A DNA stretch of 64,000 bases from the NCBI RefSeq assembly GCF_011683915.1, contig NZ_JAAQPH010000010.1, forward strand, positions 62,001 through 126,000, read 5' to 3'. Each line of letters begins with the position of its first letter. The stretch's first letter is position 1. The notes beneath the pieces are model-generated. The model was not told the origin of the DNA, did no database searches, and saw only the letters and a list, made by a program, of their open reading frames with translations. Origin of the DNA: Pelagibius litoralis. GTDB lineage: Bacteria > Pseudomonadota > Alphaproteobacteria > Kiloniellales > Kiloniellaceae. Shown piece by piece: positions 1 to 64,000 of this stretch. A program made the position numbers and the translations under genes.

Positions 1-1337
1 ATTTCCTGGTCGCCATGGCGCTCTTTGCGATCCAGGTCAGCGGCGGGCTCCTCGCAGGCTGGATTTATGTGGCGCCGAACACGTTGAGCGAGCTTCTCCC
101 CTTCAACATCGTGCGCATGCTGCACACCAACAGCCTGATCGTCTGGCTGATCGTCGGCTTCATGGGGGCAGCCTATTTCCTGATCCCTGAAGAATCGGAG
201 CGAGAGATCCACTCGCCGATGCTGGCCTACCTGCAACTGGCCATTCTTGTCATCGGCACACTGGGTGCGGTCGTGACCTATATCTTCAATCTGTTTGAAG
301 GGAATGTGCTGCTCGGACAGGAAGGGCGTGAGTTTCTGGAGCAACCGCTCTGGGTCAAGATCGGCATCGTCGTGGCGGCACTCATCTTCCTCTACAACAT
401 CACCATAACGGTGCTGAAGGGTCGCAAGACCGCCATTTCCAACGTCCTGCTGCTCGGTCTTTGGGGCTTGGCGCTGCTGTTCCTTTTCGCCTTCTACAAT
501 CCGGAGAACCTCAGCCTCGACAAGCAGTACTGGTGGTACGTGGTCCATCTTTGGGTGGAAGGTGTCTGGGAGCTGATCATGGCCGCCATCCTCGCCTTCC
601 TGATGCTGAAGCTCACCGGCGTCGACCGGGAGATCGTCGAGAAATGGCTCTACGTCATCGTCGCCACGGCGCTCTTCTCCGGCATCCTCGGCACGGGACA
701 CCACTACTACTGGATTGGCACGCCCGCCTATTGGCAGTGGATCGGATCGATCTTCTCATCGCTTGAAGTGATTCCCTTCTTCGCCATGATGGCCTTCGCC
801 TTTGTGATGGTCTGGAAGGGGCGGCGCGATCATCCGAACAAGGCCGCACTTCTCTGGTCGCTCGGCTGTGCGACCCTGGCCTTCTTCGGTGCCGGCGTCT
901 GGGGCTTCATGCACACGCTGCACAGCATAAATTTCTTCACCCACGGCACCCAGATCACCGCCGCCCACGGGCACCTCGCCTTCTTCGGCGCCTATGTCTG
1001 CCTGAACCTGGCGATCTTCACCTACGCCTTCCCGATCCTGAAGAACCGGGATCCCTATAACCAGGTTTTGAACATGGTGTCGTTCTGGCTGATGGCCGGC
1101 GGCATGACCTTCATGACCTTCGTCCTTACCTTCGCCGGCATCATACAGACACACCTGCAAAGGGTCTTGGGCGAGTACTACATGGATGTGCAGGATCAGG
1201 TCAGCCTCTTCTACATCATGCGCTTCGGCGCCGGGGTTGCCGTTGTCCTGGGTGCCTTGATCTTCATCTACGCCGTGCTGATGCCGCGTAAGGAGATCAT
1301 CGAGCCCGGCCATAGCCGGCCGGTTGCCGCGGAGTGA
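1..1337 (+). CDS. norB: Nitric oxide reductase subunit B (5' end outside window)
   Basis: Catalytic heme-copper-oxidase-type subunit that reduces NO to N2O in the inner membrane using electrons from the cytochrome NorC. The reading frame is open from base 3 to the left edge (F-L-V-A precede the first internal Met at 15), so the start lies upstream and norC is probably there too. About 12 hydrophobic helices are visible. Family motifs include HLWVEGVWE, GHHYYWIG and HGTQITAAHGHLAFFG, which carry the conserved His ligands and the Glu typical of NorB. No quinol-type N-terminal extension can be judged because the start is missing, but the norQ-norD partners favour the cytochrome c-dependent (cNOR) type. 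The stop overlaps the norQ start by four bases. Confidence 0.95.
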   Translation, partial: FLVAMALFAIQVSGGLLAGWIYVAPNTLSELLPFNIVRMLHTNSLIVWLIVGFMGAAYFLIPEESEREIHSPMLAYLQLAILVIGTLGAVVTYIFNLFEGNVLLGQEGREFLEQPLWVKIGIVVAALIFLYNITITVLKGRKTAISNVLLLGLWGLALLFLFAFYNPENLSLDKQYWWYVVHLWVEGVWELIMAAILAFLMLKLTGVDREIVEKWLYVIVATALFSGILGTGHHYYWIGTPAYWQWIGSIFSSLEVIPFFAMMAFAFVMVWKGRRDHPNKAALLWSLGCATLAFFGAGVWGFMHTLHSINFFTHGTQITAAHGHLAFFGAYVCLNLAIFTYAFPILKNRDPYNQVLNMVSFWLMAGGMTFMTFVLTFAGIIQTHLQRVLGEYYMDVQDQVSLFYIMRFGAGVAVVLGALIFIYAVLMPRKEIIEPGHSRPVAAE

Positions 1338-2146
1338 CGACTATGCAGGCACATCGGACACAGGAGGGGGCGACAGCCCCCTTCTACTTTCCACAGGGCG
1401 ATGAACGCGAGGTCTTTGCCGCTGCCCAGGCAAATGGCCTGCCCCTGCTGCTGAAGGGCCCGACCGGTTGCGGAAAGACCCGCTTTGTCGCCCATATGGC
1501 GGCACAGCTTGAGCGGCGGCTTTACACCGTCGCCTGCCATGACGATCTCTCGGCCACCGACCTGATCGGACGCTATCTGCTGAAGGGCGGCGAGACCGTC
1601 TGGGTCGACGGCCCCCTCACCCGCGCGGTCCGTGAAGGCGCAATCTGCTATCTCGACGAGGTGGTCGAGGCCCGCAAGGACGTGACCGTGGTGCTCCATC
1701 CGCTGACCGACGACCGGCGCATCCTGCCGATCGACCGCACCGGCGAGGAACTGGAGGCCGCCAGCGGTTTCATGCTCGTCGCCTCCTATAATCCCGGCTA
1801 CCAGAACATCCTGAAAACCCTGAAGCCCTCGACGCGCCAGCGCTTCCTGGCCATCGAGTTCGATTTCCCGAACCCCGAGCAGGAAACCGAGATCGTCGCG
1901 GTGGAGAGCGGCCTGCCGGCGCAGCGGGTGGCGCCGCTGGTGCGCCTGGCCGGCAAGCTGCGTGGACTCAAGGGACAGGATCTGGAAGAAGGCGTCTCGA
2001 CGCGCTTGCTCGTCTACTGCGCCACCCTGATCCGACAGGGCATGCCTGTCGAACGGGCCATCCGGGCCGCCATGATCGAGCCGCTCACCGACGATGAAGA
2101 CGTAAAACGCGGGCTGCTCGACCTGGTGACCGCCGTCTTCGGATAG
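1334..2146 (+). CDS. norQ: NorQ, MoxR-type AAA+ ATPase for NO reductase maturation
   Basis: A 270-residue CbbQ/NirQ/NorQ-family AAA+ ATPase that, with NorD, is needed to activate NO reductase, probably by inserting the non-heme iron. Walker A is GPTGCGKT at residues 42-49. Walker B is near residue 100 (ICYLDEVVEA), followed by the SYNPGYQ sensor segment and TRQRF arginine finger region typical of the family. The chosen GTG at 1334 overlaps the norB stop (GTGA), which is usual for tight operons. An ATG at 1343 is the alternative start and removes only three residues. It lies nine bases before norD, so the two are co-translated. Confidence 0.93.
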   Translation: MTTMQAHRTQEGATAPFYFPQGDEREVFAAAQANGLPLLLKGPTGCGKTRFVAHMAAQLERRLYTVACHDDLSATDLIGRYLLKGGETVWVDGPLTRAVREGAICYLDEVVEARKDVTVVLHPLTDDRRILPIDRTGEELEAASGFMLVASYNPGYQNILKTLKPSTRQRFLAIEFDFPNPEQETEIVAVESGLPAQRVAPLVRLAGKLRGLKGQDLEEGVSTRLLVYCATLIRQGMPVERAIRAAMIEPLTDDEDVKRGLLDLVTAVFG

Positions 2147-2154
2147 GCTTTCCG

Positions 2155-4128
2155 GTGCCGGACCACAGCTTCGAACCCTGGGAGCCCGAGGAAACCGTCG
2201 GCAAACTTTGGCATGCCATCGCGAGCCGGCTGGACGTTGCTGAGATCCATGAGGAAGCCGCGGTCGACCTGCAGGACATCGGCGCGCGCCTGGCGGTGTT
2301 TTTTCGCGCCCTCGGCGGAAAGCATTCGGTCGAGATCAAACCCGCCGTGCCGGAGACCAGCGGCCATCGCCTCTCCTGGCGCCGCCGTCTGGGAACCGCC
2401 GAAGAGCAGGTTGCGAAAGCCTCCTTTGATGGCGAGGCCCTGCGCCTTCCCGCCCGGATCGCCTATTTTCCGCAACCCGCCGCAAATGCATCGCTGTACT
2501 TCTGGCTGGCCGCCGTAACGGCCCATGCGCCGGAGCCGATCATGGAAGAAGATCCGCTGCGCGCCGATCTGCGCGCGCTGGCGGCGGCACGGCAGATGAC
2601 CAGGGCAACACTGGAAAACTATCCGGGCTTGAACGGCCTCTACAGCAAGCTTGCCCTGGCCTGCCGGTCAGCGCGCCGGCCCCGCAACCTGCCGCGCTGG
2701 GAAGCGGCGGTGGAACGAACGGTTCTCACTATTCTCGACAACGACACCCCCCCCGATCCCCCGGCAGCAGATACCCAGAACACTGATTTTCTGACGGCCG
2801 CTCTGGTCGACCTTGTCGCGGAACCTGACGCCGACTTCGGCGCGCTTCGGGCGCCCCGCGGATACCGGCCCTTCCTGCCGGTTCCGCTCTGGCCGGACCT
2901 GCAGCCGCTTGCACGCAGTGCCGGCGCCACCTTCGACCCACCGGAGACCGGCGGCCCGGTCCAGGACAGCAAGGACGGGGTCCATCGCGCGCGCCGCCAA
3001 AAGGCCGATCAGGCCGAACGCCGCGACAGTCTGATCCTGCACAGGTTCGAGGCGATCCTTTCCTGGGCTGAATTTCTCAACCTCAACCGCCGGGTGGACG
3101 ATGACGATCCGGACAGCGCGAAGAAAGCCGCCGACGATCAGGATGAGATCGCCCTGGGACAGATCACCAAGGCACCCGCCACACGCTTGAAACTGCACCT
3201 AGACCTCGCACCTGAGGATGTTAGCCGTGAGCGTCTTTCCGGCGTCCATCTCTATCCTGAATGGGATGTGCGAAGCGGGCTTTACCTGCCCGATCACTGC
3301 CGCGTTCTGGCAAGCGACGCAGAATCCGCCGAAGAACCCGCCGCCTTTGCGACCGACCCGCGCGCGCAACGCCGTATCCGCGCGGTCAAACGCCAGTTCG
3401 AGGCCTTGAGACCGCGCCGAGTCGTTCTGCCCGGCCAAGCGGATGGCGACGACCTGGACCTGGAGGCCGCCGTGCGCTCACACGTGGAGCTGCGCGCCAC
3501 GGGGCGGGGGTCAAACCGCATCTGGCGGGCGACGCGCACGCAGGCGCGCGACCTTGCCGTATCGATCCTGCTGGATGCCTCGCGATCGACCGAGAGCGCC
3601 GTCACCGGACGCGCCGTCATCGATATCGAGCGCGAAGCATTGACCGCGCTGGCCTGGGGGCTGTCAGCCTGCGGCGACGACTGTGCCATCAACGCCTTTT
3701 CCTCGCTGCGCCGCGACCGGGTCTACCTGCTTCGCTGCAAAGCCTTCGACGATCCGATGAGCGCCGCCGTGGAAGCGCGCATTGCCGGCCTTCGCCCGGG
3801 CTTCTACACCCGTTTGGGGGCCGCCATCCGCCACGTTTCGGGTGAACTCTGCCAACAGGCGCAACAACGCCGTTTGCTGCTCGTCATCACCGACGGCAAG
3901 CCCAACGACCTCGATCACTACGAAGGCCGCCACGGCATCGAGGACAGCCGCATGGCGATCCGCGAGGCCCGCCGCGCGGGACAGGCGGTCTTCGGCGTGA
4001 CCATCGACGCAACAGGAAAGTCGTGGTTCTCCCGCATCTTCGGGCGTGGCGGCTACGCCGTCATTGCCCACCCCGACCGGCTGTCGGCCGCCCTGCCGGA
4101 CATCTACCGCCACCTGGTGGGGGCATGA
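2155..4128 (+). CDS. norD: NorD, von Willebrand factor A protein for NO reductase activation
   Basis: A 657-residue cytoplasmic protein of the NorD/CbbO class that works with the NorQ ATPase in maturation of NO reductase. The C-terminal third is a VWA domain with a MIDAS motif D-A-S-R-S around residue 470 (ILLDASRSTES) and a later ITDGKPND strand. The N-terminal two thirds are poorly conserved, hydrophilic and rich in acidic residues, as in other NorD proteins. The GTG start at 2155 follows norQ by eight bases. The stop overlaps the norE start as ATGA. Length is close to the roughly 640 residues usual for the family. Confidence 0.92.
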   Translation: MPDHSFEPWEPEETVGKLWHAIASRLDVAEIHEEAAVDLQDIGARLAVFFRALGGKHSVEIKPAVPETSGHRLSWRRRLGTAEEQVAKASFDGEALRLPARIAYFPQPAANASLYFWLAAVTAHAPEPIMEEDPLRADLRALAAARQMTRATLENYPGLNGLYSKLALACRSARRPRNLPRWEAAVERTVLTILDNDTPPDPPAADTQNTDFLTAALVDLVAEPDADFGALRAPRGYRPFLPVPLWPDLQPLARSAGATFDPPETGGPVQDSKDGVHRARRQKADQAERRDSLILHRFEAILSWAEFLNLNRRVDDDDPDSAKKAADDQDEIALGQITKAPATRLKLHLDLAPEDVSRERLSGVHLYPEWDVRSGLYLPDHCRVLASDAESAEEPAAFATDPRAQRRIRAVKRQFEALRPRRVVLPGQADGDDLDLEAAVRSHVELRATGRGSNRIWRATRTQARDLAVSILLDASRSTESAVTGRAVIDIEREALTALAWGLSACGDDCAINAFSSLRRDRVYLLRCKAFDDPMSAAVEARIAGLRPGFYTRLGAAIRHVSGELCQQAQQRRLLLVITDGKPNDLDHYEGRHGIEDSRMAIREARRAGQAVFGVTIDATGKSWFSRIFGRGGYAVIAHPDRLSAALPDIYRHLVGA

Positions 4129-4682
4129 GCGAAGGCGCGACGGAAAGCCGACTGTCGGAATTGCCCGGCGATCTCATGATGTGGGTGCTGATCGTCAGCG
4201 AACTCCTGGTGTTCGGCGCGGGCCTCGCCGCCTTCCTGGCCGTGAGAACCACAGACACCGGCGGCTTTGCCGAAGCGCAGGATCTGCTCGACCGGACCGC
4301 AGGGGGCATCAACACCGCCGTGCTGGTGACCAGCGGGCTCTGTGCGGCCCTGGCCGTGCGGTGGCGCAGGGCGCACCGTCGCCTGGGCGCAAGGCTCTGG
4401 CTCGGCGCGGCGGCCCTTCTCGGCGGCCTTTTCCTCTGGGTAAAGGCGGTCGAATACGGCGACAAGATAGCCGCCGGGATCGGAACCGAGACCCATCCCT
4501 TCTTCACTTTTTACTATCTGCTGACCGGATTCCACGCCGCCCATGTCGCTGCGGGCATCATCATTCTTGGCCTGATCGCCTGGCGTGACAGCTTGAACAA
4601 TCTGGAAACCGGAACCGCTTTTTGGCACATGGTGGACCTGGTTTGGGTCCTGCTGTTCCCCGTAATCTATCTTCTGCGATGA
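4125..4682 (+). CDS. norE: NorE, cytochrome c oxidase subunit III-like membrane protein
   Basis: A 185-residue heme-copper oxidase subunit III-family protein with about five membrane helices. It accompanies NO reductase and is thought to help its assembly or stability rather than catalysis. Recognisable subunit III features are WVLIVSELLVFGAGL near the N-terminus, the FFTFYYLLTGFHAAHVAAG helix and the WHMVDLVWVLLFPVIY C-terminus. The ATG at 4125 overlaps the norD stop, which fixes the start; the open frame continues upstream but is just read-through of another frame. The stop overlaps the norF start. Confidence 0.88.
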   Translation: MSEGATESRLSELPGDLMMWVLIVSELLVFGAGLAAFLAVRTTDTGGFAEAQDLLDRTAGGINTAVLVTSGLCAALAVRWRRAHRRLGARLWLGAAALLGGLFLWVKAVEYGDKIAAGIGTETHPFFTFYYLLTGFHAAHVAAGIIILGLIAWRDSLNNLETGTAFWHMVDLVWVLLFPVIYLLR

Positions 4683-4954
4683 TCGGATTGATCGGCGACA
4701 GCCTTTGGCGCGGATGGGCCGGGTTGCTCATCCTCAGCCTTGCCAGCACCCTTGCGGCGCAGTGGGTGGGTGCCGGGATTGCCACCCCCCTCATCGGGGC
4801 CCTTATCCTTGCCCTGGCTTACTTCAAGGCGCGCCTGATCCTGTCGCGTTATCTTGGATTGGCCGCCACACCCTTCTGGAACCGCGGCTTCGGCATGGTT
4901 CTCGGCGGCTACATGGCCGGTTTGCTGGTTCTCTACCTGATTCCGCTCCGGTAA
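4679..4954 (+). CDS. norF: NorF, small membrane protein of the nor operon
   Basis: A 91-residue protein with three hydrophobic helices, placed as the last gene of norBQDEF. It resembles the NorF/cytochrome oxidase subunit IV-like small subunits (AYFKARLILSRYLGL, a pattern common to that group). The start ATG at 4679 overlaps the norE stop (ATGA arrangement), which I prefer over the in-frame upstream ATG at 4622 that lies inside norE. Its role in NO reductase activity is accessory. The end is only six bases from the convergent DUF4202 gene and no clear terminator fits between them. Confidence 0.8.
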   Translation: MIGLIGDSLWRGWAGLLILSLASTLAAQWVGAGIATPLIGALILALAYFKARLILSRYLGLAATPFWNRGFGMVLGGYMAGLLVLYLIPLR

Positions 4955-4960
4955 CGGGCC

Positions 4961-5536
4961 TCACACGGCAAGCGCCGGCAGCAGTTTGTCGGGCAGATCG
5001 AACTCGGCAGCGACCCGGGCCCGCCCTGCCGGTGACATCTTGCGCGCTGTCTTGGCGACGATGCTTAGAACATGGTCCGGATCACGGCCTTCGGCAAATC
5101 CGGCGAAGTACCAGCGCAGAAAGACGAGACAGATGATGTCCTCCAGCATCTGCACATCCGCATCGCGCTTAATCCCTTCCTTGCGCAGCATCTGTGCGAC
5201 CCGCTCGCCATCGTCCGGCGCATAGCCGGCCTCGATCATCAGGGCCGCAACCCGCTCGCCATGAAAAGCCGCCTGATCCCTGCGCCAGGTGAGGTATCCT
5301 TTGCGGCCCTCGGGATAGGAGCTGCGCGGCATCTTCCAACGCTCTATGTGCTGGCCCCTGGCCGCGATCTTCAGATGCTCCGAGGCTTCAGGACACACGC
5401 GGCCCAGTTCCGCCGACATCCGCTGCCCATAGAGAAAAGCGGCAGGCCTTTCGTTCTCGCCGTCCCGCTCAAGGGACGGATCGGCCGCGTTGGCCGTATC
5501 GATTGCCGCAAGTACCGTCTCAAGCCGGCTGCTCAT
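4961..5536 (-). CDS. DUF4202 family protein
   Basis: A 191-residue soluble protein resembling the DUF4202 family: a short N-terminal helix (RLETVLAAIDTANAADP), then an AARGQHIERWKMPRSSYPEGRKGYLTWR core rich in conserved charged residues, and a VQMLEDIICLVFLRWYF helix. Members often sit beside denitrification or sulfur genes; the biochemical function is unknown. The start overlaps the stop of the Crp/Fnr regulator by four bases (ATGA), so both are made from one transcript and it probably responds to the same signal. The R-G-Q-H-I-E-R-W segment suggests a metal or phosphate site, but that is a guess. Confidence 0.8.
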   Translation of the reverse strand: MSSRLETVLAAIDTANAADPSLERDGENERPAAFLYGQRMSAELGRVCPEASEHLKIAARGQHIERWKMPRSSYPEGRKGYLTWRRDQAAFHGERVAALMIEAGYAPDDGERVAQMLRKEGIKRDADVQMLEDIICLVFLRWYFAGFAEGRDPDHVLSIVAKTARKMSPAGRARVAAEFDLPDKLLPALAV

Positions 5537-6240
5537 TGAACCCGGCTCCAGGCCGCGGCGCGGTCCTCGTCGACATAGCCGCGCAGGCGCGCCACGTCAG
5601 AGATAGCCGCGTGGTTCTGGCTGACCTTCACGCCGACGTCCTTCAGCCGGGCGAAAGACCGCGACAGGCTCTCGGGTTGCATGCCGAGCCGACCGGCGAT
5701 CAACACTTTGTCGTAAGGCAAGGTCACGGCACAGGCGCCTTCCGCAATCGGGCAGAGATCGAGCAGGAACTCAGCCACACGCTGGGCGCCGGTATGCGCT
5801 TTCAGCTGTTCGACCTGGGCGACCAAAGCGTGGAGATGCCTGAAGGTCGACGCGAGCATCGCCGTGCAAAGCTCCGGCCGCGACTTCATGAGGCCAAGGA
5901 TGAGACCGGCGCGCACCGGCATCACGCGGCAGTCGGTAACGGCCTCGGCCGCCACCGGATAGACATCGTTTTGAAATGCCGCCGCCTCGCCGAAGCTTCG
6001 GCCCTTGGTAAAGACACCAACCACCGCCTCGGCTCCGTTTTGCGAAATTCGGAACAATTTCACCCAACCATCGAGCACTATATAGACACTCTCGGCGATT
6101 TCTCCCTGAAGAAAGATCGTCGTGCCTCGGTCGAAGGCCCGGGTTTCTGTATGTGACAGGATGGTTTCGACCAGGTCCTCAGGCACACTTGCCAAGAGCA
6201 CGGACTGCCTGGCGACATGCCGGTCATCGTTCTTTCGCAT
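5533..6240 (-). CDS. Crp/Fnr-family regulator, NNR/Dnr-like
   Basis: A 235-residue regulator with an N-terminal cyclic-nucleotide-fold domain (GTTIFLQGEIAESVYIVLDGWVKLFR) and a C-terminal winged helix. The recognition helix has the E-S-L-S-R pattern of FNR-type DNA readers (GMQPESLSRSFARL, near residue 190). The N-terminal cysteine cluster of oxygen-sensing FNR is absent, which fits the NO-responsive NNR/Dnr branch. It neighbours nor genes and has a TTGA-N6-TCAA box 57 bases upstream. I chose ATG 6240 because upstream residues in the longer frame, up to 6297, run into that box. Function as a nitrosative stress regulator is inferred. Confidence 0.85.
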   Translation of the reverse strand: MRKNDDRHVARQSVLLASVPEDLVETILSHTETRAFDRGTTIFLQGEIAESVYIVLDGWVKLFRISQNGAEAVVGVFTKGRSFGEAAAFQNDVYPVAAEAVTDCRVMPVRAGLILGLMKSRPELCTAMLASTFRHLHALVAQVEQLKAHTGAQRVAEFLLDLCPIAEGACAVTLPYDKVLIAGRLGMQPESLSRSFARLKDVGVKVSQNHAAISDVARLRGYVDEDRAAAWSRVQ

Positions 6241-6296
6241 GGTGTTCCCCAGTACTGCTTTGGGCAGAAAGGTACCGGAGGTGTGGCAATGCAACA

Positions 6297-6310
6297 TTGA
6301 GGTGTGTCAA
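6297..6310. promoter_or_regulatory. FNR/NNR-type box upstream of the Crp/Fnr gene
   Basis: The sequence TTGAGGTGTGTCAA is a TTGA-N6-TCAA dyad, matching the half sites of the FNR/NNR/Dnr consensus (TTGAT-N4-ATCAA). It lies 57 bases before the start of the regulator gene it probably controls, suggesting autoregulation. The centre bases do not match the outer T/A preference. Confidence 0.5.
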
Positions 6311-6457
6311 CCAGGCATGGTAACCGCTCAGGGCTCATGCTATGGCAGCGGCCCTGCCATAAACTGACAAAGTCTCTCCTTTAAGATAGAGGTACGGTCG
6401 CGGAAACCCGCGGCCGCCGAGACGGACATTCGCTCGCCGAGCCAAGTCATCTACCGC

Positions 6458-6880
6458 TCAATTTGGGACCAGGTTGCCCAGCTCGCCAACGTTGAGGAAG
6501 TGGCGGATCTCATCGGTCTTGAAGCCGAGCGCCATGGGGCGGACGGCACCGGGCAAGGTCACGACGTCATAAAGTTCCTCGACCACGCCCTCGATGCGCA
6601 GCCAGTGAACGATATCGCCGCCCTTCAGATCGGTCACCATCAGACCGCAGCGCGCATCGCTGTCGGCCTTGGCCAGGTTGTCGTCCAGCGCCAAGCCGCT
6701 GAAGGTGCAATTGCCGCGCGGCCGCGACAGCCCAACCACGGCAAAGTCGCCGATGAAGCTCAGCCCGCGCAGATAGCCGGGGCAGAAGGCCACCCGCTCG
6801 AACTGTCCCTTCTTGGGATCGACATAGGCGAAGTATCCGGTACGGGAGTCCAGCAGCCAGTGATCCCTTTGACGCTCGAT
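6458..6880 (-). pseudogene. 5'-truncated DUF4915/TIGR03032-type gene remnant
   Basis: The frame encodes the C-terminal part of a TIGR03032/DUF4915-type protein (WLLDSRTGYFAYVD, then FERVAFCPGYLRGLSFIGDFAVVGLS and FSGLALDDNL). In full-length members these segments follow about 250 residues that are missing here. The homologous frame runs upstream of the first possible start (GTG 6793) without a stop up to base 6880, immediately after the TAG stop of the chemoreceptor gene at 6881-6883. A deletion therefore appears to have joined the chemoreceptor end to the middle of this gene. It may still be translated as a short piece from 6793, but that would not fold as a full propeller-like domain. Confidence 0.65.
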
Positions 6881-8863
6881 CTAAGAGGCGCGAACCTTGG
6901 CCAGGAAACCACGCATCTCAGACTGCAGTTGGGCGGCCTGCTCGTTGAGCGTGCCCGAGGCCGAGACGACCTCCGTAACCGCCTGGCTCGTCTCGCCCGT
7001 GTCCTGACGGACCAAGCCGATGCTCTCCGAGACCGCCGTGGTGCGGTTGGCTGCATTTTGCGTATTCCTGGCAATTTCCTGGGTCGCCGAAGACTGCTCT
7101 TCGATGGCAGCGGCGATGGAGGCGGTCACCTCGCCGATGCTCTGAATACGGCAGCTGATGGAAGCGATTGCCTCCACCGCGCCACCGGTCACCGACTGCA
7201 TAGCGTCAATCTGGCCGGAAATCTCCTCCGTCGCCTTGGCGGTCTGGGTGGCCAGGCTCTTGACCTCGTTGGCGACCACGGCAAAGCCCTTCCCGGCGTC
7301 GCCTGCCCGTGCCGCCTCGATGGTGGCGTTGAGAGCCAGCAGATTGGTCTGCTCGGCAATGTCCTGAATCAGTTTTACCACATCGCCGATCTTCTCGGCC
7401 GCTTCGGCCATACTCTTGACCGTGCTGTCGGTTGCCGTGGCTTCCTGCACCGCTTGATCGGAAACCTCGTTCGCCTGGGTCACCTGCTTTGAAATCTCGG
7501 CAATCGATGCACTGAGTTCCTCAGCTGCCGTCGCGACGGTCTGAACGCTTTGGTTCGCCTCTTCGCAGGTAGCGGTGACCTCCATCGTGCGCTCGTCGGT
7601 ACGCTTGGTAACTTCAATCATGTGCTGGGCGGTCGATTCCATCTGCCCGGCGCCGCTCGACACGCGACCGGCAATCTGCCCGACCGTAGCCTCAAAGCCG
7701 TCAGCCAGTTCACCCAGCGCCCGCTGTTTTTCTTCTGTCGCCCGGCGTTCCGACGCGCGCTGCGCATCCTCCAGGCGATTCTTTTCGATCGCATTGTCTT
7801 TGAAGACCTGGACGGTTTCAGCCATGGCGCCCAGTTCGTCACGACGCCCTATGCCGGGAATCTCGACTTCGGTCTCGCCGTCGGCCAGGCATCGCATGAC
7901 CCCGGTAATGGCCGAGATCGGCCGGGCAATGGAACGATTCATCCCCCAGGCAATGGTCAGCGATGCAAGGAGAACCGCCAAACCGATACCGAAGGAGGTG
8001 ATCCGGCCCGATGTCAGCGCTGCGTCGGCGGCGCTGCGGTCGAAGCCGATGACGGCAACGCCGATCACATCGCCGCTAAAGTCGGTAATGGGGGTCAGCA
8101 GGGTCGCGTGGGCCAGGCCATCGATGACGACCCTTGGCAGAATTGTCGGGTGTTCCGAGGCCGCGGCGGCACGCAGCAACGACTCGTCGAAAGCAACGCC
8201 CGCCGGAAAGGTCGTGGCAAAAGTCTCCACAGCCTCGTCGCGCAGCACATAAAGCGCGGCCAAAGCCGCGGAACGCTCCGTAAAACGGTCGAAAAAAGCC
8301 TGACCGAAGGAAAGACCGAACTCCACCGAGCCGACCTGGGCGCCGTCATTCAGCACCGGAACGACGCCACGCATGCCAAGGCCGGCGACACCACGCTCAA
8401 GACCGGAAACCGGATCACCCAGCGCGTTCACATCGACCACCGTCAAACGGAAGGAGGAAAGGTCGTCGCCGAACTTCTGCGGCTTGTGCACGCGCAGGAA
8501 AGAAGTCGCCGGCGCCAGATGGAACTGAAACTGACGAACCCCCTGCTCTTCCTTCATCTTCTTGAAACCAGGCACGAAAATACCGGCCAGGCCGTCGCGG
8601 TCCCGGGCCGCAAAGAGCTGCTGGACCTGCGTGTTCTCTGAGACGGTTGTCGCCATGGAAACCGCCCGATTGGCCTCTGCCTCGATGGCGTCGACCAACT
8701 GGCTGCGCAAACCGGACAGCTTCTCCTCGAAGGCCTCTTCGCTCATGCCCGCGGCAAGCCAGAGGTTCGCAGCGGTCGTAACCGCAACAGCCAGAAGAGC
8801 CGTCAGCGCCAGTGCCATAGCCAGGCGTACACCGATTTTTCGGCTCCGCAGTTTCCGTAGCAT
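6881..8863 (-). CDS. Methyl-accepting chemotaxis protein with double-Cache-type sensor
   Basis: A 660-residue transmembrane chemoreceptor. Order: membrane helix near residues 13-35, a periplasmic sensor of about 260 residues resembling the dCache_3 type ([18 protein letters not shown], then [15 protein letters not shown]), a second helix near 300-320, HAMP, and a cytoplasmic signalling domain. The conserved hairpin tip is present ([18 protein letters not shown], then [14 protein letters not shown]). It signals to CheA/CheW to steer motility; the ligand is unknown. A SoxR-like dyad 50 bases upstream and its position next to the Sox island raise the possibility of a sulfur-compound cue. The gene ends directly against a truncated DUF4915 remnant. 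Confidence 0.93.
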
Positions 8864-8912
8864 GATCTGCCCTTCCCCAACTATCGAAGTGAGTAGCCAG
8901 AGTCGGATTTAC

Positions 8913-8932
8913 ATATTATTTCTTTTGAATGT
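8913..8932. promoter_or_regulatory. Possible SoxR-type operator upstream of the chemoreceptor
   Basis: ATATTATTTCTTTTGAATGT resembles the dyad found at sox promoters (half sites ATATT and TTGAAT, 13 of 20 matches to the soxC copy). It lies 50 bases before the chemoreceptor start in a short AT-rich segment. The match is weak and could be chance in AT-rich DNA. Confidence 0.3.
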
Positions 8933-9029
8933 ATTAAGCGCCCTACATATAGGATCAAGAGCTTATGCTTGCGATCAAAACCAATCGTAATGATTATACA
9001 GTCACTCAAGGCAAGTGGTTCTGGAGGCC

Positions 9030-10142
9030 TCAGCCGAAAGGCTCGCGGCCGGTAAAGTACAAAGCCGAGATCGCCTCACGGACGCCACCGCTTACCAGAT
9101 AGTGCAGACCGAAGGCCGCACCCAGGAAGATCGAGCCGAGCGCAAGCGGCGCGCTCATGGAAAGAGTCGCCATCCCGGAAATACCCTGCCCGACAGTACA
9201 GCCAAGCGCCGTCACGCCGCCGAAACCCATCAGAAAAGCCCCCAGAAGATGACGCCGCATTTCCCGAGCGTCATCGAAAGCCTCAAGCCGCAGTTCGCCT
9301 TTGGCCGCCGCCGTCAGGAAAGCGCCGGCAATGGTTCCCAGCACCAATCCGACGCCGAAGTCGATGCTTGCCCCTGAGAAAGTCAGCAGATAGACGATGG
9401 TTTCGCCCGGCGGCAGAACATAGCTCAGCGATTCAACCTGCTGTGGTTCGAAGGGATCGGCGCCGACAATCCCCGTCGCGGCGAAGCCGGATGCCACCAC
9501 GATACCGATGACGACACCCGCGGCAATATCCCGCCGTGCCGAACGAAACCCGGCGCTTCGGAAACACCACCAGAAGATCACCAGAGAGACCGCACCGCCA
9601 ATCACAAGGCCGGCCAGCGAACGGTCGATCTCCAGGACGTCCGACAGCAGATGGGAAAAGCCCTGCCCGCCGATACCCTTTAAATCCCAATTCAAAGGTT
9701 CAATCAGGGATTCGCGCAGGATGCCGGTGAGGCCCCGTGCCGTCATGTAAGCCGTCAGGCCCAGGACCAGGAAGACGACGAAGGCCCGCAGATCACCGCC
9801 GCCCAGGCGGACCAAGGTCCCGTAACCGCAGGTTCCGACCATCGCCATGCCAAAGCCGAAGAGCAGCCCGCCGACGATTGCACCGGCCCAGCCGAAGTCG
9901 CTGGAGAGATAAAAGCTTTGATCGATGCGGGCGACTCCCCAGGCGTCGAGAAACTGGACGATGATCATGGCGACTGCGATCGCAAGCGCCCAACTGCGCA
10001 GTCGCCGGGTATCCTCGGCAAGGATCCAGTCCTCGATTGCCCCGAAGGTACAAAACCGCGCCCCGCGGGCGACCGCACCGACGACAAGCCCGGCCAGCAG
10101 GCCGCAACCGGCCAGCAACAGAGATGTCGATATGTCACCCAT
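9030..10142 (-). CDS. soxT: YeeE/YedE-family thiosulfate or sulfur-compound transporter (SoxT-like)
   Basis: A 370-residue membrane protein with about ten helices, of the YeeE/YedE (TsuA) family that imports thiosulfate or related sulfur species. Conserved family cysteines appear in RGARFCTFGAIEDW near residue 30, MVGTCGYGTLVRLGGGDLRA near residue 105 and the C-terminal GFGGVTALGCTVGQGISG. In other alphaproteobacterial sox islands such a gene is called soxT. It follows the soxW-like thioredoxin gene by 26 bases on the same strand and is probably co-transcribed from the promoter region holding a SoxR-like dyad at 10912. The substrate is inferred from family and context. Confidence 0.85.
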   Translation of the reverse strand: MGDISTSLLLAGCGLLAGLVVGAVARGARFCTFGAIEDWILAEDTRRLRSWALAIAVAMIIVQFLDAWGVARIDQSFYLSSDFGWAGAIVGGLLFGFGMAMVGTCGYGTLVRLGGGDLRAFVVFLVLGLTAYMTARGLTGILRESLIEPLNWDLKGIGGQGFSHLLSDVLEIDRSLAGLVIGGAVSLVIFWWCFRSAGFRSARRDIAAGVVIGIVVASGFAATGIVGADPFEPQQVESLSYVLPPGETIVYLLTFSGASIDFGVGLVLGTIAGAFLTAAAKGELRLEAFDDAREMRRHLLGAFLMGFGGVTALGCTVGQGISGMATLSMSAPLALGSIFLGAAFGLHYLVSGGVREAISALYFTGREPFG

Positions 10143-10168
10143 GGATCAGACCTCGCGGCGGCGATCCC

Positions 10169-10786
10169 TCACCAGACATCCGCGGACTTACCTTCGGCCT
10201 CCAGCCGGGCAAACTTGTCCTGAAGGTAGCGCTGAAACGACTGGACCTGGTGTTGGCCGTCGCGGACATATTCAAACATGGTGGCAAAGTGAAAGGGTTT
10301 GAAGTAGCCGGGCATACGGGCCACCTCGCTCGACCGCCCCGGTTTGCCCGCAACGGCCTGCGGATCGTTTGGAAAGAAAACGATGGTCGGCGTGAAATTG
10401 ATCTGCCATTTGCGCGCCAGCGCGCGCTCTTCAAGCTCTTCGCCATCGAAATCGGTCACCGCCCGACTGCCCCAGAGATCAAGCTGCAGGATATCGAAAT
10501 TCTGCTGCAGATAGGAAACGATCTTCGGCCGGCTGAGATTGACCGCATGAAGCTCGCGGCAATAGGGGCAGCCGCGCTGCTCCCACAAAATGGCGAAGTG
10601 CCGGCCATTGTCCGCCGCGTCGGTCAGGTCTTCCTGCAGATCCAGAAAAGACTCAACGAACCAATCCTGGACATGAAGGCCGTTGTCGCCCACCTCGGGC
10701 TCTGACGCCCGCGCCCTGAGCGGGATTGAAAGACAGGTAGCAGCGGCCATAGCGGCCAGCATCAGGGTTCTTCGATCACTCTCCAT
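10169..10786 (-). CDS. soxW: SoxW-like periplasmic thioredoxin
   Basis: A 205-residue exported thioredoxin-fold protein with the redox motif C-P-Y-C (EQRGCPYCRELHAVN), a cis-proline strand NFTPTIVFF and an N-terminal signal peptide ending near ARASEPE. It probably keeps SoxY or other Sox cysteines reduced, with electrons from SoxV. The start ATG at 10786 was chosen because GGGGAGG precedes it by six bases; the frame extends to an ATG at 10804, which would place that ribosome site inside the gene. It is followed by the soxT-like transporter on the same strand. Assignment as SoxW rather than another DsbC-like thioredoxin rests on context. Confidence 0.82.
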   Translation of the reverse strand: MESDRRTLMLAAMAAATCLSIPLRARASEPEVGDNGLHVQDWFVESFLDLQEDLTDAADNGRHFAILWEQRGCPYCRELHAVNLSRPKIVSYLQQNFDILQLDLWGSRAVTDFDGEELEERALARKWQINFTPTIVFFPNDPQAVAGKPGRSSEVARMPGYFKPFHFATMFEYVRDGQHQVQSFQRYLQDKFARLEAEGKSADVW

Positions 10787-11148
10787 GACTGTCCTCCCCA
10801 TCATGAGTTCGTGTCATCGGCTTGAACGCCGGCGCGGCATCTGTCGGCAATCAGACGGTTTCGTCTCTGCGCAGGGCAGTCTTTTCAGACCGAGCGATGA
10901 CTTATTCTTTTATATTCAAATTATTATATATATAGTGCCTCGGTGACAACAACAAAGCTCTGGGGGAAGCCGGCATCTGCGGAGCACCACAGGGAATACG
11001 ACGCCTGTTTTACGGCGGCGAGACCATCGATGACCCGGTTGACGCACTGCGTAAAGTCGGACGCGCGCTTGGCAACAGGGGCCCGGGGTCACGGCACCAG
11101 CGCTTCGCCGCCAACCGCTTCAATCGCTTAGCAATCGGGAGAACTCTC
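10787..11148. other. Intergenic region between soxW and the GlcG-like gene
   Basis: Divergent control region of 362 bases. It has an AT-rich core with the SoxR-like dyad at 10912-10931 and runs of TATA. A 62-codon frame at 10943-11131 shows no signal, domain or ribosome site and I do not call it. The GlcG-like gene has GGGAGAA just before its ATG. Confidence 0.6.
10912..10931. promoter_or_regulatory. Putative SoxR operator, soxW/soxT promoter
   Basis: ATATTCAAATTATTATATAT matches 16 of 20 positions of the perfect dyad found upstream of soxC (19168-19187). It lies 126 bases before the soxW-like start and 218 bases before the divergent GlcG-like start, so it could repress both directions. Confidence 0.5.
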
Positions 11149-11655
11149 ATGATCCGTTATCCTAGTCTGTGTCTTGCCGCCGCCGCCGCCGCCGGCTTTT
11201 CCATCACAACAGCCGCTGCGCAGGATGCGATCGTGACCTTCAAGTCCCTCACCCCAGACGTGGCTGTGGAAGCGGCACAGGCCGCTCTGGAAAGCTGCCG
11301 GGCAGAGGGCTATCAGGTCGCCGTCTCGGTGGTCGACCGCGCCGGCAATCTGCAGACCACGATCCGGGACCGCTTCGCCGGCCCGCATACCCCCGACACC
11401 TCCTACCGCAAGGCCTGGACCTCGGTCAGCTTCCGTACCGATACCCTGGAACTCGCCAACCTCAGCGAAAAGGGCGAAGCCTGGGGAATCCGCAATGTCT
11501 CCATGGCCCTGCCGCTTGGCGGCGGCGTGCAGATCCTGGCCGGCGACGGCAGCATGCTGGGTGCGATCGGCATCTCCGGCGCCCCCACCGGTACGGCCGA
11601 TGCAACCTGTGCCCGCGCCGGCATCGAGGCCATCGAGGAGAAGCTCATCTTCTGA
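11149..11655 (+). CDS. Secreted GlcG/HbpS-family (DUF336) heme-binding-like protein
   Basis: A 168-residue protein with a cleavable signal peptide (hydrophobic segment to about residue 24, ending TAAAQDA) and a GlcG/HbpS domain (VEAAQAALESCRAEGYQVAVSVVD, then GGGVQI and GAIGISG). HbpS members bind heme or cobalamin and act in redox sensing outside the cell; the role in sulfur oxidation is unknown. GGGAGAA just upstream supports the ATG start. It precedes the metallo-beta-lactamase-fold gene at 11724 by 68 bases, and both are exported, suggesting one periplasmic module. Similar GlcG-MBL pairs occur in quinoprotein and sulfur loci. Confidence 0.8.
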   Translation: MIRYPSLCLAAAAAAGFSITTAAAQDAIVTFKSLTPDVAVEAAQAALESCRAEGYQVAVSVVDRAGNLQTTIRDRFAGPHTPDTSYRKAWTSVSFRTDTLELANLSEKGEAWGIRNVSMALPLGGGVQILAGDGSMLGAIGISGAPTGTADATCARAGIEAIEEKLIF

Positions 11656-11723
11656 TCCGCCGCAGGGTCACCCGGAACGCACACAACGACAATCGGCAAA
11701 AGCCGGATACCGGAGGAAAACAA

Positions 11724-12707
11724 GTGACCAGATCACTCACCCCCTTCGCCCTTGGTCTCGTGTTGAGCGGATGGCTGTTCTCAGGGCTCGGCCTGGGAAG
11801 CCTGTCAGCCGCCGCCAGCGAGCAGATTCCCGATCAATATCCGCAATCAGTGCTCTACGCCAAACCGGTGGAGGTGATCCCCTACGTCTGGTCGGCCATC
11901 GGCGCCACCGCACCGCCGGGCTACGAGAATTCCGGGCACAACAACAATCTCTCCTTCATCGTCACCGGCGACGGGGTCATCGTCGTCAACGGCGGTGCCA
12001 GCTATCAGCTCGCCAAGGCGCTGCATGAAGAAATCAAACAGATTACCGATGAACCGGTGAAGCTGGTGGTCAACGAAAACGGCCAGGGGCACGCCATGCT
12101 CGGCAATGCATACTGGGCCGAGCAGCAGGTGCCGATCCTGGCCCATGTCGAGGCGGCGGAAGAGTTCGAGGACCGCGGTCCGCAGATCCTGTCGCGGATG
12201 CAGACCTATAACAAAGAAAAATCGGCGGGCACCGTCCTTCAGGGGCCCACGGAAACCTTCGAGGACGAGAAGGTCATCGAGATGGGCCGCTTCACAGTCG
12301 AAGTGAAGAACCTCGGCCCGGCCCATTCCCCGGGCGACATCGTGGTCTGGTTGCCCGACGTGAGCCTGGTGATCTCCGGCGACATGGCCTTTCACGAGCG
12401 GATGCTGCCGATTTTCGACGACACGGATACGGCAGGTTGGCTGGAAAGCTGGGAGACCTTCGAAGCCCTGCAGGCGACCTACGTCATCCCCGGTCACGGT
12501 CACCCCACGAACATGGATCAGGTGCGGCGCTATACGAAGGACTATCTGGTCTACCTGCGCGGCCTTGTCGGCAAGCTAATCGAAGAAGGCGGCACCCTTG
12601 AACAGGCCTACTACGTCGATCAGACGCCCTATGCCCACCTCGATACCTACGAGCAGTTGGCGAAGCGCAACGCCGGACGGGTATTCGAGCAGATGGAGTT
12701 CGAGTAG
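11724..12707 (+). CDS. Periplasmic metallo-beta-lactamase-fold protein, SoxH-like, with altered metal site
   Basis: A 327-residue exported protein resembling SoxH and other MBL-fold hydrolases of sulfur and quinoprotein loci. The signal peptide ends near residue 32. The start is GTG 11724, preceded by GGAGGAAAACAA; the longer open frame upstream overlaps the GlcG-like gene. The later MBL motifs look intact: PAHSPGDIVVW with His, SGDMAFHER with Asp and PGHGHPT with His. The first motif, normally HxHxDH, reads N-E-N-G-Q-G-H at residues 117-123, so most zinc ligands are replaced. It may bind one metal, use it differently, or be non-catalytic. Confidence 0.8.
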   Translation: MTRSLTPFALGLVLSGWLFSGLGLGSLSAAASEQIPDQYPQSVLYAKPVEVIPYVWSAIGATAPPGYENSGHNNNLSFIVTGDGVIVVNGGASYQLAKALHEEIKQITDEPVKLVVNENGQGHAMLGNAYWAEQQVPILAHVEAAEEFEDRGPQILSRMQTYNKEKSAGTVLQGPTETFEDEKVIEMGRFTVEVKNLGPAHSPGDIVVWLPDVSLVISGDMAFHERMLPIFDDTDTAGWLESWETFEALQATYVIPGHGHPTNMDQVRRYTKDYLVYLRGLVGKLIEEGGTLEQAYYVDQTPYAHLDTYEQLAKRNAGRVFEQMEFE

Positions 12708-12770
12708 GCGACGGCCTGAAACCGGCCGACTCCCGTTCAGTGAGACAGGTTTGGCAAGACAGGTCGCGCT

Positions 12771-13679
12771 CTATCTTCGAACGAAATCGGCAACGAGGTC
12801 GGCGGCGTCTTCCAGGTAGAAGTCGAGAAAGAAATGATCGGCGTCCTCGACGACGGCCAACCGGACTTCGTTCCCATCGACAAGGGAGCCGAACCGCTCA
12901 GGCACCTCGGGTACGACCTGATCAACCGAACCGGCAATGATGAGAACCGGCACCCCGATCGACGGAATTAACGACGGCGTCAAACGCCGCGGCTCCGGAC
13001 CGTAGTGGGACAGGACGCTGTCCGCCGTCGCCTCGGTATCCTCGCAGTAGGCGAAGCCGGGTAAAGACATCAAGGTCGCGCCCTTCCCCTCGGCGGCCAG
13101 CATTGCCGCTTCTTCCAGGACCGGGCCGAGCCCCACGCCAAAGCGCGCACGATACTGCGCCGCGACAGCTTTTTGCCCGCTGCCGACAGAAGGCGCCAGA
13201 AGGACGACTCCCGCCATCGCGGGATCGCTTTTCTCCACGGCGAACCAAGCGACCTGATTGCCGCCCCGGCTGTGTCCCAACACGGTCACCTTGGACGCCC
13301 CCTCCTTGCGGAGCCACGCCAGCCAAGCGGCGATCTCCTCAACGGCATCGCGATGCAGGTAACGATGCGGCTGCGCACAGTCGTACATGCCGCGCCGCCG
13401 GTCGATGCCCAACGAAAGACTATGGGCGAGGCTCGCAATGCCCCGCTCGGCGAGTGCCGCCTGAAGCCCCTCGATGATCTCCATATCCTTGTGCGCCAGG
13501 GTTCCATGGGTGAGCAGCACCGCGTCACTATCCAGTGAACCGTTTTCCGGAAGCACCAGATCGCCCAGCAGGACGGTCCCGCGGAAAGACAGCTCGACCT
13601 CCCGCACGGCCTGCGCCTGCGCGCCCGCGCTTGCAAGCAGCATCAGGGTCAATACGAGCGACGTGGTGAAACGAGCCAT
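12771..13679 (-). CDS. Exported alpha/beta-hydrolase
   Basis: A 302-residue secreted alpha/beta-hydrolase. The signal peptide runs to about residue 22 (LMLLASAGAQA). The nucleophile elbow is G-H-S-R-G-G (TVLGHSRGGNQVAW), followed by an acid in IIAGSVDQVVPE and the catalytic His in VEDADHFFLDF, so the triad is complete. The substrate is unknown; it may be an esterase or thioesterase. It converges on the MBL-fold gene and sits within the Sox island, but nothing shows a direct part in sulfur oxidation. Expression presumably starts in the 194-base gap at 13680-13873. Confidence 0.85.
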   Translation of the reverse strand: MARFTTSLVLTLMLLASAGAQAQAVREVELSFRGTVLLGDLVLPENGSLDSDAVLLTHGTLAHKDMEIIEGLQAALAERGIASLAHSLSLGIDRRRGMYDCAQPHRYLHRDAVEEIAAWLAWLRKEGASKVTVLGHSRGGNQVAWFAVEKSDPAMAGVVLLAPSVGSGQKAVAAQYRARFGVGLGPVLEEAAMLAAEGKGATLMSLPGFAYCEDTEATADSVLSHYGPEPRRLTPSLIPSIGVPVLIIAGSVDQVVPEVPERFGSLVDGNEVRLAVVEDADHFFLDFYLEDAADLVADFVRR

Positions 13680-13823
13680 GGGACGGTTCCTTCTATCTGC
13701 TGCCTATCTGCTGCGGCGTGACGACCGACCGAAGGCTCACACCCAGGGCGCGCGGCGCCGAGCGAGAAACCTGCGATGTCATCGACAGGATCGAGACTTG
13801 GACCGCCGCGGTGTCCTGAACAG

Positions 13824-13853
13824 AAAAGTCGCGCCGGAGCCCTGCCCCGGCGC
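13824..13853 (-). terminator. Possible rho-independent terminator after soxF
   Basis: On the minus strand a GCGCCGG/CCGGCGC stem (13831-13853) with a nine-base loop is followed by GACTTTT. It lies 21 bases beyond the end of the soxF-like gene and would end the soxCD-flavoprotein transcript. The T run is short. Confidence 0.45.
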
Positions 13854-13873
13854 AAAGTCTGCGGGGGCAGGAT

Positions 13874-15139
13874 TCAACCGAACATGTCGGCCGTGATTCC
13901 GGCATACCAGCCAATCGACTCTTCATAGGTCCGCTTGCGAAGACCGGCCGCCTCGCCGGTCTGAGAGATAAAGCCGTCGACTTTGGCGATTTTCTCCTCG
14001 GTAGGCTTATAGGTGGCCCCCACCTTTACGCCGTCGTCAGTCTCGATCAACGACCAGCAGGTATTGGAGAACTTGGCCGGGAAGACCTTCGACCCGGTCA
14101 AGGCCGCACGGACCGCCATGGCACAGACCTTGGCCTGGCTGTTGGCCGCGAAACCCGACTTCGGCATATCGCCCTGCTGGGCGGCATCGCCCAGGACATG
14201 AATGTTCTCGTCCATGCGGCTCTGCATACTCGCCGGCACCACGGGCGCCCAGCCGGCCTCGTCGGTCACCCCTGCCAGCGCGGCGATGTGTCCGGCCTTC
14301 ATGGCCGGAATCACATTACAGACATCGACCTTCTCGACCGTGCCGTCGATCACGACTTCCATACTATCGGGTCGGACTTCCACGACATCGCCGCCGAAAT
14401 CGGGGCCAATCCGGTCGACCATGCCCGCATAATGGTCTTGCCAGCCTTCCTCGAACAGGGCCTGCTTCGAAAACTTGGGTTTGGGATCGACAATCAGGAT
14501 CTTCGCCGTGGGGTTTCGTGCCTTCAGGACGTGAGCGACCATGGAGACCCTCTCATAGGGCCCCGGCGGGCAGCGGTAGGGATTCGGGGGTGCGACCATG
14601 CAGAAGACGCCTCCTTCAGGCATGGCTTCGACCTGCGCCTTCAGGAGTTCAGCCTGCGTACCACCCTTGTAGGCATGGGGCATGGCGTTCTGAGAGGTGA
14701 GATCCCAGCCGGGAACGGACCCTTCCTTGAAGTCGATGCCGGGCGAGAGAATCAGACGGTCGTAGGGCACCGAACCGCCACCGGCAAGCGCAACGGTCTT
14801 CGCCCCCCGATCCACGCCGATGGCGTAGTCATGCAACACGTTAACGCCGTAGTCGCTCGCCAGCTTGCCGTAGCCGTGGCCGAGCGCGGCCATCTCATGG
14901 AAACCGCCGATGTAGAGGTTGGAGAAAAAGCAGGTGTAATACCTGCGGGTCGGTTCGATCAGAGTGACGTCGATCGCCCCTTTGCTATCCTTGGCGACAT
15001 AGCGGGCCGCCGTTGCACCGCCGGCGCCGCCGCCGATCACGACCACCCTGGGCCTAGCCTGACCGAGGACGGCCGGTGCCGACAACGCCGCCGCCGCACC
15101 AACCGTCGTTCCGATGAACTGTCTTCTGCCGAACTTCAT
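13874..15139 (-). CDS. soxF: SoxF-type flavocytochrome c sulfide dehydrogenase flavoprotein
   Basis: A 421-residue FAD protein of the FccB/SoxF family that oxidises sulfide in the periplasm and passes electrons to a cytochrome. It carries a Tat signal (GRRQFIGTTVG), a dinucleotide motif VVVIGGGAGG, the YYTC segment whose Cys70 matches the residue that covalently holds FAD in flavocytochrome c, and a redox cysteine pair at C190 (YRCPP) and C361 (NTCW). The ATG at 15139 has AGGGAGG upstream; the longer frame continues into the cytochrome gene and is not coding. It follows the diheme cytochrome gene, its likely partner, and has a paralogue at 15860. Confidence 0.9.
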   Translation of the reverse strand: MKFGRRQFIGTTVGAAAALSAPAVLGQARPRVVVIGGGAGGATAARYVAKDSKGAIDVTLIEPTRRYYTCFFSNLYIGGFHEMAALGHGYGKLASDYGVNVLHDYAIGVDRGAKTVALAGGGSVPYDRLILSPGIDFKEGSVPGWDLTSQNAMPHAYKGGTQAELLKAQVEAMPEGGVFCMVAPPNPYRCPPGPYERVSMVAHVLKARNPTAKILIVDPKPKFSKQALFEEGWQDHYAGMVDRIGPDFGGDVVEVRPDSMEVVIDGTVEKVDVCNVIPAMKAGHIAALAGVTDEAGWAPVVPASMQSRMDENIHVLGDAAQQGDMPKSGFAANSQAKVCAMAVRAALTGSKVFPAKFSNTCWSLIETDDGVKVGATYKPTEEKIAKVDGFISQTGEAAGLRKRTYEESIGWYAGITADMFG

Positions 15140-15164
15140 TTTTTCCTCCCTTGAACGATTCCGG

Positions 15165-15863
15165 TTATTCGAGCCCTCCGAAGTATGCCGCCAAGGCGGC
15201 AATCTCCTCGTCCGATAAGCGGCCGGCAACCATCCGCATGACGGGATGGGGCCTGAGCTGCTGCTTATAGGCGTGCATGGCCACGACGAAGTTTTCGTGC
15301 GGCCAGTTTGTGATCGGTGGAATGCCCTGGTTCGAGCCGTCCGCCTGATGGCAGGTCGTGCATTCGCTGGAGAGATATTCGCCGTAGTCCGGGTCTCCTT
15401 CCAGCGTGAGCACCGCAGGGTCCAGGTTAGGGTCGTCCAAACGAAGGGTCGGCTCACTTTCCGGAATGTCCCGCGGATTGTCGGAGAAGCGGCGCAGGTA
15501 GGCGAGAACGTCCGCCCGGTCCTGCGCTTTCTTCAAGCCTTGGAAATTCATGCGCGTCGCCGACACCATGGACTTCGGGTTTTCCAGAAAGGCATCCAGT
15601 GTTTCGTAAGTCCAGACCAAGCCGTCGGCGCTGGCACGCTGCATGTGTTTCGAGTACTTGAAGCGTTCGACTGTCCCGGCCGTTCGGCCGAACACACCGT
15701 TCAGGTGCGGGCCGACGCGGTTTATCGCCGACTTGCCGACCTGATGGCAGGCGCTACATTTGCGAAAGACATCGACGCCGCGTTCCGCATCACCGACGGT
15801 TTCTGCGGCGGCACCTGCCGCAACGGCAAGGGTGAAGGCCATGGCCGCCGCAAGGCTTCTCAC
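15165..15863 (-). CDS. soxE: Diheme cytochrome c, SoxE/FccA-like
   Basis: A 232-residue exported cytochrome with two CxxCH heme sites, C-S-A-C-H near residue 36 and C-T-T-C-H near residue 165. Each lies in a class I cytochrome c-like half; axial Met candidates are in VSATRMNFQG and HPVMRMVAG. The signal peptide ends near GAAAETV. The GTG start at 15863 overlaps the TGA of the upstream flavoprotein gene as GTGA, so I reject the longer frame to 15932. Its position between two flavoprotein genes makes it the probable electron acceptor of one or both, like FccA or SoxE. Which flavoprotein it pairs with is open. Confidence 0.85.
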   Translation of the reverse strand: MRSLAAAMAFTLAVAAGAAAETVGDAERGVDVFRKCSACHQVGKSAINRVGPHLNGVFGRTAGTVERFKYSKHMQRASADGLVWTYETLDAFLENPKSMVSATRMNFQGLKKAQDRADVLAYLRRFSDNPRDIPESEPTLRLDDPNLDPAVLTLEGDPDYGEYLSSECTTCHQADGSNQGIPPITNWPHENFVVAMHAYKQQLRPHPVMRMVAGRLSDEEIAALAAYFGGLE

Positions 15864-17146
15864 GAGACGGCTCCATAGATCTGCTGCAGCATCATGGCGG
15901 GCCAGGCCGCTGCCTCCCGCGCATTGCTGCACCGCGTCGTCTCGTCCTCTTCGACATCGCTCACGAAGCGCTCGACCGAGGCGAAATGCCGGCCCTCGGG
16001 CCGATAGCGCCCGCCCAGCGTCACGGCGTCATCGGGTGTCAGGAAAGTCCAGCACTGGTCCGCAAGATCGATCGACGCCTCGGCAGGATGCCCGGCGACC
16101 CGCTCGACAAGGTGAGCGACGGCAAGCCCGGCCTGGGCAATCGCCGAGCCGGCGGATTTGGACATTTCGCCGGCGGCGGCCACGTCACCAACCAGGTAGA
16201 CATCCGGATCAGTGGCGGATTGCATGCTGATCGCTTCGACGGGGCAGTAGCCGGTTGCATCGGCAAGGCCCGCCCGGATGAGAAAATCGGGCGCCGACTG
16301 CGGCGGCACCGCATGGACCAGATCGACCTCAAAAGCCTCGAAGTCGGTTTCGATCAGGCCTTGGCGGAAATCGATCCGTTTGACGCCGCCATGAAACTCT
16401 CTTGGAATCCATTCGACGGCATCATCGTAGTAGTCCGCATAGGCCGCTTCAAAGAGCGCCTGCATCGGATAACCGTCTTTCTCGTCGACGATGAGGATCT
16501 TCGCCGACGGGTCTCTGCCCTGCAGGCGGTGGGCCAGCAGGCAGGCCCGTTCGTATACCGCCGGCGGGCAGCGATAGGGCTGCGGCGGCGCCACGATCCC
16601 CAGGGTGCCGCCCTCCGGAAACCCGGCCAGGCCCGGCAAGCCGGCCGAGCAAGCGGAGCCCGCCGTCCAACAGGGATCCGGCTCGCCGCCTGCTGTTTCG
16701 CCATACCTGCCCAGAGAGACACCCGGCGCCGCGATCAACAGATCGTAAGGCAGCTGCGTCCGTGTCTCATTCCTTTGAACCGTCACCTGCTTCCGCCGCC
16801 GGTCCAGGGCAATAACACTGCCGGCCATCGTGGCGACGCCGCTTTCGCCCAATCGCAATCCGAGATCCACCGTTGGCGCGGCCTCGCCGAGCAGGCGGCC
16901 GGTTTGCAGGAAGGGAGGATAATAGGTCTTGGACGGCCCGGTCAGGACCAGGATATCGGCCTTGTCGCCAAGCTGCTGCACCAGAAGCCGCGCCGCCGTC
17001 CCACCGCCGGCACCGGCGCCGATAATCACGATGCGAACACCGCGGGCAAAGGAAAGCGACGGCATCGCCAGAACTGCGGTCGCTGCCGACCCGGCAGTCA
17101 GCACCTGGCGTCTCGTCAGTGCCGCAATCCGACCGCTGTTCTTCAT
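15860..17146 (-). CDS. Second flavocytochrome c-type flavoprotein, lacking the FAD-anchoring cysteine
   Basis: A 428-residue paralogue of the soxF product, with a Tat-like signal (LTRRQVLTAGS), the dinucleotide motif IVIIGAGAGGG and the redox cysteine pair conserved at C193 (YRCPP) and C365 (DQCW). At the position of the covalent-flavin cysteine it has proline (YYPPF, P78), so FAD must be held non-covalently. Extra cysteines occur around residues 159-166 (PCWTAGSAC). The gene overlaps the diheme cytochrome gene and lies 63 bases from soxD. It probably oxidises a sulfur compound such as sulfide or a persulfide; substrate and partner are inferred only from context. Confidence 0.85.
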   Translation of the reverse strand: MKNSGRIAALTRRQVLTAGSAATAVLAMPSLSFARGVRIVIIGAGAGGGTAARLLVQQLGDKADILVLTGPSKTYYPPFLQTGRLLGEAAPTVDLGLRLGESGVATMAGSVIALDRRRKQVTVQRNETRTQLPYDLLIAAPGVSLGRYGETAGGEPDPCWTAGSACSAGLPGLAGFPEGGTLGIVAPPQPYRCPPAVYERACLLAHRLQGRDPSAKILIVDEKDGYPMQALFEAAYADYYDDAVEWIPREFHGGVKRIDFRQGLIETDFEAFEVDLVHAVPPQSAPDFLIRAGLADATGYCPVEAISMQSATDPDVYLVGDVAAAGEMSKSAGSAIAQAGLAVAHLVERVAGHPAEASIDLADQCWTFLTPDDAVTLGGRYRPEGRHFASVERFVSDVEEDETTRCSNAREAAAWPAMMLQQIYGAVS

Positions 17147-17209
17147 TATCGAGACTTCCCGTCTAGAAAAAGAGCGGCTGCAACCGAAAAGGCTGCGTTT
17201 GCCCCTGCC

Positions 17210-17863
17210 TCAGTCGATCCCGCCGTCGCCCTCGCCTTCCGGGGTCACATCCAGGATACGGGCGCGACTGACGATCGTCACCTCGGCTTTGCAGTCCGTC
17301 ATGCAAGGCTCCGTCTTTGAAACGGTCGCCGTGTCCGGGCGGCCATCATCGATGAAACCCGCCTCGTTGGGCAAGCGGATCGATGCGAAGTTCTGCTTCG
17401 ACAGCTCGAAATCCTCTTCTTCGACGACATCGTTCATGTAAAGCAAGTAGGCCGTGATGGCATAGGTCTCATCCGGGGTGAGCGACTGAGCCTCGCCGAA
17501 GGGCATGGCCCGATAGATGTAGTCGTAGACCGTGGACAGATGGGGCCAGTACGAGCCGATGGTCTTCACCGGGTCTTCGGAGTTGAGGGTGTCCTCCCCG
17601 CCGGCCAGCACCGGCCAGCGCCCGGTTCCCTCGCCGAACTCGCCGTGGCAGACGGCACAGAGCTCCTGAAACACGACCTCACCCTCGGCAACCGTTCCGC
17701 GTCCTTCGGGCAGGCCCTGCCCGTCCGGCCGCACGTCGATATCCCAGGCGGCAACCTCCGCGGGCTTGGCCTCACGCCCAAGCCCGAGGGGGCCGGCTAT
17801 CGCCGGGGAAGCGGCGCCGGCAAGGCCGGCCAGCAGCAGCAGGAGCTTAGCTGATCTCGACAT
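17210..17863 (-). CDS. soxD: SoxD-like cytochrome c, single-heme short form
   Basis: A 217-residue exported cytochrome that would form the sulfane dehydrogenase with SoxC. The N-terminal SoxD landmarks are clear: VAAWDIDVRPDGQGLPEG, heme site C-A-V-C-H, GRWPVLAGG, DPVKTIGSYWPHLSTVYDYI and AMPFGEAQSLTPDETYA with the likely Met ligand. The EPCMTDCK segment follows, but the protein stops soon after, without the second heme domain of the roughly 380-residue Paracoccus SoxD. The stop looks native, with no downstream remnant. The ATG at 17863 overlaps soxC by 17 bases. Electrons may go directly to another cytochrome. Confidence 0.88.
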   Translation of the reverse strand: MSRSAKLLLLLAGLAGAASPAIAGPLGLGREAKPAEVAAWDIDVRPDGQGLPEGRGTVAEGEVVFQELCAVCHGEFGEGTGRWPVLAGGEDTLNSEDPVKTIGSYWPHLSTVYDYIYRAMPFGEAQSLTPDETYAITAYLLYMNDVVEEEDFELSKQNFASIRLPNEAGFIDDGRPDTATVSKTEPCMTDCKAEVTIVSRARILDVTPEGEGDGGID

Positions 17864-19127
17864 TCTCGACCTCGCCGTTTTGCTGCACATGCCAGGTTTG
17901 GATACCGTTGTTGTGGTAGATCGAGTTGGTGCCGCGCACGGCACGCAGTTCGTCTTTTGTCGGCTGCACATAGCCGGTCGAATCTACAGCGCGAGATTGC
18001 AGCAACAGCGGCTCGCCATTCCAGTCAAACTCGAAATAGAAACGATGCACGGCCTTATCCAGGCTCAGCCCGTCGATCCGCGCGGTGCGCCAGTTCTTGC
18101 CACCGTCCAGGGTCACGTCGACACGCTCGACGGTGCCGCGGCCCGACCAGGCAAGGCCGGTCAGGATGTTGTGACCCTTGTGCAGCAAAGGCGCCTGCGG
18201 GCTTGGATTGGTAATCACCGACTTGCAGTCCATGTACCAAGTGAAGCGGCGGGAGCGGCCGTCCTCCATCAGGTCGGTATACTTCGACGTTTCCTCGCGG
18301 GTGTGCCAGGGCTGGTCGCCGACCTCGATCCGGCGCAGCCACTTCACCCACATGTTGCCTTCCCAGCCCGGTACCACCAGGCGCAGGGGATAGCCCTGTT
18401 CCGGGCGCAGGGCCTCGCCGTTCATCTTGAAAGCGACGAGGCAATCGTCGAGCGCCTTCTCCAAGGGGACCGAACGGTTCATGCCGGCGGCATCGCCGCC
18501 TTCGGGCATGATCCACTTGGCATTGGTTTTCAACCCCGCCTCTTCCAGGATGAGCCGCAGCGGCACCCCGGTGTACATGACACAGTGGACCATCCCATGG
18601 GTGAACTGACAGCCGTTCAACTGCGCCCCGCGCCACTCCATGCCCGTGTTGGCCGCGCACTCCAGGAAATAGACCTTGTTGGTGCGCGGGAAGCGCATGA
18701 TGTCTTCCATGGTGAAAATCAACGGCTTGTCCACCAGGCCGTTGATCATCAGACGATGATCCGCGGGATCGATCTCGGCGATACCGCTATGGTGCCTCTC
18801 GAAACAGAGCCCGTTCGGCGTGAGGATGCCGTCGATTTCGTGCAGAGGGGTAAAGTTCACCGAGCTTTCGGTCGAGGCCGTGAGCCAGGCCACGTTGCGG
18901 CGCACGACATGGGCCTCATACTCCGACGGCACGCCATAAGGCCGGGCGTCGACGCCCTCACCCAGGTAGCGCGACCAATCCGGCACATTCGGCGGCAGGT
19001 TTTCAGGATTGGCACCGGCAGCCGGCCCGGTCAGACCGCCGATCGCCGCGGCCCCGCCTGCGGCGGCTGCGCCGGAAAGGAATCCGCGGCGGCCCATTAC
19101 CTGTCCGGGCTTTGGCGATTGGCTCAT
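17847..19127 (-). CDS. soxC: SoxC, molybdopterin subunit of sulfane dehydrogenase
   Basis: A 426-residue sulfite-oxidase-family molybdoenzyme that oxidises the SoxY-bound sulfane sulfur, giving the Sox system its full electron yield. It has a Tat signal (MGRRGFLSGAAAAGG), the molybdenum-ligating cysteine in FLECAANTG, and the C-terminal dimerisation fold with WSGRGTVERVDVTLDGG. The ATG at 19127 is chosen because the longer frame to 19175 reads through the operator dyad. It is followed by soxD with overlap. A perfect SoxR-like dyad lies 41 bases before the start, so soxCD and the downstream flavoprotein genes probably have their own promoter. Confidence 0.95.
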   Translation of the reverse strand: MSQSPKPGQVMGRRGFLSGAAAAGGAAAIGGLTGPAAGANPENLPPNVPDWSRYLGEGVDARPYGVPSEYEAHVVRRNVAWLTASTESSVNFTPLHEIDGILTPNGLCFERHHSGIAEIDPADHRLMINGLVDKPLIFTMEDIMRFPRTNKVYFLECAANTGMEWRGAQLNGCQFTHGMVHCVMYTGVPLRLILEEAGLKTNAKWIMPEGGDAAGMNRSVPLEKALDDCLVAFKMNGEALRPEQGYPLRLVVPGWEGNMWVKWLRRIEVGDQPWHTREETSKYTDLMEDGRSRRFTWYMDCKSVITNPSPQAPLLHKGHNILTGLAWSGRGTVERVDVTLDGGKNWRTARIDGLSLDKAVHRFYFEFDWNGEPLLLQSRAVDSTGYVQPTKDELRAVRGTNSIYHNNGIQTWHVQQNGEVENVEIS

Positions 19128-19167
19128 GGAAAATCCTTCCGAGAAAGGCGATATCGTTGGTTTTATA

Positions 19168-19187
19168 ATATTCAATTCATTGAATAT
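19168..19187. promoter_or_regulatory. Putative SoxR operator, soxC promoter (best copy)
   Basis: ATATTCAATTCATTGAATAT is a perfect inverted repeat of eight bases (ATATTCAA/TTGAATAT) with spacer TTCA, the size and shape used by ArsR-family repressors. Related copies occur at 24179, 10912 and, more weakly, 23383 and 8913. Confidence 0.65.
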
Positions 19188-19241
19188 GTAAACTGTAAGC
19201 TTCGCCGCTGCCTGCCGCGAATTGCCGCAGCTGCAATCCCA

Positions 19242-20930
19242 TCAAACGCCAACCACCTTCACCGCGTCGTTCGGCGTTACGCTGACCGTGGTGTGGTTGG
19301 TGATATAGCCTTCGACGACATCCCAGATCGGCGGGCCTTCTGTACCTTCATTCACGCTGGCCCAACCGGCGACGGTGTAGTTCTTTTCAGCTTCGATGGG
19401 CGCGCCCGTGGCCAGGAAGGTCATGTTCGATATGCGCTTGCCGATCTCTTCGCCCGGATCGATGGTGTAGCCCAGGCCGCCGACTCGGACCATATCGCCG
19501 CCCTGCTGATAGTAAGGATCCGGATTGAAAAGGTTGTCCGCCACGTCTTCCAACACCGTTTTCAGGAAAGCACCGGTCATTTCGCTGCGATAGGCCGCCG
19601 GATAGGTGATCGAGGTGACGTTGTGGACATCTTCCACGGTGATGTCCTGGCCCGGCAGCAGAGAGGCCCCCCAGCGGAAGCCCGGCGAGAGAGCGATTTC
19701 CGCATCGCGCTCCTCAAGAAGAGCCTGACAGATCAGATCATCGAAGGTGCCGTTGAAATTGCCCCGGCGGTACAGCAGCGACTCGGTCTTGCCGAGCACG
19801 CGGTTCAGCTCTGCTTTGTGGGGCGCACGCACTTCCTCGACAAGCGCCGCGATCTCCGGGTCGGGGGTGACGATGTCGGAGAAGACCGGCATCAGCTTAT
19901 ACCGGTATCCCTTCACCGCGCCGTCACGGACGTCGAGATCGAGCCGCGACAGGAACTTGCCGTGAGAGCCGCTGGCAATCAGCAACGTCTTACCCACGGT
20001 GACGGCATCGGGCAGCGCATCATGGGTGTGACCGGTCAGGATCACATCGATCCCCTGCACCCGGCCGGCAAGCTTACGGTCGACATCGAACCCGTTGTGC
20101 GACAGCAGAACAACCAGCTCGGCGCCTTCCGCGCGCGCCTTGTCGACCTGCGCCTGAACCGCCTCTTCTCGGATGCCGAAGGACCAGGTCGGGATCTTGT
20201 AGCGGGGGTTGGCCACCGGCGTATAGGGAAAGGCCTGGCCGATCACCGCGATCTTGGTGCCGCCCCGCTCGAAGGTGGCGATCCCGTCGAACACGGGTTC
20301 TTCCCAATCCGTATCCCGGACGTTGTTGGCGAGGAAGGGAAAGGCGAGCTGTTCCAGCAACTCCGTCACCCTTTCGGTGCCGTAGGTGAACTCCCAGTGC
20401 GCGGTCATGGCATCGGTCCCCAGGGCGTTCATCACCCGGACCATATCTTCACCCTGCGTCTGGTAGGATGTGTAAGAACCCTGCCAGGTATCGCCGCCGT
20501 CGAGAAACAGGGTGTTGTCCGGCCGCTCCGCGCGCACCGCCTTGATCATCGTAGCCAGGCGGTCGACACCGCCGACCCGGCCGTACTCCCGGGCCAGGGT
20601 CGAAAAACCCTGATCGCTCAGGGCATAGGCCTGGGCGCCGCCGGCCTCGAGGCCATACTTCGCCAAAAAGGCCTTCCCGGTGATATGCGGCGGCAGCCCT
20701 TTGGACTCACCCACCCCGACATTGATAGACGGCTCCCGGAAGTACAGCGGCACCAATTGGGCGTGAATGTCGGTGATATGCAGCAGCGTCACATTGCCCA
20801 GGGGCTCAAAGGCCAGCAGCTCGGCCTCGGTGAGCATGGTGCCGGCAGCAAAAGACGGCCAGGCATTCCCGGCCCCCGACAACGCACCGGTTGCGAGGGC
20901 AACCTGCAGAAAATCCCTTCGGGAAAGCAT
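19242..20930 (-). CDS. soxB: SoxB, dimanganese thiosulfohydrolase
   Basis: A 562-residue periplasmic hydrolase of the 5'-nucleotidase fold that releases sulfate from thiosulfonate carried on SoxYZ. It has a Tat signal (LSRRDFLQVALATGAL) and metal-binding motifs LHITDIHAQL, FLDGGDTWQGS, LANNVRDTD, LLSHNGFDVD and LTGHTHDALP, in family order. The REYGRVGGVDRLATMI segment is diagnostic of SoxB. Length is normal. It follows soxA on the same strand and is separated from soxC by 114 bases that include the soxC operator. Confidence 0.96.
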   Translation of the reverse strand: MLSRRDFLQVALATGALSGAGNAWPSFAAGTMLTEAELLAFEPLGNVTLLHITDIHAQLVPLYFREPSINVGVGESKGLPPHITGKAFLAKYGLEAGGAQAYALSDQGFSTLAREYGRVGGVDRLATMIKAVRAERPDNTLFLDGGDTWQGSYTSYQTQGEDMVRVMNALGTDAMTAHWEFTYGTERVTELLEQLAFPFLANNVRDTDWEEPVFDGIATFERGGTKIAVIGQAFPYTPVANPRYKIPTWSFGIREEAVQAQVDKARAEGAELVVLLSHNGFDVDRKLAGRVQGIDVILTGHTHDALPDAVTVGKTLLIASGSHGKFLSRLDLDVRDGAVKGYRYKLMPVFSDIVTPDPEIAALVEEVRAPHKAELNRVLGKTESLLYRRGNFNGTFDDLICQALLEERDAEIALSPGFRWGASLLPGQDITVEDVHNVTSITYPAAYRSEMTGAFLKTVLEDVADNLFNPDPYYQQGGDMVRVGGLGYTIDPGEEIGKRISNMTFLATGAPIEAEKNYTVAGWASVNEGTEGPPIWDVVEGYITNHTTVSVTPNDAVKVVGV

Positions 20931-21046
20931 AGTCAGCCTCCTGCCAAATCAGGCGGAAGACCATCCGAAACAAGGTCTCTCCGCGAAAGCCAATCGATAA
21001 GCCGCGTACTCAGCGGCAGCGGACGCGCTGCCGGCCAAGGCCCTGG

Positions 21047-21883
21047 TCACTGCCGTACGGCGGGCGTCTCCACCGGCAGGCCCTGCCCGCGCCAGTTGAC
21101 GTAGAGTTCAAGCGCCAGAAACTCATCCGATCCAACCTTGTAGGGCTCGGCCCGGACCTGGCTCATACAGCCCTTGAAACGGCGATGGAGCGAACCGAGC
21201 TTCTGCCACTTCAGGCGATAGGTCGGAAAACCGTTGGACTGCCCCTGGCTCAAGCGGTCGGCCCGGATGCTCTGTCCGTAGTAGTTCTGATGGCAGCTCG
21301 AACAGGCCAGATCCAACTGCCCGACGCGGGTGTTGTAGAGCGTCTCACCCTTTTCGAACCAGGGCTTCATCGGTCCGTCGACCTGCACGTCGACCGGTTT
21401 GCCGCGCGACTGGTTGCGCACGAAGGCCGTCATCGACAAAAGCTCGCTGGATTCCCATTTCCAGGGCTTGGCACCCATGCGTTCGCTGCGGCAGAGGTTG
21501 ATCTGCTGCTCCATGTTCACGGGCTTACCGAGCGCTTCGTTCCACTTCGGCATGGCCGCCCCGGCCTCCGCCATCGACTCCGCCGCGTCGCCATGACAGG
21601 ACGCACAGGACTTCCCCTCACTGCCGTCGGCCGTTTCCCAAAGATCGACGCCCTGCTCGACCCAGAGGAAACCCGGGTTCTCGAAGTCGTCTTCCTGCAA
21701 GGCCTGGGTTTCCGGCGTGCGGAAATGCCAGCCCGAGTAAAGCTCGTCGAGCGGATGGTCCTTCGATGCGGCCTTGACCTGGATCGTATCGACACCCTCC
21801 GGCAGGGCGAAGGCATAGCCGCTCACCACCAACCCGGCTGCGACCGCACTCAACAGCGCAATCCTCGTTCTTGTCATCGTCAT
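21047..21883 (-). CDS. soxA: SoxA, diheme L-cysteine S-thiosulfotransferase subunit
   Basis: A 278-residue periplasmic cytochrome that with SoxX attaches thiosulfate to the SoxY cysteine. Two heme sites are present, C-A-S-C-H near residue 80 and C-S-S-C-H near residue 180, so this is the diheme SoxA form. The active-site persulfide cysteine is in FKGCMSQVRAEPY. The signal peptide ends near GYAFALPEG. The ATG at 21883 has GGGAGGGAAG upstream; the longer frame is rejected. It lies between soxZ and soxB in the usual XYZAB order, 116 bases before soxB. Confidence 0.95.
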   Translation of the reverse strand: MTMTRTRIALLSAVAAGLVVSGYAFALPEGVDTIQVKAASKDHPLDELYSGWHFRTPETQALQEDDFENPGFLWVEQGVDLWETADGSEGKSCASCHGDAAESMAEAGAAMPKWNEALGKPVNMEQQINLCRSERMGAKPWKWESSELLSMTAFVRNQSRGKPVDVQVDGPMKPWFEKGETLYNTRVGQLDLACSSCHQNYYGQSIRADRLSQGQSNGFPTYRLKWQKLGSLHRRFKGCMSQVRAEPYKVGSDEFLALELYVNWRGQGLPVETPAVRQ

Positions 21884-21955
21884 CCACTTCCCTCCCAGAC
21901 CCTTTGCACGGCTTCCGGCGCGGCAGGGCAAGGCCTGCCGCGCATCCGGCCGTAC

Positions 21956-22282
21956 TTATGTAACGTCGAGCTTTTGCTTCTTCGTGTAAACAGAGCCGTC
22001 ATCATCTTCCCAGATGAACTCGAACTCTCCGGCTTCTTCGACGCGCATGTTGAACTGCAGATAGGGGTTGGCGGAAATCGCCGGTTCGATATCGACCTCA
22101 AAAACCGACTCGCCGTTAAACTTCGCCGTGAAGCGATTGATGATCTGACGTGGAATCAGATCGCCCTTCTTGTCCTTGCGCTGGCCAGATTCCATCTTGT
22201 GAGAGATCAGGGTCTTGATTGCTATGACCTCTCCCTTATCCGCTTTCTTAGGCGCCTTCACGCGGGGCTTGGACTTTGCCAT
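21956..22282 (-). CDS. soxZ: SoxZ, sulfur-carrier complex subunit
   Basis: A 108-residue immunoglobulin-like protein that pairs with SoxY to carry sulfur intermediates between Sox enzymes in the periplasm. Recognised by KGEVIAIKTLISHKMESGQR, the IPRQIINRFTAKFNGE segment and a WEDDDGSVYTKKQKLDVT tail. It has no signal peptide of its own, as is normal, because it is exported together with SoxY by the Tat route. It follows soxY by 24 bases. Confidence 0.95.
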   Translation of the reverse strand: MAKSKPRVKAPKKADKGEVIAIKTLISHKMESGQRKDKKGDLIPRQIINRFTAKFNGESVFEVDIEPAISANPYLQFNMRVEEAGEFEFIWEDDDGSVYTKKQKLDVT

Positions 22283-22306
22283 TGCCGGATTCTCCTTTTC
22301 TGCTGA

Positions 22307-22789
22307 TCAGCCGCCGCAGCCGCCGATCGTCACCTTGACCATGGACTTCGCCATGTGGAACGAGCCGTCCGACAGCTCGGCGACGGCAATGACGTTCTGC
22401 GTCCTGGCAAGGCGCATCCGCGTCGAAGCCTCCGCAACGCCGCTCTTCGGCGAGAAATGGAATGTGGCCACACCCGGGCGCGGATTTGCGTCCGCGACAA
22501 TCAGAACACGTTTCACATAGTCATCAGCGGTCATCGGGCTGTCGACCATAACAGTCAGAGGCACGGTATTGCCGTTCTCGGCAATCTCCGGCGTCTCCAG
22601 CGTCACCCGGCCACTTTCCGCAGCTTCGCCGCCACCGACGAACTTGTTGATTTCGTCCATCGCCGTTTCCTCCGCCGCCAGAACCGGCAGGGGCAGGACG
22701 GTGATTGCAACCAGTCCGGCCGCGAACGCCAAGGCATCGCGACGCGTCATGTCCTCCATGGTCTTTCCTTTCAATCCAAGGGCCTTCAT
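22307..22789 (-). CDS. soxY: SoxY, sulfur-carrier subunit with C-terminal GGCGG
   Basis: Sulfur-carrier protein whose cysteine in the C-terminal G-G-C-G-G swinging arm holds the sulfur intermediates. A Tat signal (MTRRDALAFAAGLVAI) is present. Two starts are possible. The ATG at 22789 gives 160 residues; an internal ATG at 22759, with AAAGGAAAG just upstream, gives 150 and puts the twin arginine nearer the N-terminus. The internal start has the better ribosome site, but both yield the same mature protein. It lies eight bases after soxX and before soxZ. Confidence 0.95.
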   Translation of the reverse strand: MKALGLKGKTMEDMTRRDALAFAAGLVAITVLPLPVLAAEETAMDEINKFVGGGEAAESGRVTLETPEIAENGNTVPLTVMVDSPMTADDYVKRVLIVADANPRPGVATFHFSPKSGVAEASTRMRLARTQNVIAVAELSDGSFHMAKSMVKVTIGGCGG

Positions 22790-22797
22790 CCGGTGTC

Positions 22798-23268
22798 CTA
22801 TTCCTTAAGGGTATTCAGGTAGGCGATGACATCTTCGACCTGCTCGGCCGTCAGGATCGGCTTACCCTGAAAGTCTTTAAGCACCCGCTGCCCCTCCAGC
22901 ACACGGTAGAAACCGGGCATGATCGTCTCCGGCCCGAAAACATCCTTTGAGTTCACCACAATCGCACGCAGCTCTGCTTCCGAGTAACGGTCGGCGACGC
23001 CATCAAGAGGCGGGCCGATCTCACCGTGGAAAGGTTCGCTCGCCAGGTCCTTGTTGCCGTGGCAGGCAAGGCAGTTTCCAAGCTTGCGGCTCTTGAACCA
23101 CTTTGCGCCCTGAACCGGATCGCCCGGCGCGCCGGTCAGCGATGAGCCAAGCTCCGCATCGGTGATCCGCACTTCTTGCGGCTGAAGGCTCGCCGCGTCG
23201 GCACCAGCGACGAAAGCGATCAGGGATAATGCCAGACAGAGTCCGGCCGCATGTTTAAGGCCCACCAT
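22798..23268 (-). CDS. soxX: SoxX, monoheme cytochrome c subunit
   Basis: A 156-residue exported monoheme cytochrome, partner of SoxA. It has a signal peptide to about residue 25, heme site C-L-A-C-H in LGNCLACHGNKDL, and the SoxX landmarks GEIGPPLDGVADRYSEAELR and GPETIMPGFYRV, where the Met is the likely axial ligand. It is the first gene of the soxXYZAB group, with a 152-base leader after soxV that holds a SoxR-like dyad at 23383. Confidence 0.95.
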   Translation of the reverse strand: MVGLKHAAGLCLALSLIAFVAGADAASLQPQEVRITDAELGSSLTGAPGDPVQGAKWFKSRKLGNCLACHGNKDLASEPFHGEIGPPLDGVADRYSEAELRAIVVNSKDVFGPETIMPGFYRVLEGQRVLKDFQGKPILTAEQVEDVIAYLNTLKE

Positions 23269-23382
23269 TTCCTCCCGCTTTCGCGTGGTTTTTTGTTCGG
23301 CGCCTTGGTCTTCGCTTGATTCTTTGCGGCGCCGCGTCCCTCACGCCGATAATGAAGAGACATAGCGGCCAAATCAAGAGAC

Positions 23383-23402
23383 ATATTGCAATATTTGAAT
23401 GC
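23383..23402. promoter_or_regulatory. Putative SoxR operator, soxX promoter
   Basis: ATATTGCAATATTTGAATGC shares ATATT and TTGAAT half sites with the soxC dyad (13 of 20 matches) and contains the perfect palindrome ATATTGCAATAT at 23383-23394. It lies 115 bases before soxX. In Pseudaminobacter, SoxR binds upstream of the soxSV and soxX units, which fits this placement. Confidence 0.45.
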
Positions 23403-23420
23403 GAAATACCTAAGGCCTTG

Positions 23421-24155
23421 TTATCCAATAGTTCCAAGTGCCGGAAAAGCGTCGAGCAGCCAGTAGGAGAGCGTAGACATAGAGCCGGTTATGAAGAGGA
23501 CTCCGGTCACCACCAACAGGCCGCCCATGACCTTCTCCACTGTCGCGACGTGACGGCGGAACCGCGCCGCGAAGCGCATGAAAGAACCGGCGAAAAGAGC
23601 CGCCAGCAGAAACGGGATACCGATCCCCAGGCCATACAACGCCAGCAGGCCGGCGCCGCGTGCAACGGTCTCCTCACTGCCCGCCATGAAGAGGATCGCC
23701 GCCAGAATCGGCCCGACACAAGGTGTCCATCCAAAGGCAAAGGCCAGGCCGATGACATAGGCCCCGGCCAGACCGGCGGGCCGGGAGGCCGGATGGAACC
23801 GAGCCTCGCGATAGAGCAGCGGAATGCGGATGACACCGAGAAAGTGAAGCCCCATGACGATGATGACGGCGCCGGCCAGATAGCTGAGCAGTGCCAGGTG
23901 TTCGGCCACCAGTTGGCCGGCAAAGCTGGCGCTTGCGCCGAGGGCGACGAAGACCGTCATAAAGCCGAGAACGAAAAACAAGGCGGCAAAAGCGACCCGC
24001 CGCCCGGCGTCGGGTCGTGTCTCCTCAGCCATCTCTTCCATGGTCATGCCGGCCACGAAGCAGAGATAAGGCGGCACCAACGGCAGCACGCAAGGCGACA
24101 GGAAAGAGAGCAGGCCGGCAACGAAAGCACCGCCAAAACTGACGTCAAAGCCCAT
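23421..24155 (-). CDS. soxV: SoxV, CcdA-like transmembrane thiol reductase
   Basis: A 244-residue membrane protein with six or seven helices that carries reducing power from cytoplasmic thioredoxin to periplasmic Sox thioredoxins (SoxS, SoxW). The CcdA/DsbD-beta pattern is visible: LSFLSPCVLPLVPPY with Cys near residue 22 and FGWTPCVGPILAA with Cys near residue 140. AGAGAGG before the ATG supports the start. It is divergent from soxS across only 51 bases, with a shared operator between them, and upstream of soxX. Confidence 0.93.
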   Translation of the reverse strand: MGFDVSFGGAFVAGLLSFLSPCVLPLVPPYLCFVAGMTMEEMAEETRPDAGRRVAFAALFFVLGFMTVFVALGASASFAGQLVAEHLALLSYLAGAVIIVMGLHFLGVIRIPLLYREARFHPASRPAGLAGAYVIGLAFAFGWTPCVGPILAAILFMAGSEETVARGAGLLALYGLGIGIPFLLAALFAGSFMRFAARFRRHVATVEKVMGGLLVVTGVLFITGSMSTLSYWLLDAFPALGTIG

Positions 24156-24178
24156 GAATCCTCTCTCACCTGGAAATC

Positions 24179-24198
24179 ATATTCGATTCATGATATAT
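24179..24198. promoter_or_regulatory. Putative SoxR operator between soxV and soxS
   Basis: ATATTCGATTCATGATATAT matches 16 of 20 positions of the soxC dyad. It lies 24 bases from the soxV start and nine bases from the soxS start, so a bound repressor would block both divergent genes and autoregulate soxR. Confidence 0.55.
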
Positions 24199-24206
24199 GT
24201 TTTTCG

Positions 24207-24620
24207 ATGAACTGGGCCATGAAAATGATGCGCTTGGCTTTGGTCGGCGCGGTCATGATTGTTGCGTTGCTCGATCTGCCGAGCCGCGGCGCGGCAGCCG
24301 AACTGGTGATGTTCGAAGAAGACGGCTGCCCCTGGTGCGCGGTCTGGAACCGGGAAATCGCACCGATCTACCCGAAGACGGCCGAAGGCCAAAGGGCGCC
24401 GCTGCGGCGCGTCGATCTGCATGGCACCTGGCCGGCGGACCTGCCCGAACTCAAGGCCGTCCGTTACACGCCGACCTTCGTGCTGATCGAGGGCGGCAGG
24501 GAAATCGGCCGCATCCAGGGATATCCGGGGGAGGATTTCTTCTGGGGCCTGCTTGCCGGACTAATCGAGCAGATGGATCCTTTGGTCGCACCGCAACCGG
24601 CATCCAGCGGTGGACAGTAG
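24207..24620 (+). CDS. soxS: SoxS, periplasmic thioredoxin of the sox regulatory pair
   Basis: A 137-residue exported thioredoxin-like protein with C-P-W-C (EEDGCPWCAVWNREIAP) and the cis-proline strand RYTPTFVLIEGG. SoxS reduces and reactivates SoxY, and is reduced by SoxV. The start is uncertain: ATG 24207 or ATG 24219, neither with a clear ribosome site, and the operator ends nine bases upstream of the first. A signal peptide is present in either case (LALVGAVMIVALLDLPSRGAAA). soxR follows on the same strand. Confidence 0.87.
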   Translation: MNWAMKMMRLALVGAVMIVALLDLPSRGAAAELVMFEEDGCPWCAVWNREIAPIYPKTAEGQRAPLRRVDLHGTWPADLPELKAVRYTPTFVLIEGGREIGRIQGYPGEDFFWGLLAGLIEQMDPLVAPQPASSGGQ

Positions 24621-24680
24621 GCATCGGCGGCGCTATGTCAGAGCTACGAGTATCGTGTTTTGATTAGCAAGAGCAGCGCC

Positions 24681-25043
24681 ATGGCAATAGCCAAGAAACT
24701 CCCGGACGCCGGAACCTCGGAAGTCAGCCCCTCGGACATCGGCCCCATGGAGGACATGATGACGAACGCCCGGGAAGCAAGCGACTTCTTGAAGGCGATC
24801 GCACACGAGAATCGCCTCTTGATTCTCTGTATGCTTGTGGACGGCGAAAAATCGGTCAGGGATCTCGAGGTCCTGCTCGAATTGCGTCAGCCAAGCGTGT
24901 CCCAGCAGCTTGCACGCCTGAGAGCCGACAGTCTCGTCGCCACCCGGCGGGAGGGGAAAACCATTTACTACTCCCTGGCCAGCGAAGAGGCGCGCGAACT
25001 CGTCTCGGTGCTCTACAACATGTTCTGCAAGCCCAGGCGCTGA
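24681..25043 (+). CDS. soxR: SoxR, ArsR-family sulfur-responsive repressor
   Basis: A 120-residue winged-helix repressor of the ArsR/SmtB family, in the SoxR/SqrR/BigR branch that senses sulfane sulfur by forming a polysulfide link between two cysteines. Both are present, C50 (LLILCML) and C116 (NMFCKP). The DNA-reading helix is LRQPSVSQQLARLR. The ATG at 24681 is preferred; the frame also has a TTG at 24660. It lies 60 bases after soxS. It should bind the ATATTC dyads found at sox promoters and release when thiosulfate-derived persulfide accumulates. Confidence 0.92.
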   Translation: MAIAKKLPDAGTSEVSPSDIGPMEDMMTNAREASDFLKAIAHENRLLILCMLVDGEKSVRDLEVLLELRQPSVSQQLARLRADSLVATRREGKTIYYSLASEEARELVSVLYNMFCKPRR

Positions 25044-25238
25044 AAAATCACGCCCTCATCGGCCGGCCCTGGGTCCGACACCTGTCGTCGGGACTGACGA
25101 TAGGAATCAGGTAATCGGGTTTTTTTGTCACGACACCTCGTCAGTTCGCCCATAATCGCATCTGTTCGGATGTTCGGCGCTGGATAGCGGAACACGTCTT
25201 GAGACGGGACGCATGACAGCGCAGAGGCGTTTAGACGG

Positions 25239-26717
25239 TCATTTGAGCAGTATGCGCCGCGCCACAGGCCAAAGAAGCACCAGCGCCGTTAACGCCAGAA
25301 GCACAGCGGAAATCGGGTGGCCTGACACAAAGGCCAGGATAGACCCGTCGGTAAGGATCAACCCTTGACGCAGGCTGAGCTCGAAGGCCGGCCCCAGGAC
25401 CATACCAATGATGAGAGGCGCCATCGGATAGTCCGCGCGGCGCAGAAAAAAGCCCGCAACGCCAGCGCCGAACATCACCAGAAGATCAAAGGGGTTGCCG
25501 CGCACGTAGTAAACCCCAAGCACACAAAGGACACCGATGGCGCCCAGCATCAACGGCTCGCGGATGCGCAGGATCGGTGCTGAAATTTTTGAAACGACCA
25601 TCCCCAGAGGCAACAGCAACAGGTTGATCAGAAAGAACCCCAGAAAAATCGCTGCCATAAGCGTGGGGTTGTCCTCCATCAGCCGCACGCCCGGCGTGAT
25701 CCCGTGCAGGGTAAACGTCGCCAGCATCACCGCGGTGATCACATCGCCCGGAATACCCAGTGCCAGCGTAGGCACCAGCGCGCCGCCCGTAACGGCATTG
25801 TTGGCGCTTTCGGCGGCAATGATGCCGTCCGGCTCGCCCTTGCCAAAACTCTCACCGCGCGGCGAGGAGCGTTTCGCTTCAGCGTAGGATATGAAGGCCG
25901 CCGTGGCCGAACCGGTTCCCGGCAGCACGCCCACGCCGCAGCCGATCAAGGTGGACTTCACCAAGCCCGCCAAACGCCCCTTCCAGGCCGCAAACTTCGG
26001 TAGCACAAGCCCATCGAACTCTACCTTGTTGCCCCCCCCGTCCGCCCCGTCGGCGATGCGAATGAGGATCTCCGAGAAGGCGAAGATTCCAATCACCACA
26101 GCCAGCAGATTGAATCCGGCGATCAGCTGATACTGATCGAAGGTAAAACGCACTTCGCCGGTGATCGGATCGCCCCCCACAGAACTGAGGAAGATACCGA
26201 GCGCACCGGCGACCAGCCCTTTGATGACGGAGCCTTTTGAGACAGTCACGATGCAGGTCAGTCCCAGGCAGATCAGTGCAAATGTCTCGATGGGACCAAA
26301 GCGTAGAGCGAAGGCCGCCAACTGCGGTGCCGCCATCAAAAGCAGTACGGCCGAAGAGAGCCCGCCGATCACCGAGGCGATGGTCGCCCATCCCAGTGCC
26401 TCACCGGCGCGCCCCGCACGCGCCATGGGGGTGCCATCCAGAACCGTCGCGGCCCCTGCCGGCGTGCCGGGCGTATTGATCAGGATAGCCGAGATCGATC
26501 CGCCGTAGACCGAGCCGGCGTAGATCGCGAGCAGCAGGATAATGGCGGGCGCCTGCTCCATCGTCAGTGTGAACGGCAGCACAAGAGCGACCGCCACTGT
26601 AGACCCGATCCCCGGCATGGCCCCGAGAACGATGCCCAGCGCCGTACCGAGGACCAGCGTGGCGATGCCCTGGGGCGTAAGCAGCAACGCCAAAGCGGCG
26701 GGAATCGCTTCCAGCAT
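25239..26717 (-). CDS. tctA: TctA, large membrane subunit of a tripartite tricarboxylate-type transporter
   Basis: A 492-residue membrane protein with about 11-12 helices. The family signature segments are visible: GIVLGAMPGIGSTVAVALVLPFT near residue 28, ISAILINTPGTPAGAATVLDG, GVLPGTGSATAAFISYAEAKR and GALVPTLALGIPGDVITAVML. With TctB and TctC it imports carboxylates by cation symport. The start overlaps the tctB stop by one base. The substrate is unknown; nearby B6 catabolic genes make a pyridine carboxylate or a breakdown product possible, but this is not shown. Confidence 0.93.
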   Translation of the reverse strand: MLEAIPAALALLLTPQGIATLVLGTALGIVLGAMPGIGSTVAVALVLPFTLTMEQAPAIILLLAIYAGSVYGGSISAILINTPGTPAGAATVLDGTPMARAGRAGEALGWATIASVIGGLSSAVLLLMAAPQLAAFALRFGPIETFALICLGLTCIVTVSKGSVIKGLVAGALGIFLSSVGGDPITGEVRFTFDQYQLIAGFNLLAVVIGIFAFSEILIRIADGADGGGNKVEFDGLVLPKFAAWKGRLAGLVKSTLIGCGVGVLPGTGSATAAFISYAEAKRSSPRGESFGKGEPDGIIAAESANNAVTGGALVPTLALGIPGDVITAVMLATFTLHGITPGVRLMEDNPTLMAAIFLGFFLINLLLLPLGMVVSKISAPILRIREPLMLGAIGVLCVLGVYYVRGNPFDLLVMFGAGVAGFFLRRADYPMAPLIIGMVLGPAFELSLRQGLILTDGSILAFVSGHPISAVLLALTALVLLWPVARRILLK

Positions 26718-27199
26718 CAGAAGAGGTAGGAAAAAGGCGAGGTCGGCAACGGCAGACCCAGGCCATAATGAAACAGCAGAAAGATCGCCAGCGGCAAGGC
26801 GATTGAATAGCAGAGGACCAAGGTCACGCTACGGATTCCGAGAACCACCAGCACTGTCGCGACGAAGGCCACAGCGGACAAAAGAAATCCCAGCCGCGTC
26901 ACGGCGTAGACGAAGCCCGCCATGGCAAATGTCACGAGCACGATCTGAAACCAGGACCTGCGCGGCATGCCGCCCGGGACCATACCGCCGGAGATCAGCC
27001 CCGAACGCCGCAGGTCGATCGCGAGCGATATACCAGCGACCCCGGCCCAAAACCACAGAACGGTTAACGGAAAAAACAGGGGAGAGAACGCCCCGCCCAG
27101 TTCGGCAAACTCCGCACCGACCGACAAAGCGATCAGTATCATCGGCGCGGCAAAAAGCGCCGCGCCGATGATAATGCGTTCGTTCAGGTATTGCCTCAA
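26717..27199 (-). CDS. tctB: TctB, small membrane subunit of tripartite tricarboxylate-type transporter
   Basis: A 160-residue protein with four hydrophobic helices, matching the TctB role: poorly conserved, between the binding protein and TctA genes. The open frame begins with TTG at 27199, preceded by GAAAGG; no ATG precedes the first helix, so a TTG start is likely. The C-terminal YGLGLPLPTSPF segment is common in TctB. It overlaps tctA by one base and follows tctC by 34 bases. Confidence 0.85.
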   Translation of the reverse strand: MRQYLNERIIIGAALFAAPMILIALSVGAEFAELGGAFSPLFFPLTVLWFWAGVAGISLAIDLRRSGLISGGMVPGGMPRRSWFQIVLVTFAMAGFVYAVTRLGFLLSAVAFVATVLVVLGIRSVTLVLCYSIALPLAIFLLFHYGLGLPLPTSPFSYLF

Positions 27200-27233
27200 A
27201 CGCCCGGACCTTTCACCAGAACGCCCAGCCGGA

Positions 27234-28184
27234 TCAGAGACCCGCAGCCTCGATCAGAGTCTTGTTGGCGTCCCACTGTTGGCGAAAGAAGGCGTCGAAG
27301 TCTTCCGGTCCGCGGTAATTGATGACCGTTCCCGTTTTTCCTGCAAACTCTTGAAAAGCATCGGACTTTACCGCTTCGTCACAGGCCGCAGCCAGCTTGG
27401 CCGTAACCGCGTCGTCCAGGCCTGCAGGCGCAAAAAGACCACCCCAGAGATAGAGCTCATTCAGGGGCGCCTTGATACCTGCCTCAGTAGCCGTCGGCAC
27501 GTCGGGCAGCGACGGCAGGCGTTGGTCGGCAAAGACCGCGAGCGGCTTCAGGTCGTACCGCGACATCATCACCTCGGTATCGCCGAAGAACTGAATGATT
27601 CCACCCGCCATGGACTTCATCGCCGGGCCTGAGCCCTTGTGCGGCAGATGCTTGACGTTGTCCATGATGCCCAGGCCGTTCATCGCCGCAACCATCGTAA
27701 GATGGGTAATCGCGCCGGGGCCGGAGCTGCCGAAGATAAGTGCGTTGGGGTTCGCCTCGGCGGCGCCCTTCACGTCTTCCAGGCTGTTGTACTCGCTGTC
27801 GGAGCGCACGTAGAAGAGCGTCGGGGAAGCTGCAACGGAGCAGATCGGCGTCCAACTCTCTTTGTCATAGGGCACGTTCTTGATCTGCGGCTGGATCGTG
27901 GACACGGTGATGGACAGATAGCCGAGCGTATAGCCATCCGGCTTCAGCCCAGCGAGGTGCGATGCCGCGACGGTACCGGAGCCTCCCGCCATGTTGGTCA
28001 CAACGGCGTTGCCGCCAAGCGCCGCGGCGAAGGGTTCCTGGAATCCGCGCAATAACAGATCGGTGCCCCCACCCGCATTGAAAGGAGCGATCAGTGTCAC
28101 CGGCTTCTCGGGAAATTCCGCCAGCGCAGGACCCGCAATTGCGGCGGTCAAACCAAAGGCCAGGGTTCTCATGAATGCGTTCAA
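27234..28184 (-). CDS. tctC: TctC, periplasmic substrate-binding protein
   Basis: A 316-residue solute-binding protein of the Bug/TctC family, with a signal peptide (LAFGLTAAIAGPALA) and the family pattern FPEKPVTLIAPFNAGGGTD, ANPNALIFGSSGPGAITHL and VPTATEAGIKAPL. It delivers a carboxylate to TctAB. The start is TTG 28184, supported by GGGAGG eight bases upstream; an internal ATG four codons later is the alternative. The longer frame to 28406 is non-coding leader. A dyad at 28411-28432 may control it. Confidence 0.92.
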   Translation of the reverse strand: MNAFMRTLAFGLTAAIAGPALAEFPEKPVTLIAPFNAGGGTDLLLRGFQEPFAAALGGNAVVTNMAGGSGTVAASHLAGLKPDGYTLGYLSITVSTIQPQIKNVPYDKESWTPICSVAASPTLFYVRSDSEYNSLEDVKGAAEANPNALIFGSSGPGAITHLTMVAAMNGLGIMDNVKHLPHKGSGPAMKSMAGGIIQFFGDTEVMMSRYDLKPLAVFADQRLPSLPDVPTATEAGIKAPLNELYLWGGLFAPAGLDDAVTAKLAAACDEAVKSDAFQEFAGKTGTVINYRGPEDFDAFFRQQWDANKTLIEAAGL

Positions 28185-28657
28185 TTTCTTATCCTCCCAG
28201 ATAGTCACTCTGTCATTTTGTTGTTCGTGTCGGCTCTGCAGCCTTCCTAAGCAAACACCTTCTCTCGCGCGCTGGCCGCGACTGTAAAACTTGGTGCGGT
28301 GGCGTGTTTCTGAAAGCTGTGGTCCTTCGTTGATAGCGCCTGCCCTCGGTCCGTTCATCGCACGGGAGTCACAGAAAATCACAATAATAGACAATGATGA
28401 TGCCACAAGTGATCATATCAGTTTAAATGATCTTAGCTGTCAAGCATCACTCGCAAAAGCGCGCGCCAGTGAGCTAAGGTGTCTATCAAAGTATTTGCTA
28501 ATCCTAATATGTGATTGAATCGCGGAGCTGCTTTCCAAAGATGAGTCTCTCCTCTCCGGAACTAAAACTCATCATATCTGTTGATCTATCACATCTGCAG
28601 GGGGTTTGTGAGCGGAGGTGCGGAAACCAAGGTGCTGCCCGGGCATTTCGATGGGCG
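28185..28657. other. Intergenic leader upstream of tctC
   Basis: 473 bases without a supported gene. A strongly AT-rich stretch around 28370-28440 stands out from the GC-rich background and holds the dyad at 28411-28432. The remainder lies between tctC and the end of the secreted hypothetical gene. A 123-codon minus-strand frame here overlaps that gene antisense-frame-wise and shows no recognisable domain. Confidence 0.5.
28411..28432. promoter_or_regulatory. GATCAT-N10-ATGATC dyad upstream of tctC
   Basis: An inverted repeat of six bases (GATCAT and ATGATC) separated by ten AT-rich bases lies 227 bases before the tctC start. It sits in the most AT-rich stretch of the gap and is a plausible operator or promoter element, but no binding protein is identified. 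Confidence 0.3.
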
Positions 28658-29074
28658 CTATGGCGCCATTTCAATACAGCGGAGCCGGCCTTCGAGATGG
28701 CAGGCCATGTGTGCACGCTCGGACGAGGAGGTGCGTAAAGGCAGGAGCGGAACCTCTCCACGCGTTTGCGCCCAATCGTCACTCGCCCCACAGAGAATAT
28801 TCTCGATCGGCTTGCGCCGGCCGTCACCGCTGCGCACGAAGAGCGAGCCATCCGCGTTGTCACCCTCAAGGGCAATCATCAGCCGTTCGCCCGGTGCGAT
28901 CTCGCCAAGCTCATCCGACATGAAGTGAGCGATCACCATGGAACAGCGCAGCGTTCGCTCCCCCGCATTGTCCAGACTGAGGTCGAGGCTGCGCGGCTCC
29001 GCGCCGGCAGGCATTGCTGCCGAAAGAGAGCCAACCGCTGCAACCGCCACAATGAAAAGCCTGACAGACATCAT
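28658..29074 (-). CDS. Secreted hypothetical protein
   Basis: A 138-residue protein with a clear signal peptide (VRLFIVAVAAVGSLSAAMPAGA) and a small mature domain of about 110 residues with four cysteines (TLRCSMV, NILCGAS, MACHLEG, LRCIEMA), which could form two disulfides in the periplasm. I do not recognise the family. AAGAGG precedes the ATG pair near 29074. It follows the pyridoxine oxidase candidate gene by about 20 bases on the same strand, so it is probably co-transcribed, yet nothing else links it to vitamin B6. Confidence 0.6.
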   Translation of the reverse strand: MMSVRLFIVAVAAVGSLSAAMPAGAEPRSLDLSLDNAGERTLRCSMVIAHFMSDELGEIAPGERLMIALEGDNADGSLFVRSGDGRRKPIENILCGASDDWAQTRGEVPLLPLRTSSSERAHMACHLEGRLRCIEMAP

Positions 29075-29095
29075 CAACCTCTTGGCTCAGAAGGG

Positions 29096-30652
29096 TTAAA
29101 CATCGACATGAGCCGGCGCCAGCAGCTCCCGTCCGGCGATGAGATCGCTCGCCCGCTCGGCCAAGGCGATGATGGCCGCGTTCGGCGGCCCGGTCGTGAT
29201 GCTCGGCATGACGGAGGCATCGACGACATAAAGCCCCTCCAGCCCCCTCACCTTTAGATCAGGGCCGACCACAGCCTCGGCGTCGTCGCCCATGCGGCAG
29301 GTGCCGACCGGGTGATGATGGGTAAAGGCCGCCTGTTCCAGGAAGCGCAGGCGTTGGGCCCTGGTTTCGCAGGCCGCCCCCGGCAGCAACTCGCGGTCCC
29401 GCCAATCGGCGAGGGCCGAGGTTGAACCAACCGCCTGCGCCAGATCCAGCGCATCGAGATAGGCCTGCCGGTCCGCCTCTTCCGCAAGATAGTTCGGATC
29501 GATAAGCGGCCGCTCGCGCGGGTCCGCGGAGGCGAGCCTCAAGGCCCCCCGGCTCCGCGGTTGGGTGAAACCGAACATGATCGTATAGGCCTGGCCCAGC
29601 GGCGGCGCCTCGAACATCTCGGTCACCACCGGCGCGACCACACAGGCGAGTACCAGTTCCGGCGGCACATCGGTTTTTCCATCCCGTTCGACGTAGAGCA
29701 ACGATTCCGAATGCTGATAGCGCGACGGCGGCACAGGGCGGCGGGCGCGGTAAAGATTGCCACCGGACAGCAGATGGTCGTGCAGATTGCGGCCTACCCC
29801 GGGCAAATCGAGCCGGGGCGCGATGCCGAGCGGCTGCAATTCGGCAGCCGCGCCAATGCCGGAGAGCATCAGCAGGCCGGGCGAACCGATGGCGCCGGCG
29901 CAAAGGATGACACCGCGCTCGGCCAGGATCTGTCGGACCTCGCCATCGGACTCGACCTCGACACCGGAACAGCGTCCGGCGGAATCGAAGAGCAGACGCA
30001 GGACAAGGCTGTCGGTCTGCAGCACCAGATTGTCGCGCCCGAGGGCGGGCAGCAGATAGGCGTCTGCGACAGATTGCCGTTTTCCGTCCTTGATCGTCAG
30101 CGTGTTGAGGGTCGGCCCGACCATGTGCGGTCCGTTATGTTCCTCAATGCGCTCGAAACCCAACTCCTCCCCCGCCGCCATGTAGGCCTCGACGACGGGA
30201 TGCGGTTGCGTGGGCGTGAGAAGCGCGATCGGGCCGCTGTCGCCGTGATAAGGCGACGGCCCAAAGGGCGAGCTTTCCGAGCGGATGAAGTAGGGCAGAA
30301 GGTCGTGATAACCCCAACCTTCACAGCCTGCCGCCACCCAGGCATCGAAGTCAGCCGGATGTCCACGAACATGAGCCATGGCATGCAGGCAACTGGAGCC
30401 GCCGACGACTTTTCCGCGCGGCCAGGCATGCACCCTCTCTGCGCTTTGAGACTGCGGAACGGTCGCAAACTGCCAGTCGATCGACGATCCCTGCAAGGCG
30501 ATCCATGCAGCCGGATCGGCAACGCGCGGGTCGGACGCAAAGGTCCCGGCCTCAACCAGTCCAACGCGAATTTCCGGCGCCTCGCTCAAGCGGGCCGAGA
30601 GCACACTGCCGGCTGAACCGGCGCCGATGACGAGGTAGTCGAACACTTCCAT
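29096..30652 (-). CDS. pno: GMC oxidoreductase, pyridoxine 4-oxidase candidate
   Basis: A 518-residue FAD enzyme of the glucose-methanol-choline family. The ADP-binding motif is VIGAGSAGSV (residues 8-17), the GMC signature lies around [20 protein letters not shown], and the catalytic His is in THHHPVGTCRMG (H445-H447). At the second catalytic position, where most GMC enzymes have His or Asn (GN-x-NA), it reads G-P-P-N (P489), as I recall for Mesorhizobium pyridoxine 4-oxidase. It is divergent from the pyridoxamine transaminase gene across 107 bases. The likely reaction is pyridoxine + O2 to pyridoxal + H2O2. A general alcohol oxidase remains possible. Confidence 0.7.
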   Translation of the reverse strand: MEVFDYLVIGAGSAGSVLSARLSEAPEIRVGLVEAGTFASDPRVADPAAWIALQGSSIDWQFATVPQSQSAERVHAWPRGKVVGGSSCLHAMAHVRGHPADFDAWVAAGCEGWGYHDLLPYFIRSESSPFGPSPYHGDSGPIALLTPTQPHPVVEAYMAAGEELGFERIEEHNGPHMVGPTLNTLTIKDGKRQSVADAYLLPALGRDNLVLQTDSLVLRLLFDSAGRCSGVEVESDGEVRQILAERGVILCAGAIGSPGLLMLSGIGAAAELQPLGIAPRLDLPGVGRNLHDHLLSGGNLYRARRPVPPSRYQHSESLLYVERDGKTDVPPELVLACVVAPVVTEMFEAPPLGQAYTIMFGFTQPRSRGALRLASADPRERPLIDPNYLAEEADRQAYLDALDLAQAVGSTSALADWRDRELLPGAACETRAQRLRFLEQAAFTHHHPVGTCRMGDDAEAVVGPDLKVRGLEGLYVVDASVMPSITTGPPNAAIIALAERASDLIAGRELLAPAHVDV

Positions 30653-30759
30653 AAAATCGGCCTAGACACCTATAAAATCGACGAAAATTCAGTATAACAA
30701 CTCCCGTAAAAGAACTGCAGGGGTTATCATTCCAGACAACAAAAAAGCTGGAGGAGGCC

Positions 30760-32756
<1,997 letters not shown>

Positions 32757-32780
32757 CGAAAGCTACCTGCCCGACAAGAG

Positions 32781-32811
32781 AAAGGCCTATCCCCGGGGAT
32801 AGGCCTTTTTT
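32781..32811 (+). terminator. Rho-independent terminator after pyridoxal dehydrogenase gene
   Basis: Perfect inverted repeat of 14 bases, AAAGGCCTATCCCC with GGGGATAGGCCTTT (32781-32808), followed by a run of six T to 32811. It lies 25 bases past the SDR stop and should end the ppaT transcript. The outer A/T pairs also let it work in the opposite direction. Confidence 0.85.
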
Positions 32812-32863
32812 CTGCCGAAGCTCGGTCGAACTTACTGTTTTATCGACTTACGTCGAAACGGTT

Positions 32864-32934
32864 CCGGCCCGCTCCCCCTCCCGGCCACCCACCAGGAAAA
32901 TCGCATTGGGTGGCCGGGAGAGGGAGCGGGCCGG
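32864..32934. repeat. Long GC-rich inverted repeat between convergent genes
   Basis: Arms of 28 bases at 32864-32891 and 32907-32934 are complementary at 27 positions, with a 15-base loop. It would form a very stable hairpin without a T run. It lies between the convergent pyridoxal dehydrogenase and lactonase genes, 24 bases beyond the lactonase end. It may be a terminator for the minus strand, a transcript-protecting hairpin, or a REP/MITE-type element. Confidence 0.75.
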
Positions 32935-32957
32935 TGCCGCCTAAACCGACAAGAGCT

Positions 32958-33764
32958 TCAGCTGTAGTACGCCGCACCCGTCTTGTAGTTCGGGAAAGTC
33001 TCCCAGTCGTGGGAATAGAACAATTCGGCATCGTGCTTTTCCGCAAGTGCCTTGAGGCGCTCCATCGACTGAATGCTCGCCGTTGGATCGAGGTGGAAAC
33101 CTGAAACGCACATCAGGTCCATGCTCTTCTGGCTGTAACAGGCATCGGCCGTGAAAAGCATCGGCCGCCGACCGGCGAGTTCGACCATCAGGCTGTAGTG
33201 ACCGGCGGTATGACCCGGCGTCTCGAACAGCCAGATACCCTTGGCGATTTCCTGATCGCCGCTGACCGTTTCAAACTTCGGGGTGTAGATATCAAGTTCC
33301 GGTTCCGACGGCAGTTCGATGCCCCGCTCCTTGGCGTGGTCCGGCGAGAAATTGTAATCGGAATAGCCGAGCCGTTCGAAGGGTTGCGGGCAACCGCAGG
33401 CCTCCAGCTCCTTGGTATGACAGACCGTGCAGGCCTCGCTCAGGTACTTGTTCCCGCCGCAGTGATCGAAATGGTAGTGCGAATTGATAACGTAATCGAT
33501 GTCGCTGGGCTTGAGACCGACCTTGGCGAGCGCCCCGGGGATCGTCTGTTCCGGCGTCTGCAGCGGTTTTTCAAAAGGCAGAACGCGCATCACATGATCG
33601 TGGTCGTAGCCGGTATCGAAGATGTAACGGCCGTCCTTGTGCTCGATCAACACCGAATAGCAAGGAAAGCGAACCTCGCCGCCCGGACCGCGATTCCAAA
33701 ACACCTGGAATCCGTCGACCAGCAAGGTGCCGCCATCGAGTAGGTAAACCTTGGTTTCAGACAT
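32958..33764 (-). CDS. 4-pyridoxolactonase
   Basis: A 268-residue metallo-beta-lactamase-fold lactonase that hydrolyses 4-pyridoxolactone to 4-pyridoxate. Zinc ligands H96, H98, D100 and H101 lie in NSHYHFDHCGGN, with further ligands in TPGHTAGHYSL, FTADACYS and YSHDWE. N-terminal KVYLLDGG, VFWNRGPGGEVRFP and VMRVLPFEKP follow the Mesorhizobium enzyme as I recall it, and the length is the same. The ATG at 33764 is preceded by GGAGG; the longer open frame into the permease gene is rejected. It sits next to genes for the two preceding steps and upstream lies the ABC transporter. Confidence 0.85.
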   Translation of the reverse strand: MSETKVYLLDGGTLLVDGFQVFWNRGPGGEVRFPCYSVLIEHKDGRYIFDTGYDHDHVMRVLPFEKPLQTPEQTIPGALAKVGLKPSDIDYVINSHYHFDHCGGNKYLSEACTVCHTKELEACGCPQPFERLGYSDYNFSPDHAKERGIELPSEPELDIYTPKFETVSGDQEIAKGIWLFETPGHTAGHYSLMVELAGRRPMLFTADACYSQKSMDLMCVSGFHLDPTASIQSMERLKALAEKHDAELFYSHDWETFPNYKTGAAYYS

Positions 33765-33802
33765 GAAAGCCTCCTCAGTTTTCTTTTTCTTTGCGCCGCT
33801 TG

Positions 33803-34738
33803 TTACCGTTCGCCGCGAACGTAGGGGTGACCCAGCGCCGGCGGCAGATAGCTGTGTCGACCGAAGATGACGAGCACCAGCATGACCATAGCAAAGGGCA
33901 GCATCTGCACAACATCGGTCGGAATGTTGAGACCGGCCACCTGTAAGGCGGTCGTCAAGGCGAGACTGGCACCGAACAGCAGCGCGCCAAAAAGCACCCA
34001 CAGCGGCCGCCCCCGCGCCAGCATGGCCAGTACGATACCGATGAAACCGGCGCCGCCGGTCATGAAAGGGATGAAAAGGCCGGCGCCGACGTTGGCCATG
34101 TAAGCCCCCCCGATTCCGGCAAGAAAGCCGGTCGACAGCACGGCATAGACCCGCGTCGCGATGACGCTGACGCCTGCCGCATCCAGGGCCGATGGTTTGT
34201 TACCCGCCGCTTCAAGGTTGAAGCCGATGAAGGTCGAGCGAAACACCCAACCCAGGGCGAAGACGACCGCGACCGCCAGGTAGACGAGCGGGTGGTGGGC
34301 AAAAAGCGCAGAACCCAGAACCGGTATGTCGCTCAGCAGTGGAATCCGCAGGGCGCCGGACTCGCCCAGCCTCGGGTAGGTCCTGCTGAATTGGAAGAAG
34401 TGCAGCAGCGCGGTCAAGCCTTCGACGCCCAGGGTGAGAGCGATGCCGATGACGATCTGGTTCATGCCGAAACGCACGCAGAAGACGGCCATCAGAACCG
34501 CCACCGCCGCGCCACCCAGGCCGCCGAACAAAAACCCGGCCCAAAAGGATCCGGAATAGTAGGCCGCTGCAAAGCCACAGTAAGCGCCCATCAGCATCAT
34601 GCCCTCGATGCCGATGTTGAGGACGCCGGACTTTTCCGAAATCTGTTCGCCCAGGCCGGCCAGCAGCAGCGGTACCCCCGCGGTAATGGCGCCGAACACC
34701 AGCGACGTGATGAAGGCTTCGGTCAGAAGTGCGCCCAT
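33803..34738 (-). CDS. ABC transporter permease, BMP/nucleoside type (second permease)
   Basis: A 311-residue permease of the BPD_transp_2 class, with about nine or ten helices and the family segment EKSGVLNIGIEGMMLMGAY near residue 35. It forms the membrane channel with the permease encoded upstream, an ATP-binding protein and a BMP-family binding protein. I chose ATG 34738, just before which the first permease stops; the longer frame starts with TTG inside that gene. Its proximity to B6 catabolic genes, with the lactonase only 38 bases downstream on the same strand, suggests it imports vitamin B6 vitamers, though family members usually carry nucleosides. Confidence 0.88.
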   Translation of the reverse strand: MGALLTEAFITSLVFGAITAGVPLLLAGLGEQISEKSGVLNIGIEGMMLMGAYCGFAAAYYSGSFWAGFLFGGLGGAAVAVLMAVFCVRFGMNQIVIGIALTLGVEGLTALLHFFQFSRTYPRLGESGALRIPLLSDIPVLGSALFAHHPLVYLAVAVVFALGWVFRSTFIGFNLEAAGNKPSALDAAGVSVIATRVYAVLSTGFLAGIGGAYMANVGAGLFIPFMTGGAGFIGIVLAMLARGRPLWVLFGALLFGASLALTTALQVAGLNIPTDVVQMLPFAMVMLVLVIFGRHSYLPPALGHPYVRGER

Positions 34739-34743
34739 GGCCT

Positions 34744-35817
34744 CTAAGCCCTCGCCTGCTTGCGCCAACGCTGGTCAAGATATTCGACCAGGGCGAAAAA
34801 GATCAGCAGCAGGGAAACCAGCACCAGGACATAGTACTGCGGCACACCGAGGCGCCGCGAGGCGCTCTCGCCACCGATCATAAGAACGGCGAAAAACAGC
34901 ACAAAGCCGATGGTTGCCGCGCCGTGAAAGCGCGCGAGAAACACCAGCGGAATCACGAGGAGACCATAGGCGGGATTCCAATCGGCGCGCATGGTGCCCC
35001 AGACCCCGAGGATCTCCACCGAACCGGCAAGCCCGGCAAGCCCGGCGCTGATGGCGAAGGTGGCATAGGTCAGTTTCCCGACGGCCAGACCTGTGTGAAC
35101 CGCAGCGCGCGGGTTGGCGCCGACGACCTGGAGCTTCAGGCCGAAGGCGGTCCGCGTCATCATCAAATGCACAAGCAGCAACGCAACCAGCGCAATGAGA
35201 ACGCCGCTGTGAATCGTGGTGTCGAACAGGCGCGGCAGGCGCTCGTCGACCGGAAGCGTCGCCGTCTGAGGCACCGTGGTCGACGGGTCGTTGAAGGCGA
35301 TCTTGACCAGTACGTTGGAGAGGCTGATGCCCAGGAAGCTCATCATCAGCGTCGTGATGATCTCGTTGATCCCGTAGCGGACTTTGAGAAAAGCGGGCAG
35401 CAACGACCAGGCGGCGGCCACGGCCGTGGAAACCGCAAAGCAGGTCACGATGGTCAAGCCGCGCGGCATGGAGTCCATCAACACAGGCGCCAAGGCCGCG
35501 GTGACGACCGATGCCAGCAGGAACTGGCCGTCAACGCCCAGATTCCAGATTCCAGCCCGAAAAGCGACGATCAGGCCGGCGGCGATCAAAAGCAGCGGCG
35601 CGATTCGCGTGATGGTCGCTTCCAGACCGCTCGGCGAGAACAAGCCCCGGCTGATGACGTAACCATAGTAGGTCAGGGGATCCTTGCCGAACGACAGCAG
35701 GATGAGGGCGCCGACGAAAAGGGCCAGAAAGACCGGCACCAGAACCCGCACGACAGCAAGCAGACTGTCGCGGATCTGTGTCGTGTCGGCGTCCGATCGC
35801 TCGCTACCCGTCGTCAT
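34744..35817 (-). CDS. ABC transporter permease, BMP/nucleoside type (first permease)
   Basis: A 357-residue permease with about nine or ten helices, of the YufP/NupP type (FRAGIWNLGVDGQFLLASVVTAAL, YGINEIITTLMMSFLGISLSN). It pairs with the second permease six bases downstream. The start overlaps the stop of the ATP-binding gene (ATGA). The N-terminal 35 residues are a cytoplasmic leader before the first helix (VVRVLVPVFLALFVGAL). Confidence 0.9.
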   Translation of the reverse strand: MTTGSERSDADTTQIRDSLLAVVRVLVPVFLALFVGALILLSFGKDPLTYYGYVISRGLFSPSGLEATITRIAPLLLIAAGLIVAFRAGIWNLGVDGQFLLASVVTAALAPVLMDSMPRGLTIVTCFAVSTAVAAAWSLLPAFLKVRYGINEIITTLMMSFLGISLSNVLVKIAFNDPSTTVPQTATLPVDERLPRLFDTTIHSGVLIALVALLLVHLMMTRTAFGLKLQVVGANPRAAVHTGLAVGKLTYATFAISAGLAGLAGSVEILGVWGTMRADWNPAYGLLVIPLVFLARFHGAATIGFVLFFAVLMIGGESASRRLGVPQYYVLVLVSLLLIFFALVEYLDQRWRKQARA

Positions 35818-37451
35818 GCCGCCGCGGCCCCGGTCATGAGCAGGCCGATTTCTCTCTCGACCCCTTCCCCGTTTTCAACGATACCCGCCAATCGGCCCTG
35901 AAACATCACGGCAATTCTGTCGGAAAGCTCAATCAACTCGTCCAACTCGGTGGAAATCAAGATCGTTGCCAGGCCGGACTCCGCACCGCGGCGGATACGG
36001 TCGCGCGCGAAGCGCGTGCTCTGAAGATCCAGACCATAGGTCGGCTTGTTGAAAACCACGACCTTTGCCTCGCCGACAAGATCGTCGGCAAGCTCGCGGG
36101 CAAGCAGCACTTTCTGAATATTGCCGCCCGACAGCCGGCCGATCGGCGTGCGCTCGGACGGCGTGCGCACGTCATGCTCGCGGATCTGCCCGCGCGCATG
36201 GGCAAAGATTCTGTCCCAGAGGCTGATGCCATGGCGCCACAGCGGGGGCTGCCCGATCTCCTTCATGACCACGTTGTGGGCGACGGAGAAAGCGCCGACC
36301 GTCCCCTCCCCCAGCCGTTCGTCGGTGATGTAGCGTATGCCCAGTTTGCGGCGGTCGGGAACCCCAAGCCGCTCGATCTTCGCGCCTTCCAGAAAAATCT
36401 CGCCCTGCGCCGCCAGCCGCTGGCCGGCCACGGCCTCGGCGAGATGTTTCTGGCCGTTCCCATCGACACCGGCAATGCCGAGGATCTCGCCCGGGAACAA
36501 CGAAAAGGAAACGTCCTGCAGAGGGCATTCCCCGACGTCGCCCTGCGTCGAAACCGCCCTGAGATTCAGGCAAGGCTCCTCCGCCTGCCGCTCCGCCGAC
36601 AAATGAGGCCGGCGATGACCGAGACCGGAGAGGGTCTCGGCGTCCTGGTCGTGGCCTTCCGTCGAGCCGAACATGAGCCGTATCACTTCATCGGTCACGG
36701 CCTGCTCGTCCATGCCCGAAAGGCGTTCCTTATCTATCGAACCGACCAGCTTTCCCAACCGCAACACGGAGATGCGATCCCCGAAGGCATAGGCCTCCTG
36801 CAGTTTGTGGGTAATGAAGACGATGGCCACCCCTTCGTCGCGCAGCCGAACCATGACCTGGCCCAATTCACGCACGCCTTCCGGGGTCAACATCGAGGTC
36901 GGCTCATCGAGCACGAGGACGCCTTCGCCGCGCCAAAGCGCCCGAACGATCTCCACCTGCTGTTGCTGGCCGAGCGACAGACGGCCGACCAGGGCATCCG
37001 GTGAAATCTCCAGGGCCAGGAGTTCGGAGAGTTCGCGAAAACGTTTCAGCGCCGCGTCCCGGTCGATCCGCCGCCACCAGGCGCCGCCGAGCATCAGGTT
37101 CTCCAGGACCGTCAGGCTCTGAACCAGCAGGACGTGCTGGAAGACCGTTCCAATTCCCAACTCCAGGCTCTCGCGTGGCGATCCGATCCGCACGCTCGCC
37201 CCGCGAACCCGGATCTCGCCGGCGTCGGGTTGCTGCATACCGGCCAGAATCCCGATCAGGGTCGACTTGCCGGCGCCATTCTCGCCGAGCAGCACATGGA
37301 TCTCCCCGGGCCTGAAGTCCAGGGAGATATCATCGTTCGCGAGAACGCCGGGAAAGCGCTTGGTTATACCGCGCAGTTCGACAAAGCCTTCGCCGCCCCC
37401 ACTATGGGCGGCTGTGGCCGCGGCTGCGGGATCTGTGGAACCTGTGTTCAT
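35814..37451 (-). CDS. ABC transporter ATP-binding protein with two ABC domains
   Basis: A 545-residue cytoplasmic ATPase with tandem ABC domains, like the YufO/NupO and sugar-type transporters. Domain 1 has Walker A GENGAGKST and signature LSLGQQQQVEIVRAL with VLDEPTSML. Domain 2 has a degenerate Walker A (GVDGNGQKHL) and signature LSGGNIQKVLLAREL, with N in place of D-E in VVFNKPTYGLD. The degenerate second site is usual in this class, though the complete loss of the acidic Walker B pair is worth noting. It overlaps the first permease gene and follows the BMP gene on the same strand. Confidence 0.92.
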   Translation of the reverse strand: MNTGSTDPAAAATAAHSGGGEGFVELRGITKRFPGVLANDDISLDFRPGEIHVLLGENGAGKSTLIGILAGMQQPDAGEIRVRGASVRIGSPRESLELGIGTVFQHVLLVQSLTVLENLMLGGAWWRRIDRDAALKRFRELSELLALEISPDALVGRLSLGQQQQVEIVRALWRGEGVLVLDEPTSMLTPEGVRELGQVMVRLRDEGVAIVFITHKLQEAYAFGDRISVLRLGKLVGSIDKERLSGMDEQAVTDEVIRLMFGSTEGHDQDAETLSGLGHRRPHLSAERQAEEPCLNLRAVSTQGDVGECPLQDVSFSLFPGEILGIAGVDGNGQKHLAEAVAGQRLAAQGEIFLEGAKIERLGVPDRRKLGIRYITDERLGEGTVGAFSVAHNVVMKEIGQPPLWRHGISLWDRIFAHARGQIREHDVRTPSERTPIGRLSGGNIQKVLLARELADDLVGEAKVVVFNKPTYGLDLQSTRFARDRIRRGAESGLATILISTELDELIELSDRIAVMFQGRLAGIVENGEGVEREIGLLMTGAAAA

Positions 37452-37513
37452 AAACTGAGAGGCCGCCGGCCCGAAAGGATGCCTTTCCAGCGCTTCCGGG
37501 CCGGCAGGAACCC

Positions 37514-38566
37514 TTACTCCCCGGCCTCGACAGAGCTCATGAGTTTGCGCACTGCCTGGGCGTCCGAGACCTGATCAACGGCGATCTTACCGTCGATGAT
37601 ATCCTGGCGCAGAGTCGTCATATCACCCCAGATATCGTCTGGGATATGCGCCGTCTTGAGCAGTTGAACGGAGTTGTCCGCCAAGCCGATTTTATAATGC
37701 TTGGTACCGAATTTCCCCGCTTTCAGGTCTTCGACCATGGCGCTGTAGACCGGCACCATGTTCCACATGACCGAGGAAAGCAGATGGCCTTTGTCGATCG
37801 ACGACTTGTCGCCGATGACATCGATGAACCAGACATTTCCGCCATCAACGGCTTTCGTGGTCTCAACAGCGCCGATCATGCCAAAGCTGGACCCGTTACC
37901 CTGACCGAAGACGATATCGGCACCGGCCGAGATCACCGATTCAGTGACACGACGGCCGCCGGCGGCATCCGCATAGGCGGCCGGACCGATCACCGCATAG
38001 ATGATCTTGATGTCCGACTTCTCGGCCTTGGCGCCGATCGCAAAACCGGCCGATTGGGAATTCCAGGACGGCGGCTCGCCCGACACCACGACGCCGAGGG
38101 TACCCGACCGCGACATCCGCGCGGCCATACGGCCTGCGAGATAGGCGCCTTCGTGGCCGCTCAGGGTATAGTCAGTGACCAGGCCTTTCTCCAATGCATC
38201 CGGCTGGTCGACGATGGCCACCGGCACGCCGGTTTCCTTGGCGATTTCCGGCGCGGCGGTGTTGTAGCCGCTGGCATGGCCAATCATCAGGCTGGCCCCC
38301 TCTTCCGCCAGCTCCCGCAGGGTCGGCCGGACATCGCCATAGCCCAGTCCTTCGGCGGGCAGGAATTCGAGGCCATATTTCTCTGCCACGATACGGGCGG
38401 CATCGACACCCTGCTGGTTCCAGCCGAAATCGGTGCCCTGCTCGGGCACGAGAATCGCCAGCTTCTTCACTTCCGCAGCTGACGTCATCGAGGCCATGCT
38501 GAAAATCGCCACCGCCATCAAAGCGCCGGAAGCGAAAAGCTTTTTGCTTACCATTTTCCTATTCAT
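37514..38566 (-). CDS. BMP-family substrate-binding lipoprotein-like protein
   Basis: A 350-residue periplasmic binding protein of the BmpA/PnrA family, with an N-terminal signal peptide (ASGALMAVAIFSMASMTSAA) lacking a lipobox cysteine. Visible family segments are LVPEQGTDFGWNQQGVDAA, SGHEGAYLAGRMAARMS and DIVFGQGNGSSFG. ATG 38566 has GGGGAG ten bases upstream; the TTG three codons earlier is too close to that site. First gene of the ABC operon that leads to the lactonase, so the ligand could be a B6 vitamer; canonical members bind nucleosides. Confidence 0.9.
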   Translation of the reverse strand: MNRKMVSKKLFASGALMAVAIFSMASMTSAAEVKKLAILVPEQGTDFGWNQQGVDAARIVAEKYGLEFLPAEGLGYGDVRPTLRELAEEGASLMIGHASGYNTAAPEIAKETGVPVAIVDQPDALEKGLVTDYTLSGHEGAYLAGRMAARMSRSGTLGVVVSGEPPSWNSQSAGFAIGAKAEKSDIKIIYAVIGPAAYADAAGGRRVTESVISAGADIVFGQGNGSSFGMIGAVETTKAVDGGNVWFIDVIGDKSSIDKGHLLSSVMWNMVPVYSAMVEDLKAGKFGTKHYKIGLADNSVQLLKTAHIPDDIWGDMTTLRQDIIDGKIAVDQVSDAQAVRKLMSSVEAGE

Positions 38567-38664
38567 CGTCTGCAAGCTCCCCTTGTTGGTCTTTTTTTAC
38601 GGCCGCCGTTCTTGTTATTCAAAGACTGACCCGTCGCCCCGCGGCTCCTCGACAACGGTGAAAT

Positions 38665-39672
38665 TCATCGCTTCTGCTCGATCACCTCGAGCAGCAGATC
38701 GTATTCCTCGGCAATGGACGGCTCTGCGCGCAGCACAGCACCGCCCACCTCGGCAAAGCGCGCCATCATACGCGCCCGGTCATCGGCCGGCAGGTCGATG
38801 ATCTGGCCGCCGTTTTCCACCCAGGCCTTATTGGAACGCTCAACGTTTGCAATACCCCAGGGCAGGACCGCCTGCTCCGCCGCGCGACCGGCAGCGCGGA
38901 TCGCCTCGCGAACCTCCGGCGTCTGGGCCTGGAACCAGGCCTCACCGACCACATTCACCGATACGATCTGCTGCGACTGCAGGTTGGTCACATCGGTGGC
39001 AACGTCATAGAACTTGAACGCTGTCAGGATCGGCATCCCCGCCAGCATACCGTCGATGTTGCCCGACTGCAGCGCCGGAACCACTTCGCTGAGTGCCAAC
39101 GGCAAGGGACTGGCCCCCAGATCCTTCAGCGGATCGATCTGCAGGGGCGAAGCGAAGGTACGTATCTTCAGCCCCTTCAGGTCATCCAGGGTTCGAACCG
39201 GTTGACGCGACAGCAGCAGCATCGGGCTGTTGAATACCGCGCCGATGACCCGGATACCTTTGTCGAGCGCCAGCGTTTCCAGGTGGTCGCGGTAGGCCGG
39301 GTCATGGATTACCCGCGCCACGTGCTCCGGCGAGTCGAAAACGCCGGGGGCGTCGTAAATCTGAAAGCGCGGATCGGTTCCGGGCAGGAAGGCCGTCGGT
39401 GTGATGAAGCTCTCCACGGTGCCGAGAAGAACCCCCTCGACCATCCGGGGGATGGTGCCCAGCTGACTGGCCGGATAAATCTCCACCTTGACCTTGTCGC
39501 CGACCCTGGCGGCCAGCTCTTCGGCAAAGACTTTCTGCCATTCATGCTGGACGTCGTTGATCGTGGCGCTGGCCAGCTTCATGACGACTTCGGCACGGCC
39601 CTCGCGGGCCGGCAGGAACGCCAACGAAGCGAGAATGAGGAGGGCGAAAGCTGCCTTGTAAGTCTTTTTCAT
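38665..39672 (-). CDS. TRAP transporter substrate-binding protein, DctP family
   Basis: A 335-residue periplasmic binding protein with a signal peptide (FALLILASLAFLPAREGRA) and the DctP pattern of VMKLASATINDVQHEWQKVFAEEL, FPAR-like region KVEIYPASQLG and VEGVLLGTVESFITPTAF. The conserved ligand-carboxylate arginine is probably in DDLKGLKIRTFASPL. It lies 24 bases after dctM. The cargo is likely an organic acid; its operon encodes a ring-cleavage enzyme set, so a pyridine carboxylate is possible. Confidence 0.9.
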   Translation of the reverse strand: MKKTYKAAFALLILASLAFLPAREGRAEVVMKLASATINDVQHEWQKVFAEELAARVGDKVKVEIYPASQLGTIPRMVEGVLLGTVESFITPTAFLPGTDPRFQIYDAPGVFDSPEHVARVIHDPAYRDHLETLALDKGIRVIGAVFNSPMLLLSRQPVRTLDDLKGLKIRTFASPLQIDPLKDLGASPLPLALSEVVPALQSGNIDGMLAGMPILTAFKFYDVATDVTNLQSQQIVSVNVVGEAWFQAQTPEVREAIRAAGRAAEQAVLPWGIANVERSNKAWVENGGQIIDLPADDRARMMARFAEVGGAVLRAEPSIAEEYDLLLEVIEQKR

Positions 39673-39695
39673 TGTTCCTCCACTTGAACGTCGTC

Positions 39696-40967
39696 CTACA
39701 GGGTTCGGGCCAACAGCAACGAAAGCTGGGGCACGAAGGTGATGGCGCCGAGGGCAACCAACTGCACGCAAAAGAAGGGCAGGATACCGCGATATATATC
39801 CGCAAGCTGCGCACCCAAGACTGACTGGGATACGAAGATGTTGAGGCCGAAAGGCGGCGTGAACATGCCAAGCGAAAGATTGACCGTCATGATGATCCCG
39901 AAATGGATCGGGTCAATTCCCAGGTGCTGGATAATGGGCATGAGAATAGGTGTCAGCACCAGGATCGCCGAGGTCGGGTCCAGAACACAACCCAGCAGAA
40001 GCAGAAAGGCGTTGATGACCAGCAGGAAGCCGACCGGCGTCAGATCAAGATCGGCAATCCAACCCAGCGTCGCCTGCGGCACACCCTGCACCGAGAGAAC
40101 CCAGGAGAACACACTGGCACTGGCGACGATGATCAGAACCTGAGCGGTCAGATAGGCGGAATGGGTCGCCGACTCGAGAATTTCCCCCCAACTGAGGCTT
40201 CTGAAGAGAAAGCGCGCTACCAGCAGAACGTAGAGGCAGGCAAAGCCGCCGGCCTCGGTGGGGGAGAACAGCCCGAGGTAAATCCCGCCGAGAACCAGAA
40301 CCGGCATGAAAAGCGCCGCCGCCGCATCGCCGGACGCACCGGCGAGACGCTCGCCTTCGGGCCGGGGCGAGGTCTGCAGTTGCCGGCGCTGTGCCCACCA
40401 GAGAATGTAGACCGCCATGACAAGAGCCAGGAGCAACCCGGGGATGATACCGGCCAGGAAAAGCCGGGGGATGGATTGCTCGGCAGTGGCGCCGTAAAGG
40501 ATCATCGCAATGCTGGGCGGCACGATGATGGCGATTGAGCCGCTCGATGTGACCAGACCCAGGGAGAAGCGTTCGCCATAACCGGCGCGCTTCAGGTCCG
40601 GGTAGAGCGTCTGCCCCAAAGCGGCCACGGTCGCCGGGCTGGAGCCGGAGACGGCGCCCAGCAGGGTGGCGGTCCCGACAGTCGCCAGCCCCAGGCTGCC
40701 GCGCAGGTGGCCGACCATCGCCAGAACCCAATGGGTCAGGCGTTCGGCGATGCCGCTGCGCGCCATAAGGTCGCCGGCAAAGATGAAAAACGGCACTGCG
40801 AGCAGGGCATAATTATCGACACCGCCGAACATGACCTGGTGCAGCGCAATCGGCGGCACACTCATGAACAGCAGCAGGGCCGTGGCCGCGCCGGCAAGAA
40901 GCACGATGTAGATCGGCAGCCCGGCAACGAAGAGCGCCGTCGGTATGGCCAGGAGCGCCCAGGTCAT
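39696..40967 (-). CDS. TRAP transporter large permease, DctM family
   Basis: A 423-residue membrane protein with about 12 helices. DctM features are the PLFFFAGDLM-like AVPFFIFAGDLMARSGIAERL, GTATLLGAVSGSSPATVAALG, and GLVTSSGSIAIIVPPSIAMILYG. It forms the Na+-coupled transport unit with DctQ and DctP. The start overlaps the dctQ stop by four bases. It is the penultimate gene of the long operon that begins with the cupin dioxygenase. Confidence 0.93.
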   Translation of the reverse strand: MTWALLAIPTALFVAGLPIYIVLLAGAATALLLFMSVPPIALHQVMFGGVDNYALLAVPFFIFAGDLMARSGIAERLTHWVLAMVGHLRGSLGLATVGTATLLGAVSGSSPATVAALGQTLYPDLKRAGYGERFSLGLVTSSGSIAIIVPPSIAMILYGATAEQSIPRLFLAGIIPGLLLALVMAVYILWWAQRRQLQTSPRPEGERLAGASGDAAAALFMPVLVLGGIYLGLFSPTEAGGFACLYVLLVARFLFRSLSWGEILESATHSAYLTAQVLIIVASASVFSWVLSVQGVPQATLGWIADLDLTPVGFLLVINAFLLLLGCVLDPTSAILVLTPILMPIIQHLGIDPIHFGIIMTVNLSLGMFTPPFGLNIFVSQSVLGAQLADIYRGILPFFCVQLVALGAITFVPQLSLLLARTL

Positions 40968-41518
40968 GGCCCTTCCCCCCCTTGACCAGGCTCATCCCGG
41001 CCGGCAGGCGCAGTCCGTAGCGTCGCCGCCTGCCTTAGCAGCGCCAGCAGCAACACCAGAGACGACAAGCCAAAACCGACGAGGATCGCAGAGTGCGGGA
41101 TATAGGTCGGGATTGCGGCTGCCATCGAGCGCTGCCCCAGGGCCGCCAGGCGCCCGACCACCTCAAACGACTGCAGGGCAACGAAGCCGAGCAGGACGAT
41201 CATGATCAGATCGCCCGCCACCCGGACGAAGCCGCGCAGGCGCGGGCGCAGGGCCCGGCTGACCACATCGAAACTGAGATGCCGCCGGTCGAGCGTGACG
41301 AAAGCCGCCCCCAGAAAGACAACCCAGACCATCCCGAAAACCAGCAACTCGTCGGAACCCTCGATCGCCTGGCCCAGAACATAGCGGGACAGGGCGTTCG
41401 CCACGTTGAGAAGCACCATGGCGATCAGGAGGACGCCCAAAGCCCTGCGCGCCCAGCGCCCCACCAGCGCGGCGGGGGCCGCGGGATTCCGGTTGGAACC
41501 GGGTGGTGTTCCAGGCAT
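40964..41518 (-). CDS. TRAP transporter small permease, DctQ family
   Basis: A 184-residue membrane protein with four helices (ALGVLLIAMVLLNVANALSRY, LLVFGMVWVVFLGAAFVTLDRRHLSFDV), typical of DctQ. The ATG at 41518 is chosen because the longer frame to 41608 reads through the end of the dehydrogenase gene; there is only a weak ribosome site (GGGAGATCG further upstream). It overlaps dctM by four bases. Confidence 0.85.
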   Translation of the reverse strand: MPGTPPGSNRNPAAPAALVGRWARRALGVLLIAMVLLNVANALSRYVLGQAIEGSDELLVFGMVWVVFLGAAFVTLDRRHLSFDVVSRALRPRLRGFVRVAGDLIMIVLLGFVALQSFEVVGRLAALGQRSMAAAIPTYIPHSAILVGFGLSSLVLLLALLRQAATLRTAPAGRDEPGQGGEGP

Positions 41519-41546
41519 CGACGACACGGGCTTTGCGATCTCCCTT

Positions 41547-42464
41547 CTAGGTTTCCAGGGCTCGGCGGACGGCGACCAGCTTCTTCGCCCGCGCCGCGCG
41601 CAGCTCACCGACCTGTTCCGGCGTGTAGTCGAACATCCCGCCGCCGGTCTTCATGCCCAGGTCGCCGCGGCCGGTCTTCTCGGCGATCAGGGCGCTCACA
41701 TCCTTGCGCGCGCAGAGATCCTCGTTGAGATAACTGCCAACCGCCTGATAGATGTCGAGGCCCGCCATATCGAGCAGCGCCATCGGGCCAACCACGGCCA
41801 GCTTGTAACCGATACCCCAGGACACGCAGGTGTCCAGGCTCTCGGCATCGATAACGCCCTTCTCGACCAGATCGACGGCCTCGCGCATGATGGCATAGAG
41901 AATCCGGTTCTCGACGAAACCCGGAACGTCCTTTTTCACCAGTACGGGCAGCATGTTGAGCCCGGTAACCGTCTCAACCATCCAGGAAACCGTCTCCGGG
42001 CTGGTCTGGGCCCCGGCAACCACCTCTATGATGGGGATGATGTGCGGCGGATTGGACCAATGCATGCCGATGACACGCCCCGGCGCCGAAACGTCGGCCT
42101 GCAGCTTGGTAATCGGGATGCCGGAGGTGTCCGAGGCCAGCACACAGGACCCGCTCACCAGAGCATCGATCTGATGCAGCACCTCAACCTTCAGGTCGAG
42201 TTTTTCCGGCACGTTCTCAATCACCAGGTCGGCATCGGCGACACAGTCGGCCAGGCTGTCGACAATACGCGGGGCCACATCCCCACCCTTGTCCGGCATC
42301 CCCAGGGCATTCAGAACCTGGTTAGCCGCCGATATCGCCGGTAAGGCATTGGCGCGCTGATCCGCGCTCACATCATAGGCCGACACCGCCATGCCGGCGC
42401 GTGCCAGGGTCGCCACCATTCCGGTGCCCATTGTGCCCAAACCGATAACGGCGGTCCTGATCAT
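41547..42464 (-). CDS. 3-hydroxyacyl-CoA dehydrogenase-family enzyme, FHMPC 5-dehydrogenase candidate
   Basis: A 305-residue NAD enzyme. The N-terminal Rossmann motif is VIGLGTMGTGM (residues 6-16), then LVIENVPEKLDLK, SDTSGIPITKLQ, a GMHWSNPPHIIPIIEVVAG strand, and the C-terminal helical domain with VPGFVENRILYAIMREAVDLVEKG. This resembles, as I recall it, the Mesorhizobium enzyme that oxidises the 5-formyl group of FHMPC to 3-hydroxy-2-methylpyridine-4,5-dicarboxylate. The context (B6 upper pathway beside it, a GMC enzyme that would make FHMPC in the divergent unit) supports it. A dehydrogenase for an unrelated hydroxy acid is the alternative. Confidence 0.62.
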   Translation of the reverse strand: MIRTAVIGLGTMGTGMVATLARAGMAVSAYDVSADQRANALPAISAANQVLNALGMPDKGGDVAPRIVDSLADCVADADLVIENVPEKLDLKVEVLHQIDALVSGSCVLASDTSGIPITKLQADVSAPGRVIGMHWSNPPHIIPIIEVVAGAQTSPETVSWMVETVTGLNMLPVLVKKDVPGFVENRILYAIMREAVDLVEKGVIDAESLDTCVSWGIGYKLAVVGPMALLDMAGLDIYQAVGSYLNEDLCARKDVSALIAEKTGRGDLGMKTGGGMFDYTPEQVGELRAARAKKLVAVRRALET

Positions 42465-42510
42465 CGTGCCATTCTCCGTTTCGCGCCCGGCCAGTGGGCG
42501 CGGCCCACAG

Positions 42511-43110
42511 TCATGCGGTTGCCTTTTTGAAAGCGTCCCGCTCGGCAACGCGCGCATGCCAGGCCCGCAACCTGGGCAAGGCCGACAGTTCGACCGGGAA
42601 ATTCAGACAGCGCTCGACGATCGGGCCGAGGCAGATGTCGGCAAGCGACATCTCCGCCCCCGCCAGCCAGCCCCCATCGTCCAGAGCACCGTCCAGAATC
42701 CGGAGTTGCTGGTCCAGTTCCTTCCCATGATTGGCAAGGTCCGGCGAACGTTCCTCGGGCGCCTTCTTCGATTCACGAAAGATCGCCATGTAGGGATTGT
42801 TCAACGTGGCGAGCTGCCAGTCCATCCAGCGGTCGACTCGGCTGCGGACCGCCGGATCGCCCGGATAGAGCGCGTCGCCGGCCTGTTTGCTGAGATAACG
42901 GAGAATGGTGTTCGATTCCCACACGGCAATATCGCCGTCCAGCAGGGTCGGCACCTTGCCGTTCGGGTTCAAGGCAAGATAGGCGGCGTCCTGGGTGTTC
43001 CCGAACTGCCGGCCATAGTCCTCGCGTTCATAGGGCTGCCCCGTCTCCTCCAGCAGCCAGATAACCTTTTGAACGTTCCCCGACGTCTTGCGTCCCAAAA
43101 GTTTCAGCAT
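42511..43110 (-). CDS. Glutathione S-transferase family protein
   Basis: A 199-residue two-domain GST. The N-terminal thioredoxin fold has LGRKTSGNVQKVIWLLEE, the cis-proline segment NPNGKVPTLLDG and the glutathione-contact WESNTILRYL; the C-terminal helical domain has SLADICLGPIVERCLNF. The Ser/Thr near residue 9-10 is the likely glutathione-activating residue, as in beta/theta-like or isomerase types. Encoded between a dehydrogenase and RidA in the cupin dioxygenase operon, it could isomerise or thiolate a ring-cleavage product, as maleylpyruvate isomerase does. Substrate unknown. Confidence 0.85.
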   Translation of the reverse strand: MLKLLGRKTSGNVQKVIWLLEETGQPYEREDYGRQFGNTQDAAYLALNPNGKVPTLLDGDIAVWESNTILRYLSKQAGDALYPGDPAVRSRVDRWMDWQLATLNNPYMAIFRESKKAPEERSPDLANHGKELDQQLRILDGALDDGGWLAGAEMSLADICLGPIVERCLNFPVELSALPRLRAWHARVAERDAFKKATA

Positions 43111-43177
43111 CTTTTTTTCTTCTCGTTGCGGACCGCGGCCCCGCAGCGCGGGAACGGCCCAGGTTGGCCTCAAGCCA

Positions 43178-43570
43178 TCAGTCGAGTGGCTTATAGGCAA
43201 TGGCATCCATTTCGATCTTGGTATCGATGACGGCCCGCGCCTCCACCGTGGTGCGGGCGATGCATCCATCCGGAAAATACTCGGCAAAGACCCGGTTGTA
43301 GCGACCGAAGTCCCGAGTATCTTCAAGGTAGGTGGTGACCCTGACGATATCGCCCAGATCGGCACCCGCCTCGGCGAGGATCCGCCGCAGGCATTCGACG
43401 GTCCAGCGCGTCTGTTCCTCAATATTGCCGGCACACATGTTGCCGTTCTCGTCCTTGGCGACCTGACCGGAGATGAAAATGAAGTCGCCGGCCCGCACGG
43501 CGGGGTGAAACGGCAGGTTCGGGTTCTTCTTACCGATCGCCTCTATGGCCGATCCACTTTTCTTCGCCAT
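43178..43570 (-). CDS. RidA family enamine/imine deaminase-like protein
   Basis: A 130-residue member of the YjgF/YER057c/UK114 family, with family segments FHPAVRAGDFIFISGQVA, NIEEQTRWTVECLRRILAEAG, DIVRVTTYLED and CIARTTVEARAV. The arginine in IARTTVEARA corresponds to the catalytic Arg105 that binds the carboxylate in RidA. Canonical RidA hydrolyses 2-iminopropionate and 2-aminoacrylate. In this operon it may hydrolyse an imine formed by cleavage of a pyridine ring; that is inference. Confidence 0.9.
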   Translation of the reverse strand: MAKKSGSAIEAIGKKNPNLPFHPAVRAGDFIFISGQVAKDENGNMCAGNIEEQTRWTVECLRRILAEAGADLGDIVRVTTYLEDTRDFGRYNRVFAEYFPDGCIARTTVEARAVIDTKIEMDAIAYKPLD

Positions 43571-43599
43571 TTTCTTCCCCCCCTGTACCCGGTCGGACC

Positions 43600-44727
43600 T
43601 TAAAGGACCGAGGTTTCGATGATGTCGACGCCGTAGTTACGGTCGATCAGATAGAGCAGCCCGCGCGAGTCCATGGTGACGTCGTTCGACGAAGCCAGCT
43701 CGAAGCCTTCTGGTGCCTCGACTTCGTAGAAGCCGACTTCCTTGGGTTGATAAGGATCGGCGATGTCGACCAGACGCAGCCCCTGTGCGAACCAGGCGAA
43801 GGGAATGATCGTGCCGCTGAAGCGCTCCGAAGGCTGGTGGCAGCCCATCATCGGTGGCTGCGGCGAGCCATCCCGGTCGAGCCCTTCGACCTGAAATGTC
43901 GAAATCGGAACCGGGCAGACCTCGTTGGTGATGTCGTAGATCCAGGTGAACGACGGCGCGGCCGGCCACAGCTTGGCGACGTCCTCGTCGGCCACCACCA
44001 TGATTTTCCGCCCCTTCAAGGGTTCGGGAATCGGCAGGCAGGTATGGGTGGGGTGCGGAAAAGTCGGCGAGGTATTGCCGCCGGAGACCATCTTTGGCCG
44101 CGACATGTCGCTGATGTCGAGAATGTAGTAACCATGGTGCCAGTAGCTGACATAGAGCCGGTCGCCCATGCGAAGCGGATGATGGCAGCGCGGCGTCACC
44201 CAGTCGTGCCAGGGATATTCCTCACCGCCGGCTTCCCACTGCCCGGGAATCCACCAACGCCCAACCTCCTCCGGCTTTGCCGGGTCCTTGAGGTCGAGGA
44301 TCATCGTGATATTACCGATGTAGCCCTCTGCCGTCGGCGAGATGTAGGCATAGCGCCCATCGAAGTCATAGCGGTGGACGCCTTTGCCGTGGGTGCGCCA
44401 CTTGTTGATCAGTTTCGGATTTGCCGGGTCGGCCACGTCGTAGATTCCGAGACCACCGCCGAACGTGGGGTCGCCGTCCTGTCCCAGGCGTTCATGATTG
44501 ACCACCATGATGCCGTCGGCGGCCCGCACCTTGTGGGAATGCCAACCGGTCGGCAGGTCGATCCGGCTCAGAATCTTGGGATTCCTCGGATCGGCGACAT
44601 CGACGATGGTCGTGCCGCTGGGATTGCGCATATGACCGATGTAAAGGGTGGTGCCGTCGACCCAGACCTGACCGCCGCCGGGACAGTCGATGTGGGCGAG
44701 GTGCGTGGTATTCCAGGTCTTTGCCAT
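43600..44727 (-). CDS. LVIVD-repeat beta-propeller protein
   Basis: A 375-residue protein built of repeated IVDVADPRNPK, GIYDVADPANPK, MILDLKDPAKPEE, YILDISDMSRPK and RLVDIADPYQPKE units, about seven blades, which places it in the LVIVD-repeat group. No signal peptide is visible. Metal-like His-rich loops occur (PWHDWVTPRCHHPLR, SYWHHGYY, PTHTCLP). Function is unknown; several LVIVD proteins are encoded with dioxygenases. It follows the cupin gene by 25 bases, so the two products may act together. ATG 44727 is used because the longer frame overlaps the cupin gene. Confidence 0.85.
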   Translation of the reverse strand: MAKTWNTTHLAHIDCPGGGQVWVDGTTLYIGHMRNPSGTTIVDVADPRNPKILSRIDLPTGWHSHKVRAADGIMVVNHERLGQDGDPTFGGGLGIYDVADPANPKLINKWRTHGKGVHRYDFDGRYAYISPTAEGYIGNITMILDLKDPAKPEEVGRWWIPGQWEAGGEEYPWHDWVTPRCHHPLRMGDRLYVSYWHHGYYILDISDMSRPKMVSGGNTSPTFPHPTHTCLPIPEPLKGRKIMVVADEDVAKLWPAAPSFTWIYDITNEVCPVPISTFQVEGLDRDGSPQPPMMGCHQPSERFSGTIIPFAWFAQGLRLVDIADPYQPKEVGFYEVEAPEGFELASSNDVTMDSRGLLYLIDRNYGVDIIETSVL

Positions 44728-44752
44728 AAATCCTATCTCCGCCGCCGGTCGA

Positions 44753-45901
44753 TCAGACCAGCCGGACGACTTCGCCCGATTCCAGGCGGCCATGTTTCTG
44801 GTAAAGCGACAGCGCCTTCAACGTCGGCTCGTCGCTGGCAACGAAGAGGATGGCGGGCTCGCTATCTGACTCGTTCACATGCTCGCACCAACTGCCGCCG
44901 GGCACCGCAAGGGTGTCGAAGACGCCCCAGTCAAGCTTCTTTCCATCGATAAGACTGTGGCCGCGCCCTTCAAAAGGCGCGCAGAGCAGGCTTGCGTTCT
45001 GTTTCAGCGGGCGGGTGCGTTCGCCCGGCCGCAGCATCTGCATGAAGAACGTGATGGTCTTGAAGACCGGCTTGCCGTTGGTCGGATCGACATATTCGAC
45101 CAACAGGGCCTCGTAGGGATCGCCGTCCCAGTCCCTGAACTTCTCCAGCAGCTCGCGCATCATCTCCCAACGATAGACGTACATGGGCGCGGCATTGCCG
45201 GTACCGCGGTGATGCGACACGAAGCGCGGCATCAGTCCGCCGCTACCGTAGACCCGCTGCGAATAGTCGGAAGGGAAGCGCTCGGACTGTACGGCCTTGC
45301 GGACCCGCTCGCCCTCTTCGACCTCCGTGTAGTCATGCTCGAAGTAGGTGGCGTTCAAGGTTTCGACGAGGGGCACGTCAAGCACGCTCAGATTGACCGC
45401 CGGCTCGTCGCCCTGGTTGCCATGATTGTGCCATGTGTCGTGCGGCGTCAGCACCATGTCGCCGGGACCGAAGGTGATGTTCTCGCCCTCCACGCCGGTG
45501 AAATTCTGCGTTCCCGTCAACCCGAGCCTGATGGCATTCGGTGAATGGCGGTGCGGCGGCATGATCTCGCGCGGATCGTTCAGGCGATAAGCGGTGTACA
45601 TGGTACTGACCGAGGCGCGGCGCGGCGCCAGGCCGGGGTTGACCAGGATCAAGGAGCGCCGCTCGGAGGATTCGGTCGTGATCAGTTCCGCCGAGCGCTG
45701 GAGCAGCGGCTCGATATCGCGGTCATACTTCCAGACGAAGGGTATGGCCTTCTTCTTGTCCATGACCTGGCGGTCTTCATCGTGGTCGGCCGTCGTATCG
45801 ACCGCCCAGAAAGGCGCCATATCCGCGCTGTGAACATCCTCGTGCAGCTTGTCGAGAGCGGCTTTCAGATTGTGATCGGCGGTTTTTTCGATTTCCGGCA
45901 T
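44753..45901 (-). CDS. Gentisate/salicylate 1,2-dioxygenase-type cupin
   Basis: A 382-residue bicupin of the gentisate, salicylate and 1-hydroxy-2-naphthoate dioxygenase family. The N-terminal cupin supplies the Fe(II) ligands: H117 and H119 in PPHRHSPNAIRLGL and H158/H160 in TWHNHGN, with GDMVLTP between. These enzymes cleave the bond between a hydroxyl-bearing and a carboxyl-bearing ring carbon. The C-terminal cupin (PFEGRGHSLIDGKKLDWG, LAVPGGSWCEH) is present. First gene of the minus-strand operon, divergent from gntR. The start is ATG 45901; GTG 45910 is possible. A pyridine substrate is my inference. Confidence 0.85.
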   Translation of the reverse strand: MPEIEKTADHNLKAALDKLHEDVHSADMAPFWAVDTTADHDEDRQVMDKKKAIPFVWKYDRDIEPLLQRSAELITTESSERRSLILVNPGLAPRRASVSTMYTAYRLNDPREIMPPHRHSPNAIRLGLTGTQNFTGVEGENITFGPGDMVLTPHDTWHNHGNQGDEPAVNLSVLDVPLVETLNATYFEHDYTEVEEGERVRKAVQSERFPSDYSQRVYGSGGLMPRFVSHHRGTGNAAPMYVYRWEMMRELLEKFRDWDGDPYEALLVEYVDPTNGKPVFKTITFFMQMLRPGERTRPLKQNASLLCAPFEGRGHSLIDGKKLDWGVFDTLAVPGGSWCEHVNESDSEPAILFVASDEPTLKALSLYQKHGRLESGEVVRLV

Positions 45902-45997
45902 CCCATCCACCCTGCGTTTTTTATTGGCCCGGAGCCCTGCCGGACCGATCCGGGATAACCCTATGCCGTCTCACTTGTGCTTCGGCAGCATCCCTGT

Positions 45998-46019
45998 TTG
46001 GTGACAACACGGTAACCAA
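45998..46019. promoter_or_regulatory. TTGGT...ACCAA dyad, possible GntR operator 1
   Basis: The segment begins TTGGTGAC and ends GGTAACCAA, giving TTGGT/ACCAA half sites around an ACAACAC centre. FadR-subfamily GntR regulators favour TGGTnnnACCA-like sites. It lies about 97 bases upstream of the cupin start. Confidence 0.45.
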
Positions 46020-46052
46020 TATCGAAACCAAGCGTCAAGAAACATCTCTCTT

Positions 46053-46060
46053 TTGGTACC
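46053..46060. promoter_or_regulatory. TTGGTACC box, possible GntR operator 2
   Basis: TTGGTACC followed by GG, a GGTACC core (46055-46060) shared with the box at 46224. It lies about 150 bases from the cupin start and 280 bases from gntR. Confidence 0.35.
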
Positions 46061-46212
46061 GGTGTTGAGTCATGGCTTGGCAGAACAACCAGACGATGCG
46101 CTTAACGAGGTTGCCATCTCCTGGCTCATTCGCTAGATTTTCGAGATTAAAACAGCCAGTATTCAATACCTTTGGCGACAGCTTTCCGGCAACACAAAGC
46201 CCTTGCTTTAAA

Positions 46213-46231
46213 CGTAACCATTATGGTACCA
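46213..46231. promoter_or_regulatory. GTAACCATTATGGTACCA dyad, possible GntR operator 3
   Basis: GTAACCAT and ATGGTACC form an imperfect inverted repeat around one T, and TGGTACCA at 46224-46231 is itself a perfect palindrome. It is followed by an AT-rich TTATATAG that could serve as a -10 element for gntR, 111 bases before its start. Confidence 0.5.
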
Positions 46232-46341
46232 ATTATATAGTGCTTTCCGCCTTCTACCCCAGGTGACCATATAGGTTCCATTTCGACTTCCCGGCGAGTA
46301 TTGAGACCAATGATCATCAACACCACAAAGCGACGAGCCTG

Positions 46342-47025
46342 ATGGAACGCTACGAGCATACTCTGGCCAAGCTGCGCGAACTTCTGAACGAAGGCGTTCT
46401 GACCAGCGGCGAGCGGCTGCCGCCGGAACGCATCCTGGCAAGCGAACTTCATGTCGGCCGGCGATCGCTGCGCCGGGCGCTTGGCGTGCTGGAGGAAGAA
46501 GGACATATCTCGCGCCAGCAAGGGCGCGGCACTTTCGTCAACGACTCGATCAAGGTGCCCAGCCTTGGCATCGACAGCATTCTCGAACACACCAATCCGC
46601 TGGAAGTCATAGAGGTCCGGCTGTCGTCGGAACCCGTGATGGCGCGGCTTGCCGCCTTGCGGGCGTCACGCTGCGATATCGAGCGGCTTAACCGGCTGGC
46701 GGAGGATACCGAAAAGGCCGAAGGCCCGGTCGAATATGAAACCGCCGACGGGGCTTTCCACCGCCGCATCGCCGAGGCATCGCGCAACGCCCTTTTCCTG
46801 TCGCTCTACGATACCCTTAGCGCAAGCCGAAACGACGACGCCTGGCGCCGTCTGGGCGAGAACGCCCATTGCTACAAAAGACAGGCCGTCTATGCCGGCT
46901 TCCACCGCCAGATCGCCGAAGCGATCGGCGCGCGCGATGGCGAAAAAGCCGAGGCGCTGATGTACGAGCACCTGAGCGACGTACAACAGCACATCTACCG
47001 GCACATCTTTCCACAACGCTCTTAG
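46342..47025 (+). CDS. GntR-family regulator, FCD (FadR-like) type
   Basis: A 227-residue regulator with an N-terminal winged helix ([48 protein letters not shown] region) and a C-terminal all-helical FCD ligand domain with the metal-binding pattern D-x3-H in [12 protein letters not shown] and later His in the [15 protein letters not shown] helix. FCD domains bind carboxylic acids through a metal. It probably controls the divergent cupin operon and the GMC gene downstream, responding to a pyridine carboxylate or related intermediate. The gene for the GMC enzyme starts 41 bases after its stop. Confidence 0.9.
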
Positions 47026-47066
47026 AACAACGACGAAACCGGGCCGGCTCGCAGGGGGAGACTATC

Positions 47067-48710
47067 ATGGTGAGGGAGTCGGCGTTCGACTACGTAATCG
47101 TTGGTGCCGGCTCGGCGGGCTGCACCCTGGCCAACCGCCTGTCGGAAGACCCCGACACCACCGTGCTGCTGCTCGAGGCCGGCGGGTGGGACCGCGATCC
47201 CTGGATCCACATCCCGCTCGGCTGGGGCAAGATCCTGCAAGGCCGGTTGCACGACTGGATGTATTTCTACGAGCCGGACGAAACCGTCGACGGACGCCGG
47301 GTGGAATGCGCCCGCGGCAAGGTCGTCGGCGGTTCCTCGTCGACCAACGCGATGGCCTACGTCCGGGGCAACCCCGGCGACTACGACCGCTGGGCTGCAG
47401 CGGGGCTGAGCGACTGGTCCTTTGACAAGGTCCTGCCGTACTTTCGCAAACAGGAGACCTGGGGCGGCGGTGCGGACGCCTATCGCGGCGGCGACGGCCC
47501 GCTTTCAACCCAGTACTGCCGCTTCGAGGATCCTCTTGTCGACGCCTTCGGCGAGGCCGGCGTCTCCGCAGGCTTCGGCTGGACCGATGACTATAACGGC
47601 GAGCGGCAGGAGGGCTTCGGCCGCCTCCAGATGACGATCCGCGAGGGACGCCGTTGCAGCGGCGCCTCCGCTTATCTTCGCCCGGTCCTGAAAAGAACGA
47701 ACCTGCAGATCGAAACGAAGGCGCTGGCAACACGCGTGGTCCTGGAGGGCGGGCGCGCGGTCGGGATCGCCTACCAGCAAGACGGACAACAACTCATTGC
47801 GCGGGCGAAGCGCGAGGTGATCCTGGCCGGGGGCGTCATAAACTCCCCGCAGCTTCTCCTGCTTTCCGGCATCGGCGATCCCGACGATCTGCAAAAGATG
47901 AACATCCCGGTGCAGGCCGCTTTATCCGGCGTCGGCCGGAACCTGCAGGATCATGTCTCGGTCATCCTGATGTCTCAGCGCAAACAGCCCGGCCCCTTTC
48001 TCCGCATGATGCGCGCCGACCGGATCGCGCGTGAGCTGGCGAAGGCCTATCTGTTCGGCAAGGGTTTTGCCGCCGACGTGCCGGGCGGGATCACCGCGTT
48101 TCTGAAAAGCCGCGCCGAGATCGAGCTGCCCGATATCCAGTTCCTCTTTACCGCGGCTTCGCTCGGCGCCTGGCCCTACTTTCCGCTTTTCAAGAAGCCC
48201 TTTCCCGATTCCTTTGCCTGTCGGATCGTCATGCTGCGCCCTGAAGGCCGGGGCCGCGTCTCCCTGCGCTCCGCAAACCCGGAAGACCCGCCGCTCATTC
48301 ATCAGAATTTCATGTCGAGCGAAGCCGATTGGGAAACCATGCGCGCCGGCGTGCGCATGGCGCGCAGGGTTCTCGCCCAGCCGGAGATGGCGCCTTTTTC
48401 CGGCCCCGAGATTGCGCCAGGTGCGGATAAGACCAGCGATGCCGAGATCGATGCCTACATCCGGGCCAGCTCGATCACCGTGCATCATCCCCTGGGCACC
48501 TGCCGCATGGGTATCGAATCCGATCCCCTCTGCGTCGTCGACCCTGATCTGCGCGTCCGGGGCATCGAGGCCCTGCGCGTCGTCGATGCCTCGGTGATGC
48601 CGGACCTCGTAAGCGGCAATATCAACGCCGCCGTTGTCATGATCGCAGAAAAGGCGGCCGATCTGATCAAAGCGCCGGCATCAAGCCCGGCAATGGCCGC
48701 ATCGGCCTGA
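47067..48710 (+). CDS. GMC oxidoreductase, 4-pyridoxate dehydrogenase candidate
   Basis: A 547-residue FAD enzyme of the GMC family. The FAD motif is [16 protein letters not shown] near residue 10, the GMC signature is [21 protein letters not shown], and the catalytic residues are His in [11 protein letters not shown] and Asn in SGNINAAV. Segments such as [10 protein letters not shown] and HDWMYF resemble Mesorhizobium 4-pyridoxic acid dehydrogenase, which oxidises the 5-hydroxymethyl group to give FHMPC. GCAGGGGGAG precedes ATG 47067; the longer frame overlaps gntR. A choline-dehydrogenase-like alcohol oxidoreductase is the alternative. Confidence 0.65.
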
Positions 48711-48761
48711 TTGGGCGGACCGTCCACGCGCGAGAGCGACGCGATAGCCGGACCATAGCCG

Positions 48762-49115
48762 TTAGCCGCTCAAGCCTTTTCCATCCCCGGGTTCCTTCTG
48801 TCGGGCAAGTTCGTCGATCACCGTCCCCTTCCATAGCGGTACGCCGGTGCGGTAGGCGGCGCGGCCGATCATGTGAGCGGCAACCGGCGCGGTCAGCAGC
48901 AGAAAGACAATAGCCGCCAGGGCGCGCGCGATGATGCCGACCTCACCAAAATGCACCGCCACCGCCACCAGGATCAGGCCGCAGCCCAGCGTTCCTGCCT
49001 TGGTGGAGGCATGCATGCGGATCAGCACGTCCGGCAGGCGCAACACGCCGAGCCCTGCCGCCAACGAGAAGAGACCGCCGGCAACCACGAGAAATGCGGT
49101 TACGATTTCGGTCAT
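48762..49115 (-). CDS. mnhG: MnhG, Mrp antiporter subunit G
   Basis: A 117-residue membrane protein with three helices, of the MnhG/MrpG family (VAGGLFSLAAGLGVLRLPDVLIRMHASTKAGTLG). Last gene of a seven-gene cluster for a multisubunit cation/proton antiporter. The start overlaps the mnhF stop by four bases (ATGA). Converges on the GMC gene 51 bases away. Confidence 0.93.
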   Translation of the reverse strand: MTEIVTAFLVVAGGLFSLAAGLGVLRLPDVLIRMHASTKAGTLGCGLILVAVAVHFGEVGIIARALAAIVFLLLTAPVAAHMIGRAAYRTGVPLWKGTVIDELARQKEPGDGKGLSG

Positions 49116-49438
49116 GAGGACTCGCCTCCACTGCCATCCGGCGGCACAGGCCCCCGCGCCTTGCGCCTCTCGGCGAAGCGGGCAAAAGCGATTGTGGCGA
49201 GGAAGGCCACCAGCGCCAGGGCGATCGCCACATCGAGGAACGCCGCCTGGCCCGAGGAGACAGCGAAAAGCGCGCAGAAAGCGACCGCCAGGACGGTTAT
49301 GAGATCGAGCGCGACAACGCGGTCAGGCAGGCTGGGGCCCCGGGCAAGGCGCAGAAAGGCGAGTACCATCGCCGCCATGATCAGGATAAAGGCGATGTCC
49401 ACCGCCACGGCGAGGATGGAGCCGTCTTCAGGGATCAT
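49112..49438 (-). CDS. mnhF: MnhF, Mrp antiporter subunit F
   Basis: A 108-residue protein with three helices (FILIMAAMVLAFLRLARGPSLPDRVVALDLIT is the family signature). The ATG at 49438 overlaps the mnhE stop as ATGA, so the longer open frame to 49684 is rejected. The C-terminal tail of charged residues is cytoplasmic. It is part of the complex that expels Na+ in exchange for protons. Confidence 0.92.
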   Translation of the reverse strand: MIPEDGSILAVAVDIAFILIMAAMVLAFLRLARGPSLPDRVVALDLITVLAVAFCALFAVSSGQAAFLDVAIALALVAFLATIAFARFAERRKARGPVPPDGSGGESS

Positions 49439-49908
49439 TGCAGGGCCTCCATGACCCGGCGTTCGATGCCGGATTTCAGTCCCCGGCGCAGGGTCACCGG
49501 GTCGTCGACGAACATGGCGTGGACGTAGAGTGTCTTGCGGTCCGGCGAGAGATCCAGGCTCAGCGAACCGGGCGTGAGCGATATCAGGTTGGCGATCAGC
49601 AGGATTTCCCCCTCGCCCTCCGCATCCAGCGGCAGGGCGACGATGCCGGGCCGGCTGAGATGGGTCGGGGTGATCACGTCCCACACCACCTGCAGGCTGG
49701 AGACGATCAGATCATAGACGAACAGCACAAGCAGACGGAAAACCCGCCAGACCCGCAGGAAATAGCCGCTCTTGCCGAACAAGGGGCTGGCGATCCAGAG
49801 CGCCAGGTAACCCGTGCCGTAGCCGATCAGCAGATTGGCCAGCGTAAAACTGCCGACCAGGGCGGCCCAGCTCACCGCCAGGAAGACGTTCAGTACGAAG
49901 ATGTTCAC
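49435..49908 (-). CDS. mnhE: MnhE, Mrp antiporter subunit E
   Basis: A 157-residue membrane protein of the MnhE family with an N-terminal helix pair and a cytoplasmic domain containing VVWDVITPTHLSRPGIVALPLD and LISLTPGSLSLDLSPDRKTLYVHAM. GTG 49908 overlaps the mnhD stop (GTGA), fixing the start. It belongs to the Na+/H+ antiporter operon. Confidence 0.92.
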   Translation of the reverse strand: MNIFVLNVFLAVSWAALVGSFTLANLLIGYGTGYLALWIASPLFGKSGYFLRVWRVFRLLVLFVYDLIVSSLQVVWDVITPTHLSRPGIVALPLDAEGEGEILLIANLISLTPGSLSLDLSPDRKTLYVHAMFVDDPVTLRRGLKSGIERRVMEALQ

Positions 49909-51407
49909 GGCAGTCCTCCCAAAACAGCGCGGACATAGTCCGTTGGGTCCAACAGTTGTCCGGCCGAGCGTTCGGCGAAGGCGACAAAGGGCTGTGGGAA
50001 AAGACCGATAACCACGGTCAGCCCCGCCAGGAAGACCACCGGCAGCAGGAGGGCTGCCAGTTCGGACCGTCCGAGATCTGCCAGTGCCGGCGCGGTGCCG
50101 GCAGGGTGAGGCTTCCAAAAGGCCTCGGCCCAGATCTTCGTCATCGAGAAAATTGTCAACAGACCAACCACCAGGGCGGCCGCCGCAACCAGATAGGCCT
50201 CGATTTCCAGGCTCGCCTTCACCAGCAGGAACTTTGCCCAGAAACCCGACAGCGGCGGAAAGCCCGCCAGGGAAAAGGCCGGCACCAGGAACAGAACGGC
50301 CAACAAGGGGCTCGACTTGTAAAGACCGCCGATGGCCGACAGTTCGAAGGACCCGGTGAGCCGCCTGGCGATGCCGCTGATCAGGAACAGGTTCGCTTTC
50401 ACGATGATGTGGTGGACAAGATAGAAGACCGCACCGACCAGGGCCAGCGGCGTATAGAGCGCCAAACCCAGGATCATATAGCCGATCTGACTGACGATAT
50501 GGAACGAGAGGATCTTGCGAAAGTCGCTCTGCGCCGCAGCACCGAGCACCCCGGTGATCATGGTCAGCACCGCCACCCCCAGCAGCAGGCCGTGGGTGTA
50601 GTCCGTGTCGTTGGTAAAGACCAGGGTGAACATGCGGATCAACGCATAGACACCGACCTTGGTCAGCAAACCGGCAAAGACGGCGGAGACCGCCACCGGC
50701 GGCGTGTGATAGGAGGCCGGCAACCAGAAGAACAGCGGAAAGACCGCCGCCTTGACCCCGAAAGCGACCATGAAGAGAACCGCCACCACCGTCAGCAGGC
50801 CTTGGTTCTCCACTTCGCGCACCGCCAGGTGAAGGTCGGCCATGTTCAGCGTGCCGGTGAGCCCGTAAAGCAGGCCGATGCCCGATAGGAACAAGACGGT
50901 GGAAACCAGGTTAAGCGTTACGTACTTGATGCCGCCGTCGATCTGCGCCTTGTCGCCGCCCAGCACCAGCAGGCCGAAAGAGGCGATCAACATCACCTCG
51001 AACCAGACATAGAGGTTGAAGATGTCGCCGGTCAGGAAAGCACCGCAGACACCGGCCAACAGCACCTGAAACAGGGCGTGATAGCCCAGAACCTCACGCC
51101 GGACATCAATGTCGGACAAGGCATAGACGGCAACGGCCAGGCCGGTGATCGTGGTGATGACGACCATGACGGCGCTCAGCAGATCGGCGACCAGCGTTAT
51201 TCCAAAGGGCGCCGGCCAAGCGCCCATCTGGGCGGCAATCACGCCTTCGTCCAGGACCGCGACCATCAGAGCGGCTGAGGCGAAGAGCAACAACAGGCAA
51301 CCGCCGATACTGAGCCAACCGCCGACAGAGCCTCTGCCGCGCAGCAGGAACACCAGAACCGCCGTTATAAAGGGCAGGATGATCGGCAGCGCCAGAAGCC
51401 AGCTCAC
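49905..51407 (-). CDS. mnhD: MnhD, NuoN/NuoM-like Mrp antiporter subunit D
   Basis: A 500-residue membrane protein with about 14 helices, of the proton-translocating quinone oxidoreductase family. Visible features are the FEVMLIASFGLLVLGGDKAQ segment with the key Glu, the lysine helix region KAAVFPLFFWLPASYHTPP, and HHIIVKANLFLISGI. It forms, with MnhA, the ion-conducting core of the antiporter. GTG 51407 overlaps mnhC; the stop overlaps mnhE. Confidence 0.95.
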   Translation of the reverse strand: MSWLLALPIILPFITAVLVFLLRGRGSVGGWLSIGGCLLLLFASAALMVAVLDEGVIAAQMGAWPAPFGITLVADLLSAVMVVITTITGLAVAVYALSDIDVRREVLGYHALFQVLLAGVCGAFLTGDIFNLYVWFEVMLIASFGLLVLGGDKAQIDGGIKYVTLNLVSTVLFLSGIGLLYGLTGTLNMADLHLAVREVENQGLLTVVAVLFMVAFGVKAAVFPLFFWLPASYHTPPVAVSAVFAGLLTKVGVYALIRMFTLVFTNDTDYTHGLLLGVAVLTMITGVLGAAAQSDFRKILSFHIVSQIGYMILGLALYTPLALVGAVFYLVHHIIVKANLFLISGIARRLTGSFELSAIGGLYKSSPLLAVLFLVPAFSLAGFPPLSGFWAKFLLVKASLEIEAYLVAAAALVVGLLTIFSMTKIWAEAFWKPHPAGTAPALADLGRSELAALLLPVVFLAGLTVVIGLFPQPFVAFAERSAGQLLDPTDYVRAVLGGLP

Positions 51408-51802
51408 GAAGCCTCCCCTTTCGGCTTCGCCGATGCCGCGTCGGGTGCAGTGAGCTTCGGCTCGGCATGACGCATCGCGTCGCTGTCGAGGGTCCCCAAT
51501 GACTGATAGCCGCGATAGACCAGCACCAGGGCGAAGGCAAAGAGGCCGAAGCCGATGACAATCGCCGTCAGCACCAGAGCCTGCGGCAAAGCGTTTGCCA
51601 CAACACCGACCGGGCCGGCCATGCCTTCCGGGACCAGAGGCGGAGCGGCCGGCGTCAGGCGCCCGGCGGTAAAGATCGTCAGGTTGGCGGCGTTGCTCAA
51701 GAGTACCAGGCCGAACAGGAACCTGAGGACATTGCGGGCCAGCATCAGGTAGACGCTGGCTGCCACCATCACGCCGATCAGCAGCGCCAGAACCGACTCC
51801 AT
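51404..51802 (-). CDS. mnhC: MnhC, NuoK-like Mrp antiporter subunit C
   Basis: A 132-residue membrane protein with three helices, similar to NuoK (LARNVLRFLFGLVLLSNAANLTIFTAG, DPLPQALVLTAIVIG-like ALPQALVLTAIVIGFG). ATG 51802 follows mnhB by two bases; the long upstream frame is an out-of-frame shadow over mnhB. The C-terminal 35 residues are a charged cytoplasmic extension. Confidence 0.93.
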   Translation of the reverse strand: MESVLALLIGVMVAASVYLMLARNVLRFLFGLVLLSNAANLTIFTAGRLTPAAPPLVPEGMAGPVGVVANALPQALVLTAIVIGFGLFAFALVLVYRGYQSLGTLDSDAMRHAEPKLTAPDAASAKPKGEAS

Positions 51803-51804
51803 GG

Positions 51805-52224
51805 TCAGACTTCCTCTTCCAGAGCCAGAACCAGAGTCAACACCGAGCCGACGACGACCAGATAGACCCCGATGTCGAACAGCAGCACCGTGCTGATCGG
51901 CAGACCTTTGTCGCCTTCCCCCGCGCCGATAAACCACCACTGACCGGTAAACAGGGGGTCCCCGGCAAAGCCCGCCACAAGACCGGACAGCAGGGCAATA
52001 CCAAGACCGATCATGGCGATGGCGGCAGGGTCGAAGCGCAGGGCTCTGCGCGTTGCGGCGGCACCCTCGGCAATGGCATAGAGTATGAAACCAATGCCGG
52101 CGATGAGCCCGCCGATGAAGCCACCGCCCGGCTCGTTGTGGCCGCGCAGCAGCATGTAGACCGAGAAGACCAGCATCAGCGCGACCAGCAGCCGCGTCGC
52201 AGCGCTCAGGATCGGTGAGTTCAT
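51805..52224 (-). CDS. mnhB: MnhB, Mrp antiporter subunit B
   Basis: A 139-residue protein with four helices ([38 protein letters not shown] is the family signature). The start overlaps the mnhA stop by four bases. The last residues are acidic. It is required with the other Mrp subunits for antiport. Confidence 0.94.
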
Positions 52225-54497
52225 GGCCGCCCACCTGATTTTTCCCGGGTTCGCCTTGTACCGCGGATCAGGGCATAGGCCCCAAGGGCGGCCACAACAA
52301 CCACGGCAACCTCGCCGAACGTATCGAGGGCACGGAAATCCACCAGGATCACGTTCACGATGTTATGGCCGAAAGCCTCGGGAACGCTTGCCCCCTCGAA
52401 ATAGGTCGTGATCGAGCGGTCCATCGGCCCGGCAACGACGGCCAGCAGGGTTGCCGAGACGGCCGCCCCGACGCAAAGCGCCAGAACGGCATCCAAACCG
52501 CGGAACCCGGGCGCCGGGTCCCGGCGCAGGTCCGGTAAGCGCAGCATCGCCACAGCCACCAGGACGACCACCAGGGTCTCGACCAGAAGCTGGGTGATCG
52601 CCACATCCGGCGCCCCGAACATGACAAACAGCATCGCCACCCCGACGCCCACAACACCAAGCGCGCAGATAGCGGCAAGCCGGGAGTTGACGACAGCCGT
52701 CATCATGGCGCCCGCTGCAATCAGCGCGACGACGGCCCAGTGCTTCAGCATCAGGTCCGACCAGGCGAACGAGAAACGCCAGGCATCGGTTACAATCAGC
52801 GTCGTCCCAACCGCCAAAGCCAGACTGGCGAAAACAACGAAGAGATAGCGCCGCAGAATGCCGCTCTGCAGCAGTCGCGTCTGCGCGGCGGCCAGCGCTT
52901 TCAGCCCGGTCAGCAGACCGTCCCAGGTCCGATCGCCGGTGGTCGGCAGCCGGGCTTCGAGACTGATCAGGATTCGGCGCAGGGGTTGATGGAAGAAGTA
53001 CACCGACAAGCCAAGCGCAAAAGTAACAACACTGAGCAGCAGCGGCAGATTGATGCCATGCCAAAGCGCCAGCTTCACCGCCTCCGGGCGGCCAAGGATC
53101 GCCGTCACTGCCGGCTGGACCAGGTTGTCAGCAATCAGCGAGGGCGTCAGGCCGAAGGTCAAGCCAAGGGCGGCCAGCACCAGCGGCCCGATCCATAAAC
53201 GAACGGGTGCCTCTTTCGGGGCTTTCGGCGTCACCAGCCGAGCCCCGTAGAACGGCCGCAAAGCAACAATGCCGGCGACAGCGACCATCAAGGCATTGGC
53301 CAGAACCGCCGCGCCGGCCACGAACATCGGCTCTGAGGCGATGGCCAGCGCGCCTTCATACTTCAGTTCCTTGCCGATGAACCCAAGGAAGGGCGGAAAA
53401 CCCGCCATCGACAATGCGGCAGCAGCAGCGGCAACAGCGGTTACCGGCATAACGCCGGCGAGGCCCCGCAACTGCGCCACCTCGCGTGTGCCGGTCCGGT
53501 AATCGATGATGCCGACGACCATAAACAGCGCTGCTTTGTAGAACGAATGCACCATCAGAAAGGTGACCGCGGCAGCCACGGCAACGCTCGCCTCCGAGCC
53601 TAAAAACATCGTGAGCGTGCCGAGCGCCATGACGGTCGTATAAGCCAGTGCGAGCTTGAGGTCGGTCTGCCGCAAGGCAAGCACCGAAGCCGTCACCGCC
53701 GTCACCGCGCCAAAGATCGTGAGACTCCAGATCCACACCTCTGTGCCGCTCAGCGCCGGGTGCATCCGGGCCAGAAGGTAGATCCCCGCCTTCACCATGG
53801 TCGCCGAGTGAAGGTAAGCGCTCACCGGTGTCGGTGCCGCCATGGCATTCGGCAGCCAGAAATGGAATGGCACCTGGGCCGACTTGGTGAATGCGCCGAG
53901 AAGCACCAGGACGAGGATGGGCAGATAGAGCGCGTCGGCCCGGATCAAATCGCCCTGTGTCAGGATCACCGAAAGCTCGAAACTGCCGGCCGCGAAACCA
54001 AGCAGGATCAGACCGGCCAGCAGGGCGAGGCCGCCCGCGCCGGTCACAAGCAGCGCCTGCAGGGCGGAGCGCCGGGCCTTGGCCGAGGCATGGTCGAAGC
54101 CGATTAGCAGATAGGAAGCCACCGTGGTGAGTTCCCAGAACACAAAGAGCGTGATCACGTTGTCGGCAAGCACCAGGCCGAGCATCGCCGCCATAAAGAA
54201 AAACAGATAGAAAAAGAAACGACCGAGATGCAGATGGCCGGCCAGATAGACGCTTGAATAGAGGGCGACGAAAGCACCGATACCGCTGATCAACAAAGCG
54301 AAGGTCAGGCTGAGACCGTCGAGAAGAAAGGAAATGCGAATACCGAGGCTGGGCACCCAGTCATAGGCGATGCGGATCGCCTCGCCGCCGGCGATCGTCG
54401 GCAGACAAGCCAGAAAGGCAAGTGCCAGGGCCGCCGGGGGCAGAGCCGAAAGCCAACCAAGTTTGCTTGGCCGGTCAGCAACCATGTTGGGGGACAT
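52221..54497 (-). CDS. mnhA: MnhA, large Mrp antiporter subunit A with C-terminal MbhD/E-like part
   Basis: A 758-residue membrane protein with about 20 helices. The NuoL-like part has [56 protein letters not shown] and [22 protein letters not shown]. The C-terminal segment [22 protein letters not shown] is the MrpA/MbhD signature. ATG 54497 is taken as start; the longer frame to 54548 begins with TTG and neither has a strong ribosome site. First gene of the antiporter operon, preceded by an AT-rich 164-base gap that should hold the promoter. Confidence 0.93.
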
Positions 54498-54661
54498 ATG
54501 AAACAGCGACTTTCTGTAGGCCGATATCAACGACCCGAATCCGGGCAACTGAACAGATATATCGGGGCTTCAGCTGATTGTTCTAATCATACTTAAAGTT
54601 TATTTTGATAGTTTTTTCCTATTAACACTTTCAGCGGCTTCACCGTTGCCGGCCAACCCCG

Positions 54662-55675
54662 CTATCCACCCTTTGCGCGTAACAACTTCCCGCTCGAGGC
54701 GCCTTGATCGCACTCGGGCTCCAGCCGGACGGGCGTTTTGAAGCCGGGCGGCTTAACCGCCAAAACCGAACAGTCGACCTGGTTCAGGATAGCTTCGGCC
54801 GTATTACCGACGAAAAGGCCGCGAATGCCGGTGCGCCCGACCGTTCCCATAACGATCAGCTCGACTTTTTTGCCGGCCGCGAACTCCGGGATCACTTGCC
54901 GCGCCTCGCCTTTCAGCAAATGCACCTGGCGGCGTCCGCCGGTTTCAGGATAGTCGAACAACAGGCTCTTCAGCTTCCGTTCACTCTGCCGTCGCTTCTC
55001 CTCGGTCATCTTTTCAACGGTCTCTTTGGGAACCCTTGTAAAGGCACTGTGGCGCAGGCTGTTTTCACCCTGCAGCCGCCAGACGTTGACGACATGCAGC
55101 TCGCTTCTCTCGGCCGCCGACAACGATGTCGCAAGGTCCATGACAAGTGCGTCCAGAGCGGATCGCTGCTCATCCATGGGTTCGGGGTCGACAGCGGCCA
55201 GGATCCGGGCGTATTGGGTTTGGCTGCTCTTCTTCATGATCCATACCGGGCAGGGGCACTTGCGCAGAATGTGCAGGTCCGTGCTGGCAAAAAACAGCGG
55301 CCCGCCGTCGCCCTCACCAGCCGCCCCCTTTATGACCAGGTCATGCTGGTCACGAAGAACTTTCCGAATGATCTCTATGAAGGCGATTCCCTGAAGAACT
55401 ACCTCGCTGGTCTCTATGCCTTCGGATTTGATCGGTGCGCCGATCTGCGCAAGCCGGCTGCGGTGGAACGCCAGCACCTCGAGCTCGATGTCCTGCGCGA
55501 CGTTGCCCGGAAGGGCGCCGTACAGGCTGGCAAGTTCGCCGGGGGCCGCTTCGACAACATCGACCAGGGTAATGCGCGCGTCATTCGATTTCGCCAACCA
55601 AATCGCCCGACCGAGCAACGCGTCATGGATGCCGTTTTCATCGCAAATCAAAAGAATGTTCTTGAATCTTTTCAT
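54662..55675 (-). CDS. Tandem universal stress protein
   Basis: A 337-residue cytoplasmic protein with two Usp domains, UspE-like. Domain 1 covers about residues 1-150 (FKNILLICDENG, DLVIKGAAGEGD, CPCPVWIMKK). Domain 2 has YARILAAVDPE and the ATP-binding pattern VELIVMGTVGRTGIRGLFVGNTAEAILNQVDCSVLAVKPPGF, close to the G-x2-G-x9-G-(S/T) motif. Such proteins help survival under stress. The ATG at 55675 is used since the upstream frame is the divergent LysR promoter. It is divergent from the OxyR-like gene across 188 bases. Confidence 0.9.
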   Translation of the reverse strand: MKRFKNILLICDENGIHDALLGRAIWLAKSNDARITLVDVVEAAPGELASLYGALPGNVAQDIELEVLAFHRSRLAQIGAPIKSEGIETSEVVLQGIAFIEIIRKVLRDQHDLVIKGAAGEGDGGPLFFASTDLHILRKCPCPVWIMKKSSQTQYARILAAVDPEPMDEQRSALDALVMDLATSLSAAERSELHVVNVWRLQGENSLRHSAFTRVPKETVEKMTEEKRRQSERKLKSLLFDYPETGGRRQVHLLKGEARQVIPEFAAGKKVELIVMGTVGRTGIRGLFVGNTAEAILNQVDCSVLAVKPPGFKTPVRLEPECDQGASSGKLLRAKGG

Positions 55676-55863
55676 CTCAGAAACGCTCCCACTCCGCGAC
55701 GCAATCCCACTTATCCGGTTCACCGTCGAACAGCCACTACAGCCAAATCGACTGCCCTGGATGGAAATGGGCTTGAAAAGCTCATTGGCCCAATCGAAGT
55801 TAAGGGGCAGTTCGATAGGTTTTATCTTTTGAGTTTTCCGCGCCGAAGGGAAGGACCCGCGCC

Positions 55864-56784
55864 GTGCCGACTTTGCAGCAACTCCGTTATCTCGTCGCTG
55901 TTGGCGAAACGCTACATTTCCGCCGGGCGGCGGAAAGGACGCACGTAACACAGCCGACGTTGAGCGGCCAACTCCGCGAACTGGAAGAAAAGCTCGGCGT
56001 TCAACTGGTCGAACGCAGCCGCGCAAAGGTCATCCTGACACCCATCGGCAAGGAGATCGTTGCCCGCGCCAGAACCGTGATACGCGACGTTCAGGACATC
56101 GTCGAACTCGCCAGGCAGGGCAAGAGCTTGCTCGGCGGCACCATCCGGGTCGGCGTGCTGCAAACCCTCGGGCCCTATCTGCTGCCGCATATCCTGCCGG
56201 AGCTGCATCGCAGCTTCCCCGACCTGAAACTCTATGTCCGCGAAGGAATGCCGCAGGCCCTGCTCACGGCGATCGACGACGGCAATCTCGATCTCCTGTT
56301 CTTTCCGGTACCGGTAAAGGGCGCGGATCTGCAGAGCGCCCGCCTTTTTCGCGAGCCTCTCAGCCTTGTGGCGCCGAGCGACCATCGCCTCGCGGCGAAG
56401 GAAAAGATCGATCAGGCGGACCTCAAGAACGAGACGATCCTGACGCTGGAGCGCGGCTATCGCCTGCACGATCAGGTACGCGATCTCTGTGAGCAGTATG
56501 GCGCCTCCCTGTCGCTGGACTACGAGGGCACCAGCCTCGATACCCTGCGCCAGATGGTCGGCATGGGAATGGGGCTGTCGTTGCTGCCGGCTCTCTACGT
56601 CCGCTCCGAAGTCCTTCAGGACGAGCAGGTCGTCGCCCGGCAGATCCGCAGCAAGGCGCCCTTTCGCATGATCGGCATGATCTGGCGCCGCCATTCGGCA
56701 CGGCAGCACGAATTCCTGGCCTTGGCCGAGATGATCCGCGGCATCCTGAAAGACCGCGTGCCTGAAATCACGGTCATGCAGTAG
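55864..56784 (+). CDS. LysR-family regulator, OxyR-like without the peroxidatic cysteine
   Basis: A 306-residue LysR-type regulator whose winged helix (PTLQQLRYLVAVGETLHFRRAAE) and effector domain follow OxyR (LYVREGMPQALLTAIDDGNLDL, SLDTLRQMVGMGMGLSLLPALYV). In the redox loop E. coli OxyR has G-H-C199-L-R-D-Q and C208. Here it reads G-Y-R-L-H-D-Q with Arg200 at the C199 position, while the resolving cysteine is kept (C209). Peroxide sensing by a disulfide is therefore unlikely. The start is GTG 55864. It is divergent from the Usp gene, which it may control. Confidence 0.88.
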   Translation: MPTLQQLRYLVAVGETLHFRRAAERTHVTQPTLSGQLRELEEKLGVQLVERSRAKVILTPIGKEIVARARTVIRDVQDIVELARQGKSLLGGTIRVGVLQTLGPYLLPHILPELHRSFPDLKLYVREGMPQALLTAIDDGNLDLLFFPVPVKGADLQSARLFREPLSLVAPSDHRLAAKEKIDQADLKNETILTLERGYRLHDQVRDLCEQYGASLSLDYEGTSLDTLRQMVGMGMGLSLLPALYVRSEVLQDEQVVARQIRSKAPFRMIGMIWRRHSARQHEFLALAEMIRGILKDRVPEITVMQ

Positions 56785-57332
56785 CCCGGCGCGCCGGCCA
56801 GATCGAACAGTTCTATCAAAGCAGGGCGGCCTAACGACTGGCGAACCCTCATGAAAAGGCCACATCGGAAGGTGTCGGCCCCCGCCTTTTCGTCTCGAAC
56901 GGCGGCGGCCCACAGGAAACCCGAGGACTTGGCAAATGCTGAACAGCTTGATCGCCGCCACCCTGTTGACCGCAGCAGCAAGCCTGCCGGGCTTTGCAGC
57001 CGATGCGGAGGTATCGAACTGCTTCGACGATGCCGGATCCTGGCTGCCGGGCACATTGCAAATCTTTGATGCAGGGCAAATCCATGGGGCGGCAGGAACC
57101 GCCGGGCCCGCAGAAGCGCTGCAGCCGATGAAACGGCAGCCGGCGGTGCCGGAGTGTGCCCTGGTTTAACGCTTGCGGTCGATCATTGAAAACCGGCACG
57201 CCGAAAGGGAGGCCTGCACGAACAACCCATAGGGAATTCCAATCACGGGGCGCGTTGTATCCGTGCCCCCGCACCAGCACATGTGTCGCGAAGGACCGCG
57301 GCGGCTGCTGACATCTGCGGGGGAGAAAAGTC
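56785..57332. other. Intergenic region upstream of atpB
   Basis: 548 bases between the OxyR-like gene and atpB. The only candidate is the small signal-peptide-like frame at 56936. The rest has typical GC content without a recognised element. GGGGGAGAAAAGTC precedes the atpB start. Confidence 0.5.
56936..57169 (+). CDS. Small secreted hypothetical protein (doubtful)
   Basis: A 77-codon frame beginning with a convincing signal peptide (LIAATLLTAAASLPGFAADA) followed by about 55 residues of low complexity without a known domain. The ribosome site is weak (TTGGCAAATG). It could be a real small exported protein, the remnant of a longer one, or chance. It lies in the gap before atpB and nothing in context supports it further. 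Confidence 0.25.
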   Translation: MLNSLIAATLLTAAASLPGFAADAEVSNCFDDAGSWLPGTLQIFDAGQIHGAAGTAGPAEALQPMKRQPAVPECALV

Positions 57333-58100
57333 ATGGCTTCCTATGAGCCGCAAGTGCCATACGCGATCACACAGTTCGAGTTCGATGTCCTCGTGCCGAT
57401 TCAAATCTTCGGCATCGACGTATCATTCACGACTTCGGCCCAGGCGATGGTGACGACCACTATCCTGGTGGCTTTCTTCATGATTTTCGGCATGCGCAAG
57501 CAGGCAATGGTACCCGGGCGTCTGCAATCTGCTGTCGAGTCGGTTTATGTCTTCGTCGCGCGCACAGTCATAAAAACAGCTGGGCCGGAAGCGCAGCACA
57601 CGATCCCCTTCGTCTTCACGCTCTTCGTGTTCATTCTCTTCGGCAGCCTGCTGGGGCTGACCCCGGTGAAGTTCACTTTGACCAGTCACCTGGTGGTCAC
57701 CCTGGCGCTTTCGCTGACTGTCTTCATCTACGTGAACACCCTTGCGGTGCGACGGCAGGGCATGGGCTTCTTCAACATCTTCCTGCCGGCGGGCACGCCC
57801 CTCTACCTGGCGCCGCTGCTGATCGTGATTGAGGTCATTTCCTATCTCTTCCGGCCGATCACGCTGGGGGTACGGATATTCGCGAACATCCTCGCCGGCC
57901 ACATCATGATCAAGCTCTTCGCAGATTTCAGCGTGATGATGACCGAGGCGCTCGGCGCTGTGGGTGTCGGCATCTCGCTTCTTCCGGTCACCATGATGGT
58001 CGTCCTCTATGGTTTCGAGGTCATGATCTTCCTGGTCCAGGCTTACATCTTCATTCTGATCACTTCGCTCTACATCCGCGACGCGTTGCACGGTCACTAG
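57333..58100 (+). CDS. atpB: ATP synthase F0 subunit a, isolated copy
   Basis: A 255-residue membrane protein with about five to six helices. The essential Arg is R181 in FRPITLGVRIFANILAGHIM, and the HTIPFVFTLFVFILFGSLLGLTP segment is typical of alphaproteobacterial subunit a. It is followed by atpE after 50 bases but atpI is absent upstream and atpF/atpF' downstream, where an unrelated minus-strand aldolase begins. It may be the genome's only a/c pair placed apart from the b genes, or a second copy. GGGGGAGAAAAGTC gives a clear ribosome site. Confidence 0.93.
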   Translation: MASYEPQVPYAITQFEFDVLVPIQIFGIDVSFTTSAQAMVTTTILVAFFMIFGMRKQAMVPGRLQSAVESVYVFVARTVIKTAGPEAQHTIPFVFTLFVFILFGSLLGLTPVKFTLTSHLVVTLALSLTVFIYVNTLAVRRQGMGFFNIFLPAGTPLYLAPLLIVIEVISYLFRPITLGVRIFANILAGHIMIKLFADFSVMMTEALGAVGVGISLLPVTMMVVLYGFEVMIFLVQAYIFILITSLYIRDALHGH

Positions 58101-58150
58101 CGCGCGCCCTCTCTCCAATCTCCCCCTAAAACCAACAAGGAAAACATGAC

Positions 58151-58378
58151 ATGACTGATGATGGCATCAGACTCCTGGCAGCGGCGATCGCGCTGCTGCC
58201 GCTGCTCGGTGTCGCCCTGGCCCTTGGCAAGATTTTCTCCGACTGGATATCCTCCGTTGCCCGCAACCCCGGCGCCGCGGAAGTAGTGCAGCCGGTCGGG
58301 CTGCTCGGCTTTGCCCTCACCGAGGCAATCGCGCTCTTCGCGCTGATCGTCGCCTTCATCATTCTCTTTGTCGGATGA
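58151..58378 (+). CDS. atpE: ATP synthase F0 subunit c with GxAxAxG helix motif
   Basis: A 75-residue two-helix protein forming the rotor ring. The ion-binding carboxylate is E58 (FALTEAIALFA) and the polar loop is R-N-P (38-40). In the first helix the usual GxGxGxG packing motif reads G20-V-A22-L-A24-L-G26, that is GxAxAxG. Alanine substitutions here occur in alkaliphile c subunits with larger rings. The residues beside E58 do not show a Na+ site, so proton coupling is likely. AAGGAAAACATGAC precedes the ATG. A hairpin follows at 58396. Confidence 0.9.
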   Translation: MTDDGIRLLAAAIALLPLLGVALALGKIFSDWISSVARNPGAAEVVQPVGLLGFALTEAIALFALIVAFIILFVG

Positions 58379-58395
58379 TCACTCATCTTTGGATA

Positions 58396-58424
58396 CCGCG
58401 CCGGGGACAATCCGGCGCGGCTTT
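58396..58424 (+). terminator. Possible rho-independent terminator after atpE
   Basis: Perfect nine-base stem CCGCGCCGG/CCGGCGCGG (58396-58404 and 58412-58420) with a seven-base loop, followed by CTTTC. It lies 17 bases past the atpE stop. The T run is short, so termination may be partial. Confidence 0.5.
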
Positions 58425-58523
58425 CGACAGAGCGACTGTCAGGCGAGCCGCGCCGGCGTCAGGTCGCTCTCGGCGACACCTGCCTCACACACATCCGCTG
58501 GAAGGCGGCCTGAGACAATGAGC

Positions 58524-59366
58524 TTAGCTGCGGCCCGGCCAACCGAGAAGCCGGATCATCCGCTCCGTTTCGGCCTGCACCGCCGGCATGGCACGCTTCA
58601 TCAGATCCAGGCGGTCATAGACCGCCGGATCGTCGGTAAAAGCCTGGCGCAGTGACTTGCCGAAAGCCTGGCGCAGGACGGTGCCGATGTTGAACTTGCA
58701 GACCCGTGTCCCGGCCAGCCTGAGAATATCCTCTTCGTACAGACCCGACGTGCCGTGAATGACGAGAGGCAGTTGCACCAGCGCCTCGATCTCGGCCAGC
58801 CGGTCGTAGGCGACGGTCGCGCCGGGCGCGGAGAGCCGGTGGACATTGCCGACGGAAACGGCCAGGGCGTCCAGTCCCCCCTCCTCCGCCAGGCGGCAGG
58901 CTTCGGCGGGATCTGTCAGCTCGGACTTGATGTGATCGCGGCCCTCCGCATAGGGCACCGAGCCGATCTCCGCCTCCACCGAAGCGCCCGCCCCATGGGC
59001 ATGGGCCACCACCCGCTTCACCGCCGCGATGTTTTCCGCCAGCGGCAGCTGGGAGCCGTCGATCATGACCGAGCTGAAGCCGAGATCCACGGCCTCCAGC
59101 ACGTCGTCGATCTCATAGGTATGGTCGAGATGGGCGCAGACCGGGACATCAGCCGTCTCGGCGAGGCCGCGAAACAGGCCCGCCACCATCTTCACCGGCA
59201 TGAACTGGCGCAGGTCCAGGTTGGCCGAGAGAATGACCGGCGCACCCAGCTTTTCCGCCGCGTCGACCACGGCGCGCGCGTCCTCATAGCCGAAGACGTT
59301 GAAGCAGCCGACTGCGTAGCCGCCATCAAGGGCCGGCTGCAGGACTTCCGAGAGGTTGACCAGCAT
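58524..59366 (-). CDS. iolJ: Class II fructose-bisphosphate aldolase-family enzyme, likely DKGP aldolase
   Basis: A 280-residue zinc-dependent TIM-barrel aldolase. Zinc-site residues are in HLDHTYEIDDV, the following SVMIDGSQLPLAENI, GNVHRLSA and the phosphate-binding HGTSGLYEEDIL and CKFNIGTVLRQAF. Its position directly after iolB, iolC and iolD suggests it cleaves 2-deoxy-5-keto-gluconate 6-phosphate to dihydroxyacetone phosphate and malonate semialdehyde, as IolJ does. A fructose/tagatose bisphosphate aldolase is the alternative. The ATG immediately follows the iolB stop. Confidence 0.78.
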   Translation of the reverse strand: MLVNLSEVLQPALDGGYAVGCFNVFGYEDARAVVDAAEKLGAPVILSANLDLRQFMPVKMVAGLFRGLAETADVPVCAHLDHTYEIDDVLEAVDLGFSSVMIDGSQLPLAENIAAVKRVVAHAHGAGASVEAEIGSVPYAEGRDHIKSELTDPAEACRLAEEGGLDALAVSVGNVHRLSAPGATVAYDRLAEIEALVQLPLVIHGTSGLYEEDILRLAGTRVCKFNIGTVLRQAFGKSLRQAFTDDPAVYDRLDLMKRAMPAVQAETERMIRLLGWPGRS

Positions 59367-60206
59367 CTATTTGAACTTGGCGATCATGTCCTTGATCCCC
59401 GGGATCGTCTCGACCTGATAGGCATGTTCCGGCTGGAAGTTCTGCACCAGCGGGCGCTGCGACAGGCCACCTAGGACCGTGAAATAGTACATTTCGTAAC
59501 CCGGCGCGGCGACGGAAGGATGATAGCCGCCGTCGATGACGAAGGTGGAGCCGTTCTTTACATGGTAGCACTGGCCGAATTCTTCGTCTTCGCGCTGATG
59601 AAACTGCGCGCCGAAACCCCAGTCCGGATTGAAACGGAAGTTATAGACCTCGTCGTGGCGGGTTTCGCCCGGCAGATCGTCCGTATCGTGTTTGTGGGAG
59701 GGAAAACCCGACCAGCCGCCGGCCCCGACGGTGAAAAGCTCGCTGACCAGCAGACGCCCGACCTTCCCCGCCTGCTTCTGGCCGAGGATGTGCTTGATCT
59801 TGCGGTGGGTCTTGGTGTCGTCGGAGCCATACTGGACCGGATCGATCTCCTCCGGCCTGACCACAAAGGGCTCCAGCACCTCGTCGAACTTGGCGCCGGC
59901 AACGAAGACCTCGGTGTCGTCGGAAACGCAGGTAAAAGAAGCATCCTTTCCGCTCGGCACGTAGACGCCTGAGGGGTTGCCCTCCCAAAGCGATGGCCGG
60001 TCGCCCACGGCCTCGAAAGCCTGATTGCCGACCGTCACGTCGATGGTGCCGTGCGCTGGCACGCAACAGGTCTCGTAGCCCTCTTCGGCATAGCTGAAGG
60101 TCTCGCCCTGCTTCAGCTTCACGATGTTCATGTAGACCAGAGGCACCCGCGCATCATTGGCGCCGACGATCGGCTCATTGTGGTTGTCGTAAGGCTTGAT
60201 GTGCAT
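59367..60206 (-). CDS. iolB: 5-deoxy-glucuronate isomerase
   Basis: A 279-residue bicupin enzyme converting 5-deoxy-glucuronate to 2-deoxy-5-keto-gluconate in myo-inositol breakdown. Recognised by FPSHKHDTDDLPGE, the EVYNFRFNP strand and GYHPSVAAPGYEMYYFTVLGG, with the metal His residues in SHKHD and the later Glu-His pair. It lies three bases after the iolC stop and abuts the aldolase gene. Confidence 0.93.
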   Translation of the reverse strand: MHIKPYDNHNEPIVGANDARVPLVYMNIVKLKQGETFSYAEEGYETCCVPAHGTIDVTVGNQAFEAVGDRPSLWEGNPSGVYVPSGKDASFTCVSDDTEVFVAGAKFDEVLEPFVVRPEEIDPVQYGSDDTKTHRKIKHILGQKQAGKVGRLLVSELFTVGAGGWSGFPSHKHDTDDLPGETRHDEVYNFRFNPDWGFGAQFHQREDEEFGQCYHVKNGSTFVIDGGYHPSVAAPGYEMYYFTVLGGLSQRPLVQNFQPEHAYQVETIPGIKDMIAKFK

Positions 60207-60209
60207 GGA

Positions 60210-61214
60210 TCATACCCTCGTCGGATTAGAGGTCATCGTCTGCGATGACAGGAAAGTGGTGAGTTCGGCGCTGTCGGGCATGGCCGAGGCGCAGCCGCGG
60301 CGGGAGACGACCATCGCGGCAGCCGCGGAGCCGCGCCGGATCGCTTCTTCCAGCGCCGCGCCTTTCAGCAATGCGGCAACCAGGCCGCCCATGAAGGCAT
60401 CGCCGGCGCCGTAGGGTTTGAGCGCGGTCACCGGAAAGACGCCGCTGTCGATCCGCCAACCGGGCCCAAGGACGCTCGCGCCCTCGCCGCCGCGCTTCAG
60501 GATGGCGAGTCGGTCCTCCTCCGCCGCCAGGGCCGAGGCAGCAGCCTCGCCGTTACCGTCGTTCGCAAAAACCGCAAACTCCTCGCTGTTGCCGACGATG
60601 AGATCGCTCAGCCCGGCGGCCTGGCCGTAGACTGCGGAAGTTTCCTCCCGCGACGTCCAGGCATAGGCGCGGTAATCCAGGTCGAAGACCGTCACCGTCC
60701 CCGCCGCGCGGGCCGCCTCCAGGAGGGCAAGGGTCGCCGCCCGCGACGGATTGGCCACCAGGGCCGTGCCGGTCACGATCAGGGCGCCCGCCGCCGCTAC
60801 GCCGGCAAGCAGTTCCTCGTCCGCCGTCAGCTGCAGATCGGCGGCATTGTTGCGATAGATGGTGACCTCGCAGTCGTCATCGCGCACCTCGGCAAGGGCC
60901 AGACTGGTCCGCGGGTCACCGGCAACGCTGCGGACGTAACGGGTGTCGACCTCGAAAGCCTCCAGGCGTTGGCGCACGAAACGGCCGACAGGGTCGTCCG
61001 ACAGCGCCGTAAGCAGGCCGGTCTTCACCCCCTGCCGGGCCAGGGCGACCGCGATGTTACCGGCGGAGCCACCGAGATCGCTGGTAAAGGCAGCCGCCTC
61101 TGCGATCTTGCCGCCGTCCTCTGCCGGGTAGAGGTCCAGGCCCGCGCGCCCCAACACCAGAGCGCCGAAAGGGCGGCTCCGGTCGAGGCGGTCTATGGCG
61201 AGGGGGGCTGCCAA
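60210..61214 (-). CDS. iolC: 5-dehydro-2-deoxygluconokinase
   Basis: A 334-residue PfkB-type sugar kinase, phosphorylating 2-deoxy-5-keto-gluconate. The N-terminal LVLGRAGLDLYP and GGSAGNIAVALARQGVKTGL are PfkB signature 1; the C-terminal LKPYGAGDAFMGGLVAALL with the catalytic Asp is signature 2. The start is TTG 61214, three bases after the iolD stop; no ATG lies upstream. It belongs to the iolDCB operon. Confidence 0.9.
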   Translation of the reverse strand: MAAPLAIDRLDRSRPFGALVLGRAGLDLYPAEDGGKIAEAAAFTSDLGGSAGNIAVALARQGVKTGLLTALSDDPVGRFVRQRLEAFEVDTRYVRSVAGDPRTSLALAEVRDDDCEVTIYRNNAADLQLTADEELLAGVAAAGALIVTGTALVANPSRAATLALLEAARAAGTVTVFDLDYRAYAWTSREETSAVYGQAAGLSDLIVGNSEEFAVFANDGNGEAAASALAAEEDRLAILKRGGEGASVLGPGWRIDSGVFPVTALKPYGAGDAFMGGLVAALLKGAALEEAIRRGSAAAAMVVSRRGCASAMPDSAELTTFLSSQTMTSNPTRV

Positions 61215-61217
61215 GAG

Positions 61218-63083
61218 TCAGATACCCCGCCGCTGGTGCCGGCGGCCTTCATCCCAGAGGCGTCCGGCTTCCAGCACGCTCTCGCGCTTGGAAACCTCGG
61301 GGATGCCAACCTCCCACCAGGCATCGCCTTCGGTCCAGGCGTGCTTGTCGACCTTCACGGTGATGACGCAGGTGCCCGCCGCCGCCCGCGCGCGCTGAAG
61401 GGCCGCCTCCAACTCGGCGATGGAGGAAACCGCTTCGGCCTCGGCCCCCATGGCCCGGGCATGGCCGGCGAAGTCGACATTCACGAACTTCTCGATGCGG
61501 CAGTCTTCCAGCAGGTTGTTGAAGGATTCGTTGCCGCTGTTGTTCTGCAGCTTGTTGATCACCGCGAAACCCTGGTTGTCGCAGATCACCACGATCATCT
61601 TGTGCCCGGTCAACACCGAGGAATAGACGTCGGAATTCATGATGAGATAGGAACCGTCGCCGACCAGCACGTAGGTTTCGCCGGGCGCACCGGAATCGGC
61701 GCTGGCCATAGCCGCACCCCAGCCGCCTGCCACTTCGTAGCCCATGCAGGAAAAGCCGAACTCGATGTCGACGGAGGCAAGGCCCTTGGCCTTCCAGTTG
61801 GTATTCAATTCAGCCGGCATCCCACCAGCGGCGGTCAGCACCCGGTCATCCGGCCCGCTCGCCCGGTTCACCGCGCCGATCACCTGGGCATAGGACGGCA
61901 GGCTGTTGGTTGCTGCGGTGCGCGCTTCCAGCGCTTTGTTCCAGTCGCCATAGAGTTCCCGCGCCCTGCCGGTCCAGTCCGGCGGCGAGACCCAGTCGCC
62001 CAGCAGCGTGTCGAGTTCCGCCAGAGCGACCTTCGCGTCGCCGACAACCCCCTGGCCCCGGTGCTTGGCCGCATCGAAGCGCGCCGCATTGATCGAAACC
62101 AGGCGCATGTCCGGATTCTGGAAAGCCGACCAGGAAGCCGTCACAAAGTCCTGCAGCCGGGTGCCGACGGCCAGCACCAAATCGGCTTCCCTGGCCAGGG
62201 CATTGGCGGAGTGGGCGCCGGTCGGGCCGATCGGCCCGGCGTTCATCGGGTGATCGTGGGGCAGCAGCGCCCGGCCCGCCAGGGTTTCGACGACAGGGAT
62301 ACCGCGGCTTTCGGCAAAAGCCGCCAGTTCCCGGGCCGCCCCCGAGTAGTGCAGGCCGCCGCCGGCGACAATCAGCGGCTTGCGCGCCGCCCTGACGATC
62401 TCAGCCGCCCGCGCCAGATCGTCACTATCCGGCCGGGGCCGCCGGATACGGTGAAGGCGGGGCTCAAAAAACGCCTCGGGGTAGTCATAGGCCCGGGCCT
62501 GGATGTCCTGAGGCAGGCCCAGAAAGGCGGGGCCGCAGTCCGCCGGATCGAGTAGGGTTTCGACCATCTGCGGCAGGGATTGCAGAAGCTGCTCCGGCGC
62601 CGTGATCCGATCCCAATAGCGGGTCACGGACCGAAAGGCGTCATTCACCGAGATCGAGGGATTGTGGAAATGCTCGACCTGCTGCAACACCGGATCGGGC
62701 AGACGGCTGGTGAAGGTATCGCCGGAGAGAATGAGCAGCGGCAGGCGGTTGGCATGGGCCAGCGCCGCGGCGGTCACCATGTTGGTCGCACCGGGCCCCG
62801 CCGAGGAGGTCGCGATGCAGATCTGCCGGCGCAGCCGCGCCTTGGCATAAGCCACCCCGGCCAGGGCCATGGACTGCTCGTTCTGGCCGCGCCAGGTCGG
62901 CAGATCGTCGCGCACCTCATAGAGGGCTTCACCCAGACAGGTGACGTTGCCGTGGCCGAAGATCGCAAAAACGGCGGCAAAAAGCGGCCATTCAGCGCCA
63001 TCTATCTCAATGCGCTGGGCCACGAGATAGCGCACCAGCGCCTGTGCCATCGTCAGGGTCAGCGTTTCATCGCCTCTCACCAT
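61218..63083 (-). CDS. iolD: 3D-(3,5/4)-trihydroxycyclohexane-1,2-dione hydrolase
   Basis: A 621-residue thiamin-diphosphate enzyme that opens the inositol ring. N-terminal segments FAIFGHGNVTCLGEAL and ATSSAGPGATNMVTAAALAHANRLPLLILSGD give the TPP PYR domain with its Glu. The C-terminal ThDP motif is in LVGDGSYLIMNSDVYSSVLTG. ATG 63083 has GGAGG ten bases upstream; the open frame that continues to 63908 is the complement of the divergent dehydrogenase gene. First gene of the minus-strand iol operon. Confidence 0.94.
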   Translation of the reverse strand: MVRGDETLTLTMAQALVRYLVAQRIEIDGAEWPLFAAVFAIFGHGNVTCLGEALYEVRDDLPTWRGQNEQSMALAGVAYAKARLRRQICIATSSAGPGATNMVTAAALAHANRLPLLILSGDTFTSRLPDPVLQQVEHFHNPSISVNDAFRSVTRYWDRITAPEQLLQSLPQMVETLLDPADCGPAFLGLPQDIQARAYDYPEAFFEPRLHRIRRPRPDSDDLARAAEIVRAARKPLIVAGGGLHYSGAARELAAFAESRGIPVVETLAGRALLPHDHPMNAGPIGPTGAHSANALAREADLVLAVGTRLQDFVTASWSAFQNPDMRLVSINAARFDAAKHRGQGVVGDAKVALAELDTLLGDWVSPPDWTGRARELYGDWNKALEARTAATNSLPSYAQVIGAVNRASGPDDRVLTAAGGMPAELNTNWKAKGLASVDIEFGFSCMGYEVAGGWGAAMASADSGAPGETYVLVGDGSYLIMNSDVYSSVLTGHKMIVVICDNQGFAVINKLQNNSGNESFNNLLEDCRIEKFVNVDFAGHARAMGAEAEAVSSIAELEAALQRARAAAGTCVITVKVDKHAWTEGDAWWEVGIPEVSKRESVLEAGRLWDEGRRHQRRGI

Positions 63084-63150
63084 CGCCGCGGAACCTCCAT
63101 CGCATGCAACGATCCGCCCTCTTTCCCGAAGACGGAGTGAAGGACGATAC

Positions 63151-63179
63151 TTGACGGACGATCCTATATATCCGATAGA
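63151..63179 (+). promoter_or_regulatory. Possible sigma70-like promoter of the divergent dehydrogenase gene
   Basis: TTGACG (63151-63156) and GATAGA (63174-63179) are separated by 17 bases, and the LacI-type operator starts six bases later, overlapping the likely transcription start. The -10 match is only moderate. Confidence 0.4.
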
Positions 63180-63184
63180 GAGTT

Positions 63185-63198
63185 TGCAACCGGTTGCA
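63185..63198. promoter_or_regulatory. LacI-family operator (perfect palindrome)
   Basis: TGCAACCGGTTGCA is a perfect 14-base palindrome with the central CG usual for LacI/GalR-type repressors. It lies between the divergent iolD and dehydrogenase genes, 15 bases before the latter start and 102 bases before iolD. The regulator itself is outside the window. Confidence 0.75.
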
Positions 63199-63212
63199 GA
63201 AAGAGAACGGTC

Positions 63213-64000
63213 ATGAAGAGCATCGGCGTCGGGGTTATTGGGACCGGCTATATGGGAAAGGCGCACAGCGTCGCGCTGAAGGCTGTCGGCACCGTTTTCG
63301 AGACGGCGCTGAAGCCGGTCTGCGAGATGATCTGCGCCACCAGCGAGGCCGGCGCGGCCGAGAAGGCCGCCGCCTACGGTTTCAAGCGCTCCACCGCCGA
63401 CTGGCGTGTGCTTGTTGCTGACCCCGCGGTCGAGGCCGTGATCATCGCCTCGCCGCAGCGCACCCACCGCGATATCGCCCTGGCCGCCATCGCGGCGGAC
63501 AAACCGGTGTTCTGCGAAAAACCCCTCGGCGAAACGCTGCAGGATTCCGAGGTCATGACCGCTGCCGCCGAGGCGGCCGGCGTGGTCAACATGGTCGGCT
63601 TCAACTATATCCGGACGCCGGCCAGCCAGTTGGCCCGGCAGATCATCGAAGCCGGCGAGATCGGGCGCCTCGTACACGTCCGCGCCGAACACACCGAGGA
63701 CTTCCTGGCCGATCCGGAAACACCGGCGAACTGGCGCACCCGCGAAGCATCCTCCGGCGCCCTGGGCGATCTCTCGCCGCACATCATCAACGCGGTGCTG
63801 CGCCTGATCGGGCCCATCGAGTCTCTCGTTGCCGACATTCAGACGGTGCATGAGACCCGCCCAGGCCCCGACGGACCGGAAAAGGTGGAGAACGACGACC
63901 AGGGCCACTTTCTCTGCCGCTTCGCAAACGGTGCCATGGGCTCCCTCACCTTCAGCCGCGTGGCCAGCGGGCGTAAGATGGGCTACGCCTACGAAATCTA
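63213..64000 (+). CDS. Gfo/Idh/MocA-family dehydrogenase, inositol-type (3' end outside window)
   Basis: The first 262 residues of an NAD(P)-dependent oxidoreductase. The Rossmann motif is VGVIGTGYMGKAHS (residues 6-19), the C-E-K-P-L motif with the catalytic Lys is at residue 92 onward (FCEKPLGETL), and the C-terminal sheet domain begins with HVRAEHTEDF. Divergent from iolD across a LacI operator, it is likely a myo- or scyllo-inositol dehydrogenase of the IolG/IolX type; other sugars are possible. The window ends inside the gene. Confidence 0.85.
   Translation, partial: MKSIGVGVIGTGYMGKAHSVALKAVGTVFETALKPVCEMICATSEAGAAEKAAAYGFKRSTADWRVLVADPAVEAVIIASPQRTHRDIALAAIAADKPVFCEKPLGETLQDSEVMTAAAEAAGVVNMVGFNYIRTPASQLARQIIEAGEIGRLVHVRAEHTEDFLADPETPANWRTREASSGALGDLSPHIINAVLRLIGPIESLVADIQTVHETRPGPDGPEKVENDDQGHFLCRFANGAMGSLTFSRVASGRKMGYAYEI

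Follow-up and report, generated by a model that had tools for sequence, protein, structure and literature searches.

Gene content of the locus

The window, i.e., the whole stretch of DNA analyzed here, comprises 64,000 nt of the Pelagibius litoralis genome (assembly GCF_011683915.1, contig NZ_JAAQPH010000010.1, positions 62,001 to 126,000 of the forward strand), and all coordinates below are relative to it. According to the window ORFs, every gene named here lies in one 19.6-kb block:

29096..30652, minus strand: pyridoxine 4-oxidase (PNOX), a GMC oxidoreductase; closest PDB chain 4ha6 (E 1.1e-146), the only basis of its identity
30760..31941, plus strand: pyridoxamine-pyruvate transaminase (PpaT/PPAT); NF046070, 635.6 over a cut-off of 600
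32016..32756, plus strand: pyridoxal 4-dehydrogenase (PLDH); NF047923, 427.2 over a cut-off of 325
32958..33764, minus strand: 4-pyridoxolactonase; NF047925, 481.7 over a cut-off of 325
33803..38566, minus strand: BMP-type ABC transporter (two permeases, ATPase, binding protein); type read from sequence
38665..39672, minus strand: TRAP transporter binding protein (DctP-like); ORF, homologs in some other cupin loci
39696..40967, minus strand: TRAP transporter large subunit (DctM-like); ORF, homologs in some other cupin loci
40964..41608, minus strand: TRAP transporter small subunit (DctQ-like); ORF in operon position, function read from sequence
41547..42464, minus strand: FHMPC dehydrogenase (FHMPC_DH), making HMPDC; NF042925, 513.0 over a cut-off of 500; PDB match 4om8
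42511..43110, minus strand: GST-fold protein that may be an isomerase or another GSH-dependent enzyme; Pfam GST_N/GST_C
43178..43570, minus strand: RidA/YjgF-family protein, proposed imine/enamine hydrolase; PF01042
43600..44727, minus strand: LVIVD-repeat beta-propeller, putative metal-dependent hydrolase; Pfam LVIVD
44753..45910, minus strand: cupin of the gentisate/salicylate 1,2-dioxygenase superfamily; closest folds 3bu7, 2phd, and 2d40
46342..47025, plus strand: GntR-family regulator, transcribed away from the cupin operon; ORF, homologs adjoin the cupin in many loci
47067..48710, plus strand: 4-pyridoxate dehydrogenase, a GMC oxidoreductase; PF00732/PF05199, 67% to a Mesorhizobium gene

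The block holds an upper B6-degradation set (PNOX, PPAT, PLDH, 4-pyridoxolactonase, 4-pyridoxate dehydrogenase, and FHMPC_DH), and four of these six enzymes (PPAT, PLDH, 4-pyridoxolactonase, and FHMPC_DH) passed their NCBIfam equivalog cut-offs. The nearest PDB chain to FHMPC_DH, 4om8, is itself named FHMPC dehydrogenase (E 9e-115). The 67% identity of the GMC oxidoreductase at 47067..48710 is to the gene preceding FHMPC_DH in the textbook-type Mesorhizobium operon L137, which we take to be the 4-pyridoxate dehydrogenase of Mukherjee 2007; such a GMC gene gives a match of at least 55% in 55 of the best 80 of 149 cupin loci (see below). A preliminary description of this DNA had placed both dehydrogenases beside the upper pathway, and these values bear it out. 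The ABC transporter is probably involved in vitamer uptake; its binding protein has a homolog in 61 of the best 80 of 149 cupin loci and is 73-74% identical to those of the textbook-type loci L137-L139.

Absence of the textbook lower-pathway genes

No orthologs of the textbook lower-pathway enzymes HMPDdc, MHPCO, and AAMS were found in the whole P. litoralis genome (99.48% complete), window included. The best matches were at E 1.8e-7 and 34% over 87 aa for MHPCO, E 1.5e-11 and 29% for HMPDdc, and E 1.1e-16 and 28% for AAMS. The queries were taken from one genome (G537), where a 100% match therefore counts as a self-match; the MHPCO query was verified against 3alj and the AAMS query against 3kxp, while the HMPDdc query matches 2z7b ("Mlr6791 protein"), presumably HMPDdc itself. 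Since the MHPCO query also matches 27 further genomes at 91-99%, the search recovers true orthologs, a control that covers MHPCO and not HMPDdc or AAMS. The decarboxylase, FAD monooxygenase, and amide hydrolase had previously been reported missing from the window, and a search for them elsewhere in the genome had been set beforehand as a way to refute an alternative pathway; their absence extends to the genome.

The cupin and its active site

The cupin is present as a single copy in the P. litoralis genome. Its best superfamily matches are PDB chains of gentisate and salicylate dioxygenases (26-28% identity to 3bu7, 2phd, and 2d40), in line with the type first assigned to it. With these enzymes it shares the bicupin fold, the three iron histidines, and the equivalents of Arg127 and His162: the predicted structure (pLDDT 82.6) shows the fold and the 3-His iron site, the ligands His116, His118, and His157 are retained, and so are the catalytic (acid-base) residues Arg124 and His159. 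The model superposes on 2d40 with an rmsd of 2.8-3.4 over about 330 columns, and on 3bu7 and 2phd with an rmsd of about 10 across the whole length.

The cupin differs from the gentisate/salicylate 1,2-dioxygenases in its gene neighbors and in three gentisate-site residues, Gln108 being replaced by Arg105, Trp172 by Asn169, and Asp174 by Ser171 (the SDO residue leading each pair). All 89 aligned rows, which represent 82 distinct loci, show these three replacements. Gln108, Trp172, and Asp174, as well as Leu38, are described as conserved in all GDOs in PMC11264262; Leu38 falls outside the range of the cupin alignment. The extra Arg105 is taken from a low-identity alignment and not from a complex; an additional Arg and a missing anionic Asp would suit a substrate that carries one more carboxylate. 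MabB (5-aminosalicylate 1,2-dioxygenase) and 8ch4 (5-nitrosalicylate dioxygenase) are likewise ring-cleaving cupins, acting on substituted salicylates; however, the cupin scores far under the MabB cut-off (NF049978, 214 bits against 650), and 8ch4 is a monocupin with a weak match (E 2.4e-4). The gentisate 1,2-dioxygenase model TIGR02272 gives 206 against a cut-off of 442, under which three relatives also fall (209-216). We assign the cupin to a new subfamily of the gentisate/salicylate 1,2-dioxygenase superfamily and propose that, in the lower B6 pathway, it is the dioxygenase that cleaves the ring.

Partner genes of the cupin

The most constant partner of the cupin is the LVIVD propeller, found in 78 of the best 80 of 149 cupin loci. 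Its predicted model (pLDDT 88) has the same fold as, and is closest to, the beta-propeller phosphotriesterase of Sphingobium TCM1 (5hrm; Foldseek E 2e-17, TMq 0.70, TMt 0.55). Against the 5hrm profile the whole sequence reaches E 7.6e-10, with single stretches at only 0.005 and 0.02. Eight histidines (positions 32, 63, 65, 118, 182, 225, 228, and 297) are invariant in 46 rows. The chances that the protein is a hydrolase seem evenly balanced. This gene, a fifth member of the operon, had been omitted from the text of the preliminary description.

In RidA, Arg106, whose position we take to be that of the catalytic Arg of the family, is present in 76 of 76 aligned rows, and we lean toward an action on an imine or enamine of the lower B6 path. 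The GST, encoded in 68 of the best 80 of 149 cupin loci, matches the maiA model weakly (62 against a cut-off of 171), and a role as isomerase is tentative, somewhat less likely than not. Among the 66 loci of these best 80 of 149 with at least 3.5 kb on each side, RidA is absent from six and GST from six, the loci being partly different. None of the cupin, LVIVD, RidA, and GST proteins passes a curated cut-off among the NCBIfam models used. The cluster shows no gene of the fumarylpyruvate-hydrolase type.

Co-occurrence with B6 genes

FHMPC_DH was searched for without reference to the cupin in 61 genomes of the order and 385 of the class (E <= 1e-100). Matches were obtained in 4 of 61 and 6 of 385 genomes, respectively (nine distinct genomes including P. 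litoralis); two of the four and four of the six are over the family cut-off, and one (in G041) is cut by a contig end. The cupin and LVIVD genes adjoin FHMPC_DH in all eight other genomes, and RidA and GST do so in seven. In the reciprocal direction, a cupin scan gave 149 loci encoding a relative, the best 80 of which were analyzed. At least one B6 gene is present in 77 of these best 80 of 149, the other three lying on contigs that show only part of the flank. Seven of the eight loci found through FHMPC_DH recur among these 80, thus the two surveys overlap. The association of the cupin with B6 genes is beyond chance, and the co-occurrence survey that had been suggested at the outset is positive.

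FHMPC_DH lies within the locus in 66 of the best 80 of 149 cupin loci. The 14 loci without it include seven with at least 3.5 kb on each side, and 11 of them retain the 4-pyridoxate dehydrogenase-like GMC gene. Among whole genomes with the cupin, 4 of 19 (G450, G451, G456, and G457) have no FHMPC_DH at E <= 1e-80, and therefore the fully oxidized dicarboxylate may not be what the cupin cleaves in every case.

Two gene sets in Mesorhizobium

Of 119 Mesorhizobium genomes, 43 encode FHMPC_DH, and these divide exactly: the cupin is present in 15, MHPCO in the other 28, and not one of the 43 has both or neither. The distance to FHMPC_DH is 3.2-3.4 kb for the cupin and 4.6-4.9 kb for MHPCO. One pair of loci was compared, the cupin locus of M. 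loti DSM 2626 and the textbook-type L137: the downstream ABC and BMP genes are 92-95% identical, FHMPC_DH 84.5%, and 4-pyridoxate dehydrogenase 82%, whereas the upstream side differs, with PNOX at 54% and no match between the loci for the GntR gene and the genes past PNOX. The 4-pyridoxate dehydrogenase gene precedes the cupin in the cupin type and directly precedes FHMPC_DH in the textbook type. The textbook-type FHMPC_DHs (11 of 28 sampled) form one clade nested among the cupin-type ones. Outside Mesorhizobium the split is not absolute: a pair of MHPCO-like genes (41-42%) occurs in the cupin-type genome G346, and a broken fragment of one (49%) in G449.

Proposed route and alternatives

Compared with B6 degradation pathway I of M. 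loti MAFF303099, the window encodes the same enzymes down to HMPDC (PNOX, PPAT, PLDH, 4-pyridoxolactonase, 4-pyridoxate dehydrogenase, and FHMPC_DH) and lacks HMPDdc, MHPCO, and AAMS, with the cupin, LVIVD, RidA, and GST genes in place. At the genomic level, this cupin set stands in for the three textbook enzymes. B6 degradation pathway II, which runs through 5-pyridoxate, differs, as the window encodes the 4-pyridoxate branch; it is a second known bacterial route from pyridoxine (Pseudomonas IA, Arthrobacter Cr-7) and ends in 2-(hydroxymethyl)-4-oxobutanoate, according to PMC3538738.

We consider it quite probable that the locus is an island for B6 catabolism whose lower pathway is an alternative one, the cupin set replacing the decarboxylase, flavin oxygenase, and amidohydrolase; we have high confidence that this set provides the lower B6 route, and the genome search and locus surveys strongly support this core claim of the preliminary description. 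The steps from pyridoxine and pyridoxamine through 4-pyridoxate and the 5-formyl compound (FHMPC) to 3-hydroxy-2-methylpyridine-4,5-dicarboxylate (HMPDC) would be run by homologs of the textbook enzymes, as assigned at the family level. Salicylate dioxygenase cleaves between its C-OH and C-COOH. In the same manner, the Fe(II) cupin would bind the ortho hydroxy-carboxylate and split C3-C4 with O2, giving HOOC-C(CH3)=N-CH=C(COOH)-CO-COOH. RidA, possibly with LVIVD, would hydrolyze the C=N bond and the enamine to pyruvate, ammonia, and formyl-oxaloacetate, the latter being handled by LVIVD and GST, perhaps to oxaloacetate and formate. The atom balance closes (HMPDC + O2 + 3 H2O -> pyruvate + NH3 + oxaloacetate + formate), and the route as drawn would need no NAD(P)H and involve no decarboxylation. 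A cut at C3-C4 is fairly probable, and of HMPDC, FHMPC, and 4-pyridoxate, the first is the likely substrate. This detailed chemistry, including RidA on a pyruvate imine and GST as isomerase, had been proposed in the preliminary description and fits the genes; substrate, cleavage site, and partner roles are all deduced from them.

The cupin might instead cleave 4-pyridoxate or FHMPC, both of which already bear OH on C3 and COOH on C4, with FHMPC_DH serving a side branch or a later ring-opened aldehyde; the textbook lower pathway would still be replaced. The cupin loci and genomes without FHMPC_DH, and the GMC gene kept in most of those loci, speak for such a substrate. We nevertheless regard it as unlikely, given the presence of FHMPC_DH in the large majority of the best 80 of 149 loci, its score over the equivalog cut-off in the window, and the family-wide Arg105 and lost Asp, which would suit the extra carboxylate.

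An operon for another aromatic acid (gentisate, salicylate, or aminosalicylate), with B6 neighbors of regulatory or historical significance only, would agree with the superfamily best matches and with the TRAP-type transporter and GntR regulator adjoining the operon. It is very improbable in view of the exact Mesorhizobium split, the B6 genes in nearly all of the best 80 of 149 loci, the scores far under the MabB and GDO cut-offs, and the replaced gentisate-site residues. RidA and GST are frequently detoxifying proteins, and the set could detoxify a reactive B6 breakdown product while an unrecognized enzyme elsewhere opens the ring. This is more improbable still: in Mesorhizobium the set replaces the sole textbook ring-opening enzyme, never occurring with it in 119 genomes, and it includes an oxygenase with an intact iron site.

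Implications

Returning to the cupin route, we slightly favor an extended version, in which the un-decarboxylated pyridine dicarboxylate is opened directly at C3-C4 by the cupin and dedicated RidA and beta-propeller hydrolases finish the degradation without NAD(P)H or CO2 loss. This route would span more alphaproteobacterial lineages and probably be older, the textbook M. loti pathway being a local exception that arose from gene-block exchange inside a cupin-type cluster; within Mesorhizobium, the textbook type is the commoner one (28 of 43). B6 is counted among the few well-characterized cofactor catabolic pathways in PMC12746152; if the proposal is true, there are two lower routes, and the one that has been characterized is perhaps found in fewer lineages. 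Pyruvate, oxaloacetate, and formate, the products predicted here, differ from the succinic semialdehyde, acetate, and CO2 given for the textbook route in PMC3538738. The proposal would also add pyridine-ring-opening chemistry, define a cupin subfamily, and point to catabolic functions of a RidA protein and an LVIVD propeller. Two gene sets for one pathway half, sorted perfectly in the sample of one genus, offer a clear case in which to study pathway replacement.

The vitamin B6 island and its gene content

A compact island for vitamin B6 degradation occupies positions 29096-48710 of the window. Proteins encoded in it passed the NCBIfam equivalog models for pyridoxamine-pyruvate transaminase (PPAT), pyridoxal 4-dehydrogenase (PLDH), 4-pyridoxolactonase and FHMPC dehydrogenase (FHMPC_DH), the enzyme that makes 3-hydroxy-2-methylpyridine-4,5-dicarboxylate (HMPDC). 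Two GMC proteins were placed by their closest relatives:

29096-30652: GMC protein, nearest PDB chain pyridoxine 4-oxidase (PNOX) 4ha6
47067-48710: GMC protein, 67% identical to the product of the gene preceding FHMPC_DH in a textbook-type Mesorhizobium operon, which we take to be 4-pyridoxate dehydrogenase

On the minus strand, the genes for a cupin dioxygenase, an LVIVD beta-propeller protein, RidA, a glutathione S-transferase (GST) and FHMPC_DH are followed by TRAP genes, and since the intergenic gaps are at most about 70 bases, the genes from cupin to TRAP probably form a single transcript. A GntR gene is transcribed divergently from this operon. Two genes of a tripartite tricarboxylate transporter, TctA and TctC (25239-28406, Pfam), lie close to the island's pyridoxine-oxidase end and possibly encode an additional acid transporter belonging to the island, and a Mrp/Mnh-type antiporter-like operon adjoins the island at 48762-54548 (Pfam Proton_antipo_M, MbhD, MbhE). 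A haem-copper oxidase of the COX1 family and a CbbQ/NirQ/NorQ AAA protein (15-2146) are perhaps a nitric-oxide-reductase cluster.

The textbook lower-pathway genes are absent from the genome

The textbook lower pathway uses a decarboxylase (HMPDdc), an FAD ring-opening oxygenase (MHPCO) and an amidohydrolase (AAMS), which the preliminary description had reported as missing from the window. Queries were taken from L137, a textbook-type Mesorhizobium locus in genome G537, and their identity was established by solved structures: 3alj for MHPCO (842 bits), 3kxp for AAMS and 2z7b, named Mlr6791 there, for HMPDdc. The absence holds genome-wide (6.03 Mb, 99.5% complete): no orthologue of the three was found, and the top matches (E 1.8e-7 for MHPCO, 1.1e-16 for AAMS, 1.5e-11 for HMPDdc) are remote superfamily members. 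The 100% match in G537 is a self-hit and not a control; the control, which covers MHPCO only, is given by 27 further Mesorhizobium genomes matched at 91-99% identity. A second cupin copy was not found in the window's genome either.

Among 385 genomes of the class, 11 have MHPCO-like genes of 36-50% identity, which were not counted as MHPCO, and only one of the 11, G346, has FHMPC_DH at E ≤ 1e-100. This cupin-type genome has two MHPCO-like flavin oxygenase genes in tandem (L158 on contig C37, 41-42%), with its cupin operon elsewhere, and another, G449, has a broken piece at 49%.

The cupin set accompanies B6 genes across genomes

With FHMPC_DH as sole bait (E ≤ 1e-100), 4 of 61 genomes of the order and 6 of 385 of the class were positive, two and four of them, respectively, above the family cut-off, giving nine distinct genomes including the window's own. 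In all eight other genomes a cupin (68-81% identical) and LVIVD adjoin FHMPC_DH, and in seven of the eight RidA and GST do so as well. The cupin was also used as bait in a species-level genome collection, keeping the best 80 of 149 loci; the two surveys overlap, as seven of the eight FHMPC_DH-baited loci recur among the 80. Within the available flanks of these best 80 loci, LVIVD was present in 78, RidA in 68, GST in 68 and FHMPC_DH in 66, along with the 4-pyridoxate dehydrogenase-like GMC protein (55), a PNOX-like protein (38), the lactonase (21), PLDH (13) and PPAT (6). The proposed co-occurrence of the cupin set with B6 genes was thus borne out, with at least one B6 gene in 77 of the 80 loci and the cupin beside FHMPC_DH in all eight other genomes baited with that gene in the order and class; the three loci without a B6 gene (L029, L048, L061) each lie on a contig giving a partial flank. 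Because candidates were scored only in part per genome (at most 5 in the class scans for FHMPC_DH and MHPCO, 16-17 in the Mesorhizobium scans, 31 in the order scan), weak copies could escape the large scans.

Given that FHMPC_DH is missing in 14 of the 80 loci, seven of which extend 3.5 kb or more to each side, and, at E ≤ 1e-80, in 4 of the 19 whole genomes having the cupin, HMPDC may be one of several cupin substrates and not the sole one. In one such locus, Roseomonas L053, no recognisable dehydrogenase was found among the ORF starts listed, as read from the sequence. RidA and GST are each missing in 6 of the 66 cupin loci with flanks of this length, and a compact operon of cupin, FHMPC_DH and LVIVD, with neither RidA nor GST in the available flanks, is seen in L050, L051, L052, L057 and L058. 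Genes between RidA and GST (L043, L083) or between GST and FHMPC_DH (L037), suspected of encoding a dehydrogenase, were read as an ABC transporter.

The plasmid homologues found for FHMPC_DH and the cupin were all distant, with identities under 60% (40% and 39% for the top ones listed). The two top-ranked plasmid cupins were set aside, one lying in a gentisate/salicylate-type cluster and the other in a cluster with fumarylacetoacetate hydrolase; no B6 gene is annotated next to either in the incomplete gene table.

Cupin and MHPCO replace each other in Mesorhizobium

When 119 genomes, taken as Mesorhizobium from the title of L074, the record at the centre of the sample, were searched for FHMPC_DH, cupin and MHPCO (each at E ≤ 1e-80), 43 had FHMPC_DH, 15 the cupin, 28 MHPCO and 76 none of the three. 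The cupin and MHPCO genomes are disjoint and together are exactly the 43 FHMPC_DH genomes; the distance to FHMPC_DH is 3.2-3.4 kb for every cupin and 4.6-4.9 kb for every MHPCO. The hypergeometric value for the cupin falling inside the FHMPC_DH set is 4e-8, which is no true probability, since congeneric genomes do not count as independent samples.

The cupin locus of M. loti DSM 2626 was compared with L137. Downstream, identity is 95% for the BMP binding protein and 93% for the BMP ATPase (in L074), 92-93% for three Ssu-like ABC genes and 84.5% for FHMPC_DH, whereas upstream PNOX is only 54% identical, and nothing in the available stretch of the cupin locus matched L137's GntR gene or its genes beyond PNOX. 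The 4-pyridoxate dehydrogenase, 82% identical between the types, stands before the cupin in L151 and after HMPDdc in L137. The cupin-type loci L063, L091 and L054 are less similar (BMP binding protein 77-85%, strong Ssu match absent). Both locus types therefore have the downstream side in common and differ in the PNOX-to-GST block, which appears to have been exchanged at this locus.

In a quick FHMPC_DH tree (84 rows plus three long-branched outgroup rows, 30 of 77 inner branches weak), 11 of the 28 textbook-type loci were included; they come out as a single clade (support 100), nested in a group (support 99) together with 26 cupin-type rows. This nesting and the cupin type of all nine FHMPC_DH-baited genomes of the order and class suggest an older origin for the cupin form and its presence in more lineages. 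L040, from a record titled Mycobacterium sp. KBS0706, clusters with Inquilinus limosus and is probably a mislabelled or mixed assembly.

The BMP-type ABC transporter (33803-38566 in the window; also L137 and L151), common to both types of B6 loci, is a candidate B6 vitamer importer. Also, an SsuABC/TauABC-like ABC set, as read from the sequence, occurs within or next to several B6 operons, textbook-type as well as cupin-type:

L037, 13415-16085: SsuABC/TauABC-like ABC set
L043, 12758-15425: SsuABC/TauABC-like ABC set
L083, 12825-15601: SsuABC/TauABC-like ABC set
L137, 13078-15787: SsuABC/TauABC-like ABC set

The cupin and its partners

The cupin is a member of the gentisate/salicylate dioxygenase superfamily, akin to 2d40, 3bu7 and 2phd by sequence and by predicted fold (model pLDDT 82.6, weak at 30-48 and 88-92). 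It scores 214 bits against a cut-off of 650 for 5-aminosalicylate 1,2-dioxygenase (MabB) and 206 against 442 for gentisate 1,2-dioxygenase (GDO), with three relatives at 202-216. Aligned with salicylate 1,2-dioxygenase (SDO), it retains the iron ligands His119, His121 and His160 as well as Ala125, Arg127, His162, Leu176 and Arg83, whereas Gln108 is replaced by Arg105, Trp172 by Asn169, Asp174 by Ser171 and Trp104 by Tyr101. All these residues, retained and replaced, are identical in 89 of 89 rows, many Mesorhizobium copies among them being near-identical; the rows are the window, the 80 loci and L011-L018, seven of which duplicate loci among the 80, so that 82 distinct loci are represented, and rows covering at most 80% of the query or containing stops were left out. 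In the available text of PMC11264262, every GDO is said to conserve Gln108, Trp172 and Asp174; in that of PMC10306065, the substrate carboxylate is bonded by Gln108 and Arg83, the gentisate 5-hydroxyl is recognised by Asp174 and Trp104, and most GDOs have a tyrosine at position 104. The added arginine and the lost aspartate would match a substrate with an extra carboxylate and no 5-hydroxyl, such as HMPDC.

The LVIVD protein (43600-44727) is a beta-propeller (model pLDDT 88) whose nearest structure by Foldseek is 5hrm, a phosphotriesterase of Sphingobium TCM1 (E 2e-17); by profile, the whole sequence matches 5hrm at E 7.6e-10 and single stretches at 0.005 and 0.02 only. Eight of its histidines are invariant in 46 rows. 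A metal-dependent hydrolase is plausible. Its plasmid homologues (64 records, top listed identity 39.5%) were discarded as a guide to the reaction, since the four examined adjoin tricarboxylate or sugar transporters and point to no common one, and no paper linking LVIVD with a dioxygenase was found in the open-access literature. RidA has Arg106, at the position of the family's catalytic arginine, in 76 of 76 rows, and the GST is weakly similar to maleylacetoacetate isomerase.

A candidate cupin route for B6 degradation

The data establish the gene identities at family level, the lack of the textbook genes, the replacement relation and the conserved active site, while the substrate, the position of the ring cut, the products and the sequence of hydrolytic steps are proposals. 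In the proposed route, the cupin would cut HMPDC (C8H7NO5) between C3 and C4 with O2 to give C8H7NO7, from which water would release pyruvate and C5H5NO5. Hydrolysis of the latter would yield NH3 and formyl-oxaloacetate, which with a further water would give formate and oxaloacetate, the last steps being without a clear enzyme in the cluster. The available text of PMC3538738 describes two bacterial B6 routes and mentions no cupin. As the preliminary description had supposed, no account of a cupin route was found in the open-access literature, most subscription papers being outside its scope. We rate the cupin route as a putative new version of a known pathway, that of B6 degradation, and its cupin as a putative new subfamily of ring-cleaving cupins.
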